From contig NZ_CP120683.1 of NCBI RefSeq assembly GCF_030506325.1, forward strand, positions 3,609,001 through 3,673,000: a DNA stretch of 64,000 bases, given 5' to 3'. Positions 1-64,000 of the stretch are shown here, piece by piece. Each line of letters begins with the position of its first letter. Positions within the stretch are counted from its first letter, which is position 1. The DNA is from Tunicatimonas pelagia (GTDB lineage: Bacteria; Bacteroidota; Bacteroidia; Cytophagales; Cyclobacteriaceae). A program made the position numbers and the translations under genes. The notes beneath the pieces are model-generated. The model was not told the origin of the DNA. It did not search any database and worked only from the letters and a program-made list of their open reading frames with translations.

Positions 1-518
1 AGAAGATTTTCAACGGCAAAAACCTAAAAGGCTGGGTAGAGCCGGAGAATAACATTTGGTGGTCAGTAGAAGATGGCATCCTAAAAGTGAAGAGTGGCCC
101 CGACCAGACTGGATCTATCCTGTGGACGAAGAAAGAATACACTGACTTCGTGGTACAAGCCGATTTTAAAATGGGGGAAGGAACCGTAGACTCGGGCATT
201 TTTCTTCGGCACGATAGTCAGCAAATCCAGATTGGTGAATCAGGGTCGCTCAAACGTGATATGACTGGTTCGCCCTACATTCCGGGCAAAGGTTATCCGG
301 TGGAAGCGGAAGGTGTAGCTGACTTGCTTAAGATGGATGATTGGAATACCATGAAAGCTCAAGCAGTTGGTAACAAATACACCGTGTGGCTCAACGGCCA
401 GGAAGTGATGAACTACACCTCTGAGAATGCAGTTGAGCAAGGCCCGATTGGCATTCAACTGCACCCTAATCGCGAGATGAGTATTGAATACCGCAACATT
501 ATGGCAGCGGAGTTATAA
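1..518 (+). CDS. DUF1080 (3-keto-disaccharide hydrolase-like) domain protein, 5' end outside window
   Basis: The frame is open from base 3 of the window and ends at a TAA at 516-518, so the gene starts upstream of the window. The first visible residues, KIFNGKNLKGW, match the typical opening of the DUF1080 beta-sandwich (FDGKSLxGW). Further family hallmarks follow: a GWVEPENNIW-type strand, an SGIFLRH strand near base 195 and WNTMKAQAVGNKYTVWLNG near base 340. The domain resembles concanavalin-like lectin/glucanase folds and is usually found on secreted or periplasmic proteins that act on sugars. The signal peptide, if any, lies outside the window, so location and substrate cannot be judged. 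It converges on the reductase gene at 526 with a 7-base gap. Confidence 0.85.
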   Translation, partial: KIFNGKNLKGWVEPENNIWWSVEDGILKVKSGPDQTGSILWTKKEYTDFVVQADFKMGEGTVDSGIFLRHDSQQIQIGESGSLKRDMTGSPYIPGKGYPVEAEGVADLLKMDDWNTMKAQAVGNKYTVWLNGQEVMNYTSENAVEQGPIGIQLHPNREMSIEYRNIMAAEL

Positions 519-525
519 GTGACGA

Positions 526-1158
526 TCAATAGCTGACAAAGGGCATCTGATTATCGTACCCTTTATGTTCTACCAAACGAAGAATAAAGTCGGCCAAGTC
601 AGCCCGACCTAGTTTGGTACCTGCGTTCACGCCTACCCAGCCGATGCGGTATTCACCTCTTTTCGGTTCGTTGGTAAGTTGTGGTCCGCGTACAATTGTC
701 CACGTCACATCGCTGTTCTTCAGTACTTCAGCGTGGCGAATAGCATCGTTTAGCACTCTGGGAACGGCTACTTTCATGATGAAGCGAATCACTTTATCGG
801 GAAACTTAGGTCGATCCTTCTCATAGGGTAGCCCTCCGCCCGAAAGCGAAATAATTCGTGAAACCTGATATTCTTCCATGGCTGCCAGAATATTTTCAGT
901 GCCTGTTGTTTGTAACCACTCCGGCGAGCCTTTCCCGTGTCCGAACAAACTCACTACAATATCAGTACCCGCTATCGTCCGATGGACATCTTCAAGGTTT
1001 AATACGTCGCCCGTAATAACCTCCAGATCAGGTGAGATTTTGGTTACCTTAGCAGGGGTGCGTACCAACGCTTTAATTTGATAATTCTTCGCTAACGCCT
1101 GTTGTAAAAATTCCTTACCAGTTTGCCCGGTACCGCCAAAAAGTGCGATGGTTTTCAT
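526..1158 (-). CDS. NAD(P)-binding NmrA/SDR-like oxidoreductase
   Basis: The 210-residue protein opens with a Rossmann nucleotide-binding loop, FGGTGQTG at residues 7-14, followed by a basic patch (LVRTPAKV) suited to NADPH. The length and the TDIVVSLFGHG and RIISLSGGG strands fit the atypical SDR / NmrA-like NAD(P)-binding family, which includes flavin reductase-like and quinone reductase-like proteins. It lies 14 bases downstream of the DsbA-like gene on the same strand, so the two are probably co-transcribed and face the HxlR regulator at 1895. HxlR regulators often control adjacent oxidoreductases, so a role in electrophile or quinone detoxification is a reasonable inference. The substrate is not known. 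Confidence 0.85.
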   Translation of the reverse strand: MKTIALFGGTGQTGKEFLQQALAKNYQIKALVRTPAKVTKISPDLEVITGDVLNLEDVHRTIAGTDIVVSLFGHGKGSPEWLQTTGTENILAAMEEYQVSRIISLSGGGLPYEKDRPKFPDKVIRFIMKVAVPRVLNDAIRHAEVLKNSDVTWTIVRGPQLTNEPKRGEYRIGWVGVNAGTKLGRADLADFILRLVEHKGYDNQMPFVSY

Positions 1159-1172
1159 ATTTGAAGATATAA

Positions 1173-1805
1173 TTACTGTATATGCTGGGATAGTGCGGTA
1201 AATCGGTTTTCTAATTCATTTAAAGGAGTGTAGCCGCGGGTTAGCGGATGATGCGTATTCTTTACTTCCGCAAACACGGTGGGAAAGCCCTGTACGCCCA
1301 GTTGCTGAGTGCGCTGAAATTCTTGCTGAGTTTGCGCTAAGAATGCATCTTCTTTCATTTGCTGGGTGAACCTTTCCCCGTCTATTCCGAAAGCCTCAGC
1401 AAGTAGTCCGTATGCTTTGGTATCTTCAGGAGCCGTGCCATCGTAGTAGATTGCCTTTTGTAAAGCCGAAGCAAATAAAACCGCCTCATTTGCCCGATAC
1501 GATTTGAATACACTCAGTGCGATTGCCAGGGGCATAGAATTGAAAACAGTTGTTCCCTCTTCCAGAATATCTTCTAAAAAAGCTTTACCGAATTTCACTT
1601 CGGTAGATTTCTCTACATCGCGATAGGCTCGTTGGATGTAAGGAGCTACTTTACCAATGGGACCGATACGTTCGCCAGTAACCATTCCACCCGATAGTAC
1701 CTCAAAATCCACTCTTTTTTGATGCTTTTGGTAGAATGCTTCCATCACGGAAGAAAAGCCGTAGCACCATCCGCATAATGCATCGTAAGCATAAATAATT
1801 TTCAT
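1173..1805 (-). CDS. DsbA-family thiol oxidoreductase
   Basis: I start the gene at the ATG at 1805 (protein MKIIYAYDALCGWC...), not at an upstream in-frame start, because the thioredoxin-fold strand begins right there. The 210-residue product has a CxxC motif, CGWC at residues 11-14, preceded by an aromatic/acidic strand. A helical insertion follows, and a cis-proline loop (GFPT) lies near residue 170. This matches cytoplasmic DsbA-like / FrnE-like proteins; no signal peptide is visible. These proteins are thought to act in thiol redox or isomerase reactions. It heads a two-gene unit with the NmrA-like reductase and is divergent from the HxlR gene. Confidence 0.85.
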   Translation of the reverse strand: MKIIYAYDALCGWCYGFSSVMEAFYQKHQKRVDFEVLSGGMVTGERIGPIGKVAPYIQRAYRDVEKSTEVKFGKAFLEDILEEGTTVFNSMPLAIALSVFKSYRANEAVLFASALQKAIYYDGTAPEDTKAYGLLAEAFGIDGERFTQQMKEDAFLAQTQQEFQRTQQLGVQGFPTVFAEVKNTHHPLTRGYTPLNELENRFTALSQHIQ

Positions 1806-1875
1806 AATTGTATTTCTCTTTTGCAGAGGTATACGCAAAAATATTTATCTTGGTGGTATAATAGTAAAAGAAGGG

Positions 1876-1895
1876 TACCTACCTTTAAGTAAGTA
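1876..1895. promoter_or_regulatory. Candidate operator for the HxlR regulator
   Basis: Directly in front of, and touching, the HxlR start codon is a 20-base imperfect palindrome: TACCTACCTT at 1876-1885 followed by TAAGTAAGTA at 1886-1895. The half sites match 8 of 10 positions as inverted repeats. It lies in the 89-base divergent region shared with the DsbA-like gene. A dimeric winged-helix HxlR protein bound here would repress its own gene and could affect the divergent pair. Assignment is by position and symmetry only. Confidence 0.45.
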
Positions 1896-2218
1896 TGAAA
1901 AAGAATAAGAACCTTAGCCCAACTTGTCCGATTCGTACTACGCTAGAAATGCTGGGTGGTAAATGGAGATTGCTCATCATTAGTGAGATTGGATCGGGTA
2001 GCCTTCGCTACGGCGAAATTAAGCGAGCCATTCCGGAAATCAGTGAGAAAATGCTGACCCAGGAGCTAAAAACACTGGTAGATAATAATTTGGTGGTGCG
2101 ATACAATTACGGCGAAGTGCCGCCGCGCGTGGATTACTCGCTCACTGAGAACGGTGAGAAAGCATTACAGTTGATTGAACCAATTCGAGATTTTGGACTT
2201 CAGTACATCAAAAAGTGA
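1895..2218 (+). CDS. HxlR-family winged-helix transcriptional regulator
   Basis: The 107-residue protein has the whole HxlR signature: Cys11-Pro-Ile near the N-terminus, LGGKWRLLIISEI as the first helix of the wHTH, LRYGEIKRAIPEISEKMLTQELKTL as the recognition region, and YSLTENGEKAL in the wing. In YodB, QorR and HypR relatives the N-terminal Cys senses quinones or electrophiles, and Cys11 sits at that position. It probably controls the divergent DsbA-like/NmrA-like pair. Its stop overlaps the start of the next gene in a TGATG arrangement, so the esterase-like gene downstream may be translationally coupled. Confidence 0.92.
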   Translation: MKKNKNLSPTCPIRTTLEMLGGKWRLLIISEIGSGSLRYGEIKRAIPEISEKMLTQELKTLVDNNLVVRYNYGEVPPRVDYSLTENGEKALQLIEPIRDFGLQYIKK

Positions 2219-3066
2219 TGAGCAACTTTAGAAAATCAAGAAATTTATTGGTGTTTAAGCTGGTGATTGTTATTGCTGGATGTAATCCTAATAATAAGAA
2301 CTCCTCCGAAGTAGATACCACAGCCGAGGAAGAACAGAAGCATTACGTAATTCTGATGGGTGGTCAGTCCAATATGGTGGGTTCGGGACGAGTAGCTGAT
2401 TTGGATTCGGTGAATATTCCCGATCATATTACTTATTTCAATCGCGGAATGAAGCCAAATTTCAGCCAGGATTCGCTAAGCTTTGGTCCTGAGATAGGAT
2501 TAAGCCAAATACTCCATCAACACTTCCCGGATTCTAATTTCATTTTAGTTAAATATGCGATTGGTGGGGCATCGCTACTAGACTGGGCACCGGATTACGA
2601 TTCAGCTCAAGCAACGATTACCAGAAATGTGCGATTTGGAGTGATGTACGATTCATTGTGGAAGTACGTGAGTCAGGCTACGGCTACCGTCAATGAACCT
2701 ACCGAAATTGCTGCGCTACTGTGGATGCAGGGCGAACGCGATGCCCGTATTCCTGAGGCCGGAGTAGATTACTATCCGCACTTCCGAACATTTATAGAAC
2801 GTATTCGCCAGGATGCTGATCGCCCAAACTTGCCCATTATTTTTGGCTTGGTAAATCCAGACCCAGCCCGCTACGCCGCGGTAGATACCGTGCAAGCTGC
2901 CCAACGGCGTATTGCCAATGAAATGGATGACGTCTGGATGATTGATACCTCCGATTTGGGCAAGTGGGACGATAACGTACACTACAACTCGGCTGGCCAA
3001 TTAGAACTAGGCCAACAGTTTGGTCAAGCTTTAGTGAAGTACTGGAAAGCCAGTGCTAAAAATTAG
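2218..3066 (+). CDS. Sialate O-acetylesterase-like SGNH carbohydrate esterase lipoprotein
   Basis: The ATG at 2218 overlaps the regulator stop codon (TGATG) and is preferred over the GTG at 2215. The 282-residue product starts with a lipoprotein signal ending in VIAGC (Cys22), so it is probably membrane-anchored outside the cytoplasm. The nucleophile motif GQSNM (Ser51) and the block LLWMQGERDA are typical of the SASA / carbohydrate-esterase-6 family. A late DxxH-type block (DDNVHY, about residue 255) supplies the other catalytic residues. Such enzymes remove acetyl groups from sialic acid or hemicellulose. The link to the HxlR gene is only positional. The last bases overlap convergently with nhaD. 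Confidence 0.85.
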   Translation: MSNFRKSRNLLVFKLVIVIAGCNPNNKNSSEVDTTAEEEQKHYVILMGGQSNMVGSGRVADLDSVNIPDHITYFNRGMKPNFSQDSLSFGPEIGLSQILHQHFPDSNFILVKYAIGGASLLDWAPDYDSAQATITRNVRFGVMYDSLWKYVSQATATVNEPTEIAALLWMQGERDARIPEAGVDYYPHFRTFIERIRQDADRPNLPIIFGLVNPDPARYAAVDTVQAAQRRIANEMDDVWMIDTSDLGKWDDNVHYNSAGQLELGQQFGQALVKYWKASAKN

Positions 3067-4396
3067 CAAAGAGTGTCTGCAAATCCATAGTTAAATCAGC
3101 TAAACGCTCTGCGCTCACTCCGTAGGTAATAATTTCGTGCTGGATAATAAACGTGATTGCCCCCGCTACGTAGCCCATTAGGGCCAGGAAACTTACCTTG
3201 CGAACGTACCACATGAAGTTAATCTTCTCAATACCCATCGCCGCTACTCCAGCCGCCGAGCCAATAATCAGAATGCTACCTCCGGTACCCGCACAATACG
3301 CTAGAAACTCCCAGAAGGTATGATCGGTCGGATAATCCAGCCCGTACATCCGCATCATGGCGGCTACTAGTGGCACATTATCAAAAATTGAAGAGAAGAT
3401 ACCTACCAACAAATTGATTACGTAAAAATTTCCGACGTTATCGCTCAGGTAATTCGCTACAATGGCTAGTTGCCCGGCTGACTGAAGCGCGCCCACGCAC
3501 AGCAAAATTCCCAGGAAGAATAACACCGTTGAAGTATCCACCTTACGTAAGGCCATCAGTACCGAAAAGTGGGTTTTTAGGCTTTCATCTTTTCGGTGAT
3601 GAATAATCTCAATGACTGTCCAGAGAAAGCCTAACCCTAGTAGAATACCCATATAAGGAGGAAGGTGCGTTACTAGTTTAAACACGGGTACAAAGACCAG
3701 TACCAGCACTCCCATAATGAGCACCAGCTTACGTTCAAATGAAGTTGATTTTAGTTCGATGTCTTCATCTGATGATAGTTTTTGCTGTATTTTTTTTCCT
3801 GAGGTTCGGGAAAGATACAGTAGCGGAAATAACATACATATCAGACTGGGTAGGAATAATTTGGTGATTACGTTTTGAGGAGTAATCTGACCGCCAATCC
3901 AGAGCATAGTGGTGGTAACATCACCAATGGGAGTAAAAGCTCCGCCCGCGTTGGCTGAAATAACTACTACACAAGCATACAGCCAGCGCTCATGCTTATC
4001 ATCCACTAGTTTACGAAGCAACGAAACCAACACAATGGTTGTGGTTAGATTATCCAGAATACCGGATAAAACAAAGGCTAAGATAGCCATAATCCAGAGT
4101 AGCTTACGAGAGCTATCAGTTCTGATTCGGCTGACAATCGGCTCAAAACCATCGTGACTGTCGATAATTTCTACGATTGTCATGGCACCCAACAGAAAGA
4201 AGAGAATGCTCGCTATCTCACTCATATGGTGGGCAAGCTGCTCAGACACCATCTCTACCTCCGGTACCTGAAATACGTATATTGTCCAGCACAGTACACC
4301 AGCCAGTAGTGCCGTAGCTGCTTTATTAATGTGAAGAGAATGCTCGAGAGTAATTACTAAGTAGCCTATCAAAAATATGATAATCATCCAAACCAT
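3056..4396 (-). CDS. nhaD: NhaD-type sodium/proton antiporter
   Basis: This 446-residue polytopic membrane protein carries the NhaD hallmark NAGGAFTPIGDVTTTMLWIGG-like block (about residues 148-168) and a second discontinuous-helix block GTGGSILIIGSAAGV near residue 370. NhaD antiporters of the ion transporter superfamily export Na+ or Li+ in exchange for protons and are common in marine Bacteroidota. The first helix starts immediately after the initiator Met, with no signal peptide. Its 3' end overlaps the end of the convergent esterase gene by 11 bases. It is divergent from the polysaccharide operon across a 419-base gap. Confidence 0.92.
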   Translation of the reverse strand: MVWMIIIFLIGYLVITLEHSLHINKAATALLAGVLCWTIYVFQVPEVEMVSEQLAHHMSEIASILFFLLGAMTIVEIIDSHDGFEPIVSRIRTDSSRKLLWIMAILAFVLSGILDNLTTTIVLVSLLRKLVDDKHERWLYACVVVISANAGGAFTPIGDVTTTMLWIGGQITPQNVITKLFLPSLICMLFPLLYLSRTSGKKIQQKLSSDEDIELKSTSFERKLVLIMGVLVLVFVPVFKLVTHLPPYMGILLGLGFLWTVIEIIHHRKDESLKTHFSVLMALRKVDTSTVLFFLGILLCVGALQSAGQLAIVANYLSDNVGNFYVINLLVGIFSSIFDNVPLVAAMMRMYGLDYPTDHTFWEFLAYCAGTGGSILIIGSAAGVAAMGIEKINFMWYVRKVSFLALMGYVAGAITFIIQHEIITYGVSAERLADLTMDLQTLFANF

Positions 4397-4815
4397 GACC
4401 TATGCACTTTGTCGCTAAAACACAATTTAATATTGCAATAATAGCAAAGGTAGACAGGCTACTCGTAGTATAATTATCCAATAAAAGGGAAATGGTACTT
4501 TCTGCTAAAAATCCTCAATCTTAATATTTTACGAAGGCAGGTGGTATTTAGAATACTGGTGATAGAGTATTGCTTTCTGTTGGGGTGATGATGGTTTGTA
4601 TTTAGCAGCACGTGCCTTTTCGATAATGGCAAAGTTAGCCAGTATTTTATCTTCTAAATACCAAAATAACAATTGCTTATCGAACGATTCATAAAACTAT
4701 GATCTTTACAAGAATTAAATGAAATTATTATCTTTTTTTTAGCAGTTAGTTCTTTTTTTTGTAATCTACTCTTTGTTTATTTGAAACTTACTTAACCTTC
4801 TAGAGAAGCTAGCCA
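4397..4815. other. Divergent intergenic region: likely promoter area of the polysaccharide operon
   Basis: This 419-base AT-rich stretch separates nhaD from the export gene that opens the polysaccharide locus. It must hold the operon promoter, but I could not identify a clear Bacteroidota TTTG/TAnnTTTG pair. Two identical TCTTTTTTTT runs (4731-4740 and 4751-4760) lie exactly 20 bases apart, about two helical turns, 56 bases before the start codon. Such phased T-tracts can bend DNA. A short open frame with protein-like content lies on the minus strand (4529-4696, separate entry). Confidence 0.5.
4529..4696 (-). pseudogene. Possible gene fragment without a start codon
   Basis: Reading the minus strand between a TAG (4697-4699) and a TAA (4529-4531) gives 55 open codons with a protein-like composition, including FWYLEDKILANFAII and KARAAKYKPSSPQQKAILY. 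There is no ATG; a TTG near the start would leave about 47 residues. I do not recognise a family. It could be the tail of a deleted gene or a small protein expressed upstream of nhaD. Base composition alone could also produce it. Confidence 0.25.
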
Positions 4816-5628
4816 ATGTTTGGTAAGCCTCTAAATCTTAGAATAGACGTGCGCCTAACCAACCTAATTTGCATTAGTATGCTACTACTTAGCGTAGTTG
4901 CTTGTATCCCCAACGAAAAGTTAATATACTTTCCTAATCCTGAGTTTAATACTCAAGCTCCTACCGCAGTATATAACAACCGCCAGACCTATCAGCTTCA
5001 GCCTCGGGACGTTTTGTCGGTTAGAATTAAAACATTGGATGAGGATACTGAAGACTACTTCAACATTCAGCCTAGCAACGGGTTTATGCCACTAGATCCG
5101 GCAGGGCTTTTTATTAATGGCTATTCTATTAGTTCGGAAGGCATGGTAACGCTGCCCGAAGTTGGCGAAGTACAAGTTGGTGGTTATACTTTAGAAGAGG
5201 CAGAAGCCATTATCCGAGATGCTATAAGTAGCTACATTAGCGACGCCACCATACTAGTAAAGCTGGTGAGCTTCAAAGTGACCGTTTTGGGCGAAGTAAA
5301 CAGACCTGGTTATTACTATGTGTTTAATGAGCAAGCAAATGTGCTGGAGGTACTGGGGCTAGCGGGTGATCTAACTGACTTTGGAAATCGTGAGAATATT
5401 ACGCTAATTCGGCAAACAGAAAATGGAAGCGATGCCATACTGCTAAATCTAAAAGATCCCAAGCTGCTAGCTTCTGATTTTTACTTTTTACAGCCCAACG
5501 ATGTGCTGTACATACAACCGTTGCAAGCCAAGCAAACGCGTGATAACCTGAATACGCTGAGTATACTGGGTATATTATTTGGGGCTGTTTCTTCAACGAT
5601 ATTGGTGCTAAACTTTATAAATAACTAG
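4816..5628 (+). CDS. Wza-like polysaccharide export outer-membrane lipoprotein
   Basis: The 270-residue protein has a lipoprotein signal ending LLLSVVAC (Cys30). It then has the polysaccharide export domain (YQLQPRDVLSVRIKTL, about residues 58-75, through GYTLEEAEAIIRDAI), an SLBB-type domain (FKVTVLGEVNRPGYYYV, about residues 153-170) and a hydrophobic C-terminal segment at about 245-267. In this family (Wza, GumB, KpsD) the protein forms the outer-membrane channel for capsule or exopolysaccharide. The C-terminal membrane segment recalls the alpha-helical barrel of Wza. It opens the locus and is followed after two bases by the Wzc-like gene, with which it would form the trans-envelope export machine. 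Confidence 0.92.
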   Translation: MFGKPLNLRIDVRLTNLICISMLLLSVVACIPNEKLIYFPNPEFNTQAPTAVYNNRQTYQLQPRDVLSVRIKTLDEDTEDYFNIQPSNGFMPLDPAGLFINGYSISSEGMVTLPEVGEVQVGGYTLEEAEAIIRDAISSYISDATILVKLVSFKVTVLGEVNRPGYYYVFNEQANVLEVLGLAGDLTDFGNRENITLIRQTENGSDAILLNLKDPKLLASDFYFLQPNDVLYIQPLQAKQTRDNLNTLSILGILFGAVSSTILVLNFINN

Positions 5629-5630
5629 CG

Positions 5631-8006
5631 ATGAAAGAAACGACTGAAGAAGAATTTATTGATATTCGGAAAGTACTATTAAAGTCCGTAGATAAATGGT
5701 ACTATTTTCTGATTGGTCTGGCGCTTTGCTTCACTATAGCTATTCTCTACCTAAAAACAGCCCCTAAGCAGTATGAAGTGGAAGCTACCGTATTACTGAA
5801 AGACCAAGGACTTAGTGATCGGAGTTCAGGACAAGAGAAATTTATTAATGGTTTAGATCTACTTTCGGGTAATTCCGAATTGGCGGATGAAATTGCAATC
5901 CTTTCTTCTTACGCGATGGTGCAGCGAGCCCTAGAGCAGCTAGACTTTACGGTAAGCTATTTTCAGTACCCAGACACTTGGGGTTTTTTAGGCGAACAGA
6001 TGGAGGAAGAAATTTATCACTCAAAGTTTGAAGCTATCCTGGATTATAAGGAACCCCAATTGATTGGGGTTCCTATCTATATCAGTTTTCCTGATCCTAA
6101 GCACTATCGGATTCAGGTAGATGCCGATGAGGCAACGCTGTTTGACGTAGCGAACCAGCAAGTAGTACAACCGGAAGTGGAGGCAAAAATGGATGAAACC
6201 CTTCCAATCAATCAACCTTATGAGTCGCCACTACTAAGTTTTCAGCTCGTCTTGGACTCTAGCTACGTAGTAGAGGAAGACCAGCAATTTTATATTATTG
6301 TGAATACTCTGCAAGGGCTGACTAAATCTTACTCGGGTAAGCTAGGTATTACGCCTATCTCGGAAGAATCGAGCATTGTTCAGTTGACCACCAAGGGGCG
6401 GATTCCCCAAAAAGAGAAGGCTTTTTTGAACACACTAGCTGAAGTATACATTCAGCATGATTTGAATAAGAAAAATGAGCTGGGACTACGCGCCATTGGG
6501 TTTATTGATACACAGTTAGCTACGGTATACGATTCATTGCAATCAGTAGAAGGCAATCTAGAATCCTTTCGAGCTTCTAATCAGATTATTGATATTAGTA
6601 CCACTTCGGAGAGTTTGAACGCTCAATTACAGCAATTGGAGGCAGAGCAAGCTAAGCTGGGGGTTCAGCGCGAATACTATCAGTACACTTCAGAATATCT
6701 ACGTAATAATGAAGATGTGACTGATGTGGTGGCCCCTTCTGCCGTAGGCATTAACGACCCGCTACTTAATAATCTGCTCCAAGACTTGTCGATAATGAAC
6801 CAGGAAAAAGTAGAAAAGGCCTATAGTTCTGGTGAAAATAATCCAGTACTACGGGTGTTAGAGAATAAGATTCGTAGCACCAAAGCGGCACTGATCGAAA
6901 ATATCGATAATTTGATTAGTTCTAACCGAATTGCCTCCCAAGAGAATCAGCGGAGAATTAACAGGCTGGAGGGCCAGGTTAATAACTTACCCCAAAGTGA
7001 ACGCAACCTTATTAATATACAACGCAAGTTTGCTCTTAATAGTAATATTTACAATTACCTTTTGGAAAAACGGGCCGAAGCAGGGATTGCCTTAGCATCT
7101 AATCTGCCCAATAAAAGTATGGTAGATACTCCTCGCCTGATAGGTAGTACTGCCACCGAACCCAACAAAAGCTTAGTCTTCTTTTTGGCCTTTTTAGCTG
7201 GCATAGTTTTGCCTCTCGGATTGGTAACTGCCCAGCATCTGCTTAATACAAAAGTGAACGATAGTGCTGACCTGAACATTACCCCAACCATACCAGTCAT
7301 TGGCTCTATTCCCCGAGCGGCACGAGGGCAAAAACTACCCGTACTGGCCCCATCATCACCGGTAGCCGAAGCATTTCGTTTCTTGCGTATTACGTTAGAC
7401 CGGCAATGGCTTAGACAAGATACCCAGCCCATTGTTATTGGTGTTACCTCTGCCCAAGCGGGCGATGGCAAAACCTTTTGCGCTGCTAACTTAGCCGCAG
7501 CCTACGCGAGAGTAGGGAAAAAAACCTTGTTGATTGGAGCCGACTTACGAAAGCCACGTCTGCAAGAGTATTTTAATGTGAAGGACTTTGGGTTGGCTGA
7601 ATACCTAGGCCAAGAAGCGGACTTTACCACGGTACTACAAAATACGGACTTACCACATTTGAGCGTACTAAGTGCTGGAAAAGCTACTTCTGACATTGCC
7701 TTGCTTATTGAAAGCGATAACTGCACCAAGAAACTGATACAAGAAGCCAAAGCGCAGTTTGATGTTATTATTTTTGACACCCCGCCGATAGGAATAGTGG
7801 CTGATGCTTTTGTTCTGTCTCCCTACATGGACATTTTTATTCATCTTATTCGGTACAATCATACGAACAAAGCTCAGATAGCTAAATTAGATAGCCTTTT
7901 TGAGTCGAAGGATATGAAGAATTTAGTGGTGGTAGTGAATGATTCCCGCAGGGATGAAAGCTACGGCTATAGTTACGACTATAACCCCGATTTGAATAAG
8001 AATTAA
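5631..8006 (+). CDS. Wzc-like polysaccharide co-polymerase with tyrosine autokinase domain
   Basis: This 791-residue inner-membrane protein has the classic bacterial tyrosine kinase layout. A Wzz-type N-terminal domain starts with a membrane helix at about residues 24-44. A long periplasmic coiled-coil region with GNVR-like features follows, then a second helix near 513-535. The cytoplasmic kinase has Walker A TSAQAGDGKT (about 605-614), Walker A' IGADLRKPR (about 635-644) and Walker B VIIFDTPP (about 711-718). The C-terminus carries clustered tyrosines at 778, 780, 782 and 784, the expected autophosphorylation tail. Such proteins set chain length and gate export through the Wza channel. No phosphatase gene is seen in the window. 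Confidence 0.95.
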   Translation: MKETTEEEFIDIRKVLLKSVDKWYYFLIGLALCFTIAILYLKTAPKQYEVEATVLLKDQGLSDRSSGQEKFINGLDLLSGNSELADEIAILSSYAMVQRALEQLDFTVSYFQYPDTWGFLGEQMEEEIYHSKFEAILDYKEPQLIGVPIYISFPDPKHYRIQVDADEATLFDVANQQVVQPEVEAKMDETLPINQPYESPLLSFQLVLDSSYVVEEDQQFYIIVNTLQGLTKSYSGKLGITPISEESSIVQLTTKGRIPQKEKAFLNTLAEVYIQHDLNKKNELGLRAIGFIDTQLATVYDSLQSVEGNLESFRASNQIIDISTTSESLNAQLQQLEAEQAKLGVQREYYQYTSEYLRNNEDVTDVVAPSAVGINDPLLNNLLQDLSIMNQEKVEKAYSSGENNPVLRVLENKIRSTKAALIENIDNLISSNRIASQENQRRINRLEGQVNNLPQSERNLINIQRKFALNSNIYNYLLEKRAEAGIALASNLPNKSMVDTPRLIGSTATEPNKSLVFFLAFLAGIVLPLGLVTAQHLLNTKVNDSADLNITPTIPVIGSIPRAARGQKLPVLAPSSPVAEAFRFLRITLDRQWLRQDTQPIVIGVTSAQAGDGKTFCAANLAAAYARVGKKTLLIGADLRKPRLQEYFNVKDFGLAEYLGQEADFTTVLQNTDLPHLSVLSAGKATSDIALLIESDNCTKKLIQEAKAQFDVIIFDTPPIGIVADAFVLSPYMDIFIHLIRYNHTNKAQIAKLDSLFESKDMKNLVVVVNDSRRDESYGYSYDYNPDLNKN

Positions 8007-8054
8007 TGAAAATACAGTACTATTTTTTGAACTGCTGTTAAGAAGAGCTAGCCT

Positions 8055-9512
8055 ATGAGTGAGTTGACACTGAGAAGTAAGATATTAAGCGGAGTATTCT
8101 GGAATACGGTTCAGGTAGTTATTTATCGTTCCTTTTCATTTGTCATCAAGCTGGTGTTAGCCCGCCTGTTGTTTCCCGAACAGTTTGGTTTGGTAGGCAT
8201 GGCCTCGGTATTTATCAGTTTTATTGAGGTATTTAATGATATAGGAATAGCAGCGGCCTTAGTACAGAGAAAAGAAGAAGATTTAAGGGAAGCCCATTTT
8301 CATACCTCGTTTTGGTCGGGGGTTGTTTGGTCTATTAGTTTGTACATTTTCATTGCACTGGTGGTTGCTCCGCTAGCAGCAATTTTCTACGAAGAACCGC
8401 TGCTTAGGTCTATTATTCCGGTGTTGAGTATTGGAGTTTTATCCAGTCCGGTAAACTTGGTACATAAAGCCCAGCTAACCAAAGCGATGGACTTTAAGAA
8501 ACAAGCGTTTATTGAGAATGCAGCTCATATTTTTTCGGGGGTGTTATCGCTAATGCTGGCTTTTGCCGGAGCTGGGGTATGGGCCTTGGTATTTAATGCA
8601 GTAGCCTCCTTTTTAGTAGCCATGCCACTGTACTTTAGAGCTACCTCCTGGACACCCAAGTTGATATGGGAAAGAGAAGCGTTCAGTGATATTTTTGGTT
8701 TTGGCCTGTATACTACTGCCACTAATTTTTTCAATAATTTAATTAATAAGCTCGATTACTTATTAATTGGCAAGTTGGTATCCGCCTCAGCTTTAGGGGC
8801 TTACACCTTAGCTTTTATTTTAACTGACATTGTTAAAAATGAGCTAATGAACATTATGAACAAAGTAATGTACCCAGTGTATGGAACCGTACAAGATGAT
8901 CTAAAGTCGCTTAAAAGCTACTACGTTACTATTGTAAAGTATAACTCCTTGGTGGTGTATCCGATCATGCTGTTGTGGATAATAGAAGGAGAACCAATAC
9001 TACTTACTGTGTTTGGCGCAAAGTGGACTGAGGCCGTTATTCCTTTAAAACTATTAGCCGGTTCAGTGCTCTTTCATATGATGGTGAATAGTAATACTAC
9101 GCTGGTTCGGGGCATGGGAAAGGCTCGACTAGAGATGAAACTTCAATTTTGGAAAGCACTGCTGATGTACGCGCCTCTATTGAGTGCAGGAATCTACTTC
9201 TACGGAATTAACGGAGCGGCTATGGCCTTTCTAGTAATTAAGTTTCTGAGCGTTTTTATTGTGCAGGTTTATATGAAAATTCTGATTGACTACACATTTG
9301 CTGACTTATTTAGAGCCATGAAAGTTCCGGTAGTTGCTTCAGCAATTGCATCTTTAGTTGTATTGGGGCTTCACGCTGTTGCCAATGTACACTTTATTAT
9401 CTCTTCCGGTATTCTACTAATGATTTACACGCTTATTGTATATAAAATGATGGGGCAAGATATAGCTGTATTTGTCAAATCTTTAAAGAAAGAGAAAAAG
9501 CTGAAAACGTAG
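8055..9512 (+). CDS. Wzx-type polysaccharide flippase (MOP superfamily)
   Basis: The 485-residue protein is almost entirely membrane-embedded, with about 12-14 hydrophobic segments, and opens with the MOP/PST signature SGVFWNTVQVVIYRS followed by VLARLLFPEQFGLVGMA. It resembles the WzxC / lipopolysaccharide biosynthesis subgroup. Its role would be to flip the undecaprenyl-linked repeat unit across the inner membrane before polymerisation by the Wzy-like protein at 16030. It lies 48 bases after the Wzc-like gene in the same orientation. Confidence 0.93.
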   Translation: MSELTLRSKILSGVFWNTVQVVIYRSFSFVIKLVLARLLFPEQFGLVGMASVFISFIEVFNDIGIAAALVQRKEEDLREAHFHTSFWSGVVWSISLYIFIALVVAPLAAIFYEEPLLRSIIPVLSIGVLSSPVNLVHKAQLTKAMDFKKQAFIENAAHIFSGVLSLMLAFAGAGVWALVFNAVASFLVAMPLYFRATSWTPKLIWEREAFSDIFGFGLYTTATNFFNNLINKLDYLLIGKLVSASALGAYTLAFILTDIVKNELMNIMNKVMYPVYGTVQDDLKSLKSYYVTIVKYNSLVVYPIMLLWIIEGEPILLTVFGAKWTEAVIPLKLLAGSVLFHMMVNSNTTLVRGMGKARLEMKLQFWKALLMYAPLLSAGIYFYGINGAAMAFLVIKFLSVFIVQVYMKILIDYTFADLFRAMKVPVVASAIASLVVLGLHAVANVHFIISSGILLMIYTLIVYKMMGQDIAVFVKSLKKEKKLKT

Positions 9513-9618
9513 GTGAGCAGCACAGAAAATAAATGGATCTCGATTTTTAAGGGTGAGATAGGTGATTGACGTAAATGAGGGGGATGGGTTAACCATTATA
9601 AAATAGAGAATTTATACA

Positions 9619-10710
9619 ATGAGAAAGGCTATTAAACTTTTGCGTTCGTATGCTCGAGCCACTATATCCAAAATTCAACAGCTAATACTGTATGTTAGTG
9701 CTGGTTCAGGGTTACGCTCTTCGCTGTATTATATTGTAAATTCTGAGTTTTATCGAGAACACCGCGCAGTAATTCTGGGGCAATTACAATACAACGAAAA
9801 CATTCAACGTCCCTCTGGATCGGTGCCACTGTTAAGGCGAAATATACACCGTTTAGAAAAAGGGATGATTATGGTGCCTCGCCGCATTCCTTTTGGGGTT
9901 GACTATATTGGTGAAACGCTTGATGCTTACGAAAAGACGGTAAGTAGCCAGAATTTAAGAATAACAAATGAAGTGCTGTGGGCTCGTGATGTATTGATGT
10001 CTTATTTCTCAATATGTGGCAATTCAGCGGAGGTTAAACTATTCAAAGCTAAGTTTGATGCCTTGAGTCATCCGCAAGGAGATACTCCCGACGCTTTTTC
10101 AAAAATTGTGAAAGACCGTGTTCCTTACACTAAAAAATCACTGAATTCGTCGGGAATTACTCACGAGAAATTTCATGATCTCTGTATACAAAGAAGGTCA
10201 ACCCGATGGTTTGAAGAGCGCGAAGTAGACATATCTTTGATAGATAAAGCAATATCTTCTGCTAGTTTAGCTCCCTCAGCCTGTAATAGACAGCCCTATA
10301 AGTTTTTGGTATTTAATAAGCAAGAAGACGCAACGGCAGTTGCTGAGCTTGCGGGAGGAACAGGCGGGTTTGCTCACCAAATTCCGGCATTAATTGCCTT
10401 AATTGGTGATCTGTCAAACTATTTCCACGAACGCGATAGACACTTAATTTATATCGATGCGTCTTTGGCCGCCATGACGTTTATGCACGCAGCCGAAACG
10501 CTTGGTCTCAGTACTTGTCCTATTAACTGGAGTGATGTCGCTAAAAGAGAAAAAAGCTTTTATCAGCTTGTGCCTTCTGTTCCTAGGCATATGCGCCCTA
10601 TCATGCTAATTGCCGTTGGCTATGCAGATCAAGAATCTTTTATACCTTACTCATCGCGGAAAGAAATAGATTTGCTAAGAGTTCTGAACCCAGCGTTAGC
10701 AAAAACTTAG
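9619..10710 (+). CDS. Nitroreductase-family flavoprotein with N-terminal extension
   Basis: The 363-residue protein has a nitroreductase fold in its C-terminal half. The RRSTRWFEER motif (about residue 193) is the typical FMN phosphate-binding start, SLAPSACNRQPYKFLVF follows, and ASLAAMTFMHAAETLGLSTCPINW is the late FMN-binding helix. The first 180 residues form an extra domain (YREHRAVILGQLQ, HRLEKGMIMVPRR) that I recognise only as recurring with such proteins in polysaccharide clusters. Its position just before the FrhB-like iron-sulfur protein and a pyruvyl transferase suggests a redox step in sugar modification. The reaction is unknown. Confidence 0.85.
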   Translation: MRKAIKLLRSYARATISKIQQLILYVSAGSGLRSSLYYIVNSEFYREHRAVILGQLQYNENIQRPSGSVPLLRRNIHRLEKGMIMVPRRIPFGVDYIGETLDAYEKTVSSQNLRITNEVLWARDVLMSYFSICGNSAEVKLFKAKFDALSHPQGDTPDAFSKIVKDRVPYTKKSLNSSGITHEKFHDLCIQRRSTRWFEEREVDISLIDKAISSASLAPSACNRQPYKFLVFNKQEDATAVAELAGGTGGFAHQIPALIALIGDLSNYFHERDRHLIYIDASLAAMTFMHAAETLGLSTCPINWSDVAKREKSFYQLVPSVPRHMRPIMLIAVGYADQESFIPYSSRKEIDLLRVLNPALAKT

Positions 10711-10769
10711 AGACGACAGTAATATTTTTTTATTGAATCAAGCATACCAAATTAACAACACATTACAAG

Positions 10770-10898
10770 ATGAACACTTTAATAATCGGCGTAAATCTGA
10801 ATAGCAAAGGGGCACAACTAATGCTAATTCCAATTAGCTTGATTAACGCTATTAATGAAGTAGTATCATCTTCAGCTACTAAAAACAAACAAGCTTAA
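10770..10898 (+). pseudogene. N-terminal stub of a second polysaccharide pyruvyl transferase
   Basis: A 42-codon frame opens with ATG at 10770 and ends with TAA one base before the next gene. Its beginning, MNTLIIGVNLNSKGAQLML, matches the start of the intact pyruvyl transferase at 12372 (MTKILVVGGEFYNRGAELMI): a hydrophobic strand, a Gly turn, then a G-A-x-L-M block. Nothing of the remaining 350 residues is present; the frame ends in a Lys/Asn/Ser-rich tail. The simplest reading is the remnant of a deleted paralogue, though a real short peptide cannot be excluded. Confidence 0.55.
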
Positions 10899-10899
10899 A

Positions 10900-12288
10900 A
10901 TGAGTAATATATCGTCGCTAGAAGAGCAGGTAATAAAGAATGACTACTGCATTGGGTGTGGAGTATGTAGCCATGTAAACACTGACTATACTGTAGAAAT
11001 TGACCAGTATGGTATGTATAAAGCCAAATATTCTGGTAATGGCACACCACCGAAAGATGATCCAGCACTTGCTGTTTGCCCATTTTCTAATAAGGCTAAA
11101 AACGAGGATGAACTTGCTGATAAGTTATTTCAAAAAGCCAAAAAGAAGAATGAGTACATCGGGAAATATATTGCGAACTACGTAGGTTATGTGAAAGAAG
11201 GAGCCTTCCGAGAAAAAGGAAGTTCAGGTGGGTTTGGTAAGTGGATACTGAATGAACTACTTCGAGAAGATAAGGTAGACTATGTTGTTCAAGTAATCAG
11301 TAGCCAAAAGGAAGATACGCTATTCACTTTTCAAATCTTTACGAAGGAAGACAATATTTTGTCTGGTTCCAAATCAGCTTATTATCCTATCACATTAACT
11401 GACGCTCTTGACTTTATTAGAAAAAACGAGGGAAGATACGTTATCACTGCTGTCCCCTGCTTCAGTAAGGCAATCAGGAATCTATGTTTACAAGACAAAG
11501 TTATTAACGAACGGGTAAAATACGTTATTGGCATAATTTGCGGTCACTTAAAGTCTACCGCGTTTGCTGAACTTTTGGGATGGCAGCTAGGAGTTGAGCC
11601 TGATGACTTAGGTGGTATAGAGTTTCGAGACAAAATAGCAGGACTGCAAGCTAACGAAAAAGGAGTGTACGCTATTACAAAATCGGGGCAGTTGAGCGGG
11701 ATTAAGTCCTCGAAAAAAATGTTTGGTGGCGATTGGGGACACGGATTGTTTAAGTATAAAGCGTGCGATTATTGTGATGATATTGTTGGCGAAACAACTG
11801 ATGTTTCGGTAGGCGATGCCTGGTTAGAAGGATACATGGATGACCACAATGGTAATAATGTATTGGTCATTAGAAATGAAGAAATAGATAGTCTGATAAA
11901 AGAAGGTATTGCCCAAGGAAGACTGGCACTAAAAGAAGTTGAAGAAAGTATTGTGGTAGAGTCGCAATGGGGAGGAATAAAGCACCGAAGAGAAGGGCTT
12001 TCGTACCGGCTATTTCTAAAAAATAAGGATAACAGTTGGTATCCTAAGAAGAGAGTTGCACCAAGCAACAATATCAGTAATCAGAGAAAAAGGGTCTACG
12101 AAAACAGAGAGATAGTAAGAGATGCTTCTCACCAACTTTTTTTAAAAGCAAAAGAAAGAGGAAGCTGGCACTACTTTGTAAACTTAATGATGCCTTATAT
12201 TAAAAAGTTGAACTATGTTCCTCTCTATCTAAAAGTAGTTAACAAGGCACTTAGAACTAAAGAGAAGCTTTGGAGTAGTTCAAAATGA
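10900..12288 (+). CDS. FrhB-like (coenzyme F420 hydrogenase/dehydrogenase beta-type) iron-sulfur protein
   Basis: The 462-residue protein begins with a ferredoxin-like CxxCxxC motif (Cys17, Cys20, Cys23) and a further Cys-Pro (Cys60), enough for one [4Fe-4S] cluster. The FrhB/FdhB beta-subunit domain follows: GSSGGFGKWIL (about residue 107), the VITAVPCFSKAIRNL block, IGIICGHLKS and a late ACDYCDD pair (about residue 287). Despite the family name, in Bacteroidota such proteins sit in polysaccharide clusters next to pyruvyl transferases, as here. An electron-transfer role, possibly with the nitroreductase at 9619, is inference. Confidence 0.88.
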   Translation: MSNISSLEEQVIKNDYCIGCGVCSHVNTDYTVEIDQYGMYKAKYSGNGTPPKDDPALAVCPFSNKAKNEDELADKLFQKAKKKNEYIGKYIANYVGYVKEGAFREKGSSGGFGKWILNELLREDKVDYVVQVISSQKEDTLFTFQIFTKEDNILSGSKSAYYPITLTDALDFIRKNEGRYVITAVPCFSKAIRNLCLQDKVINERVKYVIGIICGHLKSTAFAELLGWQLGVEPDDLGGIEFRDKIAGLQANEKGVYAITKSGQLSGIKSSKKMFGGDWGHGLFKYKACDYCDDIVGETTDVSVGDAWLEGYMDDHNGNNVLVIRNEEIDSLIKEGIAQGRLALKEVEESIVVESQWGGIKHRREGLSYRLFLKNKDNSWYPKKRVAPSNNISNQRKRVYENREIVRDASHQLFLKAKERGSWHYFVNLMMPYIKKLNYVPLYLKVVNKALRTKEKLWSSSK

Positions 12289-12371
12289 TGGTAGCTACTT
12301 CTTGCCATAAGTCTTACTCAATTAATTGAATAGATTTTCCCTTATACGAACAACGGTAATAACTAATAATC

Positions 12372-13559
12372 ATGACGAAAATACTAGTAGTAGGCGGTGA
12401 GTTCTACAATAGAGGCGCAGAATTAATGATACACGCCGCTGGCGAGCAGATTGTTAAACACATTCCAGATGCCGAGTTGTATCTAAGCCCACTTCTGGCA
12501 AATGCTGAAAAGATTAATGCTGCTGGATATAAAGCAATTAACGCCCCTTTGTTTCACGTAGCATTCTGTCCGCAGCAGCAGTTTAATCTAACACTACTCT
12601 TCCCTGGGTTGGCTAAACAGTATCTTTCGTTCAAAAGAGGTATAGCTTTCTCAGGCAATACCACGCTCTCAGACATTGACGTAATCTTAGATATATCTGG
12701 GTACGTTTTTGCCGAAAAGTGGGGGATGAATCCAACGAATAATTTGCTCACTCTTCTAAAAAAGGTTAAGAAGAACAACACCAAATACATTTTTCTTCCT
12801 CAAGCATTTGGCCCGTTTAGCGAGCAGCAAGTACCACTTATAAAAGAGTGCTTTTCGCTATCAGACCTTGTAATTGCCAGAGAGAGTATGTCTTACCAAA
12901 ACGTGCTGAAAGTAGCTACCGATAAGAGCAAAGTGAAATTGTATCCGGACATAACGTTATCGTACAAATTTGAGCCAGTTAGGGAAGATGGAGATTATTG
13001 CTGTGTTGTGCCCAATGTTAGAATGCTAGATAAAGCCGGAGAGGAATGGCGCAAGCACTACGAAGATGTTCTGTTAAACGCTATAAACTGTCTGCTCGAT
13101 AATTCATCTTATAATATTAAGTTATTAAATCACTCTGCTCAAGGTGATGTAGAGTTGGTAAATAAGTTGTTTAACATTTACCGAGATAATCCTAGAGTTC
13201 TTAAAGTAGATGAAGATGACCCCAAGAAACTGAAGAAGATTATTGCGGGATCTTACCTTAATGTTGCTTCCAGATTCCACGCTATTGCATCATCTTTATC
13301 GTCATCGGTGCCCTGTATTATGACATCTTGGTCTCACAAATATCAAGAATTAGCCAAAGAATACGAAGTAAGCCGATATTGTATGGTTACGCCTACCCAA
13401 CCGGAAGTAGCTACTTTAATTAAAGAACTGCTAGATTCTCAGGAGAATAGTGCAGTAAGAGCAAGAATAGAAACAGTTAATAGCCAGATAAAAGGGAAAA
13501 ACAACGAAATGTGGGACGTAATTCGTGATACTTTGGCTATAAAGGCTAATTACGCTTAG
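12372..13559 (+). CDS. Polysaccharide pyruvyl transferase family protein
   Basis: The 395-residue protein has the CsaB/WcaK/ExoV-like architecture. The N-terminus is ILVVGGEFYNRGAELM, DVILDISGYVF lies near residue 105, YIFLPQAFGPF near residue 140 and LVIARESMSY near residue 168. The C-terminal half includes a late VASRFHAIASSLSSSVP block (about residue 300) with the conserved SxRxHxxI-type His. These enzymes transfer pyruvate ketals from phosphoenolpyruvate to sugars, giving an acidic exopolysaccharide. A truncated relative lies upstream at 10770. Confidence 0.93.
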   Translation: MTKILVVGGEFYNRGAELMIHAAGEQIVKHIPDAELYLSPLLANAEKINAAGYKAINAPLFHVAFCPQQQFNLTLLFPGLAKQYLSFKRGIAFSGNTTLSDIDVILDISGYVFAEKWGMNPTNNLLTLLKKVKKNNTKYIFLPQAFGPFSEQQVPLIKECFSLSDLVIARESMSYQNVLKVATDKSKVKLYPDITLSYKFEPVREDGDYCCVVPNVRMLDKAGEEWRKHYEDVLLNAINCLLDNSSYNIKLLNHSAQGDVELVNKLFNIYRDNPRVLKVDEDDPKKLKKIIAGSYLNVASRFHAIASSLSSSVPCIMTSWSHKYQELAKEYEVSRYCMVTPTQPEVATLIKELLDSQENSAVRARIETVNSQIKGKNNEMWDVIRDTLAIKANYA

Positions 13560-13607
13560 AAAGAGAGCGGAGAATAGAAACCCTCTATAACTTCAAAATC
13601 TAGTTTC

Positions 13608-14768
13608 GTGATACCAGCAATTGTCGTTGTTACCCATAGCCGAACAAACTCATTAAAGAGAATATTGTCCTCTCTAGCAAAATCAGTGTACCCTGCGGGC
13701 ATTCGCATACCGCTAATCATCAGTGTTGATGGAGGTTCGGAAAACAATCGCGAGATACTACACATTGCTACCGAATGTATTTGGGAACACGGCGAAAAGA
13801 AGATTATCGATCACCAAGAAAACCTAGGGCTAAGAAATCATATCATATCATGTGGCGACCTATCAGAAACGTACGGTGCCGTAATAGTGTTGGAAGACGA
13901 CTGTTACGTGAGTCGTAATTTTTACAACTACGCCCTACAGTCAGTAGAATTTTTTGATGAAGACGAAAACATCGCCAGTATAGCCCTATACTCTAATCGG
14001 ATCAATGAAAATGTGCTGCTTCCGTTTGAACCACTGTACGACGGCTACGATAACTACTTTATGCAGGTACCCTGCTCGTGGGGGCAAATATGGACTCAAC
14101 AGCAGTGGCGTTCGTTCAAATCATTTTACAACAAAGAACCGGTAATCAGCAGTAGTGATAATATTCCGGAGAGGATAAAAAAATGGTCGGAAAGCTCGTG
14201 GAAGAAGTATTTCTACAAATATCTGGTGGATGAAGAAAAGTTTGTCGCATACCCTATACTATCGCATTCAACCAACTTTGCCGATGCGGGCGAACATTTA
14301 CAGCAGGCTAACAGCTATTTTCAGGTGGGTTTAGAAACACTACCAGAGAGTTATACCTACAAACTTGTGGCACTAGATTACAGTGCTAATAAGTTTGATG
14401 CTTTCTCGGAGTACCATGCTTCTAACCTGTCTCAACTAGGTATAGCCGATGATGTAGAGCTTGATTTATACGGCTCAAAAAGGCTAGATTTGATTAATAA
14501 AACTTATGTGATATCATCTAAAGTCTGTAGAAAGCCGATACGTACTTATGGACTTGAACTAACGTGTTTATCACAAAATATTCGCGATGGTATTGAGGGA
14601 AACTTCTTTTCGTACGCACTAAAAACAGAATTTGAGAACAGTACCACTTTACCCAAGAGCAAGTCTAATGCTTTTGTCGAAAAAATGGTGCCCCTACCCT
14701 ATACGTTAGGCTCTTCTGCCGGAAAGCGGTGGTTTATCAATAAGTTGTTTCCTTTCGTTCGGTTGTAG
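13608..14768 (+). CDS. GT-A-fold glycosyltransferase (family 2 / GNT-I-like)
   Basis: Translation must start at the GTG at 13608, since the frame has a stop at 13575 and no ATG before the first core strand (IPAIVVVTHSRTNSLKRIL). The 386-residue protein has a GT-A nucleotide-sugar fold: the opening strand, a VDGG turn, and the acidic metal-binding motif VLEDDCYVS (about residue 95). A WGQIW block follows near residue 160. It resembles the second family-2-like protein at 17306, which shares the VIVLEDD motif and layout. The sugar transferred is not predictable. It lies 48 bases after the pyruvyl transferase. Confidence 0.85.
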   Translation: MIPAIVVVTHSRTNSLKRILSSLAKSVYPAGIRIPLIISVDGGSENNREILHIATECIWEHGEKKIIDHQENLGLRNHIISCGDLSETYGAVIVLEDDCYVSRNFYNYALQSVEFFDEDENIASIALYSNRINENVLLPFEPLYDGYDNYFMQVPCSWGQIWTQQQWRSFKSFYNKEPVISSSDNIPERIKKWSESSWKKYFYKYLVDEEKFVAYPILSHSTNFADAGEHLQQANSYFQVGLETLPESYTYKLVALDYSANKFDAFSEYHASNLSQLGIADDVELDLYGSKRLDLINKTYVISSKVCRKPIRTYGLELTCLSQNIRDGIEGNFFSYALKTEFENSTTLPKSKSNAFVEKMVPLPYTLGSSAGKRWFINKLFPFVRL

Positions 14769-14817
14769 AAACTAGCGTTGTTTTATCTCCTATTAGGCTA
14801 TCAATACTATTTAACTA

Positions 14818-15996
14818 GTGACAGAAAATAACAGCGATCGTACCCTAATTCTTGAGTCTGGTTTTACTGGCCATAGGGGGGAGTATATCTCTCATCTGAT
14901 GCGGTTCATTAACGATAATGCCAATTTGCACGATAAATATATATTCTTCCTAAATGAAAAAATAGTCCCGCTGTTAGGACAGTTAACTGAGTCGCCGAAC
15001 TACTTTATTGAATACGTTAACCCCACTGAAGCCCGATCTAACTTTATTAGCCAAAGCTTTTACGAATGGACACTCGTGGCTGAAAAGATAAGCCAAATTC
15101 GTAAGAATATTAATGAGATTATTTTCATGAGTGTGGATGAACACTTGATTTTACTTACTACCCGGCGTTTTAAAAAGTTCAACCTATCGGTGAAGGGCGT
15201 TTTGTTTCAACCCTACGTACACTATAAGAATTCAACCGATAAAAAAGGCCTTCTAAGAAACTACATTTCCCAAAAGTATGCTACTGCTTTGAATAAAAGC
15301 ATTAAGAAGCTTTTCATTCTGAATGATGAGAAAACAGTCTGCGAAATGAATAAAAGCATTAAACGCTGTTTTGCTTATTTACCCGACCCTATTGAAGATA
15401 AGCCAGTAAGTAGCGATGCCCTGGTGCATGATGAAATAATCGAGAAATTCTCATTACACGCTACAAAGAAGCATTTGCTAGTGTTCGGTATGATTGACGA
15501 ACGGAAAAATATCACCACCATTATTGATGCTCTGCGGTTGCTACCGAGCGAAATCAAAAAATCGGTACACCTGCTTATTATCGGCAGACTGGATGGAGCG
15601 GTTAAAAAGAAATACCAAGATCATATTCACCAGCACCAAGATGAGATAAATATTACCTTCAACGACCAATTTGCAACCAAAGGTGAAATGGAGGTTGTGT
15701 TTACGAATTGCCATATTGTGCTTATGCCGTATATTAATTTCTACAGCTCAAGTGGAATTTTAGGGCACGCAATTAAGCACCAAAAGAATGTTGTTGCCTC
15801 TAACCAAGGGTTAGTGGGCAGACTAGTAGCTGAGAAAAACCTCGGAATTGCGGTTAATCCTCTAGATCCTAAAGAAATAAAAGATGCTATTTGCCAATTG
15901 ATATACCAGCCGGAAAAGTACCAGTATCAAAGTGCGGAGTATTTACACGAATATAGCCCGGAGAATTTTTCCAGAGCTATTTTAACCGAAGAATAA
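14818..15996 (+). CDS. GT4-type glycosyltransferase
   Basis: A 392-residue protein starting at GTG 14818, with no closer ATG that keeps the first strand (TLILESGFTGHRGEYISHLM). The C-terminal half has the GT-B features of family 4: LLVFGMIDERKNITTIIDAL (about residue 220), LLIIGRLDG, and a late VLMPYINFYSSSGILGHAI block where the usual E-x7-E stretch is replaced by a Ser/Gly-rich one. No membrane segment is seen. It would act at the cytoplasmic face of the inner membrane on the lipid-linked repeat unit. Confidence 0.82.
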   Translation: MTENNSDRTLILESGFTGHRGEYISHLMRFINDNANLHDKYIFFLNEKIVPLLGQLTESPNYFIEYVNPTEARSNFISQSFYEWTLVAEKISQIRKNINEIIFMSVDEHLILLTTRRFKKFNLSVKGVLFQPYVHYKNSTDKKGLLRNYISQKYATALNKSIKKLFILNDEKTVCEMNKSIKRCFAYLPDPIEDKPVSSDALVHDEIIEKFSLHATKKHLLVFGMIDERKNITTIIDALRLLPSEIKKSVHLLIIGRLDGAVKKKYQDHIHQHQDEINITFNDQFATKGEMEVVFTNCHIVLMPYINFYSSSGILGHAIKHQKNVVASNQGLVGRLVAEKNLGIAVNPLDPKEIKDAICQLIYQPEKYQYQSAEYLHEYSPENFSRAILTEE

Positions 15997-16029
15997 TTAT
16001 AAAATTAGATTTATAGTTTATAAATTTAT

Positions 16030-17301
16030 GTGATTCAAAGTATGATAATGGGAATATCGTATAAGACATATAAAGAAAAATATCATTTTTCACTGAATCT
16101 ATATTCAATATTTTTAATCGTTACCTTTATTCCAGACATCGTAGGGATAAACAACTCTATAATAAAGTATCTTTTCTGGGTAGTACGATTATCGCTCGCC
16201 CTGTGGATTATCTACAAAGATTACCGCTCGGCCTTTCGGCTTAGCCTGTTTGAATTTTTGTTTGTTATTCTGGCCCTTATTTACACCACTAACCTGTTCA
16301 TTGATGTTTTCTTAGATCCTATTCCGGCTCTAAAGAATAGTGGTTTTACTGATTTTATCGGATTTTTTATTGGTATTATTCTCGCGCTTTCTTTTCGATA
16401 TGACTCCGCTTTTCATTCAGAAACTTCTTTCAAATTTTTTTGGGTAACCCTGACCTTCGGGTTGATAGTCGCTTACTTTTTAGCCATAGAAAATACGCAC
16501 CTCGATGTCTCCAATGTTCGGTACGATGCCAACTCTACGATTAACACCATCATGTACGGCCAAACCGGTTGCGCGCTTTCTCTAATCTCGTTATTTGGAT
16601 TTATTCACTATAAAAAAGCAACGCTTAAAATACTATTCGCCCTTACCTTTGTCGTTGGTCTTTTATCTATCGCCAAGGCCGGTTCCCGGTCGCCGGTAGT
16701 AGTGTTAGCGTTGGTCAGCATTTTTTATATGATCGCTAGGCTAGGAAAGGTAAAGGGCTTACTGATATTATCTGTTTTTGTCGGGTTAGTCCTCATCAAT
16801 ATCAAAGCCATTATCGGCTTACTAAGTAGTATGGGGAGCAGTTTAGCGGTACGTTTAACCAGCATGATTCAGGATAAAGAAACCAGTGGGCGGGATGTGA
16901 TATACGCTAACGCGCTGAGTATTATAGAAGAGTCGCCTATTTTTGGTTCTTACTATCTGATACCATCGGGAATAGGAGCTGGAGGGTACCCCCACAACTA
17001 CTTTTTAGAAGTTTTTATGACTACCGGTGCCTTAGGGGGAGTTATCTTTTTAGCATTAGTAATTTATAGCCTGTTTAAATCCTACAATCTGATAAGAGCG
17101 CAGCACTTTTCCAGTTGGATTGTGATTCTGTACTTACAAATACTGGTGTACGGCATGTTTTCTACCGGGCTTTACACCTCTCAAGACTTCTGGATATTAC
17201 TATTTTACACCGGATCTTTAAAAGTTAGCAGCTCGCTATCTACTAATACACTCCCCCAGAATAATAGATTGCCAGGTAGAATGCGGGTTCTGGCTAAATA
17301 A
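16030..17301 (+). CDS. O-antigen polymerase/ligase-like membrane protein (Wzy-type)
   Basis: The product is about 423 residues from the GTG at 16030; the ATG at 16042 is an equally plausible start and trims four residues. It is strongly hydrophobic, with about 10-12 membrane segments. The Wzy_C-type loop contains AKAGSRSPVVVLAL (about residue 217) and a second large loop with GSYYLIPSGIGAGGYPHNYFLE (about residue 305), resembling the HN-type motif of O-antigen ligase/polymerase proteins. It is the only polymerase candidate of the locus and would join repeat units on the periplasmic side after flipping by the Wzx protein. Confidence 0.85.
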   Translation: MIQSMIMGISYKTYKEKYHFSLNLYSIFLIVTFIPDIVGINNSIIKYLFWVVRLSLALWIIYKDYRSAFRLSLFEFLFVILALIYTTNLFIDVFLDPIPALKNSGFTDFIGFFIGIILALSFRYDSAFHSETSFKFFWVTLTFGLIVAYFLAIENTHLDVSNVRYDANSTINTIMYGQTGCALSLISLFGFIHYKKATLKILFALTFVVGLLSIAKAGSRSPVVVLALVSIFYMIARLGKVKGLLILSVFVGLVLINIKAIIGLLSSMGSSLAVRLTSMIQDKETSGRDVIYANALSIIEESPIFGSYYLIPSGIGAGGYPHNYFLEVFMTTGALGGVIFLALVIYSLFKSYNLIRAQHFSSWIVILYLQILVYGMFSTGLYTSQDFWILLFYTGSLKVSSSLSTNTLPQNNRLPGRMRVLAK

Positions 17302-17305
17302 TGTT

Positions 17306-18205
17306 ATGAACGCACCTATTGCCCTATTTGCCTATAAGCGACTAGATACACTGAAGCGGACTGTTTCGGCATTGCAGCAGAATGTGCTAGCTAGAGAGAG
17401 CGATTTATTCATCTTTTCTGATGCCGCTAAAACGCAGGCTGATGAGTTGGCTGTTAACAACATTCGCGATTTTTTGAAAACAATAGAGGGGTTCCGAAGC
17501 ATTCGTATTTCTGAGGCTAAAGCCAATCAAGGGTTAGCCAAATCAATTATTAGTGGAGCTACCGAAGTATTAAATAGCTACGACACGGTTATTGTGTTAG
17601 AAGATGATTTGGCTGTTTCGTCTAATTTCCTTTCGTTCATGAATCAGTGTCTATCCTTTTACAGCAACTACCCCGAAGTGCTCTCTGTATCTGGTTACAC
17701 CATGCCAATGGAGGTTCCCGAAGACTACTCCTACGATGTTTATGCTTTTCCTCGGGTAAGCTCCCACGGTTGGGCCACCTGGAAAAGTAAGTGGGTTGGC
17801 ATTGATTGGGAAATTAAGGATTTTGATAAGTTTAAACAGTCGGCAACCAACCGAAAGGACTTTAGATCGCACGGAAGTGATTTGTACCGAATGTTAAGTC
17901 GGCAAATGCAGGGAAAAATAGACTCCTGGGCTATTCGGTGGCAGTACCATTTATATAAGGAGAAGCTCTTTACAATTTATCCTACTATTTCGAAAGTTGA
18001 AAATATTGGCTTTGGTGCTGGTGCTACCCACACCACAGGCTTTGATCGCTTCACAACGAAGCTCGATAAAAGTGATAGCACCGCATTTCAATTGTTGCCT
18101 AACGTAGCGTCAAATAAAAAAATACATGAGCAGTTTATGGATTTCTACTCAGTAAAATCCCGGGGTATTGCCAAGCTGAAACAACTAATTGGAGTTCTCC
18201 GCTAA
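17306..18205 (+). CDS. GT-A-fold glycosyltransferase (family 2 / GNT-I-like)
   Basis: The 299-residue protein starts with APIALFAYKRLDTLKRTVSAL, a GT-A opening strand followed by the conserved KR(L)xTLxRT helix. It carries the acidic metal-binding motif VIVLEDDLAVS (about residue 96) and a SHGWATWKSKW block near residue 152. It is a shorter relative of the protein at 13608. Its start follows the polymerase stop by four bases, implying tight co-translation. The donor and acceptor sugars cannot be told from sequence. Confidence 0.87.
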   Translation: MNAPIALFAYKRLDTLKRTVSALQQNVLARESDLFIFSDAAKTQADELAVNNIRDFLKTIEGFRSIRISEAKANQGLAKSIISGATEVLNSYDTVIVLEDDLAVSSNFLSFMNQCLSFYSNYPEVLSVSGYTMPMEVPEDYSYDVYAFPRVSSHGWATWKSKWVGIDWEIKDFDKFKQSATNRKDFRSHGSDLYRMLSRQMQGKIDSWAIRWQYHLYKEKLFTIYPTISKVENIGFGAGATHTTGFDRFTTKLDKSDSTAFQLLPNVASNKKIHEQFMDFYSVKSRGIAKLKQLIGVLR

Positions 18206-18252
18206 TCTATTTTTAGAACGTATATTGCTATAAGACTTATCACACACTATAA

Positions 18253-19431
18253 ATGATAAAAAATGTTATAATCATTGATTTATTTATTGACAAAACTAGC
18301 CCCGCTGGAAGTTGCATACTGCAAGAAATTAAAGGTATTTCTAAAGATTATAATATAACTGTGCTATCAAGCCACTTAGCACTTGAAGATAGAGGTTATC
18401 TGGCTTTTCATAAAATAAAGCTACTTAGTCAACTGAATTTTCTAAGGTATTTGACTTTTTATTTTGCGGTAAAAATTAAAATGGTCAGTCTTTTAAAAAA
18501 AATGAGGCAGGAAGAAGGTAGTAAGACGATAGTGCAAGCAACCAGCGGGCAATACACTCAGTGTGATATATGCTACGCTCACTTCTGCCATACAGCTTAT
18601 CTAGCTAAGCACTGGCATAAAGTAAATGTAAGAGGCATTAGAAAATTCTTACGCAGATTAAACCATAAATTCAACGCCCAAAAAGAAAAGAAAGCATTCT
18701 CAAGTGCTAAACTTATTGTAGTGCCTTCGCAAGGATTGAAGAGAGAAATTCAGGAGTGTTACCCTAGCACAGCTAAGAAACTAATGGCAATTCCTAACCC
18801 GGTTGATACGAAGCGATTTAGTCGTGATGCCGAGGTGGGGCACAACCAGCGAAACGCACTGGGGTTCACCGAAGCAGATACCGTGATTGCCTTTGCTGCT
18901 CTGGGCGACTTTGAGCGTAAAGGGTTGGGACTATTGCTGGAAGCCTTGTCTTTGCTAAAGCGGGACGCGCCTCGCTACAAAATACTGGTGATTGGGGGGC
19001 GAGGCCCCGAGATTGCACTCTTTCAAAAGAAAGCCAGCCAACTAGGCGTGAGCGGTCAGGTGGTATTTGCTGGCTTTCAAAAAGATATTCGTCCCTACCT
19101 GTGGGCCGCCGATATGTTTTCGTTGCCCTCTATCTACGAAACATTTTCTTTGGTGTGTATGCAAGCTGCGGCGGCCCGATTGCCGTTATTGGTCACTAGC
19201 TTTAGCGGATCGGATGAGTACGTAGTTGATAGCGAGAATGGGTGGTTTATTGAGCGTTCGGCAACAGCCATTGCTGCTAAGCTACAGGACATTGATGCGA
19301 ATAAAACAATGCTGGAAGAAATGGGGGCGAATGCCGAAAAGACGGCTCATCGGTACAGTCAGGAAGTCTTCCAAGAACGATGGCGCAATCTATACCATAA
19401 CTTCACAGCGAGAAAAACCATAGCCAAGTAG
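18253..19431 (+). CDS. GT4 glycosyltransferase, tandem copy 1 of 3
   Basis: This 392-residue GT-B protein has an N-terminal acceptor domain with a Cys-rich block (CDICYAHFCHTAYL, about residue 97) and a C-terminal donor domain. The donor half contains GDFERKGLGLLLEAL (about residue 217), ILVIGGRGPE and YETFSLVCMQAAAA (about residue 296). In the last, the second Glu of the usual E-x7-E motif is Gln, as in all three copies. The DNA from 18820 to the end is identical to the same part of copy 2. The N-terminal half differs clearly from the other copies. It would act in the cytoplasm on lipid-linked glycan. Confidence 0.9.
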   Translation: MIKNVIIIDLFIDKTSPAGSCILQEIKGISKDYNITVLSSHLALEDRGYLAFHKIKLLSQLNFLRYLTFYFAVKIKMVSLLKKMRQEEGSKTIVQATSGQYTQCDICYAHFCHTAYLAKHWHKVNVRGIRKFLRRLNHKFNAQKEKKAFSSAKLIVVPSQGLKREIQECYPSTAKKLMAIPNPVDTKRFSRDAEVGHNQRNALGFTEADTVIAFAALGDFERKGLGLLLEALSLLKRDAPRYKILVIGGRGPEIALFQKKASQLGVSGQVVFAGFQKDIRPYLWAADMFSLPSIYETFSLVCMQAAAARLPLLVTSFSGSDEYVVDSENGWFIERSATAIAAKLQDIDANKTMLEEMGANAEKTAHRYSQEVFQERWRNLYHNFTARKTIAK

Positions 19432-19450
19432 ACGTAGTAGTAACAATGAA
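18820..19450 (+). repeat. Long exact direct repeat, unit 1 (donor-domain half plus spacer)
   Basis: These 631 bases are identical to 20007-20637, at an offset of exactly 1187 bases. They cover the C-terminal half of copy 1, its stop codon, the 14-base spacer and the first codons of copy 2. A third, slightly diverged version starts at 21194, offset 2374 (2 x 1187), and is near-identical up to about 21470. The absence of any indel over three copies points to recent tandem duplication or gene conversion. Confidence 0.97.
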
Positions 19451-20618
19451 CATTATCATCATCGACCTTTTCCTTAATAAAAACAGCCCGGTTGGAAGTT
19501 GTATCTTACAAGAGATTAAAGGTCTATCCAAAACGCATCAACTGACGATATTGTCAAGCCATTTGGAGGCCAAGGATCAAAACCACTTGGCCTTTCATAA
19601 GGTAAGGATGCCCAGCCAGCCAAATTTTTTGAGGTACTTTATGTTTTATTACCTAGTTAGAACAAAGATGTTTTTCTTACTCAAAAGGGTGAGGCAGTCA
19701 GCTAGTGAGAGAATAGTTGTTCAGGCGTCTGGTGGGCAATATACCGAGTGCGACATCTGTTATACCCAGTTCTGCCACGCTGCCTACCTTGAAGAGCACT
19801 GGCATAAAGTAGATGTCAAGGGGGTTAGAAAGCTTTTACGCAAACTAAACCATAGTTTTAACGCTCGGAAGGAAAAAAAGGCCTACCAAAATGCTAAAGT
19901 TATCGTAGTACCTTCGCAAGGATTGAAGAGAGAGCTTCAAGAGTATTATTCCGGTACCACTGAAAAGATAGTTGTGATTTCCAATCCGGTTGATACGAAG
20001 CGGTTCAGTCGTGATGCCGAGGTGGGGCACAACCAGCGAAACGCACTGGGGTTCACCGAAGCAGATACCGTGATTGCCTTTGCTGCTCTGGGCGACTTTG
20101 AGCGTAAAGGGTTGGGACTATTGCTGGAAGCCTTGTCTTTGCTAAAGCGGGACGCGCCTCGCTACAAAATACTGGTGATTGGGGGGCGAGGCCCCGAGAT
20201 TGCACTCTTTCAAAAGAAAGCCAGCCAACTAGGCGTGAGCGGTCAGGTGGTATTTGCTGGCTTTCAAAAAGATATTCGTCCCTACCTGTGGGCCGCCGAT
20301 ATGTTTTCGTTGCCCTCTATCTACGAAACATTTTCTTTGGTGTGTATGCAAGCTGCGGCGGCCCGATTGCCGTTATTGGTCACTAGCTTTAGCGGATCGG
20401 ATGAGTACGTAGTTGATAGCGAGAATGGGTGGTTTATTGAGCGTTCGGCAACAGCCATTGCTGCTAAGCTACAGGACATTGATGCGAATAAAACAATGCT
20501 GGAAGAAATGGGGGCGAATGCCGAAAAGACGGCTCATCGGTACAGTCAGGAAGTCTTCCAAGAACGATGGCGCAATCTATACCATAACTTCACAGCGAGA
20601 AAAACCATAGCCAAGTAG
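19446..20618 (+). CDS. GT4 glycosyltransferase, tandem copy 2 of 3
   Basis: The 390-residue protein has the same layout as copy 1: an acceptor-side half with CDICYTQFCHAAYL (about residue 100), then a donor half whose DNA is base-for-base the same as copy 1. Its start region (first about 90 bases) and the block around 19750-19860 are instead nearly identical to copy 3, while KVIVVPSQGLKRELQE is closer to copy 1. So identity switches partner along the gene. It is separated from copy 1 by 14 bases that are repeated between copies 2 and 3. The second Glu of E-x7-E is again Gln. Confidence 0.9.
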   Translation: MNIIIIDLFLNKNSPVGSCILQEIKGLSKTHQLTILSSHLEAKDQNHLAFHKVRMPSQPNFLRYFMFYYLVRTKMFFLLKRVRQSASERIVVQASGGQYTECDICYTQFCHAAYLEEHWHKVDVKGVRKLLRKLNHSFNARKEKKAYQNAKVIVVPSQGLKRELQEYYSGTTEKIVVISNPVDTKRFSRDAEVGHNQRNALGFTEADTVIAFAALGDFERKGLGLLLEALSLLKRDAPRYKILVIGGRGPEIALFQKKASQLGVSGQVVFAGFQKDIRPYLWAADMFSLPSIYETFSLVCMQAAAARLPLLVTSFSGSDEYVVDSENGWFIERSATAIAAKLQDIDANKTMLEEMGANAEKTAHRYSQEVFQERWRNLYHNFTARKTIAK

Positions 20619-20637
20619 ACGTAGTAGTAACAATGAA
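20007..20637 (+). repeat. Long exact direct repeat, unit 2
   Basis: Identical over 631 bases to 18820-19450. The exact match ends at base 6 of the following gene, where copy 2 has AAC and copy 3 has AAT for the second codon. Such repeats also make this locus prone to assembly collapse or unequal crossover. Confidence 0.97.
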
Positions 20638-21832
20638 TATTATCATCATCGACCTTTTCCTTAATAAAAACAGCCCGGTCGGAAGTTGTATCTTACAAGA
20701 GATTAAAGGTCTATCAAACACGCATCAACTAACCGTGCTATCGAGCCACTTAGCACTTGAAGACAAAAGTAGTGTAACTTTTCATAAAGTGAGTATACTC
20801 AGCCAGCCAAATTTTTTGAGGTACTTTATGTTCTATTACCTAGTTAAAATGAAAATGTCTTTTCTGCTAAAAAAAATGGCAAGGACAGGTAGCAAAAATG
20901 TGGTTATACAAGCAACTAGTGGTCAATACGCCACGTGCGACATCTGTCATACCCAGTTCTGCCACGCTGCCTACCTTGAAAAGCACTGGCATAAAGTAGA
21001 TGTCAAGGGGGTTAGAAAGCTTTTACGCAAACTAAATCACAGCTTCATTGCCCGAAAAGAGAAAAAAGCATTCTCAAGTGCTAAACTTATTGTAGTGCCT
21101 TCGCGGGACTTAAAAAATGAAATTAAAGAATATTATCCTAGCACAGCTAAGAAACTAGTAACTATCCCCAACCCGGTTGACACCAAGCGATTTAGTCGTG
21201 ATGCCGAGGTGGGGCACAACCAGCGAAACGCACTGGGGTTCACCGAAGCAGATACCGTGATTGCCTTTGCTGCTTTGGGCGACTTTGAGCGTAAAGGATT
21301 GGGACTGTTGCTGGAAGCCCTGTCTTTGCTAAAGCGGGACGCGCCTCGCTACAAAATACTGGTGATTGGGGGGCGAGGCCCCGAGATTGCACTCTTTCAA
21401 AAGAAAGCCAGCCAACTAGGCGTGAGCGGTCAGGTGGTATTTGCTGGCTTTCAAAAAGATATTCGTCCCTATTTTTGGGCTGCCGATATGTTTTCGTTGC
21501 CTTCTGTTTACGAAGCTTTCTCTTTGGTATGTATACAAGCTGCCGCTGCCAAGCTACCGTTGCTGGTTACTGATATTAGTGGGGTAAACGAATACGTAGT
21601 TGACAATGAGAATGGGTGGTTTGTGGAGCGTACAACAACGGCCATTGCTGCCAAGCTGAGGAAAATTGGCGCGGATAAGACGGTGATAGCAACCTTGGGG
21701 GCGAATGCCGAAAAGACGGCTCATCGGTACAGTCAGGAAGTTTTCCAAGAACGATGGCTGGAACTATACAGTACACTTGCAAAAAAGGAAGTTGTTGTCA
21801 ACATTAAAGAACTGCAAGAATCACTCATATAG
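20633..21832 (+). CDS. GT4 glycosyltransferase, tandem copy 3 of 3
   Basis: This 399-residue protein shares the family layout, with CDICHTQFCHAAYL near residue 102. The first part of the donor half (21194 to about 21470) differs from copies 1 and 2 by only a few silent bases. After that the sequence drifts (YEAFSLVCIQAAAAKLP instead of YETFSLVCMQAAAARLP), then returns to high identity around 21700-21750. The C-terminus is longer and distinct (KKEVVVNIKELQESLI). It is therefore the most diverged copy and may have a changed donor or acceptor preference. Confidence 0.9.
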   Translation: MNIIIIDLFLNKNSPVGSCILQEIKGLSNTHQLTVLSSHLALEDKSSVTFHKVSILSQPNFLRYFMFYYLVKMKMSFLLKKMARTGSKNVVIQATSGQYATCDICHTQFCHAAYLEKHWHKVDVKGVRKLLRKLNHSFIARKEKKAFSSAKLIVVPSRDLKNEIKEYYPSTAKKLVTIPNPVDTKRFSRDAEVGHNQRNALGFTEADTVIAFAALGDFERKGLGLLLEALSLLKRDAPRYKILVIGGRGPEIALFQKKASQLGVSGQVVFAGFQKDIRPYFWAADMFSLPSVYEAFSLVCIQAAAAKLPLLVTDISGVNEYVVDNENGWFVERTTTAIAAKLRKIGADKTVIATLGANAEKTAHRYSQEVFQERWLELYSTLAKKEVVVNIKELQESLI

Positions 21833-21873
21833 CTACTTTTTAATTATTGGCATAACCGCTCTGAACTTTTAGA

Positions 21874-22989
21874 ATGTTGAAACCGAAAATATTATTTATC
21901 CTGCATTATCCCCCTCCGGTGGTAGGAGCAGCTGTTGTGGGTCAATTCATTAAAGAAAGCTCAGCAATCAATACCAGCTTCGAGGCAGATTATATCAACT
22001 TAGCTACTGCCAGTGATTTAAGGCAGATTAATAAAGGGGGACTCGCCAAGATTGGGACTTTTTTCAAAATTCAGTGGAAAGTAATCAAAGCATTATTTGC
22101 CAAATCGTATGATTTGTGCTACCTGAGTTTTACTGCCAAAGGATTAGGCTTTTATAAGGACTTGGCGATAGTGTTAGTACTAAAGCTTTTCAGAAAAAGT
22201 GTGATTTATCATATGCACAACAAGGGTGTGCAACCAAATAGCAAAAATAAATTTAATGATTTCTGCTATCAGCTAGCGTTTAATAGTGCTAAGGTTATTC
22301 TATTATCTCCCCATTTGTACCAAGATATTGCCAAGTACGTGCCAGCCGATCGGGTGTTTTATTGCCCTAATGGTATACCGGCTACTCCGCAAGACAGCGA
22401 CCTCTCAAAGGAAAGGCAGGAGAGCGATACTGGTAAAATTCTCTTCTTATCTAATATGACGGTTGAGAAGGGGGCATACGTATTGTTAGAGGCCTGTAAA
22501 TTGCTTAAAGAGAAAGGTGCTATTTTCGAGTGTCATTTTGTGGGTGACTGGTTCGATATATCTGAGTCAGATTTTCAGCGCAAAATTGCCCTCTATGGCC
22601 TAGACACATGCGTTTTTGCTCACGGCAAAAAATATGGTGAAGAAAAAGAATATTTTCTGAGATCTGCTAATATCTTTGCCCTTCCAACATATTATCATAA
22701 CGAGTGTTTTCCCCTTGTACTCTTAGAAGCAATGAAGTATGCGTTACCCATTGTTTCTACCTCCGAAGGAGGCATTGCTGACATTGTTGTGGAAAACGAA
22801 ACCGGATTTATAGTGACTCAACAAGATGCAGCAGCTCTTGAGGAAAAGTTAGAAGCCCTGATTAACGCTCCGAAGCTACGTTCAACATTGGGGGTAGCGG
22901 GCAGGGAACGGTATGAGCGCCTATACACGTTAGATTCATTTGAAAAAAATATAACAAGAATACTAAAAACTGCCGTGCAGAAAGATTAA
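21874..22989 (+). CDS. GT4-type glycosyltransferase
   Basis: The 371-residue GT-B protein starts with ILFILHYPPPVVGAAVVGQF, the glycine/proline-rich acceptor-side loop of family 4. It has VIYHMHNKG near residue 109, ILFLSNMTVEKGAYVLLEAC near residue 190 and a full E-x7-E motif in NECFPLVLLEAMKYALP (about residue 284). Unlike the three tandem copies upstream it has no repeat relation to them and keeps the second Glu. It lies 41 bases after copy 3 in the same operon. Confidence 0.9.
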   Translation: MLKPKILFILHYPPPVVGAAVVGQFIKESSAINTSFEADYINLATASDLRQINKGGLAKIGTFFKIQWKVIKALFAKSYDLCYLSFTAKGLGFYKDLAIVLVLKLFRKSVIYHMHNKGVQPNSKNKFNDFCYQLAFNSAKVILLSPHLYQDIAKYVPADRVFYCPNGIPATPQDSDLSKERQESDTGKILFLSNMTVEKGAYVLLEACKLLKEKGAIFECHFVGDWFDISESDFQRKIALYGLDTCVFAHGKKYGEEKEYFLRSANIFALPTYYHNECFPLVLLEAMKYALPIVSTSEGGIADIVVENETGFIVTQQDAAALEEKLEALINAPKLRSTLGVAGRERYERLYTLDSFEKNITRILKTAVQKD

Positions 22990-23124
22990 ATCATCATATT
23001 CACGGCTACTACTTTATAATTATTTACTACCGATCGCTTATTCCTGCTTGTTAAGTTCATGTAAGGCTTATTGTTAAGGTGTACTACTAAAACTATTAGC
23101 AAACCCTAATCATTTTCTAGTACA

Positions 23125-23937
23125 ATGAATTTAAGCGCATTAAAGAGATTCTGGCTTTTAAATTTTTTGCGTAGGCTTGCCCAGGCCTCAACGTATTACA
23201 ATGGCAAATATCTCCAAATCTTATCGTGGGGCATAAAATCTAAAGAAGACACAAATTATACGTATCATATAAGTGATAAGAGCATCAATTATTTAGCGCA
23301 TATGATTGCGGTTGTTACCCGAGCAGATCATCAGCTGATAATGCGCTATATCGACGAAGCTAAAGGAGATACTGCTCTAAGAAGTTCAATTATTGAAACT
23401 ACCAAAAACTCTTCGTTCAAAAAATTTGCCGATTTGGAGGTGCGGTTGGGTAAACGCCTTGGCTGGTACGCTTTTGTGAGAGTGCTTAAACCCAAAGTGG
23501 TGGTAGAGACTGGGGTAGACAAAGGACTTGGGTCTGTAGTAATATGCGCTGCCCTACTAAAGAATCAGGAGGAGGGATACGGTGGCCAATACTACGGGAC
23601 CGATATTAACCCAAAAGCTGGTTACTTATTAACGGGCAAGTACCAAGAAGTTGGTAAAATTCTCTACGGTGATTCAATTAATAGCCTGTCTCAGTTTTCT
23701 GAGAAGATAGATCTATTTATTAATGATAGCGATCATTCTGCCGACTATGAATATCAGGAGTATCTGGTAATTAAGAAGTTGTTATCGGATAAAGCAGTTA
23801 TACTGGGCGACAACGCGCATGTAACCGATAAACTCTTAAGGTTCTCTAACGAAACTAGCCGTAAATTCTTATTCTTCAGAGAAGACCCCATTAACCATTG
23901 GTACCCGGGCGGCGGTATCGGAGTATCGTTCAAGTAA
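23125..23937 (+). CDS. Class I SAM-dependent methyltransferase-like protein
   Basis: The 270-residue protein has a methyltransferase core starting at about residue 125: KPKVVVETGVDKGLGS is the SAM-binding motif I (E/DxGxxxG), YYGTDINPKAG supplies the acidic residue at the end of strand 2, and KIDLFINDSDHSADYEYQEY is the post-motif with a conserved D-x-D-H. This layout recalls methyltransferase family 24 and cephalosporin-hydroxylase-like proteins found in polysaccharide clusters. It closes the forward operon and could O-methylate a sugar of the repeat. No membrane segment is evident. Confidence 0.78.
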   Translation: MNLSALKRFWLLNFLRRLAQASTYYNGKYLQILSWGIKSKEDTNYTYHISDKSINYLAHMIAVVTRADHQLIMRYIDEAKGDTALRSSIIETTKNSSFKKFADLEVRLGKRLGWYAFVRVLKPKVVVETGVDKGLGSVVICAALLKNQEEGYGGQYYGTDINPKAGYLLTGKYQEVGKILYGDSINSLSQFSEKIDLFINDSDHSADYEYQEYLVIKKLLSDKAVILGDNAHVTDKLLRFSNETSRKFLFFREDPINHWYPGGGIGVSFK

Positions 23938-23989
23938 AAACTGAAAGAACGTAGCTATAAGTACTAAAATAAAGGGTTCTAGATGATCT

Positions 23990-24121
23990 TATGTGGTTAC
24001 AGAAAAAGATTACTATACTGGTTGTGGGAGACTTCCGAAGTTTCGATCTCTGCTATCAAAAGGTGCTTTGTTGCTCAAACTTCGGAAGTATTTTCCGATA
24101 GTATTGACTACCAACCACATA
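23990..24121. repeat. Nested inverted repeat between convergent genes
   Basis: An outer pair TATGTGGTT (23990-23998) / AACCACATA (24113-24121) encloses a perfect 13-base inner pair, ACTTCCGAAGTTT (24031-24043) / AAACTTCGGAAGT (24077-24089), with a partly pairing stretch between. The whole 132-base element could fold into one long stem with a 33-base loop. It lies between the convergent methyltransferase and WecG-like genes. It might be a bidirectional terminator, a small non-autonomous element or a structured RNA. Confidence 0.6.
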
Positions 24122-24223
24122 GATTCACTTAGAACCCACATTGTCCCATTTTAGAAAAGGGTGATTTCTACCGTATAATTTTATTCTACTACTCAGTTCA
24201 GTAGCTACTTCGCTTTCGGTTCT

Positions 24224-25021
24224 CTACACTGGTAAGAGCTCCTTATTTCTAATCTTTCGAAGATACAGTCGGATCACTAAGTAAAGAAACATACCATTGG
24301 TGTAGATATACCTTTGGGCTAATCGGGTGGGATTTCTGTATAACCGATAGGCCCACTCCAGACCATTTTTCTGCATCCATAGTGGTGCCCTGTTTTCAAC
24401 ACCAGCGTAAGTATTAAATGCCTGACCAACTCCCAGCATACAAGCCTGCACCCTTCCCTGATGGTTATGCATCCACCGCTCCTGCTTCGGGCAACCAAGA
24501 GAAACAAACACGAAATCAGGTTGGGCGTCATTAATCATATCCACCACGGCAGCATCCTCAGCATCCGTAAGCGGGCGAAAGGGTGGGGAGTATGAGCCAG
24601 CTATTGTAAGCTGAGGGAAGTCTTGCAACGCTTTAGCCTGTAATTGCCCCAAAACTTCTGTAGTGTTTCCGTAAAAAAATACTGACTTACCCATTCTTTC
24701 GGCTTGAGCTAACAGTACTGGAAATAGATCAGGCCCGGCTACCCGTTGCTGGTCAATATCTTCAAACAACCATAAATATTTGGCCAGAGGCAGACCATCG
24801 GTGGCTACCACATCGGCTTGGTTGATAGCTTCTTGAAAATAACTATCGTTAAACGCCTCAATAATCATATGAACATTGGCGAAACATACGTACGAAGAGG
24901 TCTTTCGCTCAGTAAGCTCAATAACATAATCGAGCACCTTAGCAAAAGTACCGGTAGATACTTCGGTAGTGAGTACCGATACTCTCTCTAAAGGGTTAGT
25001 TTCTTGTAATACTTCTTTCAT
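24224..25021 (-). CDS. WecG/TagA/CpsF-family glycosyltransferase
   Basis: The 265-residue protein has the GT26 signatures: CFANVHMIIEAFNDSYFQEAI (about residue 45), VVATDGLPLAKYL (about residue 70) with the family DG, and FVFVSLGCPKQERWMHNHQ (about residue 170). In this family WecG and TagA add the second sugar (ManNAc or ManNAcA) onto the primed undecaprenyl-diphosphate sugar and are membrane-associated. It follows the truncated priming-transferase-like gene by 44 bases on the same strand, a pairing that makes biosynthetic sense. The pair runs opposite to the main operon. Confidence 0.92.
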   Translation of the reverse strand: MKEVLQETNPLERVSVLTTEVSTGTFAKVLDYVIELTERKTSSYVCFANVHMIIEAFNDSYFQEAINQADVVATDGLPLAKYLWLFEDIDQQRVAGPDLFPVLLAQAERMGKSVFFYGNTTEVLGQLQAKALQDFPQLTIAGSYSPPFRPLTDAEDAAVVDMINDAQPDFVFVSLGCPKQERWMHNHQGRVQACMLGVGQAFNTYAGVENRAPLWMQKNGLEWAYRLYRNPTRLAQRYIYTNGMFLYLVIRLYLRKIRNKELLPV

Positions 25022-25065
25022 TATTATTACCTTAGTTAAGGTTATAGTTTCTGCGTTTTTTTTGT

Positions 25066-25824
25066 TTAGGTTAGCTGAATTGTAGAACTACGCCGTTGAG
25101 TGTATACCAGATGACTGTCTCGTAGTTCGTATTCTCCGCCTTCAAACGTTTGTATGGGAGTCCAGTGTAGATACACAAAGTGTTGGTCGGCTAACTGTTT
25201 TAGCTCCTTAAGGTTTGGTAGAGGAGTTGTACAATAAATATGATTCACATGATGGTCTACACAGAGCTGATTTATTCTCTCAAATGAGTCATCTATCTCT
25301 TCTGACGGTATATGCCCTAAATACCTAGCATTGTTAAATGATAGATAATCGGCAATGCGTCGGCAGGTATAGCTCTGACCTATTGTGATAAAGCGGATAG
25401 CGTGATTATCTTGGGCTTTCCAGTGACAATAGGCACGATAAAGCAACCCTAGTGTGATGGTTCTCAGAATGTAAAAACCAAGGCTAACATAGAGAACCAA
25501 ATGAACGTGAATTTGCCAATTGACTAGTAGGCATAATACCACTATCCCAACACTATGTAACAGAGCTACCAGAGCGGTCTGATGAACCTGTTGTGCTCCT
25601 TTAACCGACACTGGTCTATAACTTTGGGTTAGCTGATTAACCCCTATCCATAATAAAATGGACACTATCCACAGCACATTGGGCAGCTCTACCAAGTGAA
25701 ATATCGTTACAACGGCATAACACAGTAGCCATAAAGCGACATCCGATCCTGCAAGTAAATACAGCAGAGTGCGGGAGTAGAGAGATTGCGTTCTTTGTCT
25801 TAAAGCATTCATAGTAAAAGACAA
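25066..25824 (-). CDS. Membrane protein like the N-terminal half of a priming sugar-phosphate transferase, catalytic domain absent
   Basis: The 252-residue protein has about four to five membrane helices up to residue 145. A Rossmann-like soluble domain follows (IRFITIGQSYTCRRIADYL, RYLGHIPSEEID, VNHIYCTTPLPNLKELKQL). That order is the N-terminal region of WcaJ/EpsL-type undecaprenyl-phosphate glycosylphosphotransferases. The frame ends after YTQRRSSTIQLT, just where the catalytic sugar-transferase domain should begin, and no such domain follows in any frame before wecG. It may be a truncated gene or a natural regulatory/scaffold version. The next gene on the strand is the WecG-like transferase. 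Confidence 0.65.
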   Translation of the reverse strand: MSFTMNALRQRTQSLYSRTLLYLLAGSDVALWLLCYAVVTIFHLVELPNVLWIVSILLWIGVNQLTQSYRPVSVKGAQQVHQTALVALLHSVGIVVLCLLVNWQIHVHLVLYVSLGFYILRTITLGLLYRAYCHWKAQDNHAIRFITIGQSYTCRRIADYLSFNNARYLGHIPSEEIDDSFERINQLCVDHHVNHIYCTTPLPNLKELKQLADQHFVYLHWTPIQTFEGGEYELRDSHLVYTQRRSSTIQLT

Positions 25825-25906
25825 TTACGAGTTATTCTTACTTACCTCTAATAAGGCTACACTGCTAATAAAAGCAGGTAAAAAGAAATAGGGAAATTGC
25901 ATAGGC

Positions 25907-25966
25907 TAGGTTAGTTCAGGTCAATAATGAGAAAGATATGCTAACCTAATTGGCTGTATAGGTTAA
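25907..25966. promoter_or_regulatory. Three copies of a TAGGTTA-type motif, possible operator
   Basis: TAGGTTAG (25907-25914), its exact complement CTAACCTA (25941-25948) and TAGGTTAA (25959-25966) lie within 60 bases, 83 to 142 bases before the start of the truncated priming-transferase gene. The arrangement would suit a dimeric regulator or a small hairpin. No regulator gene is adjacent, so this is only a positional suggestion. Confidence 0.25.
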
Positions 25967-26105
25967 CTAAAAAAACTACTACTATTTTTTGGTCATCTAG
26001 ATTTACTTGTTAAAAATGTAATTCAACTACTATACTCTATGATAGCCAGAAATTTGCAGTATAACCACTTACTTTAGCGACAGGTTTAAACGGTTATAAA
26101 CGATT

Positions 26106-26137
26106 AAAAAATGCCTTTCCTTTCTGGTAAAGAAGGC
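26106..26137 (-). terminator. Rho-independent terminator of the 26331 gene
   Basis: On the minus strand a GCCTT...AAGGC stem extended by CTTT/AAAG pairs (26113-26137) is followed by a run of six T. It lies about 190 bases after the stop codon of the minus-strand gene at 26331, and no other minus-strand gene intervenes. Confidence 0.55.
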
Positions 26138-26330
26138 TAATTGATTCTTTTCTGCTTAATTAACGACGCTAAATACTTCTATATAGGTGCAGGTACAATA
26201 TGCCCAAATATACTAAACAAGATTAAAACTCAAAATATGAAACGATAAATTAAAATAAATTGAATAAATCATGATTAATTTTTTAAATATCTATAAAAAA
26301 GATCATATATCAGATGAGGTTATGAAATCG

Positions 26331-27110
26331 TCATTTTTTCGCTCTGAGTATAATATTTTCCCACTGGCTGAGGTAATCCTTCTTCCCCGGATTGGCTATA
26401 TCTTTTCCCAACTGATACCACAGACCATCCCCCGGATCAAGGTACTTACCCGGGCGGGTAGGCATTTTAGTCTGGGCTTCTGGAGTGTTAAAATCTAACT
26501 GATACAGCGTACTCATTAATGGTTTAACCTCTGCCCAAGGTAGGTTACGCTCACGCTGCTGCTGCTCTTGCTGACGAATAATCTTCAGACTACGCTCCCG
26601 AAAATGAATAGTAATAACAAGCTGTAGCTCCGCCTTCTGAGAGAACCACTCTACGTAGCGAATACGCAGTGGGTATTCTCGCTGAGCAGCTTCGTACACT
26701 GCCTGGGTGAGCTCCTGAAGAAGGTACTCCCAGTCCTCTAGTTCATCCGGTATTCCTGATGTTTGCTGTCCATCAACTAGTGTGGCTGCTATAAATAATC
26801 CGTTTTGTAACGGTTCAGCATACTTTTCTTCGGAAACCAAATGAGTACCTTTCCAGGCAGCTAGTAGTGTATTGCGCCATACCGGAGGTAGGTGCCCTTC
26901 CCACTTGAAATTATCATTATCGCTAAAGCCCTCTTCCCAAATTTCTTCCTTGCTTAGCTCATCTCGACCGGTGTACTCTAAATTGTACTGTAGGTACAGT
27001 TCGTTAGCATCAAATGTTAGAGTAAAGGCATAGGCGTGGCTGTAAGGAGGAGGGATGGAAAGGGTCTCGAAGCTAATCTCGAGCTGATGAATAGAAGAGA
27101 GGTTAGACAT
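26331..27110 (-). CDS. Hypothetical protein, conserved-looking, function unknown
   Basis: I do not recognise a family for this 259-residue soluble, acidic protein. It opens with LEISFETLSIPPPYSHAYAFTLTF, has many aromatic and Glu/Gln residues, a Gln/Arg-rich stretch IIRQQEQQQRERNLPWAEV near residue 178, and a C-terminal block PTRPGKYLDPGDGLWYQLG. No signal peptide or membrane segment is visible. It follows menE on the same strand after 96 bases, so it could be the last gene of the nuoL-menE unit, ended by the terminator at 26106. Codon use is like its neighbours. Confidence 0.75.
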   Translation of the reverse strand: MSNLSSIHQLEISFETLSIPPPYSHAYAFTLTFDANELYLQYNLEYTGRDELSKEEIWEEGFSDNDNFKWEGHLPPVWRNTLLAAWKGTHLVSEEKYAEPLQNGLFIAATLVDGQQTSGIPDELEDWEYLLQELTQAVYEAAQREYPLRIRYVEWFSQKAELQLVITIHFRERSLKIIRQQEQQQRERNLPWAEVKPLMSTLYQLDFNTPEAQTKMPTRPGKYLDPGDGLWYQLGKDIANPGKKDYLSQWENIILRAKK

Positions 27111-27206
27111 ACCAGCAAAGATACCGCAAACTGATCCTTTTTTCCTACTGTCTGCTTAGATGAAGATAGTCAAGCTGTATTCTATTCCTCGAGGAAATTC
27201 CTCTAC

Positions 27207-28331
27207 TTATGGATCGGATGCAGTGAGCCGTTGAATCAGTAGCGTTCGGCTTTCGTTTCGCTGTACTTTTCCGGTAGGGGTTTCGGCGAAATGAGACAGG
27301 TAGTAAATAGCTTTAGGCACTTGATAGGGAGAAAGTTGTTCGGCTGCACCCTTCAAGACAGCTCCGTCTAAATCGTCTGAAAGAGCACCCCCTTCTAAGA
27401 GTAATACTACCCGCTCGCCTAATTTTTTGTCAGGTAATGAGCTGATTAAGAACCTGCCTGAAAAATTTTTCTGGCGGAGTATCGGTTCCAATACTTTTTC
27501 TGCTACTTCCGGCGATACTTTCACCCCACCACTGTTAATAATCGAGTCGTAGCGACCTAGCCAGCGGAACTGGCGATCATTTTTAATCTCAACCAGATCA
27601 TTGGTGGTGAGCCATTTATCTTGAGTTACTCTTCCCTTCACTTTCAGGCAATCCCGCTCATCGGTCATTATTTGGGTATTTCCTAATACCTCAAAATAAG
27701 TGCGATCATTCGGTGGCGTGAGCCTACGCAAGGCAATGTGCGAAACAGTTTCGGTCATGCCGTAAGTACTGTATACCGGAACCGTTAGATTGTCGGCAAT
27801 CTGCTCTTCCAGCGAGATATTCACCGGAGCTCCACCGATAATAATTGCGTTCATCCGGTTGAGCTGATCGGAGGCTTTTTTCTCGAGCAGCGTTTGCATT
27901 TGTAGGGGGACAAAAGCCGCGAACGTTGGCAAAAAAGGCGTATGCGGTAGCGGGTTAGAAGTAGGCCGGACAATAACCAGGTTCATATTCGCTAGTAAGC
28001 TCCGCACCACCATCATTTTCCCTCCAATGTATTCTGCCGATAAGCATAACAGAGAAGAATCATTCTGATTTAATTCTAGTGCTTCAACGGTCATTTTAGC
28101 ACTGACCAGCATTTGATCCCGATGAATACGGACTGCTTTAGGTGAGCCGGTAGAACCGGAGGTAGTTTGCTCAAATTGCGAATTGCCCCGTAGCCACTGC
28201 CAAGCAAATTTTAGGGCATTAGCTACGCTAGCATCAACTTCATTGATGTAGGGAATATCTCTATCCCGATCTACTTGGGAGAGCGTTTCAGCAGTAACTT
28301 GATACTGATTTTCCAGATAGATAACGCTCAT
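27207..28331 (-). CDS. menE: o-Succinylbenzoate-CoA ligase-like acyl-AMP ligase
   Basis: The 374-residue protein belongs to the ANL adenylate-forming superfamily. It has P-loop TTSGSTGSPKAVRI (residues 56-69), YSTYGMTETVSHIAL (about residue 187) as the A5 motif, WLGRYDSIINSGGVKVSPE (about residue 255) as the hinge region, and a final PTGKVQRNE with the catalytic Lys. The short length and Leu-rich substrate pocket fit MenE of menaquinone synthesis, which makes o-succinylbenzoyl-CoA. The ATG overlaps the nuoL stop (TGATG), so the two are translationally coupled. Menaquinone is the electron acceptor of complex I in Bacteroidota, which links the pair functionally. Other men genes are not in the window. 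Confidence 0.85.
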   Translation of the reverse strand: MSVIYLENQYQVTAETLSQVDRDRDIPYINEVDASVANALKFAWQWLRGNSQFEQTTSGSTGSPKAVRIHRDQMLVSAKMTVEALELNQNDSSLLCLSAEYIGGKMMVVRSLLANMNLVIVRPTSNPLPHTPFLPTFAAFVPLQMQTLLEKKASDQLNRMNAIIIGGAPVNISLEEQIADNLTVPVYSTYGMTETVSHIALRRLTPPNDRTYFEVLGNTQIMTDERDCLKVKGRVTQDKWLTTNDLVEIKNDRQFRWLGRYDSIINSGGVKVSPEVAEKVLEPILRQKNFSGRFLISSLPDKKLGERVVLLLEGGALSDDLDGAVLKGAAEQLSPYQVPKAIYYLSHFAETPTGKVQRNESRTLLIQRLTASDP

Positions 28332-30496
28332 CAGAATTGGGTCAGCCAGTACATCAGCATAATAAATAGCAGTAAACTAGCTACTAAATAAGTCTGAATA
28401 CGCCCGGTCTGTACCGAACGGGTTAAGGCTCCCAGCCCCTGAATTATTGATGCACCAGCCCGCACCAACCCATCTATCAATACCTGATCTAGCCACGCGA
28501 TAATGTGAGCCAATATTACCCCTGCCGTAGCCAAGCTGTGTAACAACCCGTCAATAATTCGGCGGTCTATCCACTGTCCGGCTCGCCCCATTAACAAGGT
28601 TGAGCGGATAAATAATAACTGATAAAGTCGGTCTAAGTACCAGCTTTGAGCGAAGACAGCAGTTAGCCGGCTTCTGTAATTAGGCTGCTGATGATACAAT
28701 TGGTGTCGCGCTTGCTGGGGGCGGTACAAACTATACGCTACTACCAAGCCCAACAAGCTAGCTCCTAATGCTACCCAGGTAGTTACCTGATGCCAATCAG
28801 GATAAATTGTACGTATTTCAAAATAATCCAGTGTATCACCCGGAACGGCAGGTAGCTTAGTAACTAAGTTTTGAAGTAGCCAACTTTCGTCAGCAGAAAA
28901 TGGATTGAGCGAGTAAACGAGCCCTAGTGAAAGAATCGCCAATAAAATAAGCGGTACCCGCATCACCCAAGAAGGCTGCCACTTTATCGCTACGGAAGGC
29001 TCTTTGGCGCGCAGTTTGCCGAAAAATACTAATAAAACCTGCCGACCCATGTACAGTGCGGTCAATAATGTGGTAGTAAAAGCGAGCGTTGGTATAATCC
29101 AGTGCCAGCTAATCCCGCCCGAACTTTGGTAAGCGGCCCAACTTAGTGCTCCGTTTAGTATGGCATCTTTCGATAAAAAACCTGAGAAGAAGGGAATGCC
29201 TATCAAAGCGGCCGACGCTACAATGTATACGACAAACACAATCGGTATCCGAGTACGAAGGCCACCCATCCAACGCATATCCTGAGCGTTAAAATTATCT
29301 GCTTGCAGCATGTGCTCTTTCAGGTGACTCATGCTGTGGATAATGGCTCCCGCCGACAAAAATAACCCGGCTTTGAAGCTAGCGTGAGCGACTAAATGAA
29401 AAAATGCGGCTTGGTAAGCTCCGGTTCCTACGCCTAGCATCATGTAACCCAATTGGGATACCGTAGAGTAGGCTAGCACTTTCTTAATATCATGCTGCAT
29501 GAGTGCCGAAATTGCGGCAATAAGGGCGGTGCTACTTCCGATAATGGCAATAGTCGTTAGCGTGGTCGTATCCAGTAAGACAAATACCCGCAACAGCAGG
29601 TAAACTCCCGCCGCTACCATAGTAGCAGCGTGCAGCAGGGCTGAAACCGGGGTTGGGCCTTCCATCGCATCGGGCAGCCAAGTAAACAACGGAAATTGAG
29701 CTGATTTTCCGATAGCACCCAGCATTAAACCTAGCCCGGCTACAGTAAGCCAGCCGACCGGGGCAGCATTCTCTATCAGCAAATTATTTACCCGAAAATA
29801 ACTGAGCCAGACCCCTTCTTCCGTGAAAACAGATTGTTGCATAAGCTGCTCCAGAATCTGTAAGTCTAACGTTCCGAACTGTGACCATAGCACTAGCAAA
29901 CTTATAATAAAGCCAACATCGCCCACCCGATTCATTAGAAAGGCTTTGGTGCTGGCTTGAATAGCCGCTGGGCGGCGGTGCCAAAAACCGATAAGTGAGT
30001 AAGAAGACACTCCCACCAACTCCCAGAAGAAAAAGATGAGAAGCAAATTATCCATCACCACAATGCCTAGCATAGAAAAAGTAAATAAACCGAGCAAAGC
30101 AAAGTAGCGGGCGTACTTTTCGTCGTGCTCCATGTAGCGAATAGAAAAGACGTGGACGAGCCAGGAGATCAGTGTTACGACTACTAGCATTAAAGCGGCT
30201 ATCCGATCAATGTGAATCCCTACCGTAAATGGATAGGAAAATGCTGCTACCGGAATTTCAAACCAAATGGTACGGCTATGCAGTGGCTCCCCCCCCCAAA
30301 CCCAGCGAAAAATAAGAGCGGCTGCCAGCATTGATCCTAGCATAAATCCCGAAGCAACCCAGCCGAGTAACTCAACTTTTTTTCCTGACAAAAAAATAAG
30401 CCAAATAAAATTGAGCAGAGGAATAGCCAGTACCAATAGGGCTAATAAAGTCCCGTTGCTTAGAGGTATTGGTTGATATAAAGCCGTGTAATCCAA
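28331..30496 (-). CDS. nuoL: NADH-quinone oxidoreductase subunit L (solitary copy)
   Basis: The 721-residue protein has the full NuoL layout: antiporter-like helices with FFWELVGVSSYSLIGFW (about residue 150) and KAFLMNRVGDVGF, the GAIGKSAQFPLFTWLPDAMEGPTPVSALLHAATMV core (about residue 255-290), and the lateral helix region ending WYLDRLYQLLF and VQTGRIQTYL before the last membrane helix. NuoL is a proton-pumping subunit of complex I. No other nuo gene flanks it; upstream is an unrelated aminotransferase and downstream is menE. A run of nine G lies in codons 67-70 (30289-30297) and could shift the frame by slippage. Confidence 0.9.
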   Translation of the reverse strand: MDYTALYQPIPLSNGTLLALLVLAIPLLNFIWLIFLSGKKVELLGWVASGFMLGSMLAAALIFRWVWGGEPLHSRTIWFEIPVAAFSYPFTVGIHIDRIAALMLVVVTLISWLVHVFSIRYMEHDEKYARYFALLGLFTFSMLGIVVMDNLLLIFFFWELVGVSSYSLIGFWHRRPAAIQASTKAFLMNRVGDVGFIISLLVLWSQFGTLDLQILEQLMQQSVFTEEGVWLSYFRVNNLLIENAAPVGWLTVAGLGLMLGAIGKSAQFPLFTWLPDAMEGPTPVSALLHAATMVAAGVYLLLRVFVLLDTTTLTTIAIIGSSTALIAAISALMQHDIKKVLAYSTVSQLGYMMLGVGTGAYQAAFFHLVAHASFKAGLFLSAGAIIHSMSHLKEHMLQADNFNAQDMRWMGGLRTRIPIVFVVYIVASAALIGIPFFSGFLSKDAILNGALSWAAYQSSGGISWHWIIPTLAFTTTLLTALYMGRQVLLVFFGKLRAKEPSVAIKWQPSWVMRVPLILLAILSLGLVYSLNPFSADESWLLQNLVTKLPAVPGDTLDYFEIRTIYPDWHQVTTWVALGASLLGLVVAYSLYRPQQARHQLYHQQPNYRSRLTAVFAQSWYLDRLYQLLFIRSTLLMGRAGQWIDRRIIDGLLHSLATAGVILAHIIAWLDQVLIDGLVRAGASIIQGLGALTRSVQTGRIQTYLVASLLLFIMLMYWLTQF

Positions 30497-30540
30497 AGGA
30501 GGTTAGTTTGCTAACGCCAAAACTACGGGCACAGAACCAA

Positions 30541-30575
30541 AAAAAAAACCCTAAAGGCAAATGCTTCTAGGGTTT
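30541..30575 (-). terminator. Rho-independent terminator after the aminotransferase gene
   Basis: On the minus strand an 8-base perfect stem AAACCCTA / TAGGGTTT (30546-30553 and 30568-30575) with a 14-base loop is followed by a T-run (A-run at 30541-30548 on the plus strand). It lies 40 bases after the stop of the minus-strand aminotransferase gene and before nuoL. Confidence 0.85.
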
Positions 30576-30614
30576 CTAAGTCAGTAGGTAGACTGATATG
30601 AAGAAATATATTCT

Positions 30615-31802
30615 TTAAGCTAGCTCGTTAAAGGCTTCAGCAAAGTATTCCATGTCTTGTATAGTGCCAATGCTAACCCGGCACCACTCTTGGTTATCGA
30701 AGCTCCAGGCTCGTACGCTTACACCTCGTTTCAGCATGTCTTGCCGGAATTGCTCACTGTTGGTTCGCAGCGGAAACAACACAAAGTTCGTAGTTGACGG
30801 AATATGCTCGTAACCCGCGTCGGCGAGTGTTTTCACTAAGAAATCTCTTGATTTCTGATTCATCTCTTTGGCATAGGCGTGGTACTCGGTATCTTGAAAA
30901 GAAGCAATAGCAGCCGCTGCCGATGGACTAGAAATATTTCCGGCACTGTTGCTATAAAGACTCATTGTTGTAATGGCCTCCGGCTGCGCCAGCGTGTAGC
31001 CAATACGTAAGCCAGCAAAAGCGTGCAGCTTAGAAAAAGTACGAGCGATGATTACGTTGTATCCTTCGGCCACCAAATCGGCCATAGAGTATTTCTTGGG
31101 GTCAGGAGTATAATCAATGTATGCTTCGTCCACGAACACTGGCTTTTTCTTAGATACCTCCTTGCAAAAAGCCCGCAGCTCGTCCGGGTCGCACACTGTG
31201 GCGGTGGGATTATTCGGATTGCAGATATACACCAGACTATGGTCATCGGATACTGAGTTTGCCAATCGATCCAGATCGTGTACGTAATCTTTCGTTAGCG
31301 GAACTGTCTCCCATTCGGCTCCTAGTGACTGCGCCCGGCGGATGAGTGACATATAAGTCGGGTCAGCCGATAAAATTTTTCCACCTTTTTGCCCGTACGC
31401 CAGCGAAGCTGCCAAAAGCAATTCGGTAGAACCCGCTCCTAGCATGATCTGGGTAGGTCGTTTCCCCCAACGGGTTTCTTCTACCTCAGTCAGCTCAAAG
31501 TGTTCAGCTAGTAGTTCAGCAAACATAGTCTTGCTCTCCCGCCCGTAACGAAAGCTAGTATCAATCTCGCCCATCAGTGCTTCTTTGGCTTTCTTGCTAG
31601 GCCCAAACGGGTTTTCGTTGGATGAAATCCGCGCTTTCAGTTTGGGCATCTTCGCTAATAAAGCGGCTTCGTCATCGTAGGGGGCGTACAAGCGCGCGGC
31701 AACTTGATTAGATGCTTGAGCGAAATTGGTGGGCAGGGTGCTACTTATTCCTAACCCTCCGGCCAAAAGAGCACTAGACCTTAGCCAGCTTCGGCGATTC
31801 AT
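30615..31802 (-). CDS. Tat-exported HisC-like PLP aminotransferase
   Basis: I start at the ATG at 31802 because MNRRSWLRSSALLAGGLG forms a twin-arginine (RR at residues 3-4) signal followed by a hydrophobic stretch and an AQA cleavage site. The mature part of the 395-residue protein is a fold-type I aminotransferase of the histidinol-phosphate type: SSNENPFGPS, YICNPNNPTA, VDEAYIDYTP and FSKLHAFAGLRIGY, where Lys258 binds PLP. HisC enzymes are normally cytoplasmic; an exported one suggests a periplasmic amino-donor role, not histidine synthesis. It stands alone and ends with the terminator at 30541. Confidence 0.85.
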   Translation of the reverse strand: MNRRSWLRSSALLAGGLGISSTLPTNFAQASNQVAARLYAPYDDEAALLAKMPKLKARISSNENPFGPSKKAKEALMGEIDTSFRYGRESKTMFAELLAEHFELTEVEETRWGKRPTQIMLGAGSTELLLAASLAYGQKGGKILSADPTYMSLIRRAQSLGAEWETVPLTKDYVHDLDRLANSVSDDHSLVYICNPNNPTATVCDPDELRAFCKEVSKKKPVFVDEAYIDYTPDPKKYSMADLVAEGYNVIIARTFSKLHAFAGLRIGYTLAQPEAITTMSLYSNSAGNISSPSAAAAIASFQDTEYHAYAKEMNQKSRDFLVKTLADAGYEHIPSTTNFVLFPLRTNSEQFRQDMLKRGVSVRAWSFDNQEWCRVSIGTIQDMEYFAEAFNELA

Positions 31803-31933
31803 TGCGGTTTGCATAGTAGTAGTTACGAGTATTTAACTAGAATAATCATCGGATGCTCTCGTAAAGATATGACACTTTTAGTATGCAAAACAAGTTTATA
31901 ACAAAATAAAATTCTGAATTAGGCTATCTGCGC

Positions 31934-32431
31934 TTATATTTTATTATCAAAAAGGTCTAACTTTAAGTATATTACTTCCGGTAGCGGGTTAGCGTAATAC
32001 GCTGATGTTTCCTGAAAACCCAAAGCGTGATATAGCTTTCGGGCCGCCTTCATCTGTTCTAGTGTATCCAGCACCATTTCGGTGTAGCCTAGTTTCTTCG
32101 CTTCCTGAATAATTTGTCTTGCCAGGGCCTTGCCAATACCCTTTCCCTGAAACTTCGCCGGAACATAGAGCCGCTTCATCTCCCCCACCGATTCGCCGAA
32201 TTGCCGTACTCCTACGCAACCAGCCACGGTATTTTCTACCCAAGCTAACAGCAGTTTTCCCTGTTTTTCACCGTACATCTTCGGAAGAGTGGCTAGCTCC
32301 TGCTCAAAATTTTGGTAGCATAAATCTATCTGCAACCAGTCGGCATAGGCCCGAAACAACCGAGCTGCTTGCTGAAAATCTTCTTTGGTCTGGGCCGACC
32401 GTATTTCGTACACAGGGTCTAATTCTGACAT
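31934..32431 (-). CDS. GNAT-family N-acetyltransferase
   Basis: The 165-residue protein has the GNAT core: CVGVRQFGESVGEMKRLYVPAKFQGKGIGKALA (about residues 71-103) contains the strand 4 / acetyl-CoA-binding Q-x-x-G-x-G/A loop (QGKGIG), then LGYTEMVLDTLEQMKAARKLYHALGF, the typical end. Substrate is unknown. It is divergent from asnB across 78 bases, and no operon partner is clear. Confidence 0.9.
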   Translation of the reverse strand: MSELDPVYEIRSAQTKEDFQQAARLFRAYADWLQIDLCYQNFEQELATLPKMYGEKQGKLLLAWVENTVAGCVGVRQFGESVGEMKRLYVPAKFQGKGIGKALARQIIQEAKKLGYTEMVLDTLEQMKAARKLYHALGFQETSAYYANPLPEVIYLKLDLFDNKI

Positions 32432-32509
32432 AGATTAAGGCGTTATTATCGATAAAAGTGATGTAACTTAGGAGATAGTTCAATGCATTTTGTATGCTTG
32501 TAGTCGACT

Positions 32510-34387
32510 ATGTGTGGTATCCACCTTATCATCGCTAAAAAAAACACCCCTCATGACGTTCGGGCTGCTCTGCATCGGATGATGGACTTGAGTGCTCACC
32601 GAGGCCCCGATGCTACTCAAGTATTACACTGGACGGGTCGCCAGCAACAAGTATTTCTAGGCAGTCAGCGGTTGAAGATCACTGACTTGGACGATCGAGC
32701 CAACCAACCAATGGTTTCAGCCGACGAGCGTTACGCGCTGCTGTACAACGGGGCACTGTACAATTTTCCCGAACTTCGTAATGAACTCTTAGGGCAGGGC
32801 GAAATATTTTCTACCTATTCCGATACTGAAGTAGTACTTAAAATGTTGATCAGGCAGGGTAAGGCCGCTCTGTCTCAGCTCGAGGGCATGTTTGCGCTAG
32901 CATTCTATGACCGGAAGGAAGAACGACTGTTGTTGGCTCGCGACCCATTAGGCATCAAACCCTTGTATTATGCGGAGAATGAGCAGTTCTTTGTTGTCTC
33001 CTCTTCTTCCCAAAGCATCTTGGCTTCTGGCCTAGTTTCTACTGAGCTAGCTACTTCGCAAATTGACCACTACTTCTGTTTTCGTTATCCGCAAAAAGGT
33101 CGTACGCTTTACCGAGAAGTACGTGCTTTGTCCGAAGGGACTTATCTGACTCATCAAGCCTCATCAGCCAGTCAGAATCAGAAGTTTACAAATTTTCCCG
33201 AAGAGAAACGGGATACTTTTCCACCAGAAACAGAAACGCAGAAGAAAGTAGAGGAATTATTAAAAGATGCTCTACTTCGCCACCTATCCGCAGATGTACC
33301 TTGCGGATTATTCCTAAGTGGCGGAGTGGATTCTACCCTGCTGTTGGCACTGATGAAGGAGGTTGGCGTTTCGCCGATTCCTACTTTCTCCATTGTGAAC
33401 GGAGCTCAGGAGAAACACTTTGGCACCGAGGACTATCAGTACGCTCAGCAAGCGGCTCAACAGTTTGGCAGCTACCATCGGGAGGTGTCACTTACACAAT
33501 CGCTATTTGAGGAAAATTTCGAGAAATTCATTCAGCAATCCGATCAGCCCATTGGCGATAGCGGAGCCCTGATGACGTACTTATTATCTCAAGAAGCCCG
33601 GCAGCATGTGAAAGTGGTGCTTTCCGGTGCCGGAGCGGATGAGTTGTTTGGGGGGTACAATCGCCACCAAGCGTATTATCGTTACCTCAAACACTACTCT
33701 CTCTTCAAGTGGCTCGCCAAACCCAGTAAAGCACTAGCATCAGTATTACCATCAGGGTTTAATCACCCACTTCGTAAACCGTTTCGCTTGTTTAAGAAAT
33801 TTGCCGGGTCGCTATCGGATGACCCCGAAACTACCTTTCTTCAGTTTGTAACATCTTCTAACCTAAAAGACTGCTCCTCAGTAACTCCGGCGGATGACTC
33901 TTCTTCTGAGAAGGATTTCGTAGAAAGGCATCTATCGTTCGCACTTCAGCACGATCAGCAAAATTATTTGGTAGAAGATGTGCTTCAGATGAGCGATGTT
34001 AGCAGCATGGCTCATAGTTTGGAGCTTCGGGTTCCTTACCTAGACGCGCCGTTGGTTCGTTACGTAGAGTCGCTTCCCGCCACGTTCCGGTTGAAATACG
34101 GGCGAAAATGGATGCTACAAAATTTGTTAAATCAATACGGGGGAAAGCCGTTTACCCGCCGGGCGAAGGAAGGGTTCGGACTTCCGTTTGGTTACTGGCT
34201 CAGGGAAGAAAAATCAACCATCATTCGCCAGTATTTGGAAGATGACCAATTGCCAATCTACCAATATATCTCCTTCAACCCAGTAAATCAGTTACTTACA
34301 TCGCACCGTAAAGGTCATCAAGATTACAGTGCGGAATTGTGGTCCGTCATGCTTTTATCTGCTTGGTTAAGCCACCAAGATTTTTAG
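32510..34387 (+). CDS. asnB: Asparagine synthase (glutamine-hydrolysing)
   Basis: The 625-residue protein starts MCGIHLII, so the processed N-terminal Cys2 is the glutaminase nucleophile. The class-II amidotransferase domain has AHRGPDATQV (about residue 34) and LLYNGALYN. The synthase domain has the PP-loop LSGGVDSTLLLAL (about residue 268), then SGAGADELFGGYNRH (about residue 372). Asparagine synthases close to glycosyltransferases can amidate sugar acids or simply make asparagine. The next gene, a WbuB-like transferase 170 bases on, makes a polysaccharide role possible but unproven. Confidence 0.92.
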   Translation: MCGIHLIIAKKNTPHDVRAALHRMMDLSAHRGPDATQVLHWTGRQQQVFLGSQRLKITDLDDRANQPMVSADERYALLYNGALYNFPELRNELLGQGEIFSTYSDTEVVLKMLIRQGKAALSQLEGMFALAFYDRKEERLLLARDPLGIKPLYYAENEQFFVVSSSSQSILASGLVSTELATSQIDHYFCFRYPQKGRTLYREVRALSEGTYLTHQASSASQNQKFTNFPEEKRDTFPPETETQKKVEELLKDALLRHLSADVPCGLFLSGGVDSTLLLALMKEVGVSPIPTFSIVNGAQEKHFGTEDYQYAQQAAQQFGSYHREVSLTQSLFEENFEKFIQQSDQPIGDSGALMTYLLSQEARQHVKVVLSGAGADELFGGYNRHQAYYRYLKHYSLFKWLAKPSKALASVLPSGFNHPLRKPFRLFKKFAGSLSDDPETTFLQFVTSSNLKDCSSVTPADDSSSEKDFVERHLSFALQHDQQNYLVEDVLQMSDVSSMAHSLELRVPYLDAPLVRYVESLPATFRLKYGRKWMLQNLLNQYGGKPFTRRAKEGFGLPFGYWLREEKSTIIRQYLEDDQLPIYQYISFNPVNQLLTSHRKGHQDYSAELWSVMLLSAWLSHQDF

Positions 34388-34557
34388 AAAATTTTCTTGC
34401 AAAATTTATTCAACAAAGAAGATGATCCCGCGTTAATTGAGTGCCTGTGTAATGATACTATAAAAACTTACTTATTTCGATGAGACAGATATAAAACTTC
34501 ATTAGGCAACTAACAGAAATCCTTGTATTTTACGTTTTTATTTTTTCCTTCCGGCGT

Positions 34558-35778
34558 ATGCATATTCTTTATGTTCACCAGTACTTTAAAACTCCCGAAG
34601 AAGGAGGAGCCATACGATCATACTACTTGGCTAAGGGGCTGGTTGATGCCGGACATAAGGTAACGGTGCTCACTTCTCATAATGAGCTAACTTATAAGAA
34701 AATGCTGGTAGACGGTATTTTTGTACACTATCTGCCGGTTCCCTACACGCAAAATTTCTCAAAGTGGAAGCGCATTCAAGCCTTTTTGTGGTTTGTCTGG
34801 TACGCTTGCCGAAAAGCACCGCTGTTTAAAAACGTAGATCGGGTGTACGCGACTTCTACTCCGCTTACGGTAGGTTTAATTGCTGGGTACTATCGCTGGC
34901 GGTACGCTATTCCTTTTCTGTTTGAGGTTCGAGACCTGTGGCCCGAAGCTCCTATTCAGATGGGCGTTTTCCGAAACCGCTGGCTTCAGCGCTATCTTCG
35001 CCGCTGGGAAAAGCGCATTTATCAGCAAGCTGAGGCACTAGTGGCTTTATCACCCGATATTGAGCGACACATTCGGCGTATTGTGCCCCATAAACCGATC
35101 TACCTGATTCCCAACATGGCGGATTGTCAGTTCTTTCGCAAATCGGAACGTAATATTTACCACGAGGTACAGTTCGAGGTAGAAAATAAGTTTGTGGTCA
35201 CGTACTTCGGAGCCATTGGCAAGGTAAACCAGCTAGATTATTTGCTAGATGCGGCGGAGGCTTGTCAGCGTAAAGGATTAGCAGAAGTGCAGTTTCTGGT
35301 AGTGGGGCAGGGCAGTGAACTACCGCACCTGAAGAAGTCGACCGAAGAACGAGCAATTACCAATATTACTTTTGTTGACCATCAAAATAAATACGGCTTG
35401 CTGTCGGTACTCAATATTACCGATGCACTGTATATCTCGTTTGCCAACCACCCGGTTTTGCAGGCAGGTAGTCCTAACAAATTTTTTGATGCGCTGGCTG
35501 CCGGAAAAATGTGCATTACCAACACCGCTGGTTGGATTGCCCAGTTAATAGAAGATAACCACTGTGGATTTTACGCTCCGCCCCAATACCCCGAAAAGTT
35601 AGTAGCCCAGCTTGCTCCTTTTGTTACGGATCGAACCTTGCTAGAAATCTGCCAGCGTAATGCTCGGGATTTAGCCGAGCGGGAGTTTAGCCGAGAAAAG
35701 CAAGTTACAGTTCTGCGTAATATACTAGAACCTTCTCGTCCGCCAGTAGAAGCTACGGCCTGTACTTCGCTTGTATAA
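34558..35778 (+). CDS. WbuB-like GT4 glycosyltransferase
   Basis: The 406-residue protein starts with HILYVHQYFKTPEEGGAIRSYYLAKGL, the typical opening of the WbuB subgroup of GT4. It has LFEVRDLWPEAPIQMGV (about residue 120), VVTYFGAIGKVNQLDYLLDA (about residue 215) and a late AGSPNKFFDALAAGKMCI block, which replaces the strict E-x7-E. WbuB-like enzymes transfer N-acetyl-L-fucosamine in O-antigen synthesis, but specificity here is unknown. It is about 9 kb from the main polysaccharide locus and beside asnB. Its end overlaps convergent gldB by 26 bases. Confidence 0.88.
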   Translation: MHILYVHQYFKTPEEGGAIRSYYLAKGLVDAGHKVTVLTSHNELTYKKMLVDGIFVHYLPVPYTQNFSKWKRIQAFLWFVWYACRKAPLFKNVDRVYATSTPLTVGLIAGYYRWRYAIPFLFEVRDLWPEAPIQMGVFRNRWLQRYLRRWEKRIYQQAEALVALSPDIERHIRRIVPHKPIYLIPNMADCQFFRKSERNIYHEVQFEVENKFVVTYFGAIGKVNQLDYLLDAAEACQRKGLAEVQFLVVGQGSELPHLKKSTEERAITNITFVDHQNKYGLLSVLNITDALYISFANHPVLQAGSPNKFFDALAAGKMCITNTAGWIAQLIEDNHCGFYAPPQYPEKLVAQLAPFVTDRTLLEICQRNARDLAEREFSREKQVTVLRNILEPSRPPVEATACTSLV

Positions 35779-36745
35779 AAATCTGGCGAGCATCGCCTTT
35801 CTGCATCACTTGAGGTAGGTCTTGGTCAGTTCTCTGGCTGTAATTCTGGATAATTTGCCAACCCAGCCAGCGACCCACTCGTCCCGGAACCTTCGCATTA
35901 ATTTCTACTACGCTCGGTCGTTCTCCTACGTAACGTGGTATCACAGTATGGCTGGTTTCGTACAGCAGCTCGTTATCAATAAAGTGCGACCATATCATTT
36001 TTGTATTCTCGGTAACGATGTTCATTCCTACCCCATCGTAGCCCGCAATAAGAGTATCGGGTAGGCAAGGCATCACCTGCTGCATAAAGTAGTAGCTCTT
36101 ACCGTAGTAAATCATTTCGGCTAGCAGACTGTTATCTTCCCTATTCGTATTGTTGAATTTATCGGAGAGAATCATCATACTACTGGGAACAATGTATTCC
36201 GGCCGATAGCGCGTAAGCATGTAATCGTGTGTCTGAGGGCGAAAGCGTGCTCCATCACCCAAGAAAAAATCTAGGCTAATTACAATCAGGTTATCGCTTA
36301 CTAACAAATCACTCCCCAAGCTACCCAGTCCGGTAAAGGTGGTGTAAATCTGGGGTGGCTGAAAGTTAGGGTAGTAATACTTTATGTGCCGAAAGGCTTG
36401 CTCAAAGTCGGTTTCCAGGCTCTCGATATTAGAAAATACCGATTTAGTCTGTTGATAAAGCGTATCAATATACGGGTCTTGAATGATGCGAAAATATTCT
36501 TGGTAAAAAAGCGAATCTTCGGCAGTTCCGCTTAAATTCGCGTATCGTTGCCGATATTGGGTGTGAGGTTGGAATAGTTCACGAAGTTCGGCTGAAGACT
36601 GAGCCGAGAATATTTTATCTTCCAGACGAATGATCTCCACATCAACGGAAATATCCGATACGTCTACTTCGTTAGAACAATAATCCGGTTGGCACGAACA
36701 CATAAGCGCGAGCAACGATAACAGATACATGAAATTCAGGCGCAT
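35753..36745 (-). CDS. gldB: Gliding motility lipoprotein GldB
   Basis: The 330-residue protein has a lipoprotein signal with lipobox near Cys18 and the GldB features: an early VEIIRLEDKIFSAQS segment, YTTFTGLGSLGSDLLVSDNLIVISLDFFLG (about residue 150), and a late GRWLGWQIIQNYSQR near residue 297. GldB is required for gliding in Flavobacterium and is tied to the T9SS/gliding apparatus. It has a protease-like (DUF2268 / HEXXH-type) relation, but here the catalytic His-Glu pair is not visible. Start and the barrel gene at 36796 are divergent. Confidence 0.93.
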   Translation of the reverse strand: MRLNFMYLLSLLALMCSCQPDYCSNEVDVSDISVDVEIIRLEDKIFSAQSSAELRELFQPHTQYRQRYANLSGTAEDSLFYQEYFRIIQDPYIDTLYQQTKSVFSNIESLETDFEQAFRHIKYYYPNFQPPQIYTTFTGLGSLGSDLLVSDNLIVISLDFFLGDGARFRPQTHDYMLTRYRPEYIVPSSMMILSDKFNNTNREDNSLLAEMIYYGKSYYFMQQVMPCLPDTLIAGYDGVGMNIVTENTKMIWSHFIDNELLYETSHTVIPRYVGERPSVVEINAKVPGRVGRWLGWQIIQNYSQRTDQDLPQVMQKGDARQIFIQAKYRP

Positions 36746-36795
36746 AAAAAGCTACTTTGTTGGGAAAACGGATTATTCCTCAAAATAATTTATTG

Positions 36796-37419
36796 ATGGT
36801 ACAATACATTCTGCTACTATTTTTCAGTTTTTCTTACATCAGCTCTCAGGCTCAGGTAAAATTAGGTTTACAGCTATCCCCTACCCTCAGTTTTAATCGG
36901 CTCGATGATGATGAAGCCCTCTCGGAGTTTGATAATGATGGCGTAGGCGGGCGGCTGATTGCGGGAGCTTTGGTTGACTACATGTTTCAGGAAAACTACT
37001 ATGTTTCTAGTGGTCTCTTTTTTGTTCCCAAACGAGTTGGAATCAGGAACCGGACTACCGGCACGGAGGAAGCGTATCGGCTGCATTGCATCCAACTACC
37101 GGCTACGGCTAAACTGTTTACGAATGAGATTGCCCTAGATGTCCGCCTTTACTTTCAAGCAGGTTTTGCCTTAGATATTAAAATTTTGGAAGATAATTTG
37201 AGCGATGATCCGCAATTTATTTCGGAGTTTCGTCCGGTAGACGCATCCCTTTTACTGGGTACCGGAGCCGAATACCGACTTGGGTACAATACCATTTTGT
37301 TCGGAGGCTTTAGTTATCGCCGAGGGTTAGGCAATGTAGTGCGCTCTACCGATGCCAACGTAGGCGACGTTGTTATCAAAAATGATCTCTTTAGCCTGGA
37401 TATGGGAATCAAGTTTTAA
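36796..37419 (+). CDS. Outer-membrane beta-barrel (PorT-like) protein
   Basis: I prefer the ATG at 36796 over a TTG at 36757 because it opens directly into a signal peptide (MVQYILLLFFSFSYISSQA). The 207-residue mature protein shows the alternating pattern of an 8-stranded barrel with GLQLSPTLSFNRL near the N-terminus, many aromatic strand ends and a terminal SLDMGIKF. This matches the outer-membrane beta-barrel family PF13568, which includes PorT. A T9SS role is possible next to gldB but not shown. It is divergent from gldB. Confidence 0.85.
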   Translation: MVQYILLLFFSFSYISSQAQVKLGLQLSPTLSFNRLDDDEALSEFDNDGVGGRLIAGALVDYMFQENYYVSSGLFFVPKRVGIRNRTTGTEEAYRLHCIQLPATAKLFTNEIALDVRLYFQAGFALDIKILEDNLSDDPQFISEFRPVDASLLLGTGAEYRLGYNTILFGGFSYRRGLGNVVRSTDANVGDVVIKNDLFSLDMGIKF

Positions 37420-37573
37420 CTACTGTCTGGTAGTTTTGTTTATCAATTTTCTGTTATTTTTTGACTAAAGGATTCATGATTTAGTAATAAATCTCGATTG
37501 GTAGAATATTGAGTTGTCATTAGTTTAACTCCTTCATTATCAGGAGATCAACTTACATAAACCAATTACACCT

Positions 37574-40500
37574 ATGAATCGAATTTTTCCTCTATCTTTT
37601 GCTTTTTTATGCTGCTTACTATTTCAAATTTCTGCTTTCGGGCAAGATTTGCAGCTTTTAGGAACATACCAAACCGGAATTTTTGATAATGGCGGAGCGG
37701 AGATCCCATCCTACGATCCCGGTACACAACGGCTCTTTTTAACCAACGGAGCTAACAGGGCAGTCGACGTTCTTGACTTAAGTGATCCGTCTCAACCAAC
37801 GCTACTTTTTTCTTTCGACGTGGGGGGAGTGTTACCCGGAGCCGGAATTACTAGTATCGCTGCTCAAGAAGGACTAGTTGCTGTTACGGCTGAAGATGAA
37901 GACGGTAACGGCAATGTCGTTTTCTTCGATGCCGATCTGAGCGAAAATCCTACTGAAGCCAAAGCTATTGTTCCGGTGGGGAGCCTACCCGATATGCTTA
38001 TCTTCACCCCCGACGGAACCCAGGTGCTGGTAGCCAACGAGGGCGAACCTGCCGACGATGGCACTGATCCCGAAGGGTCGGTTAGTATCATTCAAGTCAG
38101 TGATTTTTCGGTAGCGACCGTAAACTTTAAAAAGTTCAACGATCAGCGAACCGCTTTAGTCAACAAAGGGATCCGCATTTTTGAGTACGCCGAAAGCGTA
38201 GCCCAAGATTTGGAACCCGAAGGCATCGCAATCTCACCCGATGGAACCCAAGCCTTAGTCGCTTTGCAGGAAAATAATGCCGTAGCGGTAATTGATATCG
38301 CTACTCAAGAAGCCGTGGATATTCTTCCGCTAGGTTACAAAGACCATAATTCAGGACAGCCCCACCTAGATTTGTACGAATTTGATGAACCCGCGCTGGA
38401 CGAAGACCAAGGAATCTCGTTCGGAGGTTTGTCGGCACTATTCTACGAGGGTGAAAATGGCGACGGACGCTATCAATTTATTACCGTGCCCGACCGTGGC
38501 CCTAACGGTAACCCGACTGATGTTACCGATGCGGATGGAAACGAAGTACGGGTGCGCCCCTTCCTCATTCCGGATTACCAAGCTCAAATTATTCGCTTTG
38601 AAGTAGACACGCACTCTGGCAAAGTAAAAGTGCTGGAGAAAATTGATCTGACCCGAGCCGATGGCACACCCATTTCCGGCTTACCCAATATTCCCGGAGT
38701 AGATGAAGTTCCGGCTCAACCCGTAGATCATCCGGCTGACTTTACCGACGCTGATGGCAATAACTTCAAACTATTGGAATACGACGAGTTTGGAGCAGAC
38801 TTGGAAGGAATTGTCGTTAACCCGGGTGATGATACCTACTGGATGGTGGATGAGTACCGCCCGGCGATCTACCATTTCGGCATCGACGGAAAACTAATCG
38901 ACCGCATTGTTCCTGAAGGTACAGCCGCTTTAGCCGGAGAAGCCGAAGGCACTTTTGGTACGGAAACACTACCAGTCGCTTACAACAACCGTCGTCGCAA
39001 CCGAGGTTTTGAAGCTATGGCGTTGGATACCGACCAAGGAATTTTGTACGCCTTCATCCAAACCCCGCTTTCTAATCCTGACCGGGCTACCGGAGATGCT
39101 TCTACGGTTATCCGCATGATTGGAGTGAACCCCGCTACCGGAGAACCCGTAGCTGAGTACGTATACCTTTTGGAGAAACCAGCGTTCCGCACCGGCAATG
39201 TAGACAAAATGGGCGATGCGGTTTACGATCCGGCTACCAAACGCTTTTACACTATTGAGCGGGACTCGGGTGCCGAACCTACCAACAAAAAATTTATCTT
39301 TGAGATTGATCTGACTGGGGCCACTAATATATTAGGCACCGCTTTATCCGAAGCTACTTCCGGAAAGACACTGGAGTCACTAACCGCAGACGAATTAAAA
39401 GCAGAGGGCATTATGCCTATTTTCAAGCGAAAAGTATTGAACTTGCCTTCTATCGGATACCTACCCAGCGACAAGCCCGAAGGATTAGCCTTGCTGCCTG
39501 ACGGAAAATTAGCTGTATTAAACGATAACGATTTTGGGCTAGAAGGCCCTGATTTAGCCACTGTGGGTTTAGGAATTATTTCGTTTGATGAGAAGCTAAA
39601 TGCCTTTGATGCTAGCGATAGAGACGATGCTATCAATATCGCATCCTGGCCAACACTGGGCATGTATCAGCCCGATGGCATTGCGTCTTTTATGGTTAAT
39701 GGACAGACGTACTACGTAACTGCTAACGAAGGCGATGCCCGAGAGTACGATTTCTACGAAGAAGAAGAACGAGTAGGCGATGAAAACTACATGCTTGACC
39801 CAATGGCATTCCCCGAGGCCGAAATGCTAAAGATGGAAGAAAATCTGGGACGACTGGATGCCACGCTGGAAAATGGTGATTTGGACGGCGATGGCGATTA
39901 CGATCGTATCTTTTCCTACGGTGCTCGCTCATTTACTATTTGGGATGCCTTTGGTAATTTAGTTTATGACAGTGGCGACGATTTTGAGCAAATTACTGCT
40001 CACGAACTTCCCGATTTTTTTAATAGCACGAACGATGAGGCTAAATTTGATAGCCGCAGCGATGCCAAAGGCCCCGAGCCGGAAGGAGTTGCTGTCGGTA
40101 TGGTCAACCGTAAGATGTACGCTTTCGTTGGGCTAGAGCGCGTAGGTGGCATTATGATGTACGATATAAGTAACCCTATGAAGCCAGCGTTTGCCACCTA
40201 CATTAACAACCGCAACTTTGAGGTAGAACAAGAACTACCCGAAGCCGGCGACTTAGCACCTGAGGGACTGTTATTTATCTCAGCGGAAGATAGTCCGACT
40301 GGTTCGCCACTACTGGTGGTAGCGAATGAAGTTAGTGGCTCCACTTCGGTGTACAGTGTTCAGGCCCCGCCTGCCGTCACTAAGTTTGTGCTGGTAAATG
40401 CCAAAACTGATCAAGACATTAAAGAAATCTCCGAGGGAGAAACGTTGGTACTAGCCGATTTGTCTCCGCATAAATTCAACGTTCGGGCTGAAGTAGCCGG

Positions 40501-41707
40501 GCACACCCAAAGTGTAGTCTTCGAACTAAACGGCCAGAAAGTTCAGCCTCAGAATGCGGCTCCTTACGCGCTGTTTGGCGACGATGATGGGGACTATCGT
40601 AGTGATGGGGATGCTTTTCGGCCCGGAAGCTTTTCTTTAACCGCAACTCCCTACACCGGGCGTACTGGAACGGGCGTGATGGGTACTCCGCTTAGCATCA
40701 ATTTTGAGATCGTTAAGAGCAACACTATCGTGGATATTGCCACCCGTACCGAAGATTTCAGCATACTGGTGGATGCCGTTCTTAAAGCCGACTTAGCGGG
40801 TGCGTTGTCTTCACCCGGGCCGTTTACCGTATTTGCTCCTACCAACGCTGCTTTTGAAAAGTTGCTCACGGCGCTGGGTATTCACGATATTACCGAGTTG
40901 GACAAGCAGTTACTAACGGACGTACTGCTCTATCACGTAGTAGCTGGAAAAGTGCTTTCAACCAATTTGTCCGACGGGCTAATGACGGAAACGCTACTGG
41001 GTGCCTCGGTAAAATTCTCAGTCAATGGGATGATTGAAGTAAACGAAGCTACCGTAGGCCCTGCTGACATTCTGGCTTCCAATGGAGTAATTCACGTGAT
41101 TGATGAAGTGCTACTCCCCCCAAGTATGATTACCCAGTTCGTGCTGGTAGATGCGGAAACCAATCAAGATATTATGACACTGGAAGAAGGTGCTGAAATT
41201 AAACTGGCCGAGCTGCCTACTACGAAGCTCAATGTGCGGGCTGATGTAGTAGGATTGGTAACCAGTGTAATATTCAAGCTGAATGATCGCACGTTCCAAA
41301 CCCAGAATGCTGCTCCTTTCGCCCTATTTAGTGACGATGATGGGGATTACCGAGTAGGAGAACTTCCAGTAGGTTCTCATACGCTAACCGCTACTCCTTA
41401 CACCAGCCGTAGTGCCACCGGACTGCCCGGAACTGTGCTCAGTGTTTCGTTTATGGTAACTGACGATATGGCAATGAGTGCTTCTCCGGTACCTGCCAAC
41501 CAGCAAGTTCGCTTACAGCTAACGAATGAGAAAGAAAGTATCCGTTCTTTTGTACTGATGAACCAGCAGGGAATGCCGTATCAAATGGAAGATATCACTC
41601 CGGCTCAGGGAGTTGATGTAGATTTAAGTGGCTATCAGCCGGGTATTTATCTCATCAAAGTAGTTACCGACCGGGGAAGCTATCTTAAACGAATAGTAAA
41701 AGAATAA
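37574..41707 (+). CDS. T9SS-secreted choice-of-anchor I protein with inserted phytase/esterase-like domain and FAS1 domain
   Basis: This 1377-residue protein has a signal peptide ending near FGQ. The choice-of-anchor I beta-propeller region (about residues 27-280) contains DMLIFTPDGTQVLVANEGEPADDG and is interrupted by an esterase-like-activity-of-phytase block (about 280-640, ISFGGLSALFYEGENGDG and DGRYQFITVPDRGPNG). The propeller resumes to about 930. Two related beta domains (about 936-1047 and 1186-1297) flank a fasciclin FAS1 domain (about 1050-1180, FTVFAPTNAAFEKLL). The end is a T9SS type A sorting domain (GIYLIKVVTDRGSYLKRIVKE). It is surface-exposed or secreted; the catalytic activity is unproven. 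Confidence 0.9.
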   Translation: MNRIFPLSFAFLCCLLFQISAFGQDLQLLGTYQTGIFDNGGAEIPSYDPGTQRLFLTNGANRAVDVLDLSDPSQPTLLFSFDVGGVLPGAGITSIAAQEGLVAVTAEDEDGNGNVVFFDADLSENPTEAKAIVPVGSLPDMLIFTPDGTQVLVANEGEPADDGTDPEGSVSIIQVSDFSVATVNFKKFNDQRTALVNKGIRIFEYAESVAQDLEPEGIAISPDGTQALVALQENNAVAVIDIATQEAVDILPLGYKDHNSGQPHLDLYEFDEPALDEDQGISFGGLSALFYEGENGDGRYQFITVPDRGPNGNPTDVTDADGNEVRVRPFLIPDYQAQIIRFEVDTHSGKVKVLEKIDLTRADGTPISGLPNIPGVDEVPAQPVDHPADFTDADGNNFKLLEYDEFGADLEGIVVNPGDDTYWMVDEYRPAIYHFGIDGKLIDRIVPEGTAALAGEAEGTFGTETLPVAYNNRRRNRGFEAMALDTDQGILYAFIQTPLSNPDRATGDASTVIRMIGVNPATGEPVAEYVYLLEKPAFRTGNVDKMGDAVYDPATKRFYTIERDSGAEPTNKKFIFEIDLTGATNILGTALSEATSGKTLESLTADELKAEGIMPIFKRKVLNLPSIGYLPSDKPEGLALLPDGKLAVLNDNDFGLEGPDLATVGLGIISFDEKLNAFDASDRDDAINIASWPTLGMYQPDGIASFMVNGQTYYVTANEGDAREYDFYEEEERVGDENYMLDPMAFPEAEMLKMEENLGRLDATLENGDLDGDGDYDRIFSYGARSFTIWDAFGNLVYDSGDDFEQITAHELPDFFNSTNDEAKFDSRSDAKGPEPEGVAVGMVNRKMYAFVGLERVGGIMMYDISNPMKPAFATYINNRNFEVEQELPEAGDLAPEGLLFISAEDSPTGSPLLVVANEVSGSTSVYSVQAPPAVTKFVLVNAKTDQDIKEISEGETLVLADLSPHKFNVRAEVAGHTQSVVFELNGQKVQPQNAAPYALFGDDDGDYRSDGDAFRPGSFSLTATPYTGRTGTGVMGTPLSINFEIVKSNTIVDIATRTEDFSILVDAVLKADLAGALSSPGPFTVFAPTNAAFEKLLTALGIHDITELDKQLLTDVLLYHVVAGKVLSTNLSDGLMTETLLGASVKFSVNGMIEVNEATVGPADILASNGVIHVIDEVLLPPSMITQFVLVDAETNQDIMTLEEGAEIKLAELPTTKLNVRADVVGLVTSVIFKLNDRTFQTQNAAPFALFSDDDGDYRVGELPVGSHTLTATPYTSRSATGLPGTVLSVSFMVTDDMAMSASPVPANQQVRLQLTNEKESIRSFVLMNQQGMPYQMEDITPAQGVDVDLSGYQPGIYLIKVVTDRGSYLKRIVKE

Positions 41708-41752
41708 AGGCGGTAAGAACTTGATGATTCATTAAGTACAGACTTTTATTTC

Positions 41753-41784
41753 AGGCGATGTAGTTTTTCTGCGTCGCCTTTTTG
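41753..41784 (+). terminator. Terminator after the giant secreted protein
   Basis: A stem AGGCGATG / CGTCGCCT (41753-41760 and 41772-41779, one wobble) with an 11-base loop is followed by a T-run, 46 bases after the stop codon at 41707. The rest of the 308-base gap to the next gene shows only AT-rich sequence and presumably its promoter. Confidence 0.75.
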
Positions 41785-42015
41785 TTGAGGTTGAGTCTGT
41801 TTTAATGCTTGTTATTCCGTTTTCTAATGCTTAGTTACCCATTTGTCCGCTAGCTGAACGGAAGGTAGCTCTGTAACTTTATCTTTTTGTCTGAGTTTAT
41901 ACAAATAGAAAAAACTAAATTTTTTAGAGTGATTTGCTCATAGGTTAGAGATAGCGAGTGAAACTATTTAGATACACTACGAACAAGTTCTCACTAATTA
42001 TTCAAACAATTTTTT

Positions 42016-42513
42016 ATGGCACGATCAGTAACAAAAACACAAGATAATCACTTTCAGAATATTCCTGATCTTAAGTGGGTAGACCGCATCACCCGAGTGA
42101 TGGACTCCAACTTCCGAGTACCAGGCACTAATTTTCGCTTCGGGCTAGACCCTATTCTGGGTTTAATTCCTGGTTTGGGGGATGCTACTTCGCTGGCAAT
42201 CTCCGGTGCCTTGGTGTACTATATGGCTAAACACGGGGCTAGCCGTAAAGTAGTAATTATGATGCTGGGTAATGTAGCCTTAGATGCTCTTTTCGGAAGC
42301 ATTCCGGTTCTGGGTAATCTCTTTGACTTCTTCTACAAAGCGAATACTCGAAACATTCGTTTGCTTAAACGACACTATGCCGAGAAAAAATACCAGGGGA
42401 AAGGCACGGGAATACTGATGGGGGTTGCCGCTACGATTATTGGTGTAATTGGGCTGTTAATCTACGGAACGTATGAACTAGTGTCATACCTGTCTACAGT
42501 GCAAATAGCATAA
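42016..42513 (+). CDS. DUF4112-family membrane protein
   Basis: The 165-residue protein has the DUF4112 core: DSNFRVPGTNFRFGLDPILGLIPGLGDATSLAIS (about residues 31-63) and VALDALFGSIPVLGNLFDFFYKANTRN (about residues 92-118). A C-terminal membrane helix lies near residues 136-160. The family is widespread in bacteria and has no known biochemical role. It ends with a strong terminator shared with the convergent lipoprotein gene. Confidence 0.92.
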   Translation: MARSVTKTQDNHFQNIPDLKWVDRITRVMDSNFRVPGTNFRFGLDPILGLIPGLGDATSLAISGALVYYMAKHGASRKVVIMMLGNVALDALFGSIPVLGNLFDFFYKANTRNIRLLKRHYAEKKYQGKGTGILMGVAATIIGVIGLLIYGTYELVSYLSTVQIA

Positions 42514-42545
42514 AAAAGCCGAAGGTGTTTCTTCCCTCGGCTTTA
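42512..42545. terminator. Bidirectional terminator
   Basis: A stem AAAGCCGA (42515-42522) / TCGGCTTT (42537-42544), extended by AGG/CCC-type pairs inside and flanked by A- and T-runs. It lies immediately after the DUF4112 stop and before the convergent lipoprotein stop at 42582, so it can serve both. Confidence 0.8.
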
Positions 42546-42581
42546 TAATCTTGGTTCCACGCTCGGAACGTTCGATTGCGA

Positions 42582-43112
42582 TTACTGCTGCTTCGTCATC
42601 TGAATAGTATATTCACCAATTCCCGCAAATCGCCCGGTGGAAGCACCCTCAAAATCAAATCGTATTGTCATAGTGCTTCCGTCAAAATTACTAATGCTAA
42701 AAGCAGCTACGGGAGATACGGCATTTAAAGTTACATCAGAAACATTGGTAGAGTCATTAGACGTCCAAGCCCAAGTTGCGCCACTGCCATCGCTAAAGTA
42801 GGTATCTGCTCCTTCGGATGAAAAACTCCCTGGTGCAAGATCGGTATTATTGTTTACAGCAAAAGTCATCGTAAGAGCCTGTAATTCCTGTTGGGCAGCA
42901 TCCTCAGTATCGGTTGGAGCAGTGATGTTATCATTGTTGCTAGCCCAAGTGCCTACCAAATCCCGAGCACGCTCTTGTTGGGCAGTTAGATCATTAGGGG
43001 TGGGGTTATCACCGCCGTCATCACCTTTACAGCTTGCTAAAACTACTAATGCTGATAGCAAGTAGGCTGGAAAGTATCGGCTTTGGAACAATGTTGAAAA
43101 TACGGTTCGCAT
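42582..43112 (-). CDS. Lipoprotein of unknown function
   Basis: The 176-residue protein has a lipoprotein signal ending LVVLASC (Cys28), then an acidic linker (KGDDGGDNPTPND) and a domain with LVGTWASNNDNI that resembles lipocalin-like GTW openings of small Bacteroidota lipoproteins. I do not recognise a named family. It follows the T9SS protein gene by two bases, so it is the second gene of that unit and probably lies on the same cell surface. Confidence 0.85.
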   Translation of the reverse strand: MRTVFSTLFQSRYFPAYLLSALVVLASCKGDDGGDNPTPNDLTAQQERARDLVGTWASNNDNITAPTDTEDAAQQELQALTMTFAVNNNTDLAPGSFSSEGADTYFSDGSGATWAWTSNDSTNVSDVTLNAVSPVAAFSISNFDGSTMTIRFDFEGASTGRFAGIGEYTIQMTKQQ

Positions 43113-43114
43113 AA

Positions 43115-46100
43115 TTATTCTTTGATTAATTTTTTAACTATCGCTTGGTTGTCTGCTTGAATTCTAACAAAATACGTGCCCGTTGTGAGGTCACTAATAT
43201 CTACTGGAGTTTCTTGTAGATTTAAGGCACTCAAATGTACTGATTTTAGCAGTTTTCCCATACTATTGCTTACATCTATCCGAACGTCACCTACGGTATT
43301 TTTCATTTTGATGTACAATGATTCTTGGGAAGGGTTCGGGTATACCATTACGATCTCTCCATTAATTTGGTCGCCAAGTCCGGTTACTATGTTAACTGAA
43401 ATACCAAAGGTGGTTTCAGCGATTGTACCGCCAAGCGCATCGGCTACGGTAAATCTAATTGAATCGCTGGCTTCGGAGCTTCCATTGTGGGTGTAACTGA
43501 GTGATCCGCCGTTGATATCCTGCTGCGTAAATGTGCCATTCGCAGCTAGGTCGGTACCACTTAGTTGAAGTGTACCATTAGCAGGAGCTAGAGTCAGAGT
43601 GAACGTGATTGCTTCCGGCCCGCTTTCCTCATCTGTTGCCTCTAATTCGGCAGTAGTAATTGTTGCGGTGGTGCCCTGCTGTGCCAAGCTTAATCCGGCA
43701 TTGGTAGCTAAAGTTGGTAATAGGTTGTCCGGGGCATTCACCGTAATTACTACCGTATCGGTAGCAGTCTGGAAATCATTATCAGTAACTACCAAGGTAA
43801 TAACATGAATACCGGTGTCTAACGTCAAAGTAGGATTAACTCCGCTAACCACATCAGACTCATTCTGACGCCAAACGTAACTAGCAATTGTTCCGTCTGA
43901 GTCACTAGATGCCGAACCGTCGAACACTACGTCGGCTTGTCCGTCATTGTTTTCATCGATAACCACCTGATCGGGACCGGCATTGGCCACCGGAGGAGTA
44001 AGCGGGTTTATGGTGATACTTACTTGTGTTTCTAAAGTAGTACCCCCTGCCTCATCGGCGGCCTTAAAGGTGAGACTATCCGCCGTGGTTTGGCTGCCAT
44101 CGTGTACGTAAGTAATCAGCCCATTATTAATGTCAGCTTGAGTGAATTTCTCGTCAGCCGCCAGAGCAATAGCCTCTCTTTGCAAAGAGCCGTTAGCTGG
44201 CTCTTGTATTAAAGTATACGTAATGTTCTCGACTGCACTTTCTGTGTCTGTTACCTCTAAGGCAGCTTGATTGATGGTTACCGTATCTCTTTGCAATACG
44301 GTAATTCCGGTGTTGGTAGCTATCGTAGGCAGCTCATTAGACTGGTCTATGGTAATGGCAAATGCCGCTTCCGAATTGCTAGAAAAAAGACCGAGAGCAT
44401 CGGTAGACCGAACTCTTACCGTGTAGCTAGGTTTTATCGCAGCATCCACTCTTTCGTTTACAAATATCTGATTGCCCTGAATACTAAACAGTGCGTTATC
44501 ATCACTACCTGCCCCGGAAACAAATGCGTAGAAAAACTCATCTCCTGCATCAGCATCGGTAGTAGAGAATGTGCCTAATGGGGTGTTCTCTGGACTACCA
44601 TTGGTTAGCACCTGATTATCTAAGGCAATTGCAGTAGGAGCGGTGTTAGTAAAGAAACGTTGGGCGTAAATGTCGAAGTCTCCAAGATTATTACCCTCCC
44701 AAGCCACTACAAAAGTACCATTGTTGTTTAAAGCAACATCAGGAAAGGTCTGAGCACCACTCCGCAGTTTGTTGGCTTCAAACTCATCGCCATTGGGTGT
44801 TCCGTTGGCATTGTAGCGTTGTACTCTAATTTCATCATTATTCGGCGAACCACTATTTACTCCTTTGTAGGCAATAACAAACGCACCGCTAGTATTCATA
44901 CTCACTGAAGGAGCTCCCTGATTACCAACTGTTTGTGTGCTTACTTGAAACTCAGTTCCGGTAGCAATTCCATTAGCCGCATAACGTTGGGCGTAGATGC
45001 CACCTTCATCGCCATCCTGTAGTTTACTCTCCCAAACTACCACGTGGCGACCATTATCAGTCACCGCTATTTTTGGCAGCACTTGGTCATTAGCAGTAGT
45101 AGTATTTACTAATATTTCTGTACCCGAAGGATTGTTGCTGGCTGCGTAGCGCTGAATATAGATGTCGCCCGCACTAGCTACACTTGCCTGATTCTCACTA
45201 CGCCAAACCACCGAAAATGCGCCACCATCTACAACAGCTACATCGACAGCATCTTGGATACCAATGGTAGTAGTATTAACGCGAAATTGACCACCCACCG
45301 GATTGCCAGTGGCATCGTACTTACGAGCGTAAACGCCATCTGCATCTGCCCCACCAGCACCGCTCCAGGCCACTACAAATACTCCACTAGTATTCATCGC
45401 TACGGCTGGATTAAGCTGATTTCCAGCTCCGGTTGTGTTTACTACGAATTCATCCTCAGGTACTCCCGCACTAGAATATCGGCGACCAATAATTCCACTA
45501 CCAGCTCCGTCTTGAGATTGTCTGTCGTCTCCTCCTTGCCAGACCACTACAAAGCTTCCATCACCGGCCATCGCTACATCCGGCAGTATTTGAGACCGAT
45601 TATTTAAGTTATCAACCCTAAATACATCTCCTTCCGGCTCAGCCACGGCATTGTAGCGTTGGCCAAAAACCCCATCGGTTTGGTCTTGCCAAACTACCAC
45701 AAAGTTTCCATCATCATCTCCGGCCATAGCAACGTATTCTTGGTTAGTCATACTATTACCTCGATCATTCACCAGAAATTCATCGCCTTGGCTACCGAAG
45801 TTAGCCGTGCTATTTTCATCAATATCCTGGATGCTAAGCGCAATTGCTTGTTCATACCCAGCATCGGCATTGTCGGTTACTCTAACCCGAATACTTAAGT
45901 TGGTTGGGTTAGGGTGGGTCTCGAAGTCAATAAATTGAGCAGCGTATAATGTATCGTTACTAATCGTAAAGCGAGCATTATCCGTATCACCATCACCCGC
46001 TACCAAGCTGTAAGTAAATGGGCCAGTTCCTCCGGAGGGAACAATTACCCCAACGAACTGTCCGGGCAAGGTATTATCATCGATAGCATCGTTTGTACTA

Positions 46101-46300
46101 GACCGTTCGTCAAAATCAATACTGGTTGGCGGTGCCATTACCGATGAGAATGCTTCCGATGTTTCTGCATTTACCAAAAATATGGCTAATAGACTGAATA
46201 AAGATCGTATGAAAAACAGCGATATGTCTCGGGTTTCTAACTTAGCTTGTATCTTCCGCTGAGGGAGATGAACTAAGTGTTTTTTATAAAGTCGTCTCAT
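43115..46300 (-). CDS. Giant T9SS-secreted repeat protein with cadherin-like and PKD domains
   Basis: I start at the ATG at 46300 (MRRLYKKHL), 1061 residues, because the upstream extension gives no signal sequence. A signal peptide ending near the ETSEA region follows. An N-terminal cadherin-like domain is followed by seven tandem repeats of about 50 residues (about residues 170-550) with the core FVVxWxxxxxDGxxxxxQRY and FxVN. A second cadherin-like domain, a CSPG-like domain, a PKD domain (VANAGPDQVV) and a second CSPG-like domain come next. The final T9SS sorting domain has YPNPSQESLYIKM and TGTYFVRIQADNQ. It is probably a surface adhesin or matrix protein. Confidence 0.9.
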   Translation of the reverse strand: MRRLYKKHLVHLPQRKIQAKLETRDISLFFIRSLFSLLAIFLVNAETSEAFSSVMAPPTSIDFDERSSTNDAIDDNTLPGQFVGVIVPSGGTGPFTYSLVAGDGDTDNARFTISNDTLYAAQFIDFETHPNPTNLSIRVRVTDNADAGYEQAIALSIQDIDENSTANFGSQGDEFLVNDRGNSMTNQEYVAMAGDDDGNFVVVWQDQTDGVFGQRYNAVAEPEGDVFRVDNLNNRSQILPDVAMAGDGSFVVVWQGGDDRQSQDGAGSGIIGRRYSSAGVPEDEFVVNTTGAGNQLNPAVAMNTSGVFVVAWSGAGGADADGVYARKYDATGNPVGGQFRVNTTTIGIQDAVDVAVVDGGAFSVVWRSENQASVASAGDIYIQRYAASNNPSGTEILVNTTTANDQVLPKIAVTDNGRHVVVWESKLQDGDEGGIYAQRYAANGIATGTEFQVSTQTVGNQGAPSVSMNTSGAFVIAYKGVNSGSPNNDEIRVQRYNANGTPNGDEFEANKLRSGAQTFPDVALNNNGTFVVAWEGNNLGDFDIYAQRFFTNTAPTAIALDNQVLTNGSPENTPLGTFSTTDADAGDEFFYAFVSGAGSDDNALFSIQGNQIFVNERVDAAIKPSYTVRVRSTDALGLFSSNSEAAFAITIDQSNELPTIATNTGITVLQRDTVTINQAALEVTDTESAVENITYTLIQEPANGSLQREAIALAADEKFTQADINNGLITYVHDGSQTTADSLTFKAADEAGGTTLETQVSITINPLTPPVANAGPDQVVIDENNDGQADVVFDGSASSDSDGTIASYVWRQNESDVVSGVNPTLTLDTGIHVITLVVTDNDFQTATDTVVITVNAPDNLLPTLATNAGLSLAQQGTTATITTAELEATDEESGPEAITFTLTLAPANGTLQLSGTDLAANGTFTQQDINGGSLSYTHNGSSEASDSIRFTVADALGGTIAETTFGISVNIVTGLGDQINGEIVMVYPNPSQESLYIKMKNTVGDVRIDVSNSMGKLLKSVHLSALNLQETPVDISDLTTGTYFVRIQADNQAIVKKLIKE

Positions 46301-46693
46301 AGATAAAAAGTTAAGATTGTTCAATAATAATTTCAGACTTACTATTATTCTATACAAATGTAAGAAAAATTAAACTAATTATATTTAAAATGTAAATTTT
46401 ATGTTATGTGGGCATAACGCATTGTCGCTTGCTTATTTGTTTTCCGTGTTCTTTGCGGACTCTAAGCTGTTACCACTGATTGTTTTTCTCACCGTTTCTC
46501 CAGAAAAACTTGTTTTTTGCTTACAGAGTGTTGTACCTAACCCAAAAAGTGGTACATAAGCGACAGAGCTGTGAACTAAGACTAAAAAATCACAGCCGTT
46601 GGAAAGGTATGTATTTTATCAGAGAATAATGCCAAAAATTGGCAAAAATACTCACGCGAATACCATTGCTTCCGACAAAATACACTGAGCTAA
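46301..46693. other. Intergenic region upstream of the giant repeat protein
   Basis: These 393 bases separate cystathionine gamma-synthase from the repeat-protein gene, both on the minus strand. They contain two inverted repeats: TGTACC/GGTACA (46532-46556) and GCTGTGA/TCACAGC (46568-46596). Either could terminate the upstream gene. A small GTTATG/CATAAC hairpin lies at 46403-46418. I see no coding sequence. The promoter of the repeat-protein gene should lie in the AT-rich part near 46320-46400. Confidence 0.55.
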
Positions 46694-47833
46694 CTATCCA
46701 ATAGCTTGCTCTAAATCCTCAATTAGATCGTTGCTATCTTCAATACCTACACTCAATCGGATAAGAGAATTACTCAACCCGGTTTTCACTCGCTCTTCTT
46801 CGGGAATACTGGCGTGGGTCATGCTCGCCGGGTGGCCAGCTAGCGATTCTACTCCGCCTAAAGATTCGGCCAAGGCAAATACTTTAAATTGCTCTAGCGT
46901 GCGAAATGCATCTTCCATGCGATCGCCTTTCAAAACAAAGGAAAGCATACCACCAAAGTCGCGCATCTGCTTGCTTGCTACTTCGTAGCCGTCTGAAGTT
47001 TCCAAGCCGGGGTAATAAATCCGGTCAACTTTAGCGTGGTTAGCCAGATACTCAGCAACTTTACGGCCATTTTCGCAGTGGCGTTGCATTCGTACGTGTA
47101 GAGTTTTTATACCCCGTAGTACTAAAAAGCAATCCTGCGGACCGGGCACAGCTCCACAACTATTTTGAATAAACCCTAATTTTTCGTCTAGCGAAGTTTC
47201 TTTTACAATTACTGATCCCATTACGGTATCGGAGTGACCGCCTAAATACTTAGTGATCGAATGTATCACCATATCAGCACCTAAATCCAGAGGGTTTTGC
47301 AGATAGGGAGTAGCAAAAGTATTGTCTACCACCGTCCAAGCATCTTGCTCTTTTGCTAAGTCGGCAATTGCCCGGATGTCTACCACGTTCATCATGGGGT
47401 TGGTAGGGGTTTCTACCCAAAACATGCGGGTTTTATCGGTGACTTTCTCTTTCACTGCTTCCAAATTATTCATCGGAACAAAATGGAACCTGATGCCATA
47501 ATTGGCAAAGATTTTGGTAAAGATCCGGTAGGAGCCACCGTAGAGATCGTTAGTAGAAATTACTTCATCGCCGGGCTTGAGTAGCTTGATGATGGCATCA
47601 ACAGCGGCCATGCCGGAAGCGAAACAGCGAGCGTGGGTACCATTCTCTAAAGAAGCCAGATTCTTTTCTAGTACTGCTCGGGTAGGGTTTTGCGTACGGG
47701 CATACTCGTAGCCTTGGTGGTCACCGGGAGAGGCTTGCACGTAGGTAGAAGTTTGGTAGATTGGGGTCATAATCGCCCCCGTAGTGGGGTCGGGTTCTAC
47801 TCCAGCGTGAATAACTTTAGTTCCGAATTTCAT
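46694..47833 (-). CDS. metB: Cystathionine gamma-synthase
   Basis: The 379-residue PLP enzyme has the Cys/Met-metabolism hallmarks: TKVIHAGVEPDPTTGAIMTPIYQTSTYVQ at the start, YEYARTQNPTRAVLE, then VDNTFATPYLQNPLDLGAD and SITKYLGGHSDT (the Lys holds PLP, about residue 196). It makes cystathionine from an activated homoserine and cysteine in methionine synthesis. Cystathionine gamma-lyases are very similar, so the direction is not certain. No SAM riboswitch was recognised upstream. It is divergent from the TVP38 gene across 117 bases. Confidence 0.88.
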   Translation of the reverse strand: MKFGTKVIHAGVEPDPTTGAIMTPIYQTSTYVQASPGDHQGYEYARTQNPTRAVLEKNLASLENGTHARCFASGMAAVDAIIKLLKPGDEVISTNDLYGGSYRIFTKIFANYGIRFHFVPMNNLEAVKEKVTDKTRMFWVETPTNPMMNVVDIRAIADLAKEQDAWTVVDNTFATPYLQNPLDLGADMVIHSITKYLGGHSDTVMGSVIVKETSLDEKLGFIQNSCGAVPGPQDCFLVLRGIKTLHVRMQRHCENGRKVAEYLANHAKVDRIYYPGLETSDGYEVASKQMRDFGGMLSFVLKGDRMEDAFRTLEQFKVFALAESLGGVESLAGHPASMTHASIPEEERVKTGLSNSLIRLSVGIEDSNDLIEDLEQAIG

Positions 47834-47950
47834 AGACGTGGGTATTAAAAAAGAAAGTTAGCCAATCCTACGAGATTATTACATTTTGGTTGGCAGAATC
47901 GACTAACCAACGATAACCTTGGTCACAACCCAATTACCTATACTAAAGTT

Positions 47951-48676
47951 ATGATTTCACGTTCAAGTTATAAACTTAGCAGTCATCGCCGCACACTAGC
48001 ACTACTTGGCTGGATGAGTATAGTCCCGTTGCTCACTAGCTCTATTGTCTCTTACCAAGTAATTCAGCACGAAGCCACTATTTCAGCCTTCTCCGGCGAG
48101 GTTTGGTTAACATTGGGGTTAGTAAGTTGCTTGGCTATGGGAGTAGCTTTATTACCTACCTCACTAATGGCTCTTTTGGCGGGGTACTTCTTAGGTTTTT
48201 CAGCTTTGCCCGCAGTAGTAATTGCTTACATGCTCGCCTCACTCGTTGGATTTCATTTAACCCGATGGGTAGACTGTGATAGTCTCACTAATTTATTGGA
48301 TAAGCTACCCGGACGACAGGCATTGCTAGCCCAGCAAATTCAGGCGGGGGTAGTTAACAACCAATTAGGGTTAACGGCATTAGCCCGAATGTCGCCCGTT
48401 ATGCCCTTTGCTACAATGAATGTGCTACTTCCCGTAGCCGGGGTCTCGCTACGCAATTATCTGTTGGGAGGCGGGTTAGGAATGTTGCCACGTACTTTCT
48501 TCCTTATTTGGCTAGGAAGCCAAGCCCAAGAAATACGATTTCTGATTAAGCACGATGGTGATGTGACGGTACACTTATTTTTAGCTGTGATGGTTATGGT
48601 TACAGTTATTGGAACCGGATATTACGCCAAGCGAATTTTCCAGCAACAAATAGAAGGATCAACAACTCAAAAGTGA
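47951..48676 (+). CDS. TVP38/TMEM64 (VTT domain) membrane protein
   Basis: The 241-residue protein has about six hydrophobic segments and the VTT-domain signature: PTSLMALLAGYFLGFSALPAVVIAYMLAS (about residues 76-105), then LTALARMSPVMPFATMNVLLPVAGVSLRNYLLGGGLGMLPRTFF (about residues 138-180) with the amphipathic re-entrant loop. DedA/TVP38 proteins are thought to scramble lipids or lipid carriers. It is monocistronic here, and its substrate is unknown. Confidence 0.88.
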   Translation: MISRSSYKLSSHRRTLALLGWMSIVPLLTSSIVSYQVIQHEATISAFSGEVWLTLGLVSCLAMGVALLPTSLMALLAGYFLGFSALPAVVIAYMLASLVGFHLTRWVDCDSLTNLLDKLPGRQALLAQQIQAGVVNNQLGLTALARMSPVMPFATMNVLLPVAGVSLRNYLLGGGLGMLPRTFFLIWLGSQAQEIRFLIKHDGDVTVHLFLAVMVMVTVIGTGYYAKRIFQQQIEGSTTQK

Positions 48677-48804
48677 CGGAGAGGAAGCTATCTGAACCAG
48701 ATTTGACTACTTGAAGATCAGTTTTGTTAGATATTGCAAAAAAGATGAGCTTTTTGGGTGATATATCTCGAAAAATCGGAACTTATAGTTAAACAACAGT
48801 AACT

Positions 48805-49344
48805 ATGACATTAGCCGAAGCACCCGTAGTTTCTTCTGTCACCAAAGAAACGCTATTTACCCGCTTGTACCTAGAGGGCTTTCCAGCCGTGGCTCGCTTT
48901 ATTAGTCGAAAGGGTGGTACACTGGAAGAAGCTCAGGATGTGTTTCAAGAAGCTTTGCTGGTGTACTACGAAAGAGTGGTGATTGACCAATTTGAGCCAG
49001 CCCGTAGCGACAAAGCTTATGTTTTAGGCATCAGTAAAAATATCTGGCTGAAGGGGCAAGAAAAAAGTGTAAAGACTGAACTGCTAGATGATACCAATAT
49101 TAGCGAAGACTCAGTGGCGCAGCCTACATCGGAAAAGTTGTGGCTCTTTTTGCAGGGAGCTGGTAAGAAGTGTATGGATTTGCTCCAATCGTTTTACTAC
49201 GAACGACTTTCTATGAAAGAACTATCCGGTCGGTTTGGCTTTGGTAGTGAGCGATCGGCTACGGTTCAGAAATATAAGTGCTTAGAAAAAGTGCGGGAAC
49301 AAGTAAAAGTAAAATCACTGACGTATGAGGACTTCGTTGATTGA
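48805..49344 (+). CDS. Sigma-70 family (ECF-like) RNA polymerase sigma factor
   Basis: The 179-residue protein has a region 2-like part (LYLEGFPAVARFISRKGGTLEEAQDVFQEALLVYYERV, about residues 21-60) and a region 4-like helix-turn-helix (CMDLLQSFYYERLSMKELSGRFGFGSERSATVQKYKCLEKVR, about residues 127-170). It is divergent from canonical ECF factors but fits a Bacteroidota subgroup. The last 20 bases overlap the following small gene, and a clpP-like gene comes next, so the three look like one operon. Confidence 0.85.
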   Translation: MTLAEAPVVSSVTKETLFTRLYLEGFPAVARFISRKGGTLEEAQDVFQEALLVYYERVVIDQFEPARSDKAYVLGISKNIWLKGQEKSVKTELLDDTNISEDSVAQPTSEKLWLFLQGAGKKCMDLLQSFYYERLSMKELSGRFGFGSERSATVQKYKCLEKVREQVKVKSLTYEDFVD

Positions 49345-49594
49345 GACCGAGCAGATAGAAAAGTATATCCAACAGCGAGGAGACCTCAGCAATCGGTTGC
49401 TGATAGAAGCCCGAATGCAGGTTAACCACGAATTAGCGGAGCGTGTTGCTTTTCAAAAGCAGACGTATCGGGCGATTCAAGAATACGGGCGGCAACAGCT
49501 TCGAGCAGAAATCTGCCGGGTTCAGAGAAAAGTATTCAGCGATTCAGCCTACAAAAAATTTCAGACCAAAATACGGTCGTACTTTAAAATTTAA
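49325..49594 (+). CDS. Small helical protein, possible sigma-factor partner
   Basis: The 89-residue protein overlaps the sigma gene by 20 bases, so translational coupling is likely. It is rich in Glu, Arg and Gln and predicted helical: [41 protein letters not shown]. The pattern of an acidic N-terminal helix pair followed by a basic region resembles the N-terminal part of small anti-sigma proteins, but no membrane segment or Zn motif is seen. I infer, not observe, that it modulates the sigma factor. Confidence 0.7.
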
Positions 49595-49599
49595 TCATC

Positions 49600-50268
49600 A
49601 TGCTTATTCAATCCAATGTAGTTCCGATGGTCATTGACCAGACGGGAAGAGGAGAACGTGCGTACGATATCTACAGTTTACTGCTAAAGGAACGCATTAT
49701 CTTTCTCGGTACCGCTATTAATGATCAAATCGCCAACGTGATTGTAGCGCAATTACTTTATCTTAACAGTCAGAACCCCGCCCGGCAAATTGATATGTAT
49801 ATTCAGTCGCCCGGAGGTAGTGTATACGCCGGGATGGCCATTTACGATGCTATGCAAATGATTTCCGCGCCCGTTTCAACCGTAGCTGTTGGTTTTTCAG
49901 GAAGCATGGGTACTGCTCTGTTAACCTGCGGGGCTAAAGGAAGACGATACGCCTTGGCGCAGGCTACTATTCACATGCATCCTACGGGTGGCGGAGCCAA
50001 GGGCTACACCGAAGATGTGCGGATTGCTACCCGTGAGCAGGAGCGGATACAAGCTCAGCTATTTCATATCATCGGTAAAAATACCAATCATTCTTGGGAA
50101 GAGATCGAGGAGTTTTTTAGAAGAGACCGCTTTTTGAATGCACTGGAGGCTCAGGAATATGGTTTGGTAGATGAAGTACTCGGTGATACTTCTAACCTAA
50201 TCCGGCTGAAAAATAATGATCCAGAGGTAGAATTCTATGGTGGTTCAAAAATCAAAGCAAGCCGATAA
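49600..50268 (+). CDS. clpP: ClpP-like serine protease subunit in a sigma-factor operon
   Basis: The 222-residue protein has the full catalytic triad of ClpP with canonical spacing: Ser102 in GFSGSMGT, His127 in HMHPTGGG and Asp176 in RRDRF (25 and 49 residues apart, as in E. coli ClpP). The N-terminus has [25 protein letters not shown], and the C-terminus has [17 protein letters not shown]. The Ser- and His-surrounding residues (GFSGS, HMHP) are unusual. It starts five bases after the small helical protein and ends with a terminator at 50318. A partner such as ClpX is not in the window. Confidence 0.88.
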
Positions 50269-50317
50269 AGCAGAATTTTGAATAACTGCTGAAGGATAGT
50301 TTTAAGGTAGGTGGATT

Positions 50318-50345
50318 GGAGAGGCTTTTAAGTTTCTCCTTTTTT
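50318..50345 (+). terminator. Terminator of the sigma/clpP operon
   Basis: A stem GGAGAG / TTCTCC (50318-50323 and 50334-50339, one wobble) with a 10-base loop is followed by six T. It lies 49 bases after the clpP stop. Confidence 0.75.
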
Positions 50346-50397
50346 GTTCGAGCTTTTCTTCGTAAGATTATATGGTATAAAAACAACCTATAATCCT

Positions 50398-50778
50398 ATG
50401 AAAACACTAGTATCTTTCTCCCTAACCTCTGTTTTATTTGTCGCCCTACTTTGGCTGACCAGTTGTGCTTCTTCCAAAACAATGACTTATGACCCCGCCG
50501 GAACCTGGAACTACACCGTAACGGGAACACCCAGTGGCACAGTAGACGGGACGATGGTTATTTCTAAAAATGGTGATAGCTACACCGGAGAAATGCAGTC
50601 GGCACTGGGCAACGCCGCCTTAGACAATCTAAAGATTGAAGATAACGCGCTAAACGCTAGCTTATATTTTCAAGGTACGGAGCTAAACGTAACTGGTACT
50701 TTTGAGGGTAATACCTTTGATGGCGAGGTGGTAGCGGGTTATGATAGCTTTGGTATGACCGCTAGCCGATCGAATTAG
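50398..50778 (+). CDS. Lipoprotein of unknown function
   Basis: I start at the ATG at 50398, which opens directly into a lipoprotein signal ending LLWLTSC (about Cys18), instead of an upstream start that gives an odd 18-residue extension. The 126-residue product then has a GTWNYTVTGTPSGTVDGTMVISK domain of short beta strands, a pattern seen in small beta-sandwich lipoproteins. I do not know the family. Its end overlaps convergent lspA by 17 bases. Confidence 0.82.
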   Translation: MKTLVSFSLTSVLFVALLWLTSCASSKTMTYDPAGTWNYTVTGTPSGTVDGTMVISKNGDSYTGEMQSALGNAALDNLKIEDNALNASLYFQGTELNVTGTFEGNTFDGEVVAGYDSFGMTASRSN

Positions 50779-51472
50779 ACTGCTGATTTTCTAGCTGAGA
50801 AGCTGGCACTTCCGAAGCGACAGAGTGAGCTTCTTTTTCCCCAAAAAATCGGTTCTGGAAAAGCAGGATAATGGCAACACCTACAAAAATAGAAGCATCA
50901 GCAATATTGAAGATAGGCCAAAGTGCCATGTACTTGCCTCCCCACACAGGTACCCAGTCAGCCACTCGGCCTTCCCAAATATCAATGTAAAACATATCGA
51001 TCACCTGCCCGTGAAACCAGGGCGTAGATGAATCATAAGGAGCATTATCTAATAGTACGCCATAGAAAGCACTGTCAATTACGTTACCGATGGCTCCGCC
51101 CAGGATTAGGGCTACTGACCATAACAGCCCCTGATGCACCTGCTTTTTTGCTAGTATGTAGAGATAATAGGCAATCCCGACCATAGCAAACAGACGGAAT
51201 ACGGTGAGAATAAGTTTACCATATTCTGACCCCAGTTCCATGCCGAAAGCCATGCCGGGGTTGAGGGTGTAGTGCAGTTTGAACCAGTCGCCTAATACTG
51301 GAATTTGCCCCACTACTCCCATATCCATATTATTGTGAACGAGCAGTTTTACGGTATGGTCTAGAATAATAATGCCCACACTCAACAAGTAGTATTTCCA
51401 GTATTTCACGCTGATTTGTCGTTTATTCTTTCTCTGTTTGATATTAACCCTCTTATAAGGGTCTTTAAGCAA
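50762..51472 (-). CDS. lspA: Lipoprotein signal peptidase (signal peptidase II)
   Basis: The protein has the LspA core: a first membrane helix with ILDHTVKLLV, HYTLNPGMAFGM (about residue 67), GGAIGNVIDSAFYG (first catalytic Asp, about residue 133) and FNIADASIFVGV (second catalytic Asp, about residue 190). It cleaves the signal peptide of prolipoproteins in the inner membrane, which suits the many lipoproteins in this window. The annotated frame gives 236 residues; the first about 20 basic residues may be extra if a later GTG is used. The insert between the Asp residues is long, as in other Bacteroidota. Confidence 0.93.
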   Translation of the reverse strand: MLKDPYKRVNIKQRKNKRQISVKYWKYYLLSVGIIILDHTVKLLVHNNMDMGVVGQIPVLGDWFKLHYTLNPGMAFGMELGSEYGKLILTVFRLFAMVGIAYYLYILAKKQVHQGLLWSVALILGGAIGNVIDSAFYGVLLDNAPYDSSTPWFHGQVIDMFYIDIWEGRVADWVPVWGGKYMALWPIFNIADASIFVGVAIILLFQNRFFGEKEAHSVASEVPASQLENQQSNSIG

Positions 51473-51483
51473 TTTTGATAAAC

Positions 51484-51882
51484 TTACTTTATTGGAATTA
51501 TAAGCAGTTTCTTTTCATCAGGAAGTTCTTCTTCTAAACCATCGATCTCCCTTAATTCAATTACAACTCTATCGCCTGGTTTTGCGGTTACTGAGTAGGC
51601 TGACAAGTCAAATCTATTTCCATCTATTGTTTTGACTGGATATTCAACAGGTCTATTTCCGCGAGCTAAGATTATATCAAATTTTTCAACGCTTAGTCCT
51701 TTGTCGTCCGCTTCAATGGTTATAGTCGGTAGGTCGGATGATGAGATGCCTTTTTCCAAGTCTACCTTTTCTTTTCCATTGATTTTAATTGAAAAGTTCA
51801 CTTCATCTTTAGTGACACTTATAAACGAACTTGCTAAGAGTACAGATAAAAACAGAAGACAGTTCGCTCCGAAAGTTTTCAT
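51484..51882 (-). CDS. Small secreted protein of unknown function
   Basis: The 132-residue protein has a cleavable signal peptide (FLSVLLASSFISV). A beta-rich domain follows with VNFSIKINGKEKVDLEKG and a paired strand set RGNRPVEYPVKTIDGNRFDLSAYSVTAKPGDRVVIELREI. This recalls a GldM-C-terminal-like immunoglobulin-type fold, but the match is only in pattern. It is 11 bases upstream of lspA on the same strand, so it may be co-transcribed. Function unknown. Confidence 0.75.
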   Translation of the reverse strand: MKTFGANCLLFLSVLLASSFISVTKDEVNFSIKINGKEKVDLEKGISSSDLPTITIEADDKGLSVEKFDIILARGNRPVEYPVKTIDGNRFDLSAYSVTAKPGDRVVIELREIDGLEEELPDEKKLLIIPIK

Positions 51883-51971
51883 AACACATTAGTTAAAGTA
51901 AAAAATTATTTACCCTGACACCTTAAAGATTATCTAATTCCTGCCCTTCCCTGTAAACTGCTGCCCGTGCC

Positions 51972-54900
51972 CTAGCCATTTGCTTCTGCCTTTTCTTCTA
52001 CGGTCAGCACGATGCTAACGGACATATCATCTATCTCTAACGATGTTCCGCCAGATAACGTATTCACCAATGATAATTCTACGGCCTGGGTTTCCTGACA
52101 GATATATTTCTGATGGTTGAGCACTGCCTCATTCAGAAGCGTATCCCCTTCCGCAATTTTCACTCGGATTTTGTCTTGCACATCCAAGCCCTGATCTTTT
52201 CGTAGGTTTTGAATGCGGTTCACCAAGTCACGGGCAACTCCCTCCTGCCGTAGCTCTTCGGTAATGGTAATGTCTAACGCCACCGTGATATTTCCTTCTC
52301 TCGCTACCGACCAACCCGGAATATCCTCCGAAGTAATTTCTACATCTTCGGTCGTAAGAGTAATACGCTCCTGGGGTAAAGCAAGTTCGTATTGTTGCTC
52401 TTGCTCCAGTCGGTTTATTTCTTCCTGACCCATTTGTGCTACGGCCTTGCTAATATCTTTCATCATCGAGCCGTATTGCTTACCTAGCTTACGGAAGTTG
52501 GGCTTGATCTTTTTCACCAGCACCCCCGAAGTATCGTCAATGTACTCAATTCCCTTCACGTTTACTTCTGATAGGATGATATTCTCAACTTCTTCCATCT
52601 GCTGCTTGAAATCAGCATCTAACACCGGAATCAGAATACGCGAGAGCGGTTGTCGCACTTTAATGGTATGCTGTTTCCGCAAGGAATGCACTAACGATGA
52701 AGCTGACTGCGCCATCTGCATCTTATTTTCCAGATGCGTATCAATCGCGCCTTCATCAGCCTTTGGAAAATCGGTCAAATGCACTGATTCTTTGCTTTGC
52801 TTCTGACTTACTTGATTCAAGCTGCGGAATAGATGTTCGGAGTAAAACGGAGCTACGGGGGAGGACAATTGCGCCAGTGTGACTAGGCAAGTGTATAGCG
52901 TCTGGTAAGCCGCTTGCTTGTTTTCGTTGTATTCCCCCTGCCAAAACCGCTTACGGTTCAGCCGAACGTACCAGTTACTCAAATCATCTATGGTAAAATC
53001 CTGAATCGCCCGGGCGGCTCGAGTCGGTTCATAATCTGCGTAGGCTTCATCTACTTGCTTTACTAAGCTGTGTAGTTTAGAGATAATCCAACGATCGCTT
53101 TCAGTTCGTCGTTCCAGCGGAATTTCTGCCTCAGCAAAAGTAAAGTTATCCAAGTTGGCATACAGTGCGAAGAAGGCGTAGGTGTTCTGTAGCGTTCCGA
53201 AGAAGCGACGTTGCACTTCTTTTACGCCCTCGATATCAAATTTTAGGTTATCCCACGGATTAGCGTTGGAGATCATGTACCAGCGAGTAGCATCCGGTCC
53301 GTGTTCCGCTAAGGTAGAAAATGGGTCAACCGCATTGCCCAAACGTTTAGACATCTTATTGCCGTTTTTGTCCAGCACCAGTCCGGTCGAAACCACATTT
53401 TTGAAGGCGACGCTATCGTACAGCAGCCCGGCAATGGCGTGCAAGGTAAAGAACCAGCCCCGGGTTTGATCCACTCCCTCGGAGATAAAATCCGCCGGAT
53501 AACGCTGCTCAAATACTTCCTGATTTTCAAACGGATAGTGCCACTGGGCGTAGGGCATCGCCCCGGAATCAAACCAAACATCAATCAAATCTGCTTCACG
53601 AACCATTTTTTGACCGCTATCACTGACTAGCGTAATCCAATCTACGTAAGGCCGATGTAAATCTTCCCTAGCGAGGGCTTCGTTGTTTTTTCGTATTAGC
53701 TCAGCATCACCCGCAAACGCTTGATTTGCTTTCTTAATTTCTTCGGTGAGTTCAGCTACTGAGCCAATGCATTTTTCTTCTTTACCATCTTCGGTACGCC
53801 AGATGGGTAACGGAGTGCCCCAGTAACGGGAACGGCTCAGGTTCCAATCGACCAGATTTTCCAGCCAGTTACCGAAGCGACCGGTTCCGGTAGATTCGGG
53901 TTTCCAGTGAATAGTTTTGTTCAGCGCAACCAGTTGATCTTTTTTAGCTGTAGTGCGAATGAACCAGGACTCTAACGGATAGTAGAGAATGGGCTTATCG
54001 GTACGCCAGCAGTGCGGATAGGAGTGCTCGTACTTTTCTACCTTAAAGGCTTTATTCTCTTGCTTTAGCTTAATGGCGATTTTTACATCGGTGGATTGGT
54101 AGCCAGCCGCATTTTCATCCTCATCATCGTAGTTCTTCACCGGCATATCGGCAAAGTCAGTAATCTCGGCTACGAAACGACCTTGTTTGTTGACAATGGG
54201 TGCGTCATTCCCATTTTCATCCTTCACCATAATGCCGGGAATACCCTGTTGCTCCAGCACTCGGAAGTCATCCGCTCCAAAGGTTTTGGCTAGATGCACC
54301 AATCCGGTACCATCTTCCGTTGTCACAAAATCTCCGGCTAAAACGCTGAATGCCCCCGAATCTTCCGGTAGCGTGATGTAGGGCAACAGTTGCTCATATT
54401 TAGTACCGACTAACTCACTTCCCTTTATCGTTTCAATAACTTGATAAGGAATGAGCTTATCGCCTGGAGAGTAATCTTCAAGCGCGACATCTTTCGCTTT
54501 CTCGCTGAAGTACGCACCCATCCGGTCTTTCGCCAGTATCACCTGGATTGGCTCGTAGGTATACTGGTTAAAGGTTTTGACCTTTACGTAGTCGATGTTC
54601 GCCCCTACCGCAATACCAGAGTTAGCGGGCAGTGTCCAGGGCGTAGTGGTCCAGGCGATGAGATAGTCGTTCTTTGTGCCTTTTACTTTAAATTGAGCTA
54701 CCGCAGACGTATCCTTCACATCCTGATAAGTACCCGGCATATTCAGCTCGTGCGAACTGAGTCCGGTTCCGGCAGCGGGAGAGTAGGGTTGGATGGTATA
54801 GCCTTTGTAGATCAAATCCTTTTCGTACAGTTGCTTGAGCAGGTGCCACAGCGTTTCCATATAGTCCCGCTCAAAGGTGATGTAGGGATTATCTAGGTCA

Positions 54901-55337
54901 ACCCAGTAACCCATCTTTTGAGTGAGGTCGTCCCACTCACTTTTGAACTTCATCACTGCCTCCCGACACCGCTGATTGTATTCCTCAATAGAGATTTTCG
55001 TCCCAATATCTTCTTTGGTGATACCTAGCTCCTTCTCTACTTTTAGCTCCACCGGCAAACCGTGAGTATCCCAACCACCTTTGCGCTCTACTCGCTTCCC
55101 TTTCAAGGTGTGGTAACGGCAAAAAATATCCTTAATACTGCGAGCCATCACGTGGTGAATACCCGGAGTGCCGTTGGCCGAGGGTGGCCCTTCGTAAAAG
55201 GTAAACGACTGATCGGTCGGACGTTGCTCTATCGACTTCTCAAAAATATTCTGTTCCTGCCAAAACTTCAGAACTTCGTCGGCAATGCTAGGATAGTGTA
55301 CTTGCTTATATTCCGGAAATTTTTCGGACTGAGCCAT
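51972..55337 (-). CDS. ileS: Isoleucyl-tRNA synthetase
   Basis: I prefer the ATG at 55337 (MAQSEKFPEY), four codons inside the longest frame. The 1121-residue class I enzyme has the HIGH-type motif GTPGIHHVM (about residue 60) in the variant form seen in Bacteroidota, the editing domain with WTTTPWTLPANSG (about residue 230), and the GNKMSKRLGNA loop (about residue 665). A long C-terminal anticodon-binding domain follows. It charges tRNA-Ile in the cytoplasm. No T-box or leader was recognised upstream. Confidence 0.96.
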   Translation of the reverse strand: MAQSEKFPEYKQVHYPSIADEVLKFWQEQNIFEKSIEQRPTDQSFTFYEGPPSANGTPGIHHVMARSIKDIFCRYHTLKGKRVERKGGWDTHGLPVELKVEKELGITKEDIGTKISIEEYNQRCREAVMKFKSEWDDLTQKMGYWVDLDNPYITFERDYMETLWHLLKQLYEKDLIYKGYTIQPYSPAAGTGLSSHELNMPGTYQDVKDTSAVAQFKVKGTKNDYLIAWTTTPWTLPANSGIAVGANIDYVKVKTFNQYTYEPIQVILAKDRMGAYFSEKAKDVALEDYSPGDKLIPYQVIETIKGSELVGTKYEQLLPYITLPEDSGAFSVLAGDFVTTEDGTGLVHLAKTFGADDFRVLEQQGIPGIMVKDENGNDAPIVNKQGRFVAEITDFADMPVKNYDDEDENAAGYQSTDVKIAIKLKQENKAFKVEKYEHSYPHCWRTDKPILYYPLESWFIRTTAKKDQLVALNKTIHWKPESTGTGRFGNWLENLVDWNLSRSRYWGTPLPIWRTEDGKEEKCIGSVAELTEEIKKANQAFAGDAELIRKNNEALAREDLHRPYVDWITLVSDSGQKMVREADLIDVWFDSGAMPYAQWHYPFENQEVFEQRYPADFISEGVDQTRGWFFTLHAIAGLLYDSVAFKNVVSTGLVLDKNGNKMSKRLGNAVDPFSTLAEHGPDATRWYMISNANPWDNLKFDIEGVKEVQRRFFGTLQNTYAFFALYANLDNFTFAEAEIPLERRTESDRWIISKLHSLVKQVDEAYADYEPTRAARAIQDFTIDDLSNWYVRLNRKRFWQGEYNENKQAAYQTLYTCLVTLAQLSSPVAPFYSEHLFRSLNQVSQKQSKESVHLTDFPKADEGAIDTHLENKMQMAQSASSLVHSLRKQHTIKVRQPLSRILIPVLDADFKQQMEEVENIILSEVNVKGIEYIDDTSGVLVKKIKPNFRKLGKQYGSMMKDISKAVAQMGQEEINRLEQEQQYELALPQERITLTTEDVEITSEDIPGWSVAREGNITVALDITITEELRQEGVARDLVNRIQNLRKDQGLDVQDKIRVKIAEGDTLLNEAVLNHQKYICQETQAVELSLVNTLSGGTSLEIDDMSVSIVLTVEEKAEANG

Positions 55338-55510
55338 GCTGAACCTCACTGTTTAGGTATGGAAAGGGCAAAGGTACAATCTGTCAGGGTTTTTGCCCAA
55401 TCTGACTTTAGATAACGCGGAAGTGCCGGAAAAGATTTATTAGTATCGCTGATTTTGCGACTGCTTAATCTGTTTGAAAAATCAGTATCTTTATAGAAAT
55501 CAAGATTGCT

Positions 55511-55720
55511 ATGACTGAAATTATCTTTGTAGTTGAAGAAGACCTGGAAGGTGGGTATCACGCTAAAGCATTAAGCGATGCGATCTTTACCGAAGGCGAA
55601 ACGCTGGAAGAGCTTAAAGATAACATAAAGGAAGCATTACAGTGTCATTTTGAAGAAGAAGCTGACCGACCTAAAATGGTACGACTTCACTTGGTAAAAG
55701 AAGAAGTCTTTGCGGCATGA
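55511..55720 (+). CDS. hicB: HicB-family antitoxin (orphan)
   Basis: The 69-residue protein is a typical short HicB: TEIIFVVEEDLEGGYHAKALSDAIFTEGETLEELKDNIKEALQCHF and the ending VRLHLVKEEVF, which in this subgroup is followed by a HicA gene. HicB proteins neutralise the HicA mRNA nuclease. Here the partner is reduced to a stub (next entry), so this is an orphan. A plausible ribosome-binding region lies in the AT-rich leader. It opens the accessory patch between ileS and lysS. Confidence 0.85.
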   Translation: MTEIIFVVEEDLEGGYHAKALSDAIFTEGETLEELKDNIKEALQCHFEEEADRPKMVRLHLVKEEVFAA

Positions 55721-55758
55721 AGTTGCCTAGAGTTGAATGTAGGGAATATCAAAATTAG
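55717..55758 (+). pseudogene. HicA toxin stub
   Basis: The ATG at 55717 overlaps the hicB stop in the usual ATGA arrangement. It encodes only MKLPRVECREYQN before a TAG at 55756-55758. Intact HicA proteins of this type begin MKLPR followed by a (S)GRE block, then the dsRNA-binding-like domain with the catalytic His. The stub ends exactly where the next gene begins (GTG at 55758), consistent with deletion of the toxin. A chance similarity over 13 residues is possible. Confidence 0.6.
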
Positions 55759-56120
55759 TGAAAGCTTCAGCGGTCTTATCGATCTTCGTTTTAACGAGTT
55801 GTTTATTATTGAATAGCAAAACTTCAAAAGTATATCTACTGATAGAGTATTCCTTCAGGAATGAGAGAGTTGAAATTTACTTAGATGGAGGCAAAATCTA
55901 TGATCAAATCGCGAATACTGATGCATCAATAAGTTTAGCTAATGAACATATTATAAATACCTCCGTGGGCAAACATACAGTAAAAGTCAAAATTGGGACG
56001 GGGCAGGAAAAGACAATTCGCTTTGATGCAGGAAAAAACTCAGAAACTTATTTCGGTATACGATTGAAAGATGCTAATCTGACAATACACAAATATTCAG
56101 TAGCCCTGATCTATGACTAA
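55758..56120 (+). CDS. Small lipoprotein of unknown function
   Basis: The frame starts with GTG at 55758, which shares its G with the stub's stop codon. The 120-residue product has a lipoprotein signal ending FVLTSC (about Cys15). A beta-rich domain follows with VEIYLDGGKIYDQIANTD and a conserved-looking NTSVGKHTVKVKIGTG strand. I do not recognise the family. The GTG start and the position at a deletion joint make the start uncertain. Confidence 0.65.
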   Translation: MKASAVLSIFVLTSCLLLNSKTSKVYLLIEYSFRNERVEIYLDGGKIYDQIANTDASISLANEHIINTSVGKHTVKVKIGTGQEKTIRFDAGKNSETYFGIRLKDANLTIHKYSVALIYD

Positions 56121-56137
56121 GAATTACGAAAGAAGAT

Positions 56138-56371
56138 ATGGAATACATTACTGATAGAATTACAATAGATGCTGATCTCTGTAACGGAAAACCGACAATT
56201 CGGGGAAAAAGGATTACCGTACAGACAATCTTAGAATTTCTGAGTGCGGGAGATAGCAAGGAAGAAATTCTTGAAGCATATCCTTCGTTAGAACCGGAAG
56301 ATATTGATGCGTGCTTAAGGTTTGCTACTAAGCTAATGGAGAATCATTATGAGATACGACCTACGGCATGA
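56138..56371 (+). CDS. DUF433 antitoxin-like protein
   Basis: The 77-residue protein matches the DUF433 family: DRITIDADLCNGKPTIRGKRITVQTILEFLSAG and the helix EEILEAYPSLEPEDIDACLRFA. These proteins have a winged or helix-turn-helix-like fold and are usually paired with DUF5615 PIN-like toxins, as here. Its last bases overlap the toxin start (ATGA), a common toxin-antitoxin arrangement. Confidence 0.9.
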   Translation: MEYITDRITIDADLCNGKPTIRGKRITVQTILEFLSAGDSKEEILEAYPSLEPEDIDACLRFATKLMENHYEIRPTA

Positions 56372-56709
56372 TAGAATTTCTGGTGGATGTGAACTTGCCT
56401 TACAAATTTAAGCTATGGCATGATGAAAGGTTTCAACACGTCAAAGAGATCGATGACGAGTGGAGTGATAGTCAAATTTGGCAATATGCGAAGGAAAAAG
56501 GGTTGACTATCATCACTAAAGATGTTGATTTTTCTAATCGTATCGTGACAGCAGAGCCACCACCCAAAGTAATTCACATAAGAGTAGGGAATATGAAATT
56601 AGCTACATTTAGGCAGTTTATGCTTAATAACTGGGAGGAGATGAAACGAATGAGTATTGACTACAAATTGGTGTCTGTTTACCAAGACAGAATTGTAGGA
56701 ATAGATTGA
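56368..56709 (+). CDS. DUF5615 PIN-like toxin
   Basis: The 113-residue protein has the DUF5615 / Mut7-C-like layout with early acidic residues (FLVDVNLPYKF, Asp7), EIDDEWSDSQIWQYAKEKG and TIITKDVDFSNRI (about residue 50), which supply the metal-binding acids of the PIN-like fold. With DUF433 it forms a type II toxin-antitoxin-like pair, presumed RNase. The pair looks intact and is translationally coupled. Confidence 0.88.
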   Translation: MIEFLVDVNLPYKFKLWHDERFQHVKEIDDEWSDSQIWQYAKEKGLTIITKDVDFSNRIVTAEPPPKVIHIRVGNMKLATFRQFMLNNWEEMKRMSIDYKLVSVYQDRIVGID

Positions 56710-56777
56710 AACGGGAAGTCTTTGTATAACATGACGTACTCGAACCATTCGCTGCAATAGCCACAAGCAAAACCAAT

Positions 56778-57302
56778 TTACCGTGACAAATAATAATTCT
56801 TAAAAGCAGCCATTTCTTCTTTCTCCTGTTCAACATACAGCGAAAATAGCTTCTCCCCAACCATACTTTGTGTAGCCGAAATTCCCACATCAATTAATCG
56901 AATACCTTGCTCGGTTAGGAAGATATTATCAAATACTTCTCCGGCTTCGCTGGACGGTCGACGCGAATTGCGGTGTACGAATCCAGCTTCGTGCAGTTGC
57001 TTCAATTCTTCTTCAAACACATCCATTTGTAACACTCTCGCTTCATATTCGTAAGTGCGAAAGTCTAAAGGATAAAGTCGCTCCATTACCAGCATCGCCC
57101 ATTTTTTAGCTTCATCCAAATCGAGACGTACAAACTTGACGACCAGCGTATTAATCTAGTTGGCATATTTCATCTTCTCGGCTTCCGAACCAATATCGGA
57201 GCGAGTGTCTTCAATGAACAGCTTGGCTACCTCGGTAGACGATAGTGCGATCACCGTATTATTGGCTCCTTGGGACAGGGTTTTCGGGTAGCGTTTTTCC
57301 AT
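56778..57302 (-). pseudogene. Protein kinase-like gene broken by an in-frame TAG
   Basis: From the ATG at 57302 the frame runs to a TAG at 57156-57158 (codon 49) and continues in the same frame to 56778. Ignoring the stop gives about 174 residues that read as a small kinase-fold protein: a Gly-rich loop and Lys (LSQGANNTVIALSSTEVAKLF), a hinge with LVMERLYPLD, HEAGFVHRN in place of the HRD loop and NIFLTEQGIRLIDVG in place of the N/DFG segments. The catalytic Asp residues are therefore not standard. The downstream piece could be translated alone from a TTG at 57119 (113 residues). Confidence 0.6.
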
Positions 57303-57322
57303 CGTTCTGATAAGCTAGGCGA

Positions 57323-57379
57323 ATGATAATTTCTAATAGCCTCTAGTTCTCCTTTCTCTTCTTCGGTATAGAGTGAACA
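57323..57379 (-). pseudogene. C-terminal remnant of a second kinase-like copy
   Basis: Reading the minus strand from 57379 gives SLYTEEEKGELEAIRNYH (from the second codon on), which lines up with the C-terminus of the neighbouring broken gene, SLYVEQEKEEMAAFKNYY. It lies directly upstream of that gene's ATG and has no start of its own; an in-frame stop precedes it. This suggests a tandem array of these genes that has been partly deleted. Confidence 0.5.
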
Positions 57380-57396
57380 TGATTATCCTTTTGCCA

Positions 57397-57891
57397 CTAA
57401 TTATATTTCTGGCTCAACTTTGGTAGAAGTTCATCTAAATTATCTTCATCCCATTCCTCTCCTTTTGGTTCAGAGGGATGATTTTGTCCTCTTTCGGGCA
57501 CCTCCTTTCCTGTTTTTTCTTCATAAACTGAATGTGCTAAATATGCATAACCCTCCCACTTCACATCTTCCTCTAGTTTTTCAAGCTCTGATAAGCTATC
57601 AGGATCAGCTAAAGCTTTAGTGTAAACCTCTTCACCCTGAGCAATCAACCACCCTCGAAAATCCATAAAGCAATCGTCTGAGCAACCGCCATTGATTACG
57701 TATGCTGCTGCCCACAATTTCCAGGTATACGCACCAATATATAACTCACCGAAAATACGATCGTATTCAATAATTTGATCTGGTGACAGTTGATATAGCC
57801 GTTCTTCAATTAGTTCTTGTTGCTCGGTTGGATCACCATCAGATTCTTCTTTTGTTTCTAGCATAATTTGCCAGAAGGTTTCATTGTTCAT
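57397..57891 (-). CDS. DUF4240 domain protein
   Basis: The 164-residue protein opens with NNETFWQIMLETKEESDGD and has LYQLSPDQIIEYDRIFGELYIGAYTWKLWAAAYVINGGCSDDCFMDFRGWLIAQGEEVYTKAL-type features of DUF4240, whose first residues are M-[x]-x-x-FW. The family is common in bacteria and often linked to Imm or polymorphic toxin loci, but no such toxin is seen here. Acidic C-terminal tail. Function unknown. Confidence 0.88.
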   Translation of the reverse strand: MNNETFWQIMLETKEESDGDPTEQQELIEERLYQLSPDQIIEYDRIFGELYIGAYTWKLWAAAYVINGGCSDDCFMDFRGWLIAQGEEVYTKALADPDSLSELEKLEEDVKWEGYAYLAHSVYEEKTGKEVPERGQNHPSEPKGEEWDEDNLDELLPKLSQKYN

Positions 57892-57931
57892 GAAGGGGCT
57901 AATTTTGGGCGAGAAAAATTTATTTAACTAT

Positions 57932-59668
57932 TTATCCATTAGATATCCACCCTTCCACTTCCTCCTTTGTAGGGTTTTTCACATCCTTAAGCTTCATCTT
58001 CTTCCGCATTCCGCATACGTCGTTGTGTAGCTTGTTGGGAATAGCCTCCTGCAACTGAGCCACGGTCACGATACCTAGCTTGTGCAGTACGGGAATTAGC
58101 TCCGGTTGCACTCCGCGATCAATAAACTCCTGGTCAGAAGACTCTTGCTGCTTGGCTTCTGGTTTCATTTGAGGGAAGAAGAGCACTTCTTGGATGGAGG
58201 GTTGATTGGTCATAATCATCGTTAGGCGATCAATGCCCAAGCCTACTCCGGCGGTGGGAGGCATACCGTATTCTAAAGCCCGCAGAAAGTCTTCATCTAG
58301 CATCATGGCTTCTTCGTCGCCCCGGTTCGCTAACGTAAGTTGTTCTTCAAAGCGTTGCCGCTGGTCTACCGGATCATTTAATTCCGAGTAGGCGTTCATA
58401 ATCTCTTTACCATTACAGATCGCCTCAAAGCGTTCTACCAGCTCGGGATTATCGCGGTGCCGCTTGGTCAGGGGCGACATCTCTACGGGATAATCCGTAA
58501 TGAATGTCGGCTGAATTAGATGGGGTTCGCAGGTTTCGCCGAAGATTTCGTCAATCAGCTTACCTTTGCCCATTGTATCGTCAATGGGTACATTGAGCTT
58601 ACGGGCGGTGTCGCGCAGTTGGGCTTCGTCCATCTGGCTGATGTCAATGTTGGTGTAGTGCTGAATGGCTTCAAACATGGTAAACCGCTTCCAGGGACGT
58701 TGGAAATTGATGATATGTTCGCCTACCTGCACTTCGGTAGTACCGTGTAAATCCAGGGCTACTTTTTCTACCATAGCTTCCATCAGATCCATCATCCAGA
58801 AGTAATCTTTGTAGGCCACGTAAATTTCTATCTGGGTGAATTCGGGATTATGGAAGCGCGACATGCCTTCGTTGCGAAAGTCTTTAGCAAATTCGTACAC
58901 ACCGTCGAAGCCACCCACAATAAGTCGTTTGAGGTACAACTCGTTGGCAATACGTAGGTAGAGTGTCATGTCCAACGTATTATGGTGCGTCTTGAACGGA
59001 CGAGCCGCCGCACCGCCGTACAATGGCTGGAGAATGGGGGTTTCCACTTCTAGGTAGCCCTTGTCATTCAAAAACTCCCGCATCGACTGCATCAGTTGCG
59101 ACCGTTTCCGAAAGGTTTCCCGCACTTGCGGGTTTACAATTAAATCGACGTAGCGTTGGCGGTAGCGCTGTTCAGGGTCAGTAAAAGCATCGTAGGTTTT
59201 GGTGGTACCGCCTTCGTCCTGCACTTCCTTGGGCAATGGTAGTGGCCGGAGCGATTTGGTGAGTACCTTCAGCTCCTTCACATGTACGGTAGTCTCTCCG
59301 GTTTTGGTCGTAAACACGAAGCCAGTGATCCCGATAATATCGCCCAAGTCGAGCAACTGCTTAAACACGGTATTGTACAAACTCTTATCCTCATCGGGGG
59401 AAATTTCATCGCGGGCTACGTAGATCTGAATTCGTCCGGTAGCATCCTGAATTTCGGCAAAGGAAGCCTTACCCATAATCCGGCGGCGCATGAGTCGTCC
59501 GGCTAGGTTTACTTGCTTAAACCGCTCTGGTTCCTTCTCAAAATTTTGGTGAATATCTTCGGTAGTTGTGGTAACTTCAAAGGTCTCAGGAGGGTACGGA
59601 TTAATTCCAGCTGCTATCAGTTTTTGCCGTTCTTCGCGGCGGTGTAGTTCTTGTTCGCTCAGTGCCAT
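57932..59668 (-). CDS. lysS: Lysyl-tRNA synthetase (class II)
   Basis: I start at the ATG at 59668 ([17 protein letters not shown]); the 52 residues encoded further upstream lie in a GC-rich palindromic stretch and do not look like protein. The 578-residue enzyme has the OB-fold anticodon domain and class II motifs: motif 2 near [18 protein letters not shown] (about residue 265) and motif 3 in [15 protein letters not shown] (about residue 475). After the usual end (FFPQMKPE) there is an extra tail of about 75 residues ([17 protein letters not shown]) resembling a helix-hairpin-helix element. It charges tRNA-Lys. Confidence 0.95.
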
Positions 59669-59742
59669 TGCGTTTCTAAATTTTAAGGCGACAAAGGTAA
59701 GCAATAAAAGACGGAAGTCCGAAGACGGGAGGGTGTACGACA

Positions 59743-59757
59743 GCGGGGCAGCCCCGC
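59743..59757. repeat. GC-rich palindrome GCGGGGC-A-GCCCCGC
   Basis: A perfect 7-base palindrome with a single-base centre lies 75 bases upstream of the lysS start codon. Together with the GGCGG/CCGCC element at about 61035-61050 it may represent a REP-like repeat family of this genome. It can form a stable hairpin in RNA or DNA. Confidence 0.6.
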
Positions 59758-59989
59758 AAAAATGCACCATGTCTTGCCGAGCCTGTTTCGCGTCCTGGCG
59801 GGAAATCGCTCGGGTAATGCCCAAGATTTCTTAAGATGCAGATGGCTTACTAGCGTAGAAGATAGCTCTTTCTGATTGCAAAAAATAACATAAGGCCAGC
59901 GTATAGTGCCTTGTGTGTTCCATACAAAAGAAACTATCATCTGTATCTACCTGCTGTTTCTTTATCCACTTAAGTAGCTGTCTGAACCC

Positions 59990-60059
59990 AGACGTAGCGT
60001 TAGTAAATTGCGGGGAAGCAAACTGATCGGGACTATCTTGATGGCAAAACGCTACGTCT
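59990..60059. repeat. 12-base inverted repeat with 46-base loop
   Basis: AGACGTAGCGTT at 59990-60001 is the exact complement of AACGCTACGTCT at 60048-60059. It lies about 140 bases before the transposase remnant and could be an end structure of a mobile element, or a hairpin. Confidence 0.55.
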
Positions 60060-60201
60060 ATGGCGGCTGTCGCGCGATAGCTTTTGAGATGTCAATACGG
60101 GGTATACCGTACCGATAAACCAATGAAACTTCATAGTTTTGTAGTTAAGGTAATACATCGGAAACCAAAAGTATTGAATCACTAATCCTTTTGTATTTAG
60201 C

Positions 60202-60438
60202 GATCGAGGAATAGACGGGAATAAACAAATCAATGAATGGAAACGCCACCTAGTGGTAGATAAATTAGGACTATCCGTAGCGATTGGTGTAAGTGCCGCA
60301 CATGGTCATGATGGGATAGAAGGCATGGGGATGTCCCGCATTGAGTTGTTGTGGAAGCTAGAAAGCGTACAGCTTTATTCCAAAAAAAGGTCGCTAGCAG
60401 CGAATGTCGCGTGGATAGAGCGTAGCTTTAGCGAATGA
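60202..60438 (+). pseudogene. IS5-family transposase fragment
   Basis: The frame around 60202-60330 reads DRGIDGNKQINEWKRHLVVDKLGLSVAIGVSAAHGHDG, which matches the IS5-family segment with a G-x-DGNKK-x-x-GRKRH block followed by a VDTLGL strand and a VxxANVxD turn. The stretch after about 60330 (RIELLWKLE, NVAWIERSF) is only loosely similar to later transposase blocks. No start codon, upstream catalytic portion or clear inverted repeats are present, so it is a dead remnant. Confidence 0.6.
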
Positions 60439-60568
60439 TGCCCGGCTGGCTGAAGGCTGGCGGAGGATTATGAAAAAACACAGTCGCCACTGCTATCAAT
60501 TTTATACAATGAGCCTTCGTTACTATCATTCTAGCAAAAATTCAGTATGCTAGTTCCTAAACATATTC

Positions 60569-60946
60569 TTAAAATAAATCCTCTTCTCGCTCCAGCATTA
60601 GTATGGAGGCTTGGGGCACAATCATATACTGCTCGCCTTCGTACATCACTTCAAACGCTCCTTTTTGCAGAAACATCGCCAAGTCACCCTCTTTGGCCTG
60701 CAAGGGAATATACTTAATTTGCTCGTCGCGCTCTTTCCAGGGTTCGTCATCGTCGGCCGGAATCGGAATAGGGTAACCGGGGCCAGTTTTCATTACGTAG
60801 CCCGTTTGCACCTTTTCCTTTTCTTGCACTCCCGGTGGGAGAAATAAGCCACTTTTAGTTTTATCGGTCGCTTTTTTCGGCTTGATCAGAATACGATCAC
60901 CAACGATGATTAATTTCTTGAGTTTATTATCTGCTGTCAATTCCAT
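60569..60946 (-). CDS. GroES-like co-chaperone
   Basis: I start at the ATG at 60946 (MELTADNKLKK). The 125-residue protein has the Cpn10 beginning (LKKLIIVGDRILIKPKKATDKTKSGLFLP) and ending (YEGEQYMIVPQASILMLERE) but a much altered middle (TGYVMKTGPGYPIPIPADDDEPWKERDEQIKYIP), longer than the mobile loop of GroES. It may be a specialised GroES paralogue; no groEL lies next to it in the window. It is transcribed away from the small gene at 60980. Confidence 0.85.
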   Translation of the reverse strand: MELTADNKLKKLIIVGDRILIKPKKATDKTKSGLFLPPGVQEKEKVQTGYVMKTGPGYPIPIPADDDEPWKERDEQIKYIPLQAKEGDLAMFLQKGAFEVMYEGEQYMIVPQASILMLEREEDLF

Positions 60947-60979
60947 AGTTTGGATTCTTTCTTCCAAGTGGCTCGTTCG

Positions 60980-61182
60980 CTAAGATAAGCCTACGCGTTT
61001 TTCTAGTCGCTCGAAACGCTCCTCACGGTTCGTCGGGGCGGCTCCGCCGCGCGATTTTGTTGCTGAGTTTCATTGTAGACATCAATAAAAGCATCCAAAT
61101 TGGTACTGACCGCCTTAAAAACTTCATGAAGCCCATTCACTCCTTCTTTTAAGAAAGCGATCTTAGCTTCGGCTAGGTTCAT
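60980..61182 (-). pseudogene. Small helical protein gene disrupted by a GC-rich palindrome
   Basis: From the ATG at 61182 (AGGA-type ribosome-binding sequence just upstream) the frame reads MNLAEAKIAFLKEGVNGLHEVFKAVSTNLDAFIDVYNETQQQNR and then a Pro/Arg-rich tail to a TAG at 61003. In a shifted frame the sequence continues as NREERFERLEKRVGLS to a stop at 60980. A GC-rich palindrome (GGCGG-A-GCCGCC) sits at the junction. The original was probably a coiled-coil-like protein of about 60 residues. An intact 59-residue version is also possible. Confidence 0.45.
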
Positions 61183-61356
61183 GCTTTTCCTCAGTTTTTT
61201 AAGTTTCCACCGTGGGACGCGGTTCGTTCATCTCTATCTCGATTACAACTTCAAAAGTAATGGATATTTTCTAATCAATTTTAGCTACCACTCACAATAA
61301 TCCTTCACTATGCTATTGTGCTGACAGACAACGGATATTTAGCAGCTAAAGTTTGG

Positions 61357-63426
61357 CTAGCTAATCCCACTGCCATCATCAATTTTCCCCTCGGGCTGGA
61401 TGAATAGCAGCTTCCCATCCGTATCCTCCGCCATCAGAATCATACCCTGCGATTCAATTCCCATCATCTTGCGCGGAGCCAAATTTACCAGCACGCAAAC
61501 TTGCTTGCCAATGATCGCTTCGGGTTCGTAGTGCTGAGCGATACCACTGAGTACGGTGCGTTGGTCAAGACCCGTATCTAAAGTCATCTTTAGTAACTTT
61601 TTAGATTTTTTTACTTTCTCGGCGGTCAGAATGGTGGCCACCCGCATATCCAGTTTTACAAAATCGTCGTAAGTAATTTCTTCTTTCATAGGGGCAAATT
61701 TTGCGATAGGTTCAAGGTCGTCAATGGTAAGCTCATCATCTTGGTGAAGTTTAGCTACTTGCTGCTCTACCCATTCGTCTTCAACTTTCTGAAATAACAA
61801 TGCTGGCTTTTCTAAGGTATGTTCCGTCGCTAGCAAATTGTTTTTTCCGGCTTCATTCCAATTGACTGACTGAAAGTTGAGCATTTGCTGTAACCTTTGG
61901 GCAGTGAAAGGAAGAAACGGTTGACAGACCACCGATAAGCTAGCAGTGATTTGTAAACTAATATTCAAAATGGTTGCTACTCGTTTTTCATCTTCCTTAA
62001 TCGCCTTCCAAGGTTCAGTATCGGCTAGGTACTTGTTTCCGGTTCGAGCCAATTCCATCATATAATTTTGGGCTTCGCGGAAATTGAAGCTTTCAATAGC
62101 GGTTGCTAGTTTTTGAGGAATATCTTCAAGCTTATGTAAAACTTCTTCATCAATGGATTGTAGTTCGTGGCACGGTGGAACCACCCCATTAAAGTATTTC
62201 TGAGTCAGTACTAGCGTACGGTTAACAAAGTTGCCTAGTATTGCTACCAGTTCATTGTTGTTCTTAGCCTGATAATCCTTCCAAGTAAACTCACTATCCT
62301 TGTTTTCTGGCATTATGGAACACAAAGTGTAGCGAAGTTCATCCTGTTTGTCTGGTAATTCATCTAAATATTCATGTAGCCATACCGCCCAGTTTCGGCT
62401 GGTAGATAGCTTACGACCTTCTAGGTTCAGAAATTCGTTGGCGGGCACGTTTTCGGGCAGAATGTATTCACCGTGGGTGTGCAAAATAGCCGGGAAGATA
62501 ATGCAGTGGAAGACGATATTATCTTTACCGATGAAGTGAATTAGGCGGGCGTTGTCTGCTTCGTCAGCTTGTTGTTTCCAGTACAGTTCCCAATCTTTTT
62601 CGTTGTCTTGCGCCCACTGCTTGGTCGCTGAAATGTAGCCGATGGGAGCATCCAGCCATACGTACAGCTTCTTCCCTTCGGTGTTGGGTAACGGAACATC
62701 TACGCCCCAATCTAGGTCGCGGGTCATGGCTCGAGGTTGTAAACCGGCTTTCAGCCAGGAGCTACATTGTCCGTATACATTCGGTTTCCACTTGCCTTGT
62801 TTACCCTTAAGTAACCACTCTTCTAGCCAGGGCTGATATTTATCAAGGGGTAAGTACCAATGCTTAGTGGGCTTCAGCACCGGAGTTTTTCCGCTCAGGG
62901 TTGATTTGGGATTAATCAAGTCAGTAGGGCTAAGTGATGAGCCACAATTTTCGCACTGGTCGCCGTAAGCCTCAGGATGACCACAAACAGGGCAAGTACC
63001 GGTAATGTAGCGGTCAGCCAGAAACTGTTGATATTCTTCGTCGTAGTACTGCTCCGACTCCTGCTCGGTAAATTCACCTTTTTCATATAGGGTGGTAAAA
63101 AACTCTTGGGAAGTTTGGTGGTGGATAGGCTCGGAAGTGCGGTGGTACATATCAAACGAAATACCAAAACGCTCGAAGGTCTCCTTATTTTGCTCGTGGT
63201 ACTTATCAATAATCTCGCGAGGCGATATTCCTTCTTTTTTAGCCCGAAGCATAATGGCCGCCCCGTGCTCATCACTGCCACTCATAAAAATTATGTCGCG
63301 TTTCTGCTGACGCTGGTAGCGGACAAAAATATCGGCGGGTAAGTACGCCCCGGCAATATGCCCAATGTGCAACGGGCCATTGGCGTAAGGTAGTGCGGCG
63401 GTGACGGTTATTCGTGCGTTGGTCAT
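61357..63426 (-). CDS. metG: Methionyl-tRNA synthetase
   Basis: The 689-residue class I enzyme has the HIGH motif in PYANGPLHIGHIAGAYLP (residues 13-30), a zinc knuckle with four Cys (CPVCGHPEAYGDQCENCGSS, about residue 143), the KMSKS-equivalent RKLSTSRNWAVW (about residue 340) and an additional C-terminal Trbp111/EMAP-like tRNA-binding domain (DFVKLDMRVATILTAEKVKKSKKL, about residue 590). It charges initiator and elongator tRNA-Met. Start at the first ATG fits the motif spacing. Confidence 0.96.
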   Translation of the reverse strand: MTNARITVTAALPYANGPLHIGHIAGAYLPADIFVRYQRQQKRDIIFMSGSDEHGAAIMLRAKKEGISPREIIDKYHEQNKETFERFGISFDMYHRTSEPIHHQTSQEFFTTLYEKGEFTEQESEQYYDEEYQQFLADRYITGTCPVCGHPEAYGDQCENCGSSLSPTDLINPKSTLSGKTPVLKPTKHWYLPLDKYQPWLEEWLLKGKQGKWKPNVYGQCSSWLKAGLQPRAMTRDLDWGVDVPLPNTEGKKLYVWLDAPIGYISATKQWAQDNEKDWELYWKQQADEADNARLIHFIGKDNIVFHCIIFPAILHTHGEYILPENVPANEFLNLEGRKLSTSRNWAVWLHEYLDELPDKQDELRYTLCSIMPENKDSEFTWKDYQAKNNNELVAILGNFVNRTLVLTQKYFNGVVPPCHELQSIDEEVLHKLEDIPQKLATAIESFNFREAQNYMMELARTGNKYLADTEPWKAIKEDEKRVATILNISLQITASLSVVCQPFLPFTAQRLQQMLNFQSVNWNEAGKNNLLATEHTLEKPALLFQKVEDEWVEQQVAKLHQDDELTIDDLEPIAKFAPMKEEITYDDFVKLDMRVATILTAEKVKKSKKLLKMTLDTGLDQRTVLSGIAQHYEPEAIIGKQVCVLVNLAPRKMMGIESQGMILMAEDTDGKLLFIQPEGKIDDGSGIS

Positions 63427-63446
63427 GATACTGAATTAAAAATTGC

Positions 63447-63501
63447 AAATTACAAATTGTATGCGTTTGCTTTTAAAATATGCTCAGCCAATTTGTAATT
63501 T
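63447..63501. terminator. AT-rich hairpin between the barrel gene and metG
   Basis: AAATTACAAATTG (63447-63459) pairs perfectly with CAATTTGTAATTT (63489-63501) across a 29-base loop. It follows the stop of the barrel gene by 40 bases (minus-strand direction) and is flanked by A/T runs, so it could terminate that transcript. Low GC makes its strength uncertain. Confidence 0.45.
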
Positions 63502-63540
63502 TTAGTCTTGCAATCGCACGGCGACCGTTTGCAACCAGCA

Positions 63541-64000
63541 CTAAAAGGCCGTCCGAAAACTGTAATACGGCCCATTGGTGCCATCTATCTTCCAGGAGTA
63601 CTCTACGCGGAATACCGAATCATAAAAAGTAACGAAGTCGATGCCCAGCCCATAACCCATCAGGTAGCGATTGGATAGGCGGTCACTTTGCTCGTACGGA
63701 ATGGTATTACTCACGTAGCCTTGATCAATGTACCCCTTCAAATAAATACTGAGCGGAATCACGTTGAACTGATCGATAGGAATAATGCGGGAAAAGTCGA
63801 ACTCCCGGTCGAAGATGCGTTTCCGAATGGTATTCTGATTCATCACAAAAGACTGCCCCTCAATAACATCCAGCTCATAGCCCCGCAACCACAAGCCCCG
63901 GTAGCCCAACCCCCGGAAGTTAGCGTAGGGCTGAAAGCGCGGAGTACTAAAGTAGCCGTAGGCCGAGGTAGCAAAGTAAAACCCCTTGCCCAAATCAAGA
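63541..64000 (-). CDS. BamA/TamA-like outer-membrane beta-barrel, 3' part only
   Basis: The minus-strand frame is open to the end of the window, so the N-terminal part lies beyond base 64000. The visible 150 residues have the alternating pattern of transmembrane strands with GYRGLWLRGYELDVIEGQ, GYGLGIDFVTFYDSVFRVEYSW and a terminal Phe (SFRTAF), the beta-signal of the surface antigen / BamA-like family. It would be an outer-membrane protein. POTRA domains, if any, cannot be seen. Confidence 0.8.
   Translation of the reverse strand, partial: LDLGKGFYFATSAYGYFSTPRFQPYANFRGLGYRGLWLRGYELDVIEGQSFVMNQNTIRKRIFDREFDFSRIIPIDQFNVIPLSIYLKGYIDQGYVSNTIPYEQSDRLSNRYLMGYGLGIDFVTFYDSVFRVEYSWKIDGTNGPYYSFRTAF

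Follow-up and report, generated by a model that had tools for sequence, protein, structure and literature searches.

Old tandem GT4 glycosyltransferase genes with recently exchanged segments: probable concerted evolution in a bacterial polysaccharide gene cluster

Three neighbouring glycosyltransferase genes in the 64-kb window analysed here (the whole stretch of DNA, 64,000 nucleotides) are nearly identical in some blocks and strongly diverged in others, which raises the question of whether they arose by recent duplication or are old genes that have exchanged sequence. The genes, here termed w1 (copy 1, 18253-19431), w2 (copy 2, 19446-20618) and w3 (copy 3, 20633-21832), lie like every feature given below on the + strand and follow one another with a period of exactly 1187 bp without indels across the shared part, as the initial annotation had described and as ORF coordinates and alignment bear out. 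Every mosaic gene is an intact ORF, and each is predicted to code for an intact enzyme; no repeated 40-mers occur outside the three genes in the whole window. The explanation we favour with considerable confidence is that w1-w3 are old tandem GT4 (GT-B type) paralogues in a Wzx/Wzy-type cluster, undergoing concerted evolution by homologous recombination between neighbours.

The array is part of a polysaccharide gene cluster (4816-23937) recognised from annotated domains, with an order mostly conserved in congeners. The cluster comprises polysaccharide export (Poly_export/SLBB), Wzz/GNVR-AAA, flippase, nitroreductase, FrhB-like, pyruvyltransferase and glycosyltransferase functions, a Wzy-like O-antigen ligase domain, w1-w3, a further GT4 and a methyltransferase. 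In our reading it is of the Wzx/Wzy type, makes an exopolysaccharide or capsule, and belongs to a Bacteroidota species. The E-x7-E motif is common in the GT4 family and is not known to be a strict requirement. It is absent here, with E296-x7-Q304 in w1-w3 and in three congener homologues, so that the first Glu is kept and the second is Gln; GT4 membership thus rests on the profile match. Glycos_transf_1 scores 98-99 bits against a cut-off of 26.4 (copy 1, residues 200-363, E=8.4e-28; copy 3, E=3.8e-28), and Glyco_transf_4 (residues 105-188 of copy 1) scores 38-43 bits in copies 1 and 3 against a cut-off of 28.5. R222/K223 and E296 (copy 1 numbering) are invariant in all copies. An AlphaFold model built from a 3-row alignment of the window proteins only has a mean pLDDT of 36.7, too low for use in assessing the two Rossmann domains of a GT-B fold. 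The nearest solved GT4 relatives by profile are 3c4q/3c48, which we take to be MshA, RfaG/WaaG (2iv7, 8b5q), and 2jjm and 3mbo, presumably BshA-type (E 1.6e-15 to 3.4e-10); they match essentially the C-terminal part, and their substrates are not transferable to w1-w3.

The most extensive sharing is between copies 1 and 2, which have an identical C half. The two are identical across exactly 631 bases (18820-19450 and 20007-20637), reproducing the extent first reported, and beyond these the match is interrupted by lone mismatches at 19451 and 19493, both silent, before reaching 19528 and 20715. The resulting conversion tract, T1, has an upstream member at 18820-19528 and a downstream partner at 20007-20715, with 2 mismatches in 709 bp. 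It starts at the junction of the N and C domains (residue ~190; Glyco_transf_4 ends at 188 and Glycos_transf_1 begins at 200), and its upstream member spans the C half and stop codon of copy 1, the 14-bp spacer and the first 27 codons of copy 2. The proposed homogenisation of a donor domain therefore holds for where the tract begins but not for where it ends: because T1 crosses a stop codon and spacer into the first 27 codons of the next gene, it is not a donor-domain unit.

Copy 3 participates less completely. The matches that had been noted from 21194 to about 21470 and near 21700 resolve into tract T2 (21185-21471), which differs from 18811-19097 in copy 1 at 4 of its 287 bp and is shared with copy 2 from 21194, and tract T3 (21696-21741), whose 46 bp are identical to 19322-19367 and 20509-20554. 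Copy 3 retains its own subtype sequence at its C-terminus and around the E-x7-Q donor loop, and its C2 region differs from that of copies 1 and 2. The donor half described as identical in all three genes is thus identical in copies 1 and 2 only, with about half of the C half of copy 3 in common.

Sharing among the N halves is patchier and its partners change along the gene. At the gene start, identity between copies 2 and 3 reaches 96-98%, so that the 5' end of copy 2 is copy 3-like, and the two share a further patch of 88 bp with 1 mismatch (19762-19849 and 20949-21036). Copies 1 and 3 share 40 bp exactly (18691-18730 and 21065-21104; AFSSAKLIVVPS), and copies 1 and 2 share 23 bp exactly (18724-18746 and 19911-19933; VPSQGLKRE). 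Along the array, blocks of 97-100% identity are interleaved with blocks of 40-60%. In a GENECONV-like permutation the longest run between copies 1 and 2 covered 275 polymorphic sites, with 0/2000 shuffles as long, and the runs for copies 1/3 and 2/3 covered 67 polymorphic sites (0/2000 each); identity tracts between these paralogues are thus longer than expected. When the test was confined to the N half, the longest runs in common gave P=0.0006 (1/2), P=0.0002 (1/3) and 0/5000 (2/3), and runs tests for partner switching gave P=0.018, 0.0009 and 0/20000. The initial reading of mosaic gene conversion with changing N-half partners is upheld by these tests, and the partner switching is significant.

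Copy number varies among relatives, at 3 (as assembled here), 2, 1 and 0 across four congeners with the source strain included; three congeners were comparable, and the two of these with the gene are fragmented draft assemblies. One congener (G001) carries two copies, a1 and a2, in the same cluster; their starts are 1187 bp apart and the spacer between them is 14 bp long. Homogenisation by species is strongest in the C1 segment, both in the w copies and in G001, and this segment groups by species in both genomes (neighbour-joining bootstrap 99% for a1+a2 and 100% for the w copies versus a1/a2/b1). The C-terminal third of w3 is of the a2 subtype (52 a2-like versus 23 a1-like sites, P=0.001), and therefore the subtypes existed before the species separated. 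The N half of w2 has several residue motifs in common with a1. Since N1 site counts do not pair w2 cleanly with a1, or w3 with a2, as orthologues, the ancestral array may have had either 2 or 3 copies.

One alternative proposes a selective cause for the conversion and is compatible with our preferred explanation: selection may maintain an array with a constant donor part and variable acceptor parts, in which recurrent conversion of the donor segment would allow several enzymes to add one sugar at consecutive sites along a surface polysaccharide. Such an arrangement would resemble vertebrate UGT1, where tandem variable N-terminal acceptor-binding parts are combined with an identical C-terminal donor-binding part (PMC1885805). 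This likeness is an analogy only, as UGT1 shares one constant exon set by splicing and conversion is rare (PMC1885805), whereas w1-w3 are complete separate genes with DNA conversion that is incomplete for copy 3. The start of T1 at the domain junction and the homogenisation of C1 while N halves stay distinct agree with selection of this kind, but T1 continues past the spacer, conversion patches occur in the N halves too, the C2 region of copy 3 is different, and the higher nucleotide conservation of the C regions may simply favour recombination. On balance we regard it as unlikely.

Divergence at synonymous sites speaks to the age of the array. These sites are near saturation in the N halves (pS 0.60-0.79), where divergence within the source genome is about equal to that between species, while in the shared C tract pS is 0 for copies 1/2 and 0.07 for copies 1/3; this contrast implies that tract identity does not come from purifying selection on the protein. 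In T2, pS is 0.07 and pN is 0; the T2 event is older than the T1 event. As in concerted evolution, synonymous divergence is close to zero within the tracts and high beyond them, and the duplication is older than the homogenisation, with paralogues in the congener and similarity in tracts greater within the genome than between orthologues. A recent tandem triplication followed by fast divergence of the acceptor half under positive selection could account for the exact period and the identical C half of copies 1 and 2, but it is very improbable. The equal period and spacer of the congener pair, together with near-saturated synonymous sites in the N halves, argue that the array did not arise by recent triplication, contrary to the duplication initially proposed, and point mutation cannot produce blocks of 97-100% identity alternating with blocks of 40-60%. 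Average pairwise dN/dS in the N halves was about 0.1-0.2 in the estimable pairs, many being saturated, and pairwise dN/dS gave no sign of positive selection within that limit. The N halves thus appear to be under average purifying selection where it can be measured; they do differ, but the acceptor diversification that had been suggested is not borne out as positive selection. We conclude that w1-w3 are probably old paralogues that have been partly overwritten recently, with the N half of w1 an old, distinct paralogue.

A programmed or high-frequency diversification cassette, resembling phase variation, would be in keeping with mosaic N halves and variable copy number, yet we find it highly unlikely. 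A DNA search of the 7.29-Mb own genome revealed no silent or dispersed copies (off-locus matches were short and at chance level, E 0.14 or worse), there is no recombinase or invertase among the annotated neighbours, and all mosaic genes are intact. What is seen instead of the recombination cassette first envisaged is copy-number variation between species, and nothing backs the cassette idea beyond ordinary homologous recombination. No homologues outside the genus were detected in 391 family genomes (E<=1e-80) or 390 order genomes (profile, E<=1e-45), nor N-half homologues in 395 class genomes (E<=1e-10), thresholds at which distant GT4 relatives would be missed; a genome_contigs scan returned distant GT4s only, at 26-30% identity. 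A collapsed or chimeric repeat is equally hard to credit: near-identical 709-bp stretches are difficult for short reads, but the N halves of the three copies differ, the genome assembly has 4 contigs, one of which holds 7.17 Mb, and the congener has an independent, equally spaced tandem pair.

Under concerted evolution of old paralogues, neighbours would exchange by homologous recombination, including gene conversion and unequal exchange, two processes that one genome cannot separate. In the latest event, one contiguous segment of ~709 bp (C half, spacer and start of the next gene) would have been copied between the copy 1-copy 2 and copy 2-copy 3 junctions, in a direction that we can only infer; older, shorter events would account for the mosaic state of copy 3 and of the N halves. 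The process is ordinary gene conversion between tandem copies, of a known kind, and not a special switching device. A clean origin by unequal crossover (w1=A, w2=B/A, w3=B) was also considered and rejected, as the N half of w2 is not B-like throughout and that of w1 is near neither. Judging from the shared C half, the nucleotide sugar is very probably the same for copies 1 and 2, and their acceptors may differ; copy 3 may or may not share their donor. A role in polysaccharide structure is presumed.

Comparable exchange is known elsewhere. In PKS/NRPS domains of bacterial biosynthetic clusters, internal recombination homogenises paralogous domains in one cluster, as in w1-w3, with cluster-specific branching and rates differing by domain (PMC4256081); those domains belong to modules of large multidomain synthases, whereas w1-w3 are stand-alone GT4 genes of a polysaccharide cluster. 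The pglG-pglH genes of the Neisseria pgl locus are likewise adjacent glycosyltransferase genes with strain-variable presence in a glycan locus, and recombination within pgl genes alters glycans, but phase-variable tracts and horizontal transfer are further sources of diversity at that locus (PMC11130364, PMC6959607). The donor switch between pglH and pglH2 is a single amino-acid change (PMC11130364, PMC6959607), and caution is therefore required in inferring a donor from domain similarity. In the open-licence literature we found no direct precedent for tandem exopolysaccharide GT4 genes undergoing gene conversion.

The w1-w3 array provides a clean, measurable case of sequence exchange among tandem glycosyltransferases in a polysaccharide cluster. 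Identical halves need not signal recent duplication, and glycosyltransferase orthology between strains can shift partway through one gene. Should copies 1 and 2 turn out to take the same donor but different acceptors, these natural chimeras would help to assign the residues that determine acceptor specificity in GT4 enzymes.

The polysaccharide gene cluster at 4816-23937 encodes an export protein, a Wzz-like AAA protein, a flippase, a nitroreductase, an FrhB-like protein, a pyruvyltransferase, several glycosyltransferases and a Wzy-type protein, a gene content that marks it as being of the Wzx/Wzy type. The window also holds a GldB homologue, which points to Bacteroidota. The cluster has a modular make-up. 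In both congeners, the stretch between the gene for a 299-residue protein (17306-18205 in the window) and the GT4 array contains a second flippase-like gene and a glycosyltransferase, to which genome G001 alone adds a sulfotransferase-like gene. These extra genes lie directly upstream of the array (L009:4702-8267, and on the reverse strand of L010, the locus of genome G003) and are absent from the window, where a 47-bp gap (18205-18253) is found instead. The ORFs of the G003 cluster yielded no counterpart of the window's FrhB/FdhB-like gene (10900-12288), a further sign of gene turnover. Promoter- and terminator-like sites showed no excess around the array in a scan confined to sigma-70 sites, which are not the usual Bacteroidota type.

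The array comprises three consecutive GT4 ORFs, w1 (18253-19431), w2 (19446-20618) and w3 (20633-21832), which repeat, as the initial annotation described, with a period of 1187 bp and no indels over the shared part. The 631 identical bases reported for the first two copies are exact (18820-19450 and 20007-20637), and the match extends to 19528 and 20715 if a mismatch is tolerated at 19451 and another at 19493, neither of which, on inspection of the codons, changes the residue. The resulting tract of 709 bp runs past the stop codon and across the 14-bp spacer, and takes in 27 codons at the start of the following gene. The third copy has 21185-21471 in common with w1, with 4 mismatches, and a second, exact stretch at 21696-21741. 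Across the 64-kb window, repeated 40-mers are confined to these tracts and to short N-half patches of the three copies.

A GENECONV-like permutation test was applied to 582 gap-free polymorphic sites in six genes (the window copies and three congener homologues; 2000 shuffles), with P values here and in the runs tests given per pair, uncorrected for 15 pairs in all. The longest shared run covered 275 sites for w1/w2 and 67 sites each for w1/w3 and w2/w3, lengths equalled in 0/2000 shuffles in each case. For the N half only, with the first 90 bp left out, the longest runs gave P=0.0006 (w1/w2), P=0.0002 (w1/w3) and 0/5000 (w2/w3); at third positions only, w2/w3 and w1/w3 were significant and w1/w2 was not. 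Runs tests likewise found partner switching along the N halves to be non-random (P=0.018, 0.0009 and 0/20000). The alternation of partners first noticed by reading the sequence is therefore real.

Among the three congeners searched, G001 carries two tandem copies (a1 and a2), G003 one (b1) and G002 none, and at the limits used members were found in the genus only, with no match in genomes of the family, order or class. In G001 the second copy likewise starts 1187 bp after the first, with a spacer of 14 bp; the pair lies in the same cluster, and the same GT4 gene comes next. The exact period is therefore an inherited gene length and no sign of recent triplication. The recent duplication first proposed for the array is not supported, given the identical spacing in G001 and near-saturated N halves. 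Within the window genome, pS between N halves is 0.60-0.79, synonymous sites being near-saturated and about as divergent as between species; in the shared C tract it is 0 for w1/w2 and 0.07 for w1/w3. Constraint on the protein sequence cannot hold synonymous change at zero beside saturated stretches; DNA transfer can. The event behind the 709-bp tract is recent and that at 21185-21471 in w3 is older.

The a1 and a2 genes differ at diagnostic places, and the last third of w3 is a2-like (52 versus 23 sites, P=0.001; 20 versus 4 residues, P=0.0015), so the split between these subtypes is older than the species. By eye, the a1-type N-half motifs ASGGQYT, AYQNAK and VPSQGLK occur in w2 and b1, and the a2-type motifs ATSGQYA, AFSxAK and VPSRDL in w3, the N-half site counts not being significant. 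The surroundings of the catalytic loop, a region expected from other GT4 enzymes to contact the donor sugar, are a1-type in w1, w2 and a1 (YETFSLV..SFSG.DEYV; b1 is similar) and a2-type in w3 and a2 (YEAFSLV..ISGVNEYV). Since w3 differs here, the identical donor half once ascribed to all three copies is shared by w1 and w2 only. In w1, w2 and w3, as in a1, a2 and b1, E-x7-Q (E296-Q304 in copy 1) takes the place of the canonical GT4 E-x7-E. The b1 gene (16445-17593 of the reversed L010 locus, reverse strand) resembles an a1/a2 fusion, and its stop codon falls a few residues short of the usual C-terminus. It looks a1-like mid-gene and a2-like at the end by a weak test in a draft genome of about 530 contigs, a mosaic that would fit deletion through unequal exchange of an a1-a2 pair.

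A neighbour-joining tree of the segment 18820-19100 unites the three window copies (100% bootstrap) and pairs a1 with a2 (99%), a grouping by species although the last third dates the subtypes before the species. Synonymous divergence between a1 and a2 is also lowest in this segment (0.49 versus 0.64 and 0.69), and on both grounds its homogenisation seems to have occurred independently in two species. This could reflect selection for a shared nucleotide-binding half, or the segment could be homogenised simply because it recombines best. GC3 of the homogenised window tract (18820-19431, 20007-20618) is about 48-57%, compared with about 35-46% in most other cluster genes and 38-48% in the same segments of the congeners; in this small sample, GC-biased conversion is a possible cause. 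The N half of copy 1 has a GC3 of about 23-36% versus about 48-57% in the homogenised C half, for which GC-biased conversion or separate origins of the halves are possible reasons.

The tracts, their limits, their relative ages and the copy-number differences are matters of observation, and the best supported mechanism is homologous recombination between tandem paralogues. Non-reciprocal transfer would move tracts ranging from tens of bases up to ~700 bp between copies, and now and then an unequal exchange would alter copy number. In GT4 enzymes, which have the GT-B fold, the N-domain binds mainly the acceptor and the C-domain the donor. From the kept domains, R222/K223 and E296, all three enzymes are predicted to be active, and w1 and w2 probably use the same donor and may differ in acceptor. 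A single residue changes the donor between Neisseria PglH and PglH2 (PMC11130364), so the near-identity of w3 to w1 and w2 is no proof of a common donor. A variable-acceptor/constant-donor organisation exists in UGT1, through splicing (PMC1885805); among the open-licence papers searched, none was found to report this pattern in tandem GT4 genes from an exopolysaccharide cluster. Concerted evolution within bacterial biosynthetic clusters is already known (PMC4256081), and the array belongs to this kind of process.
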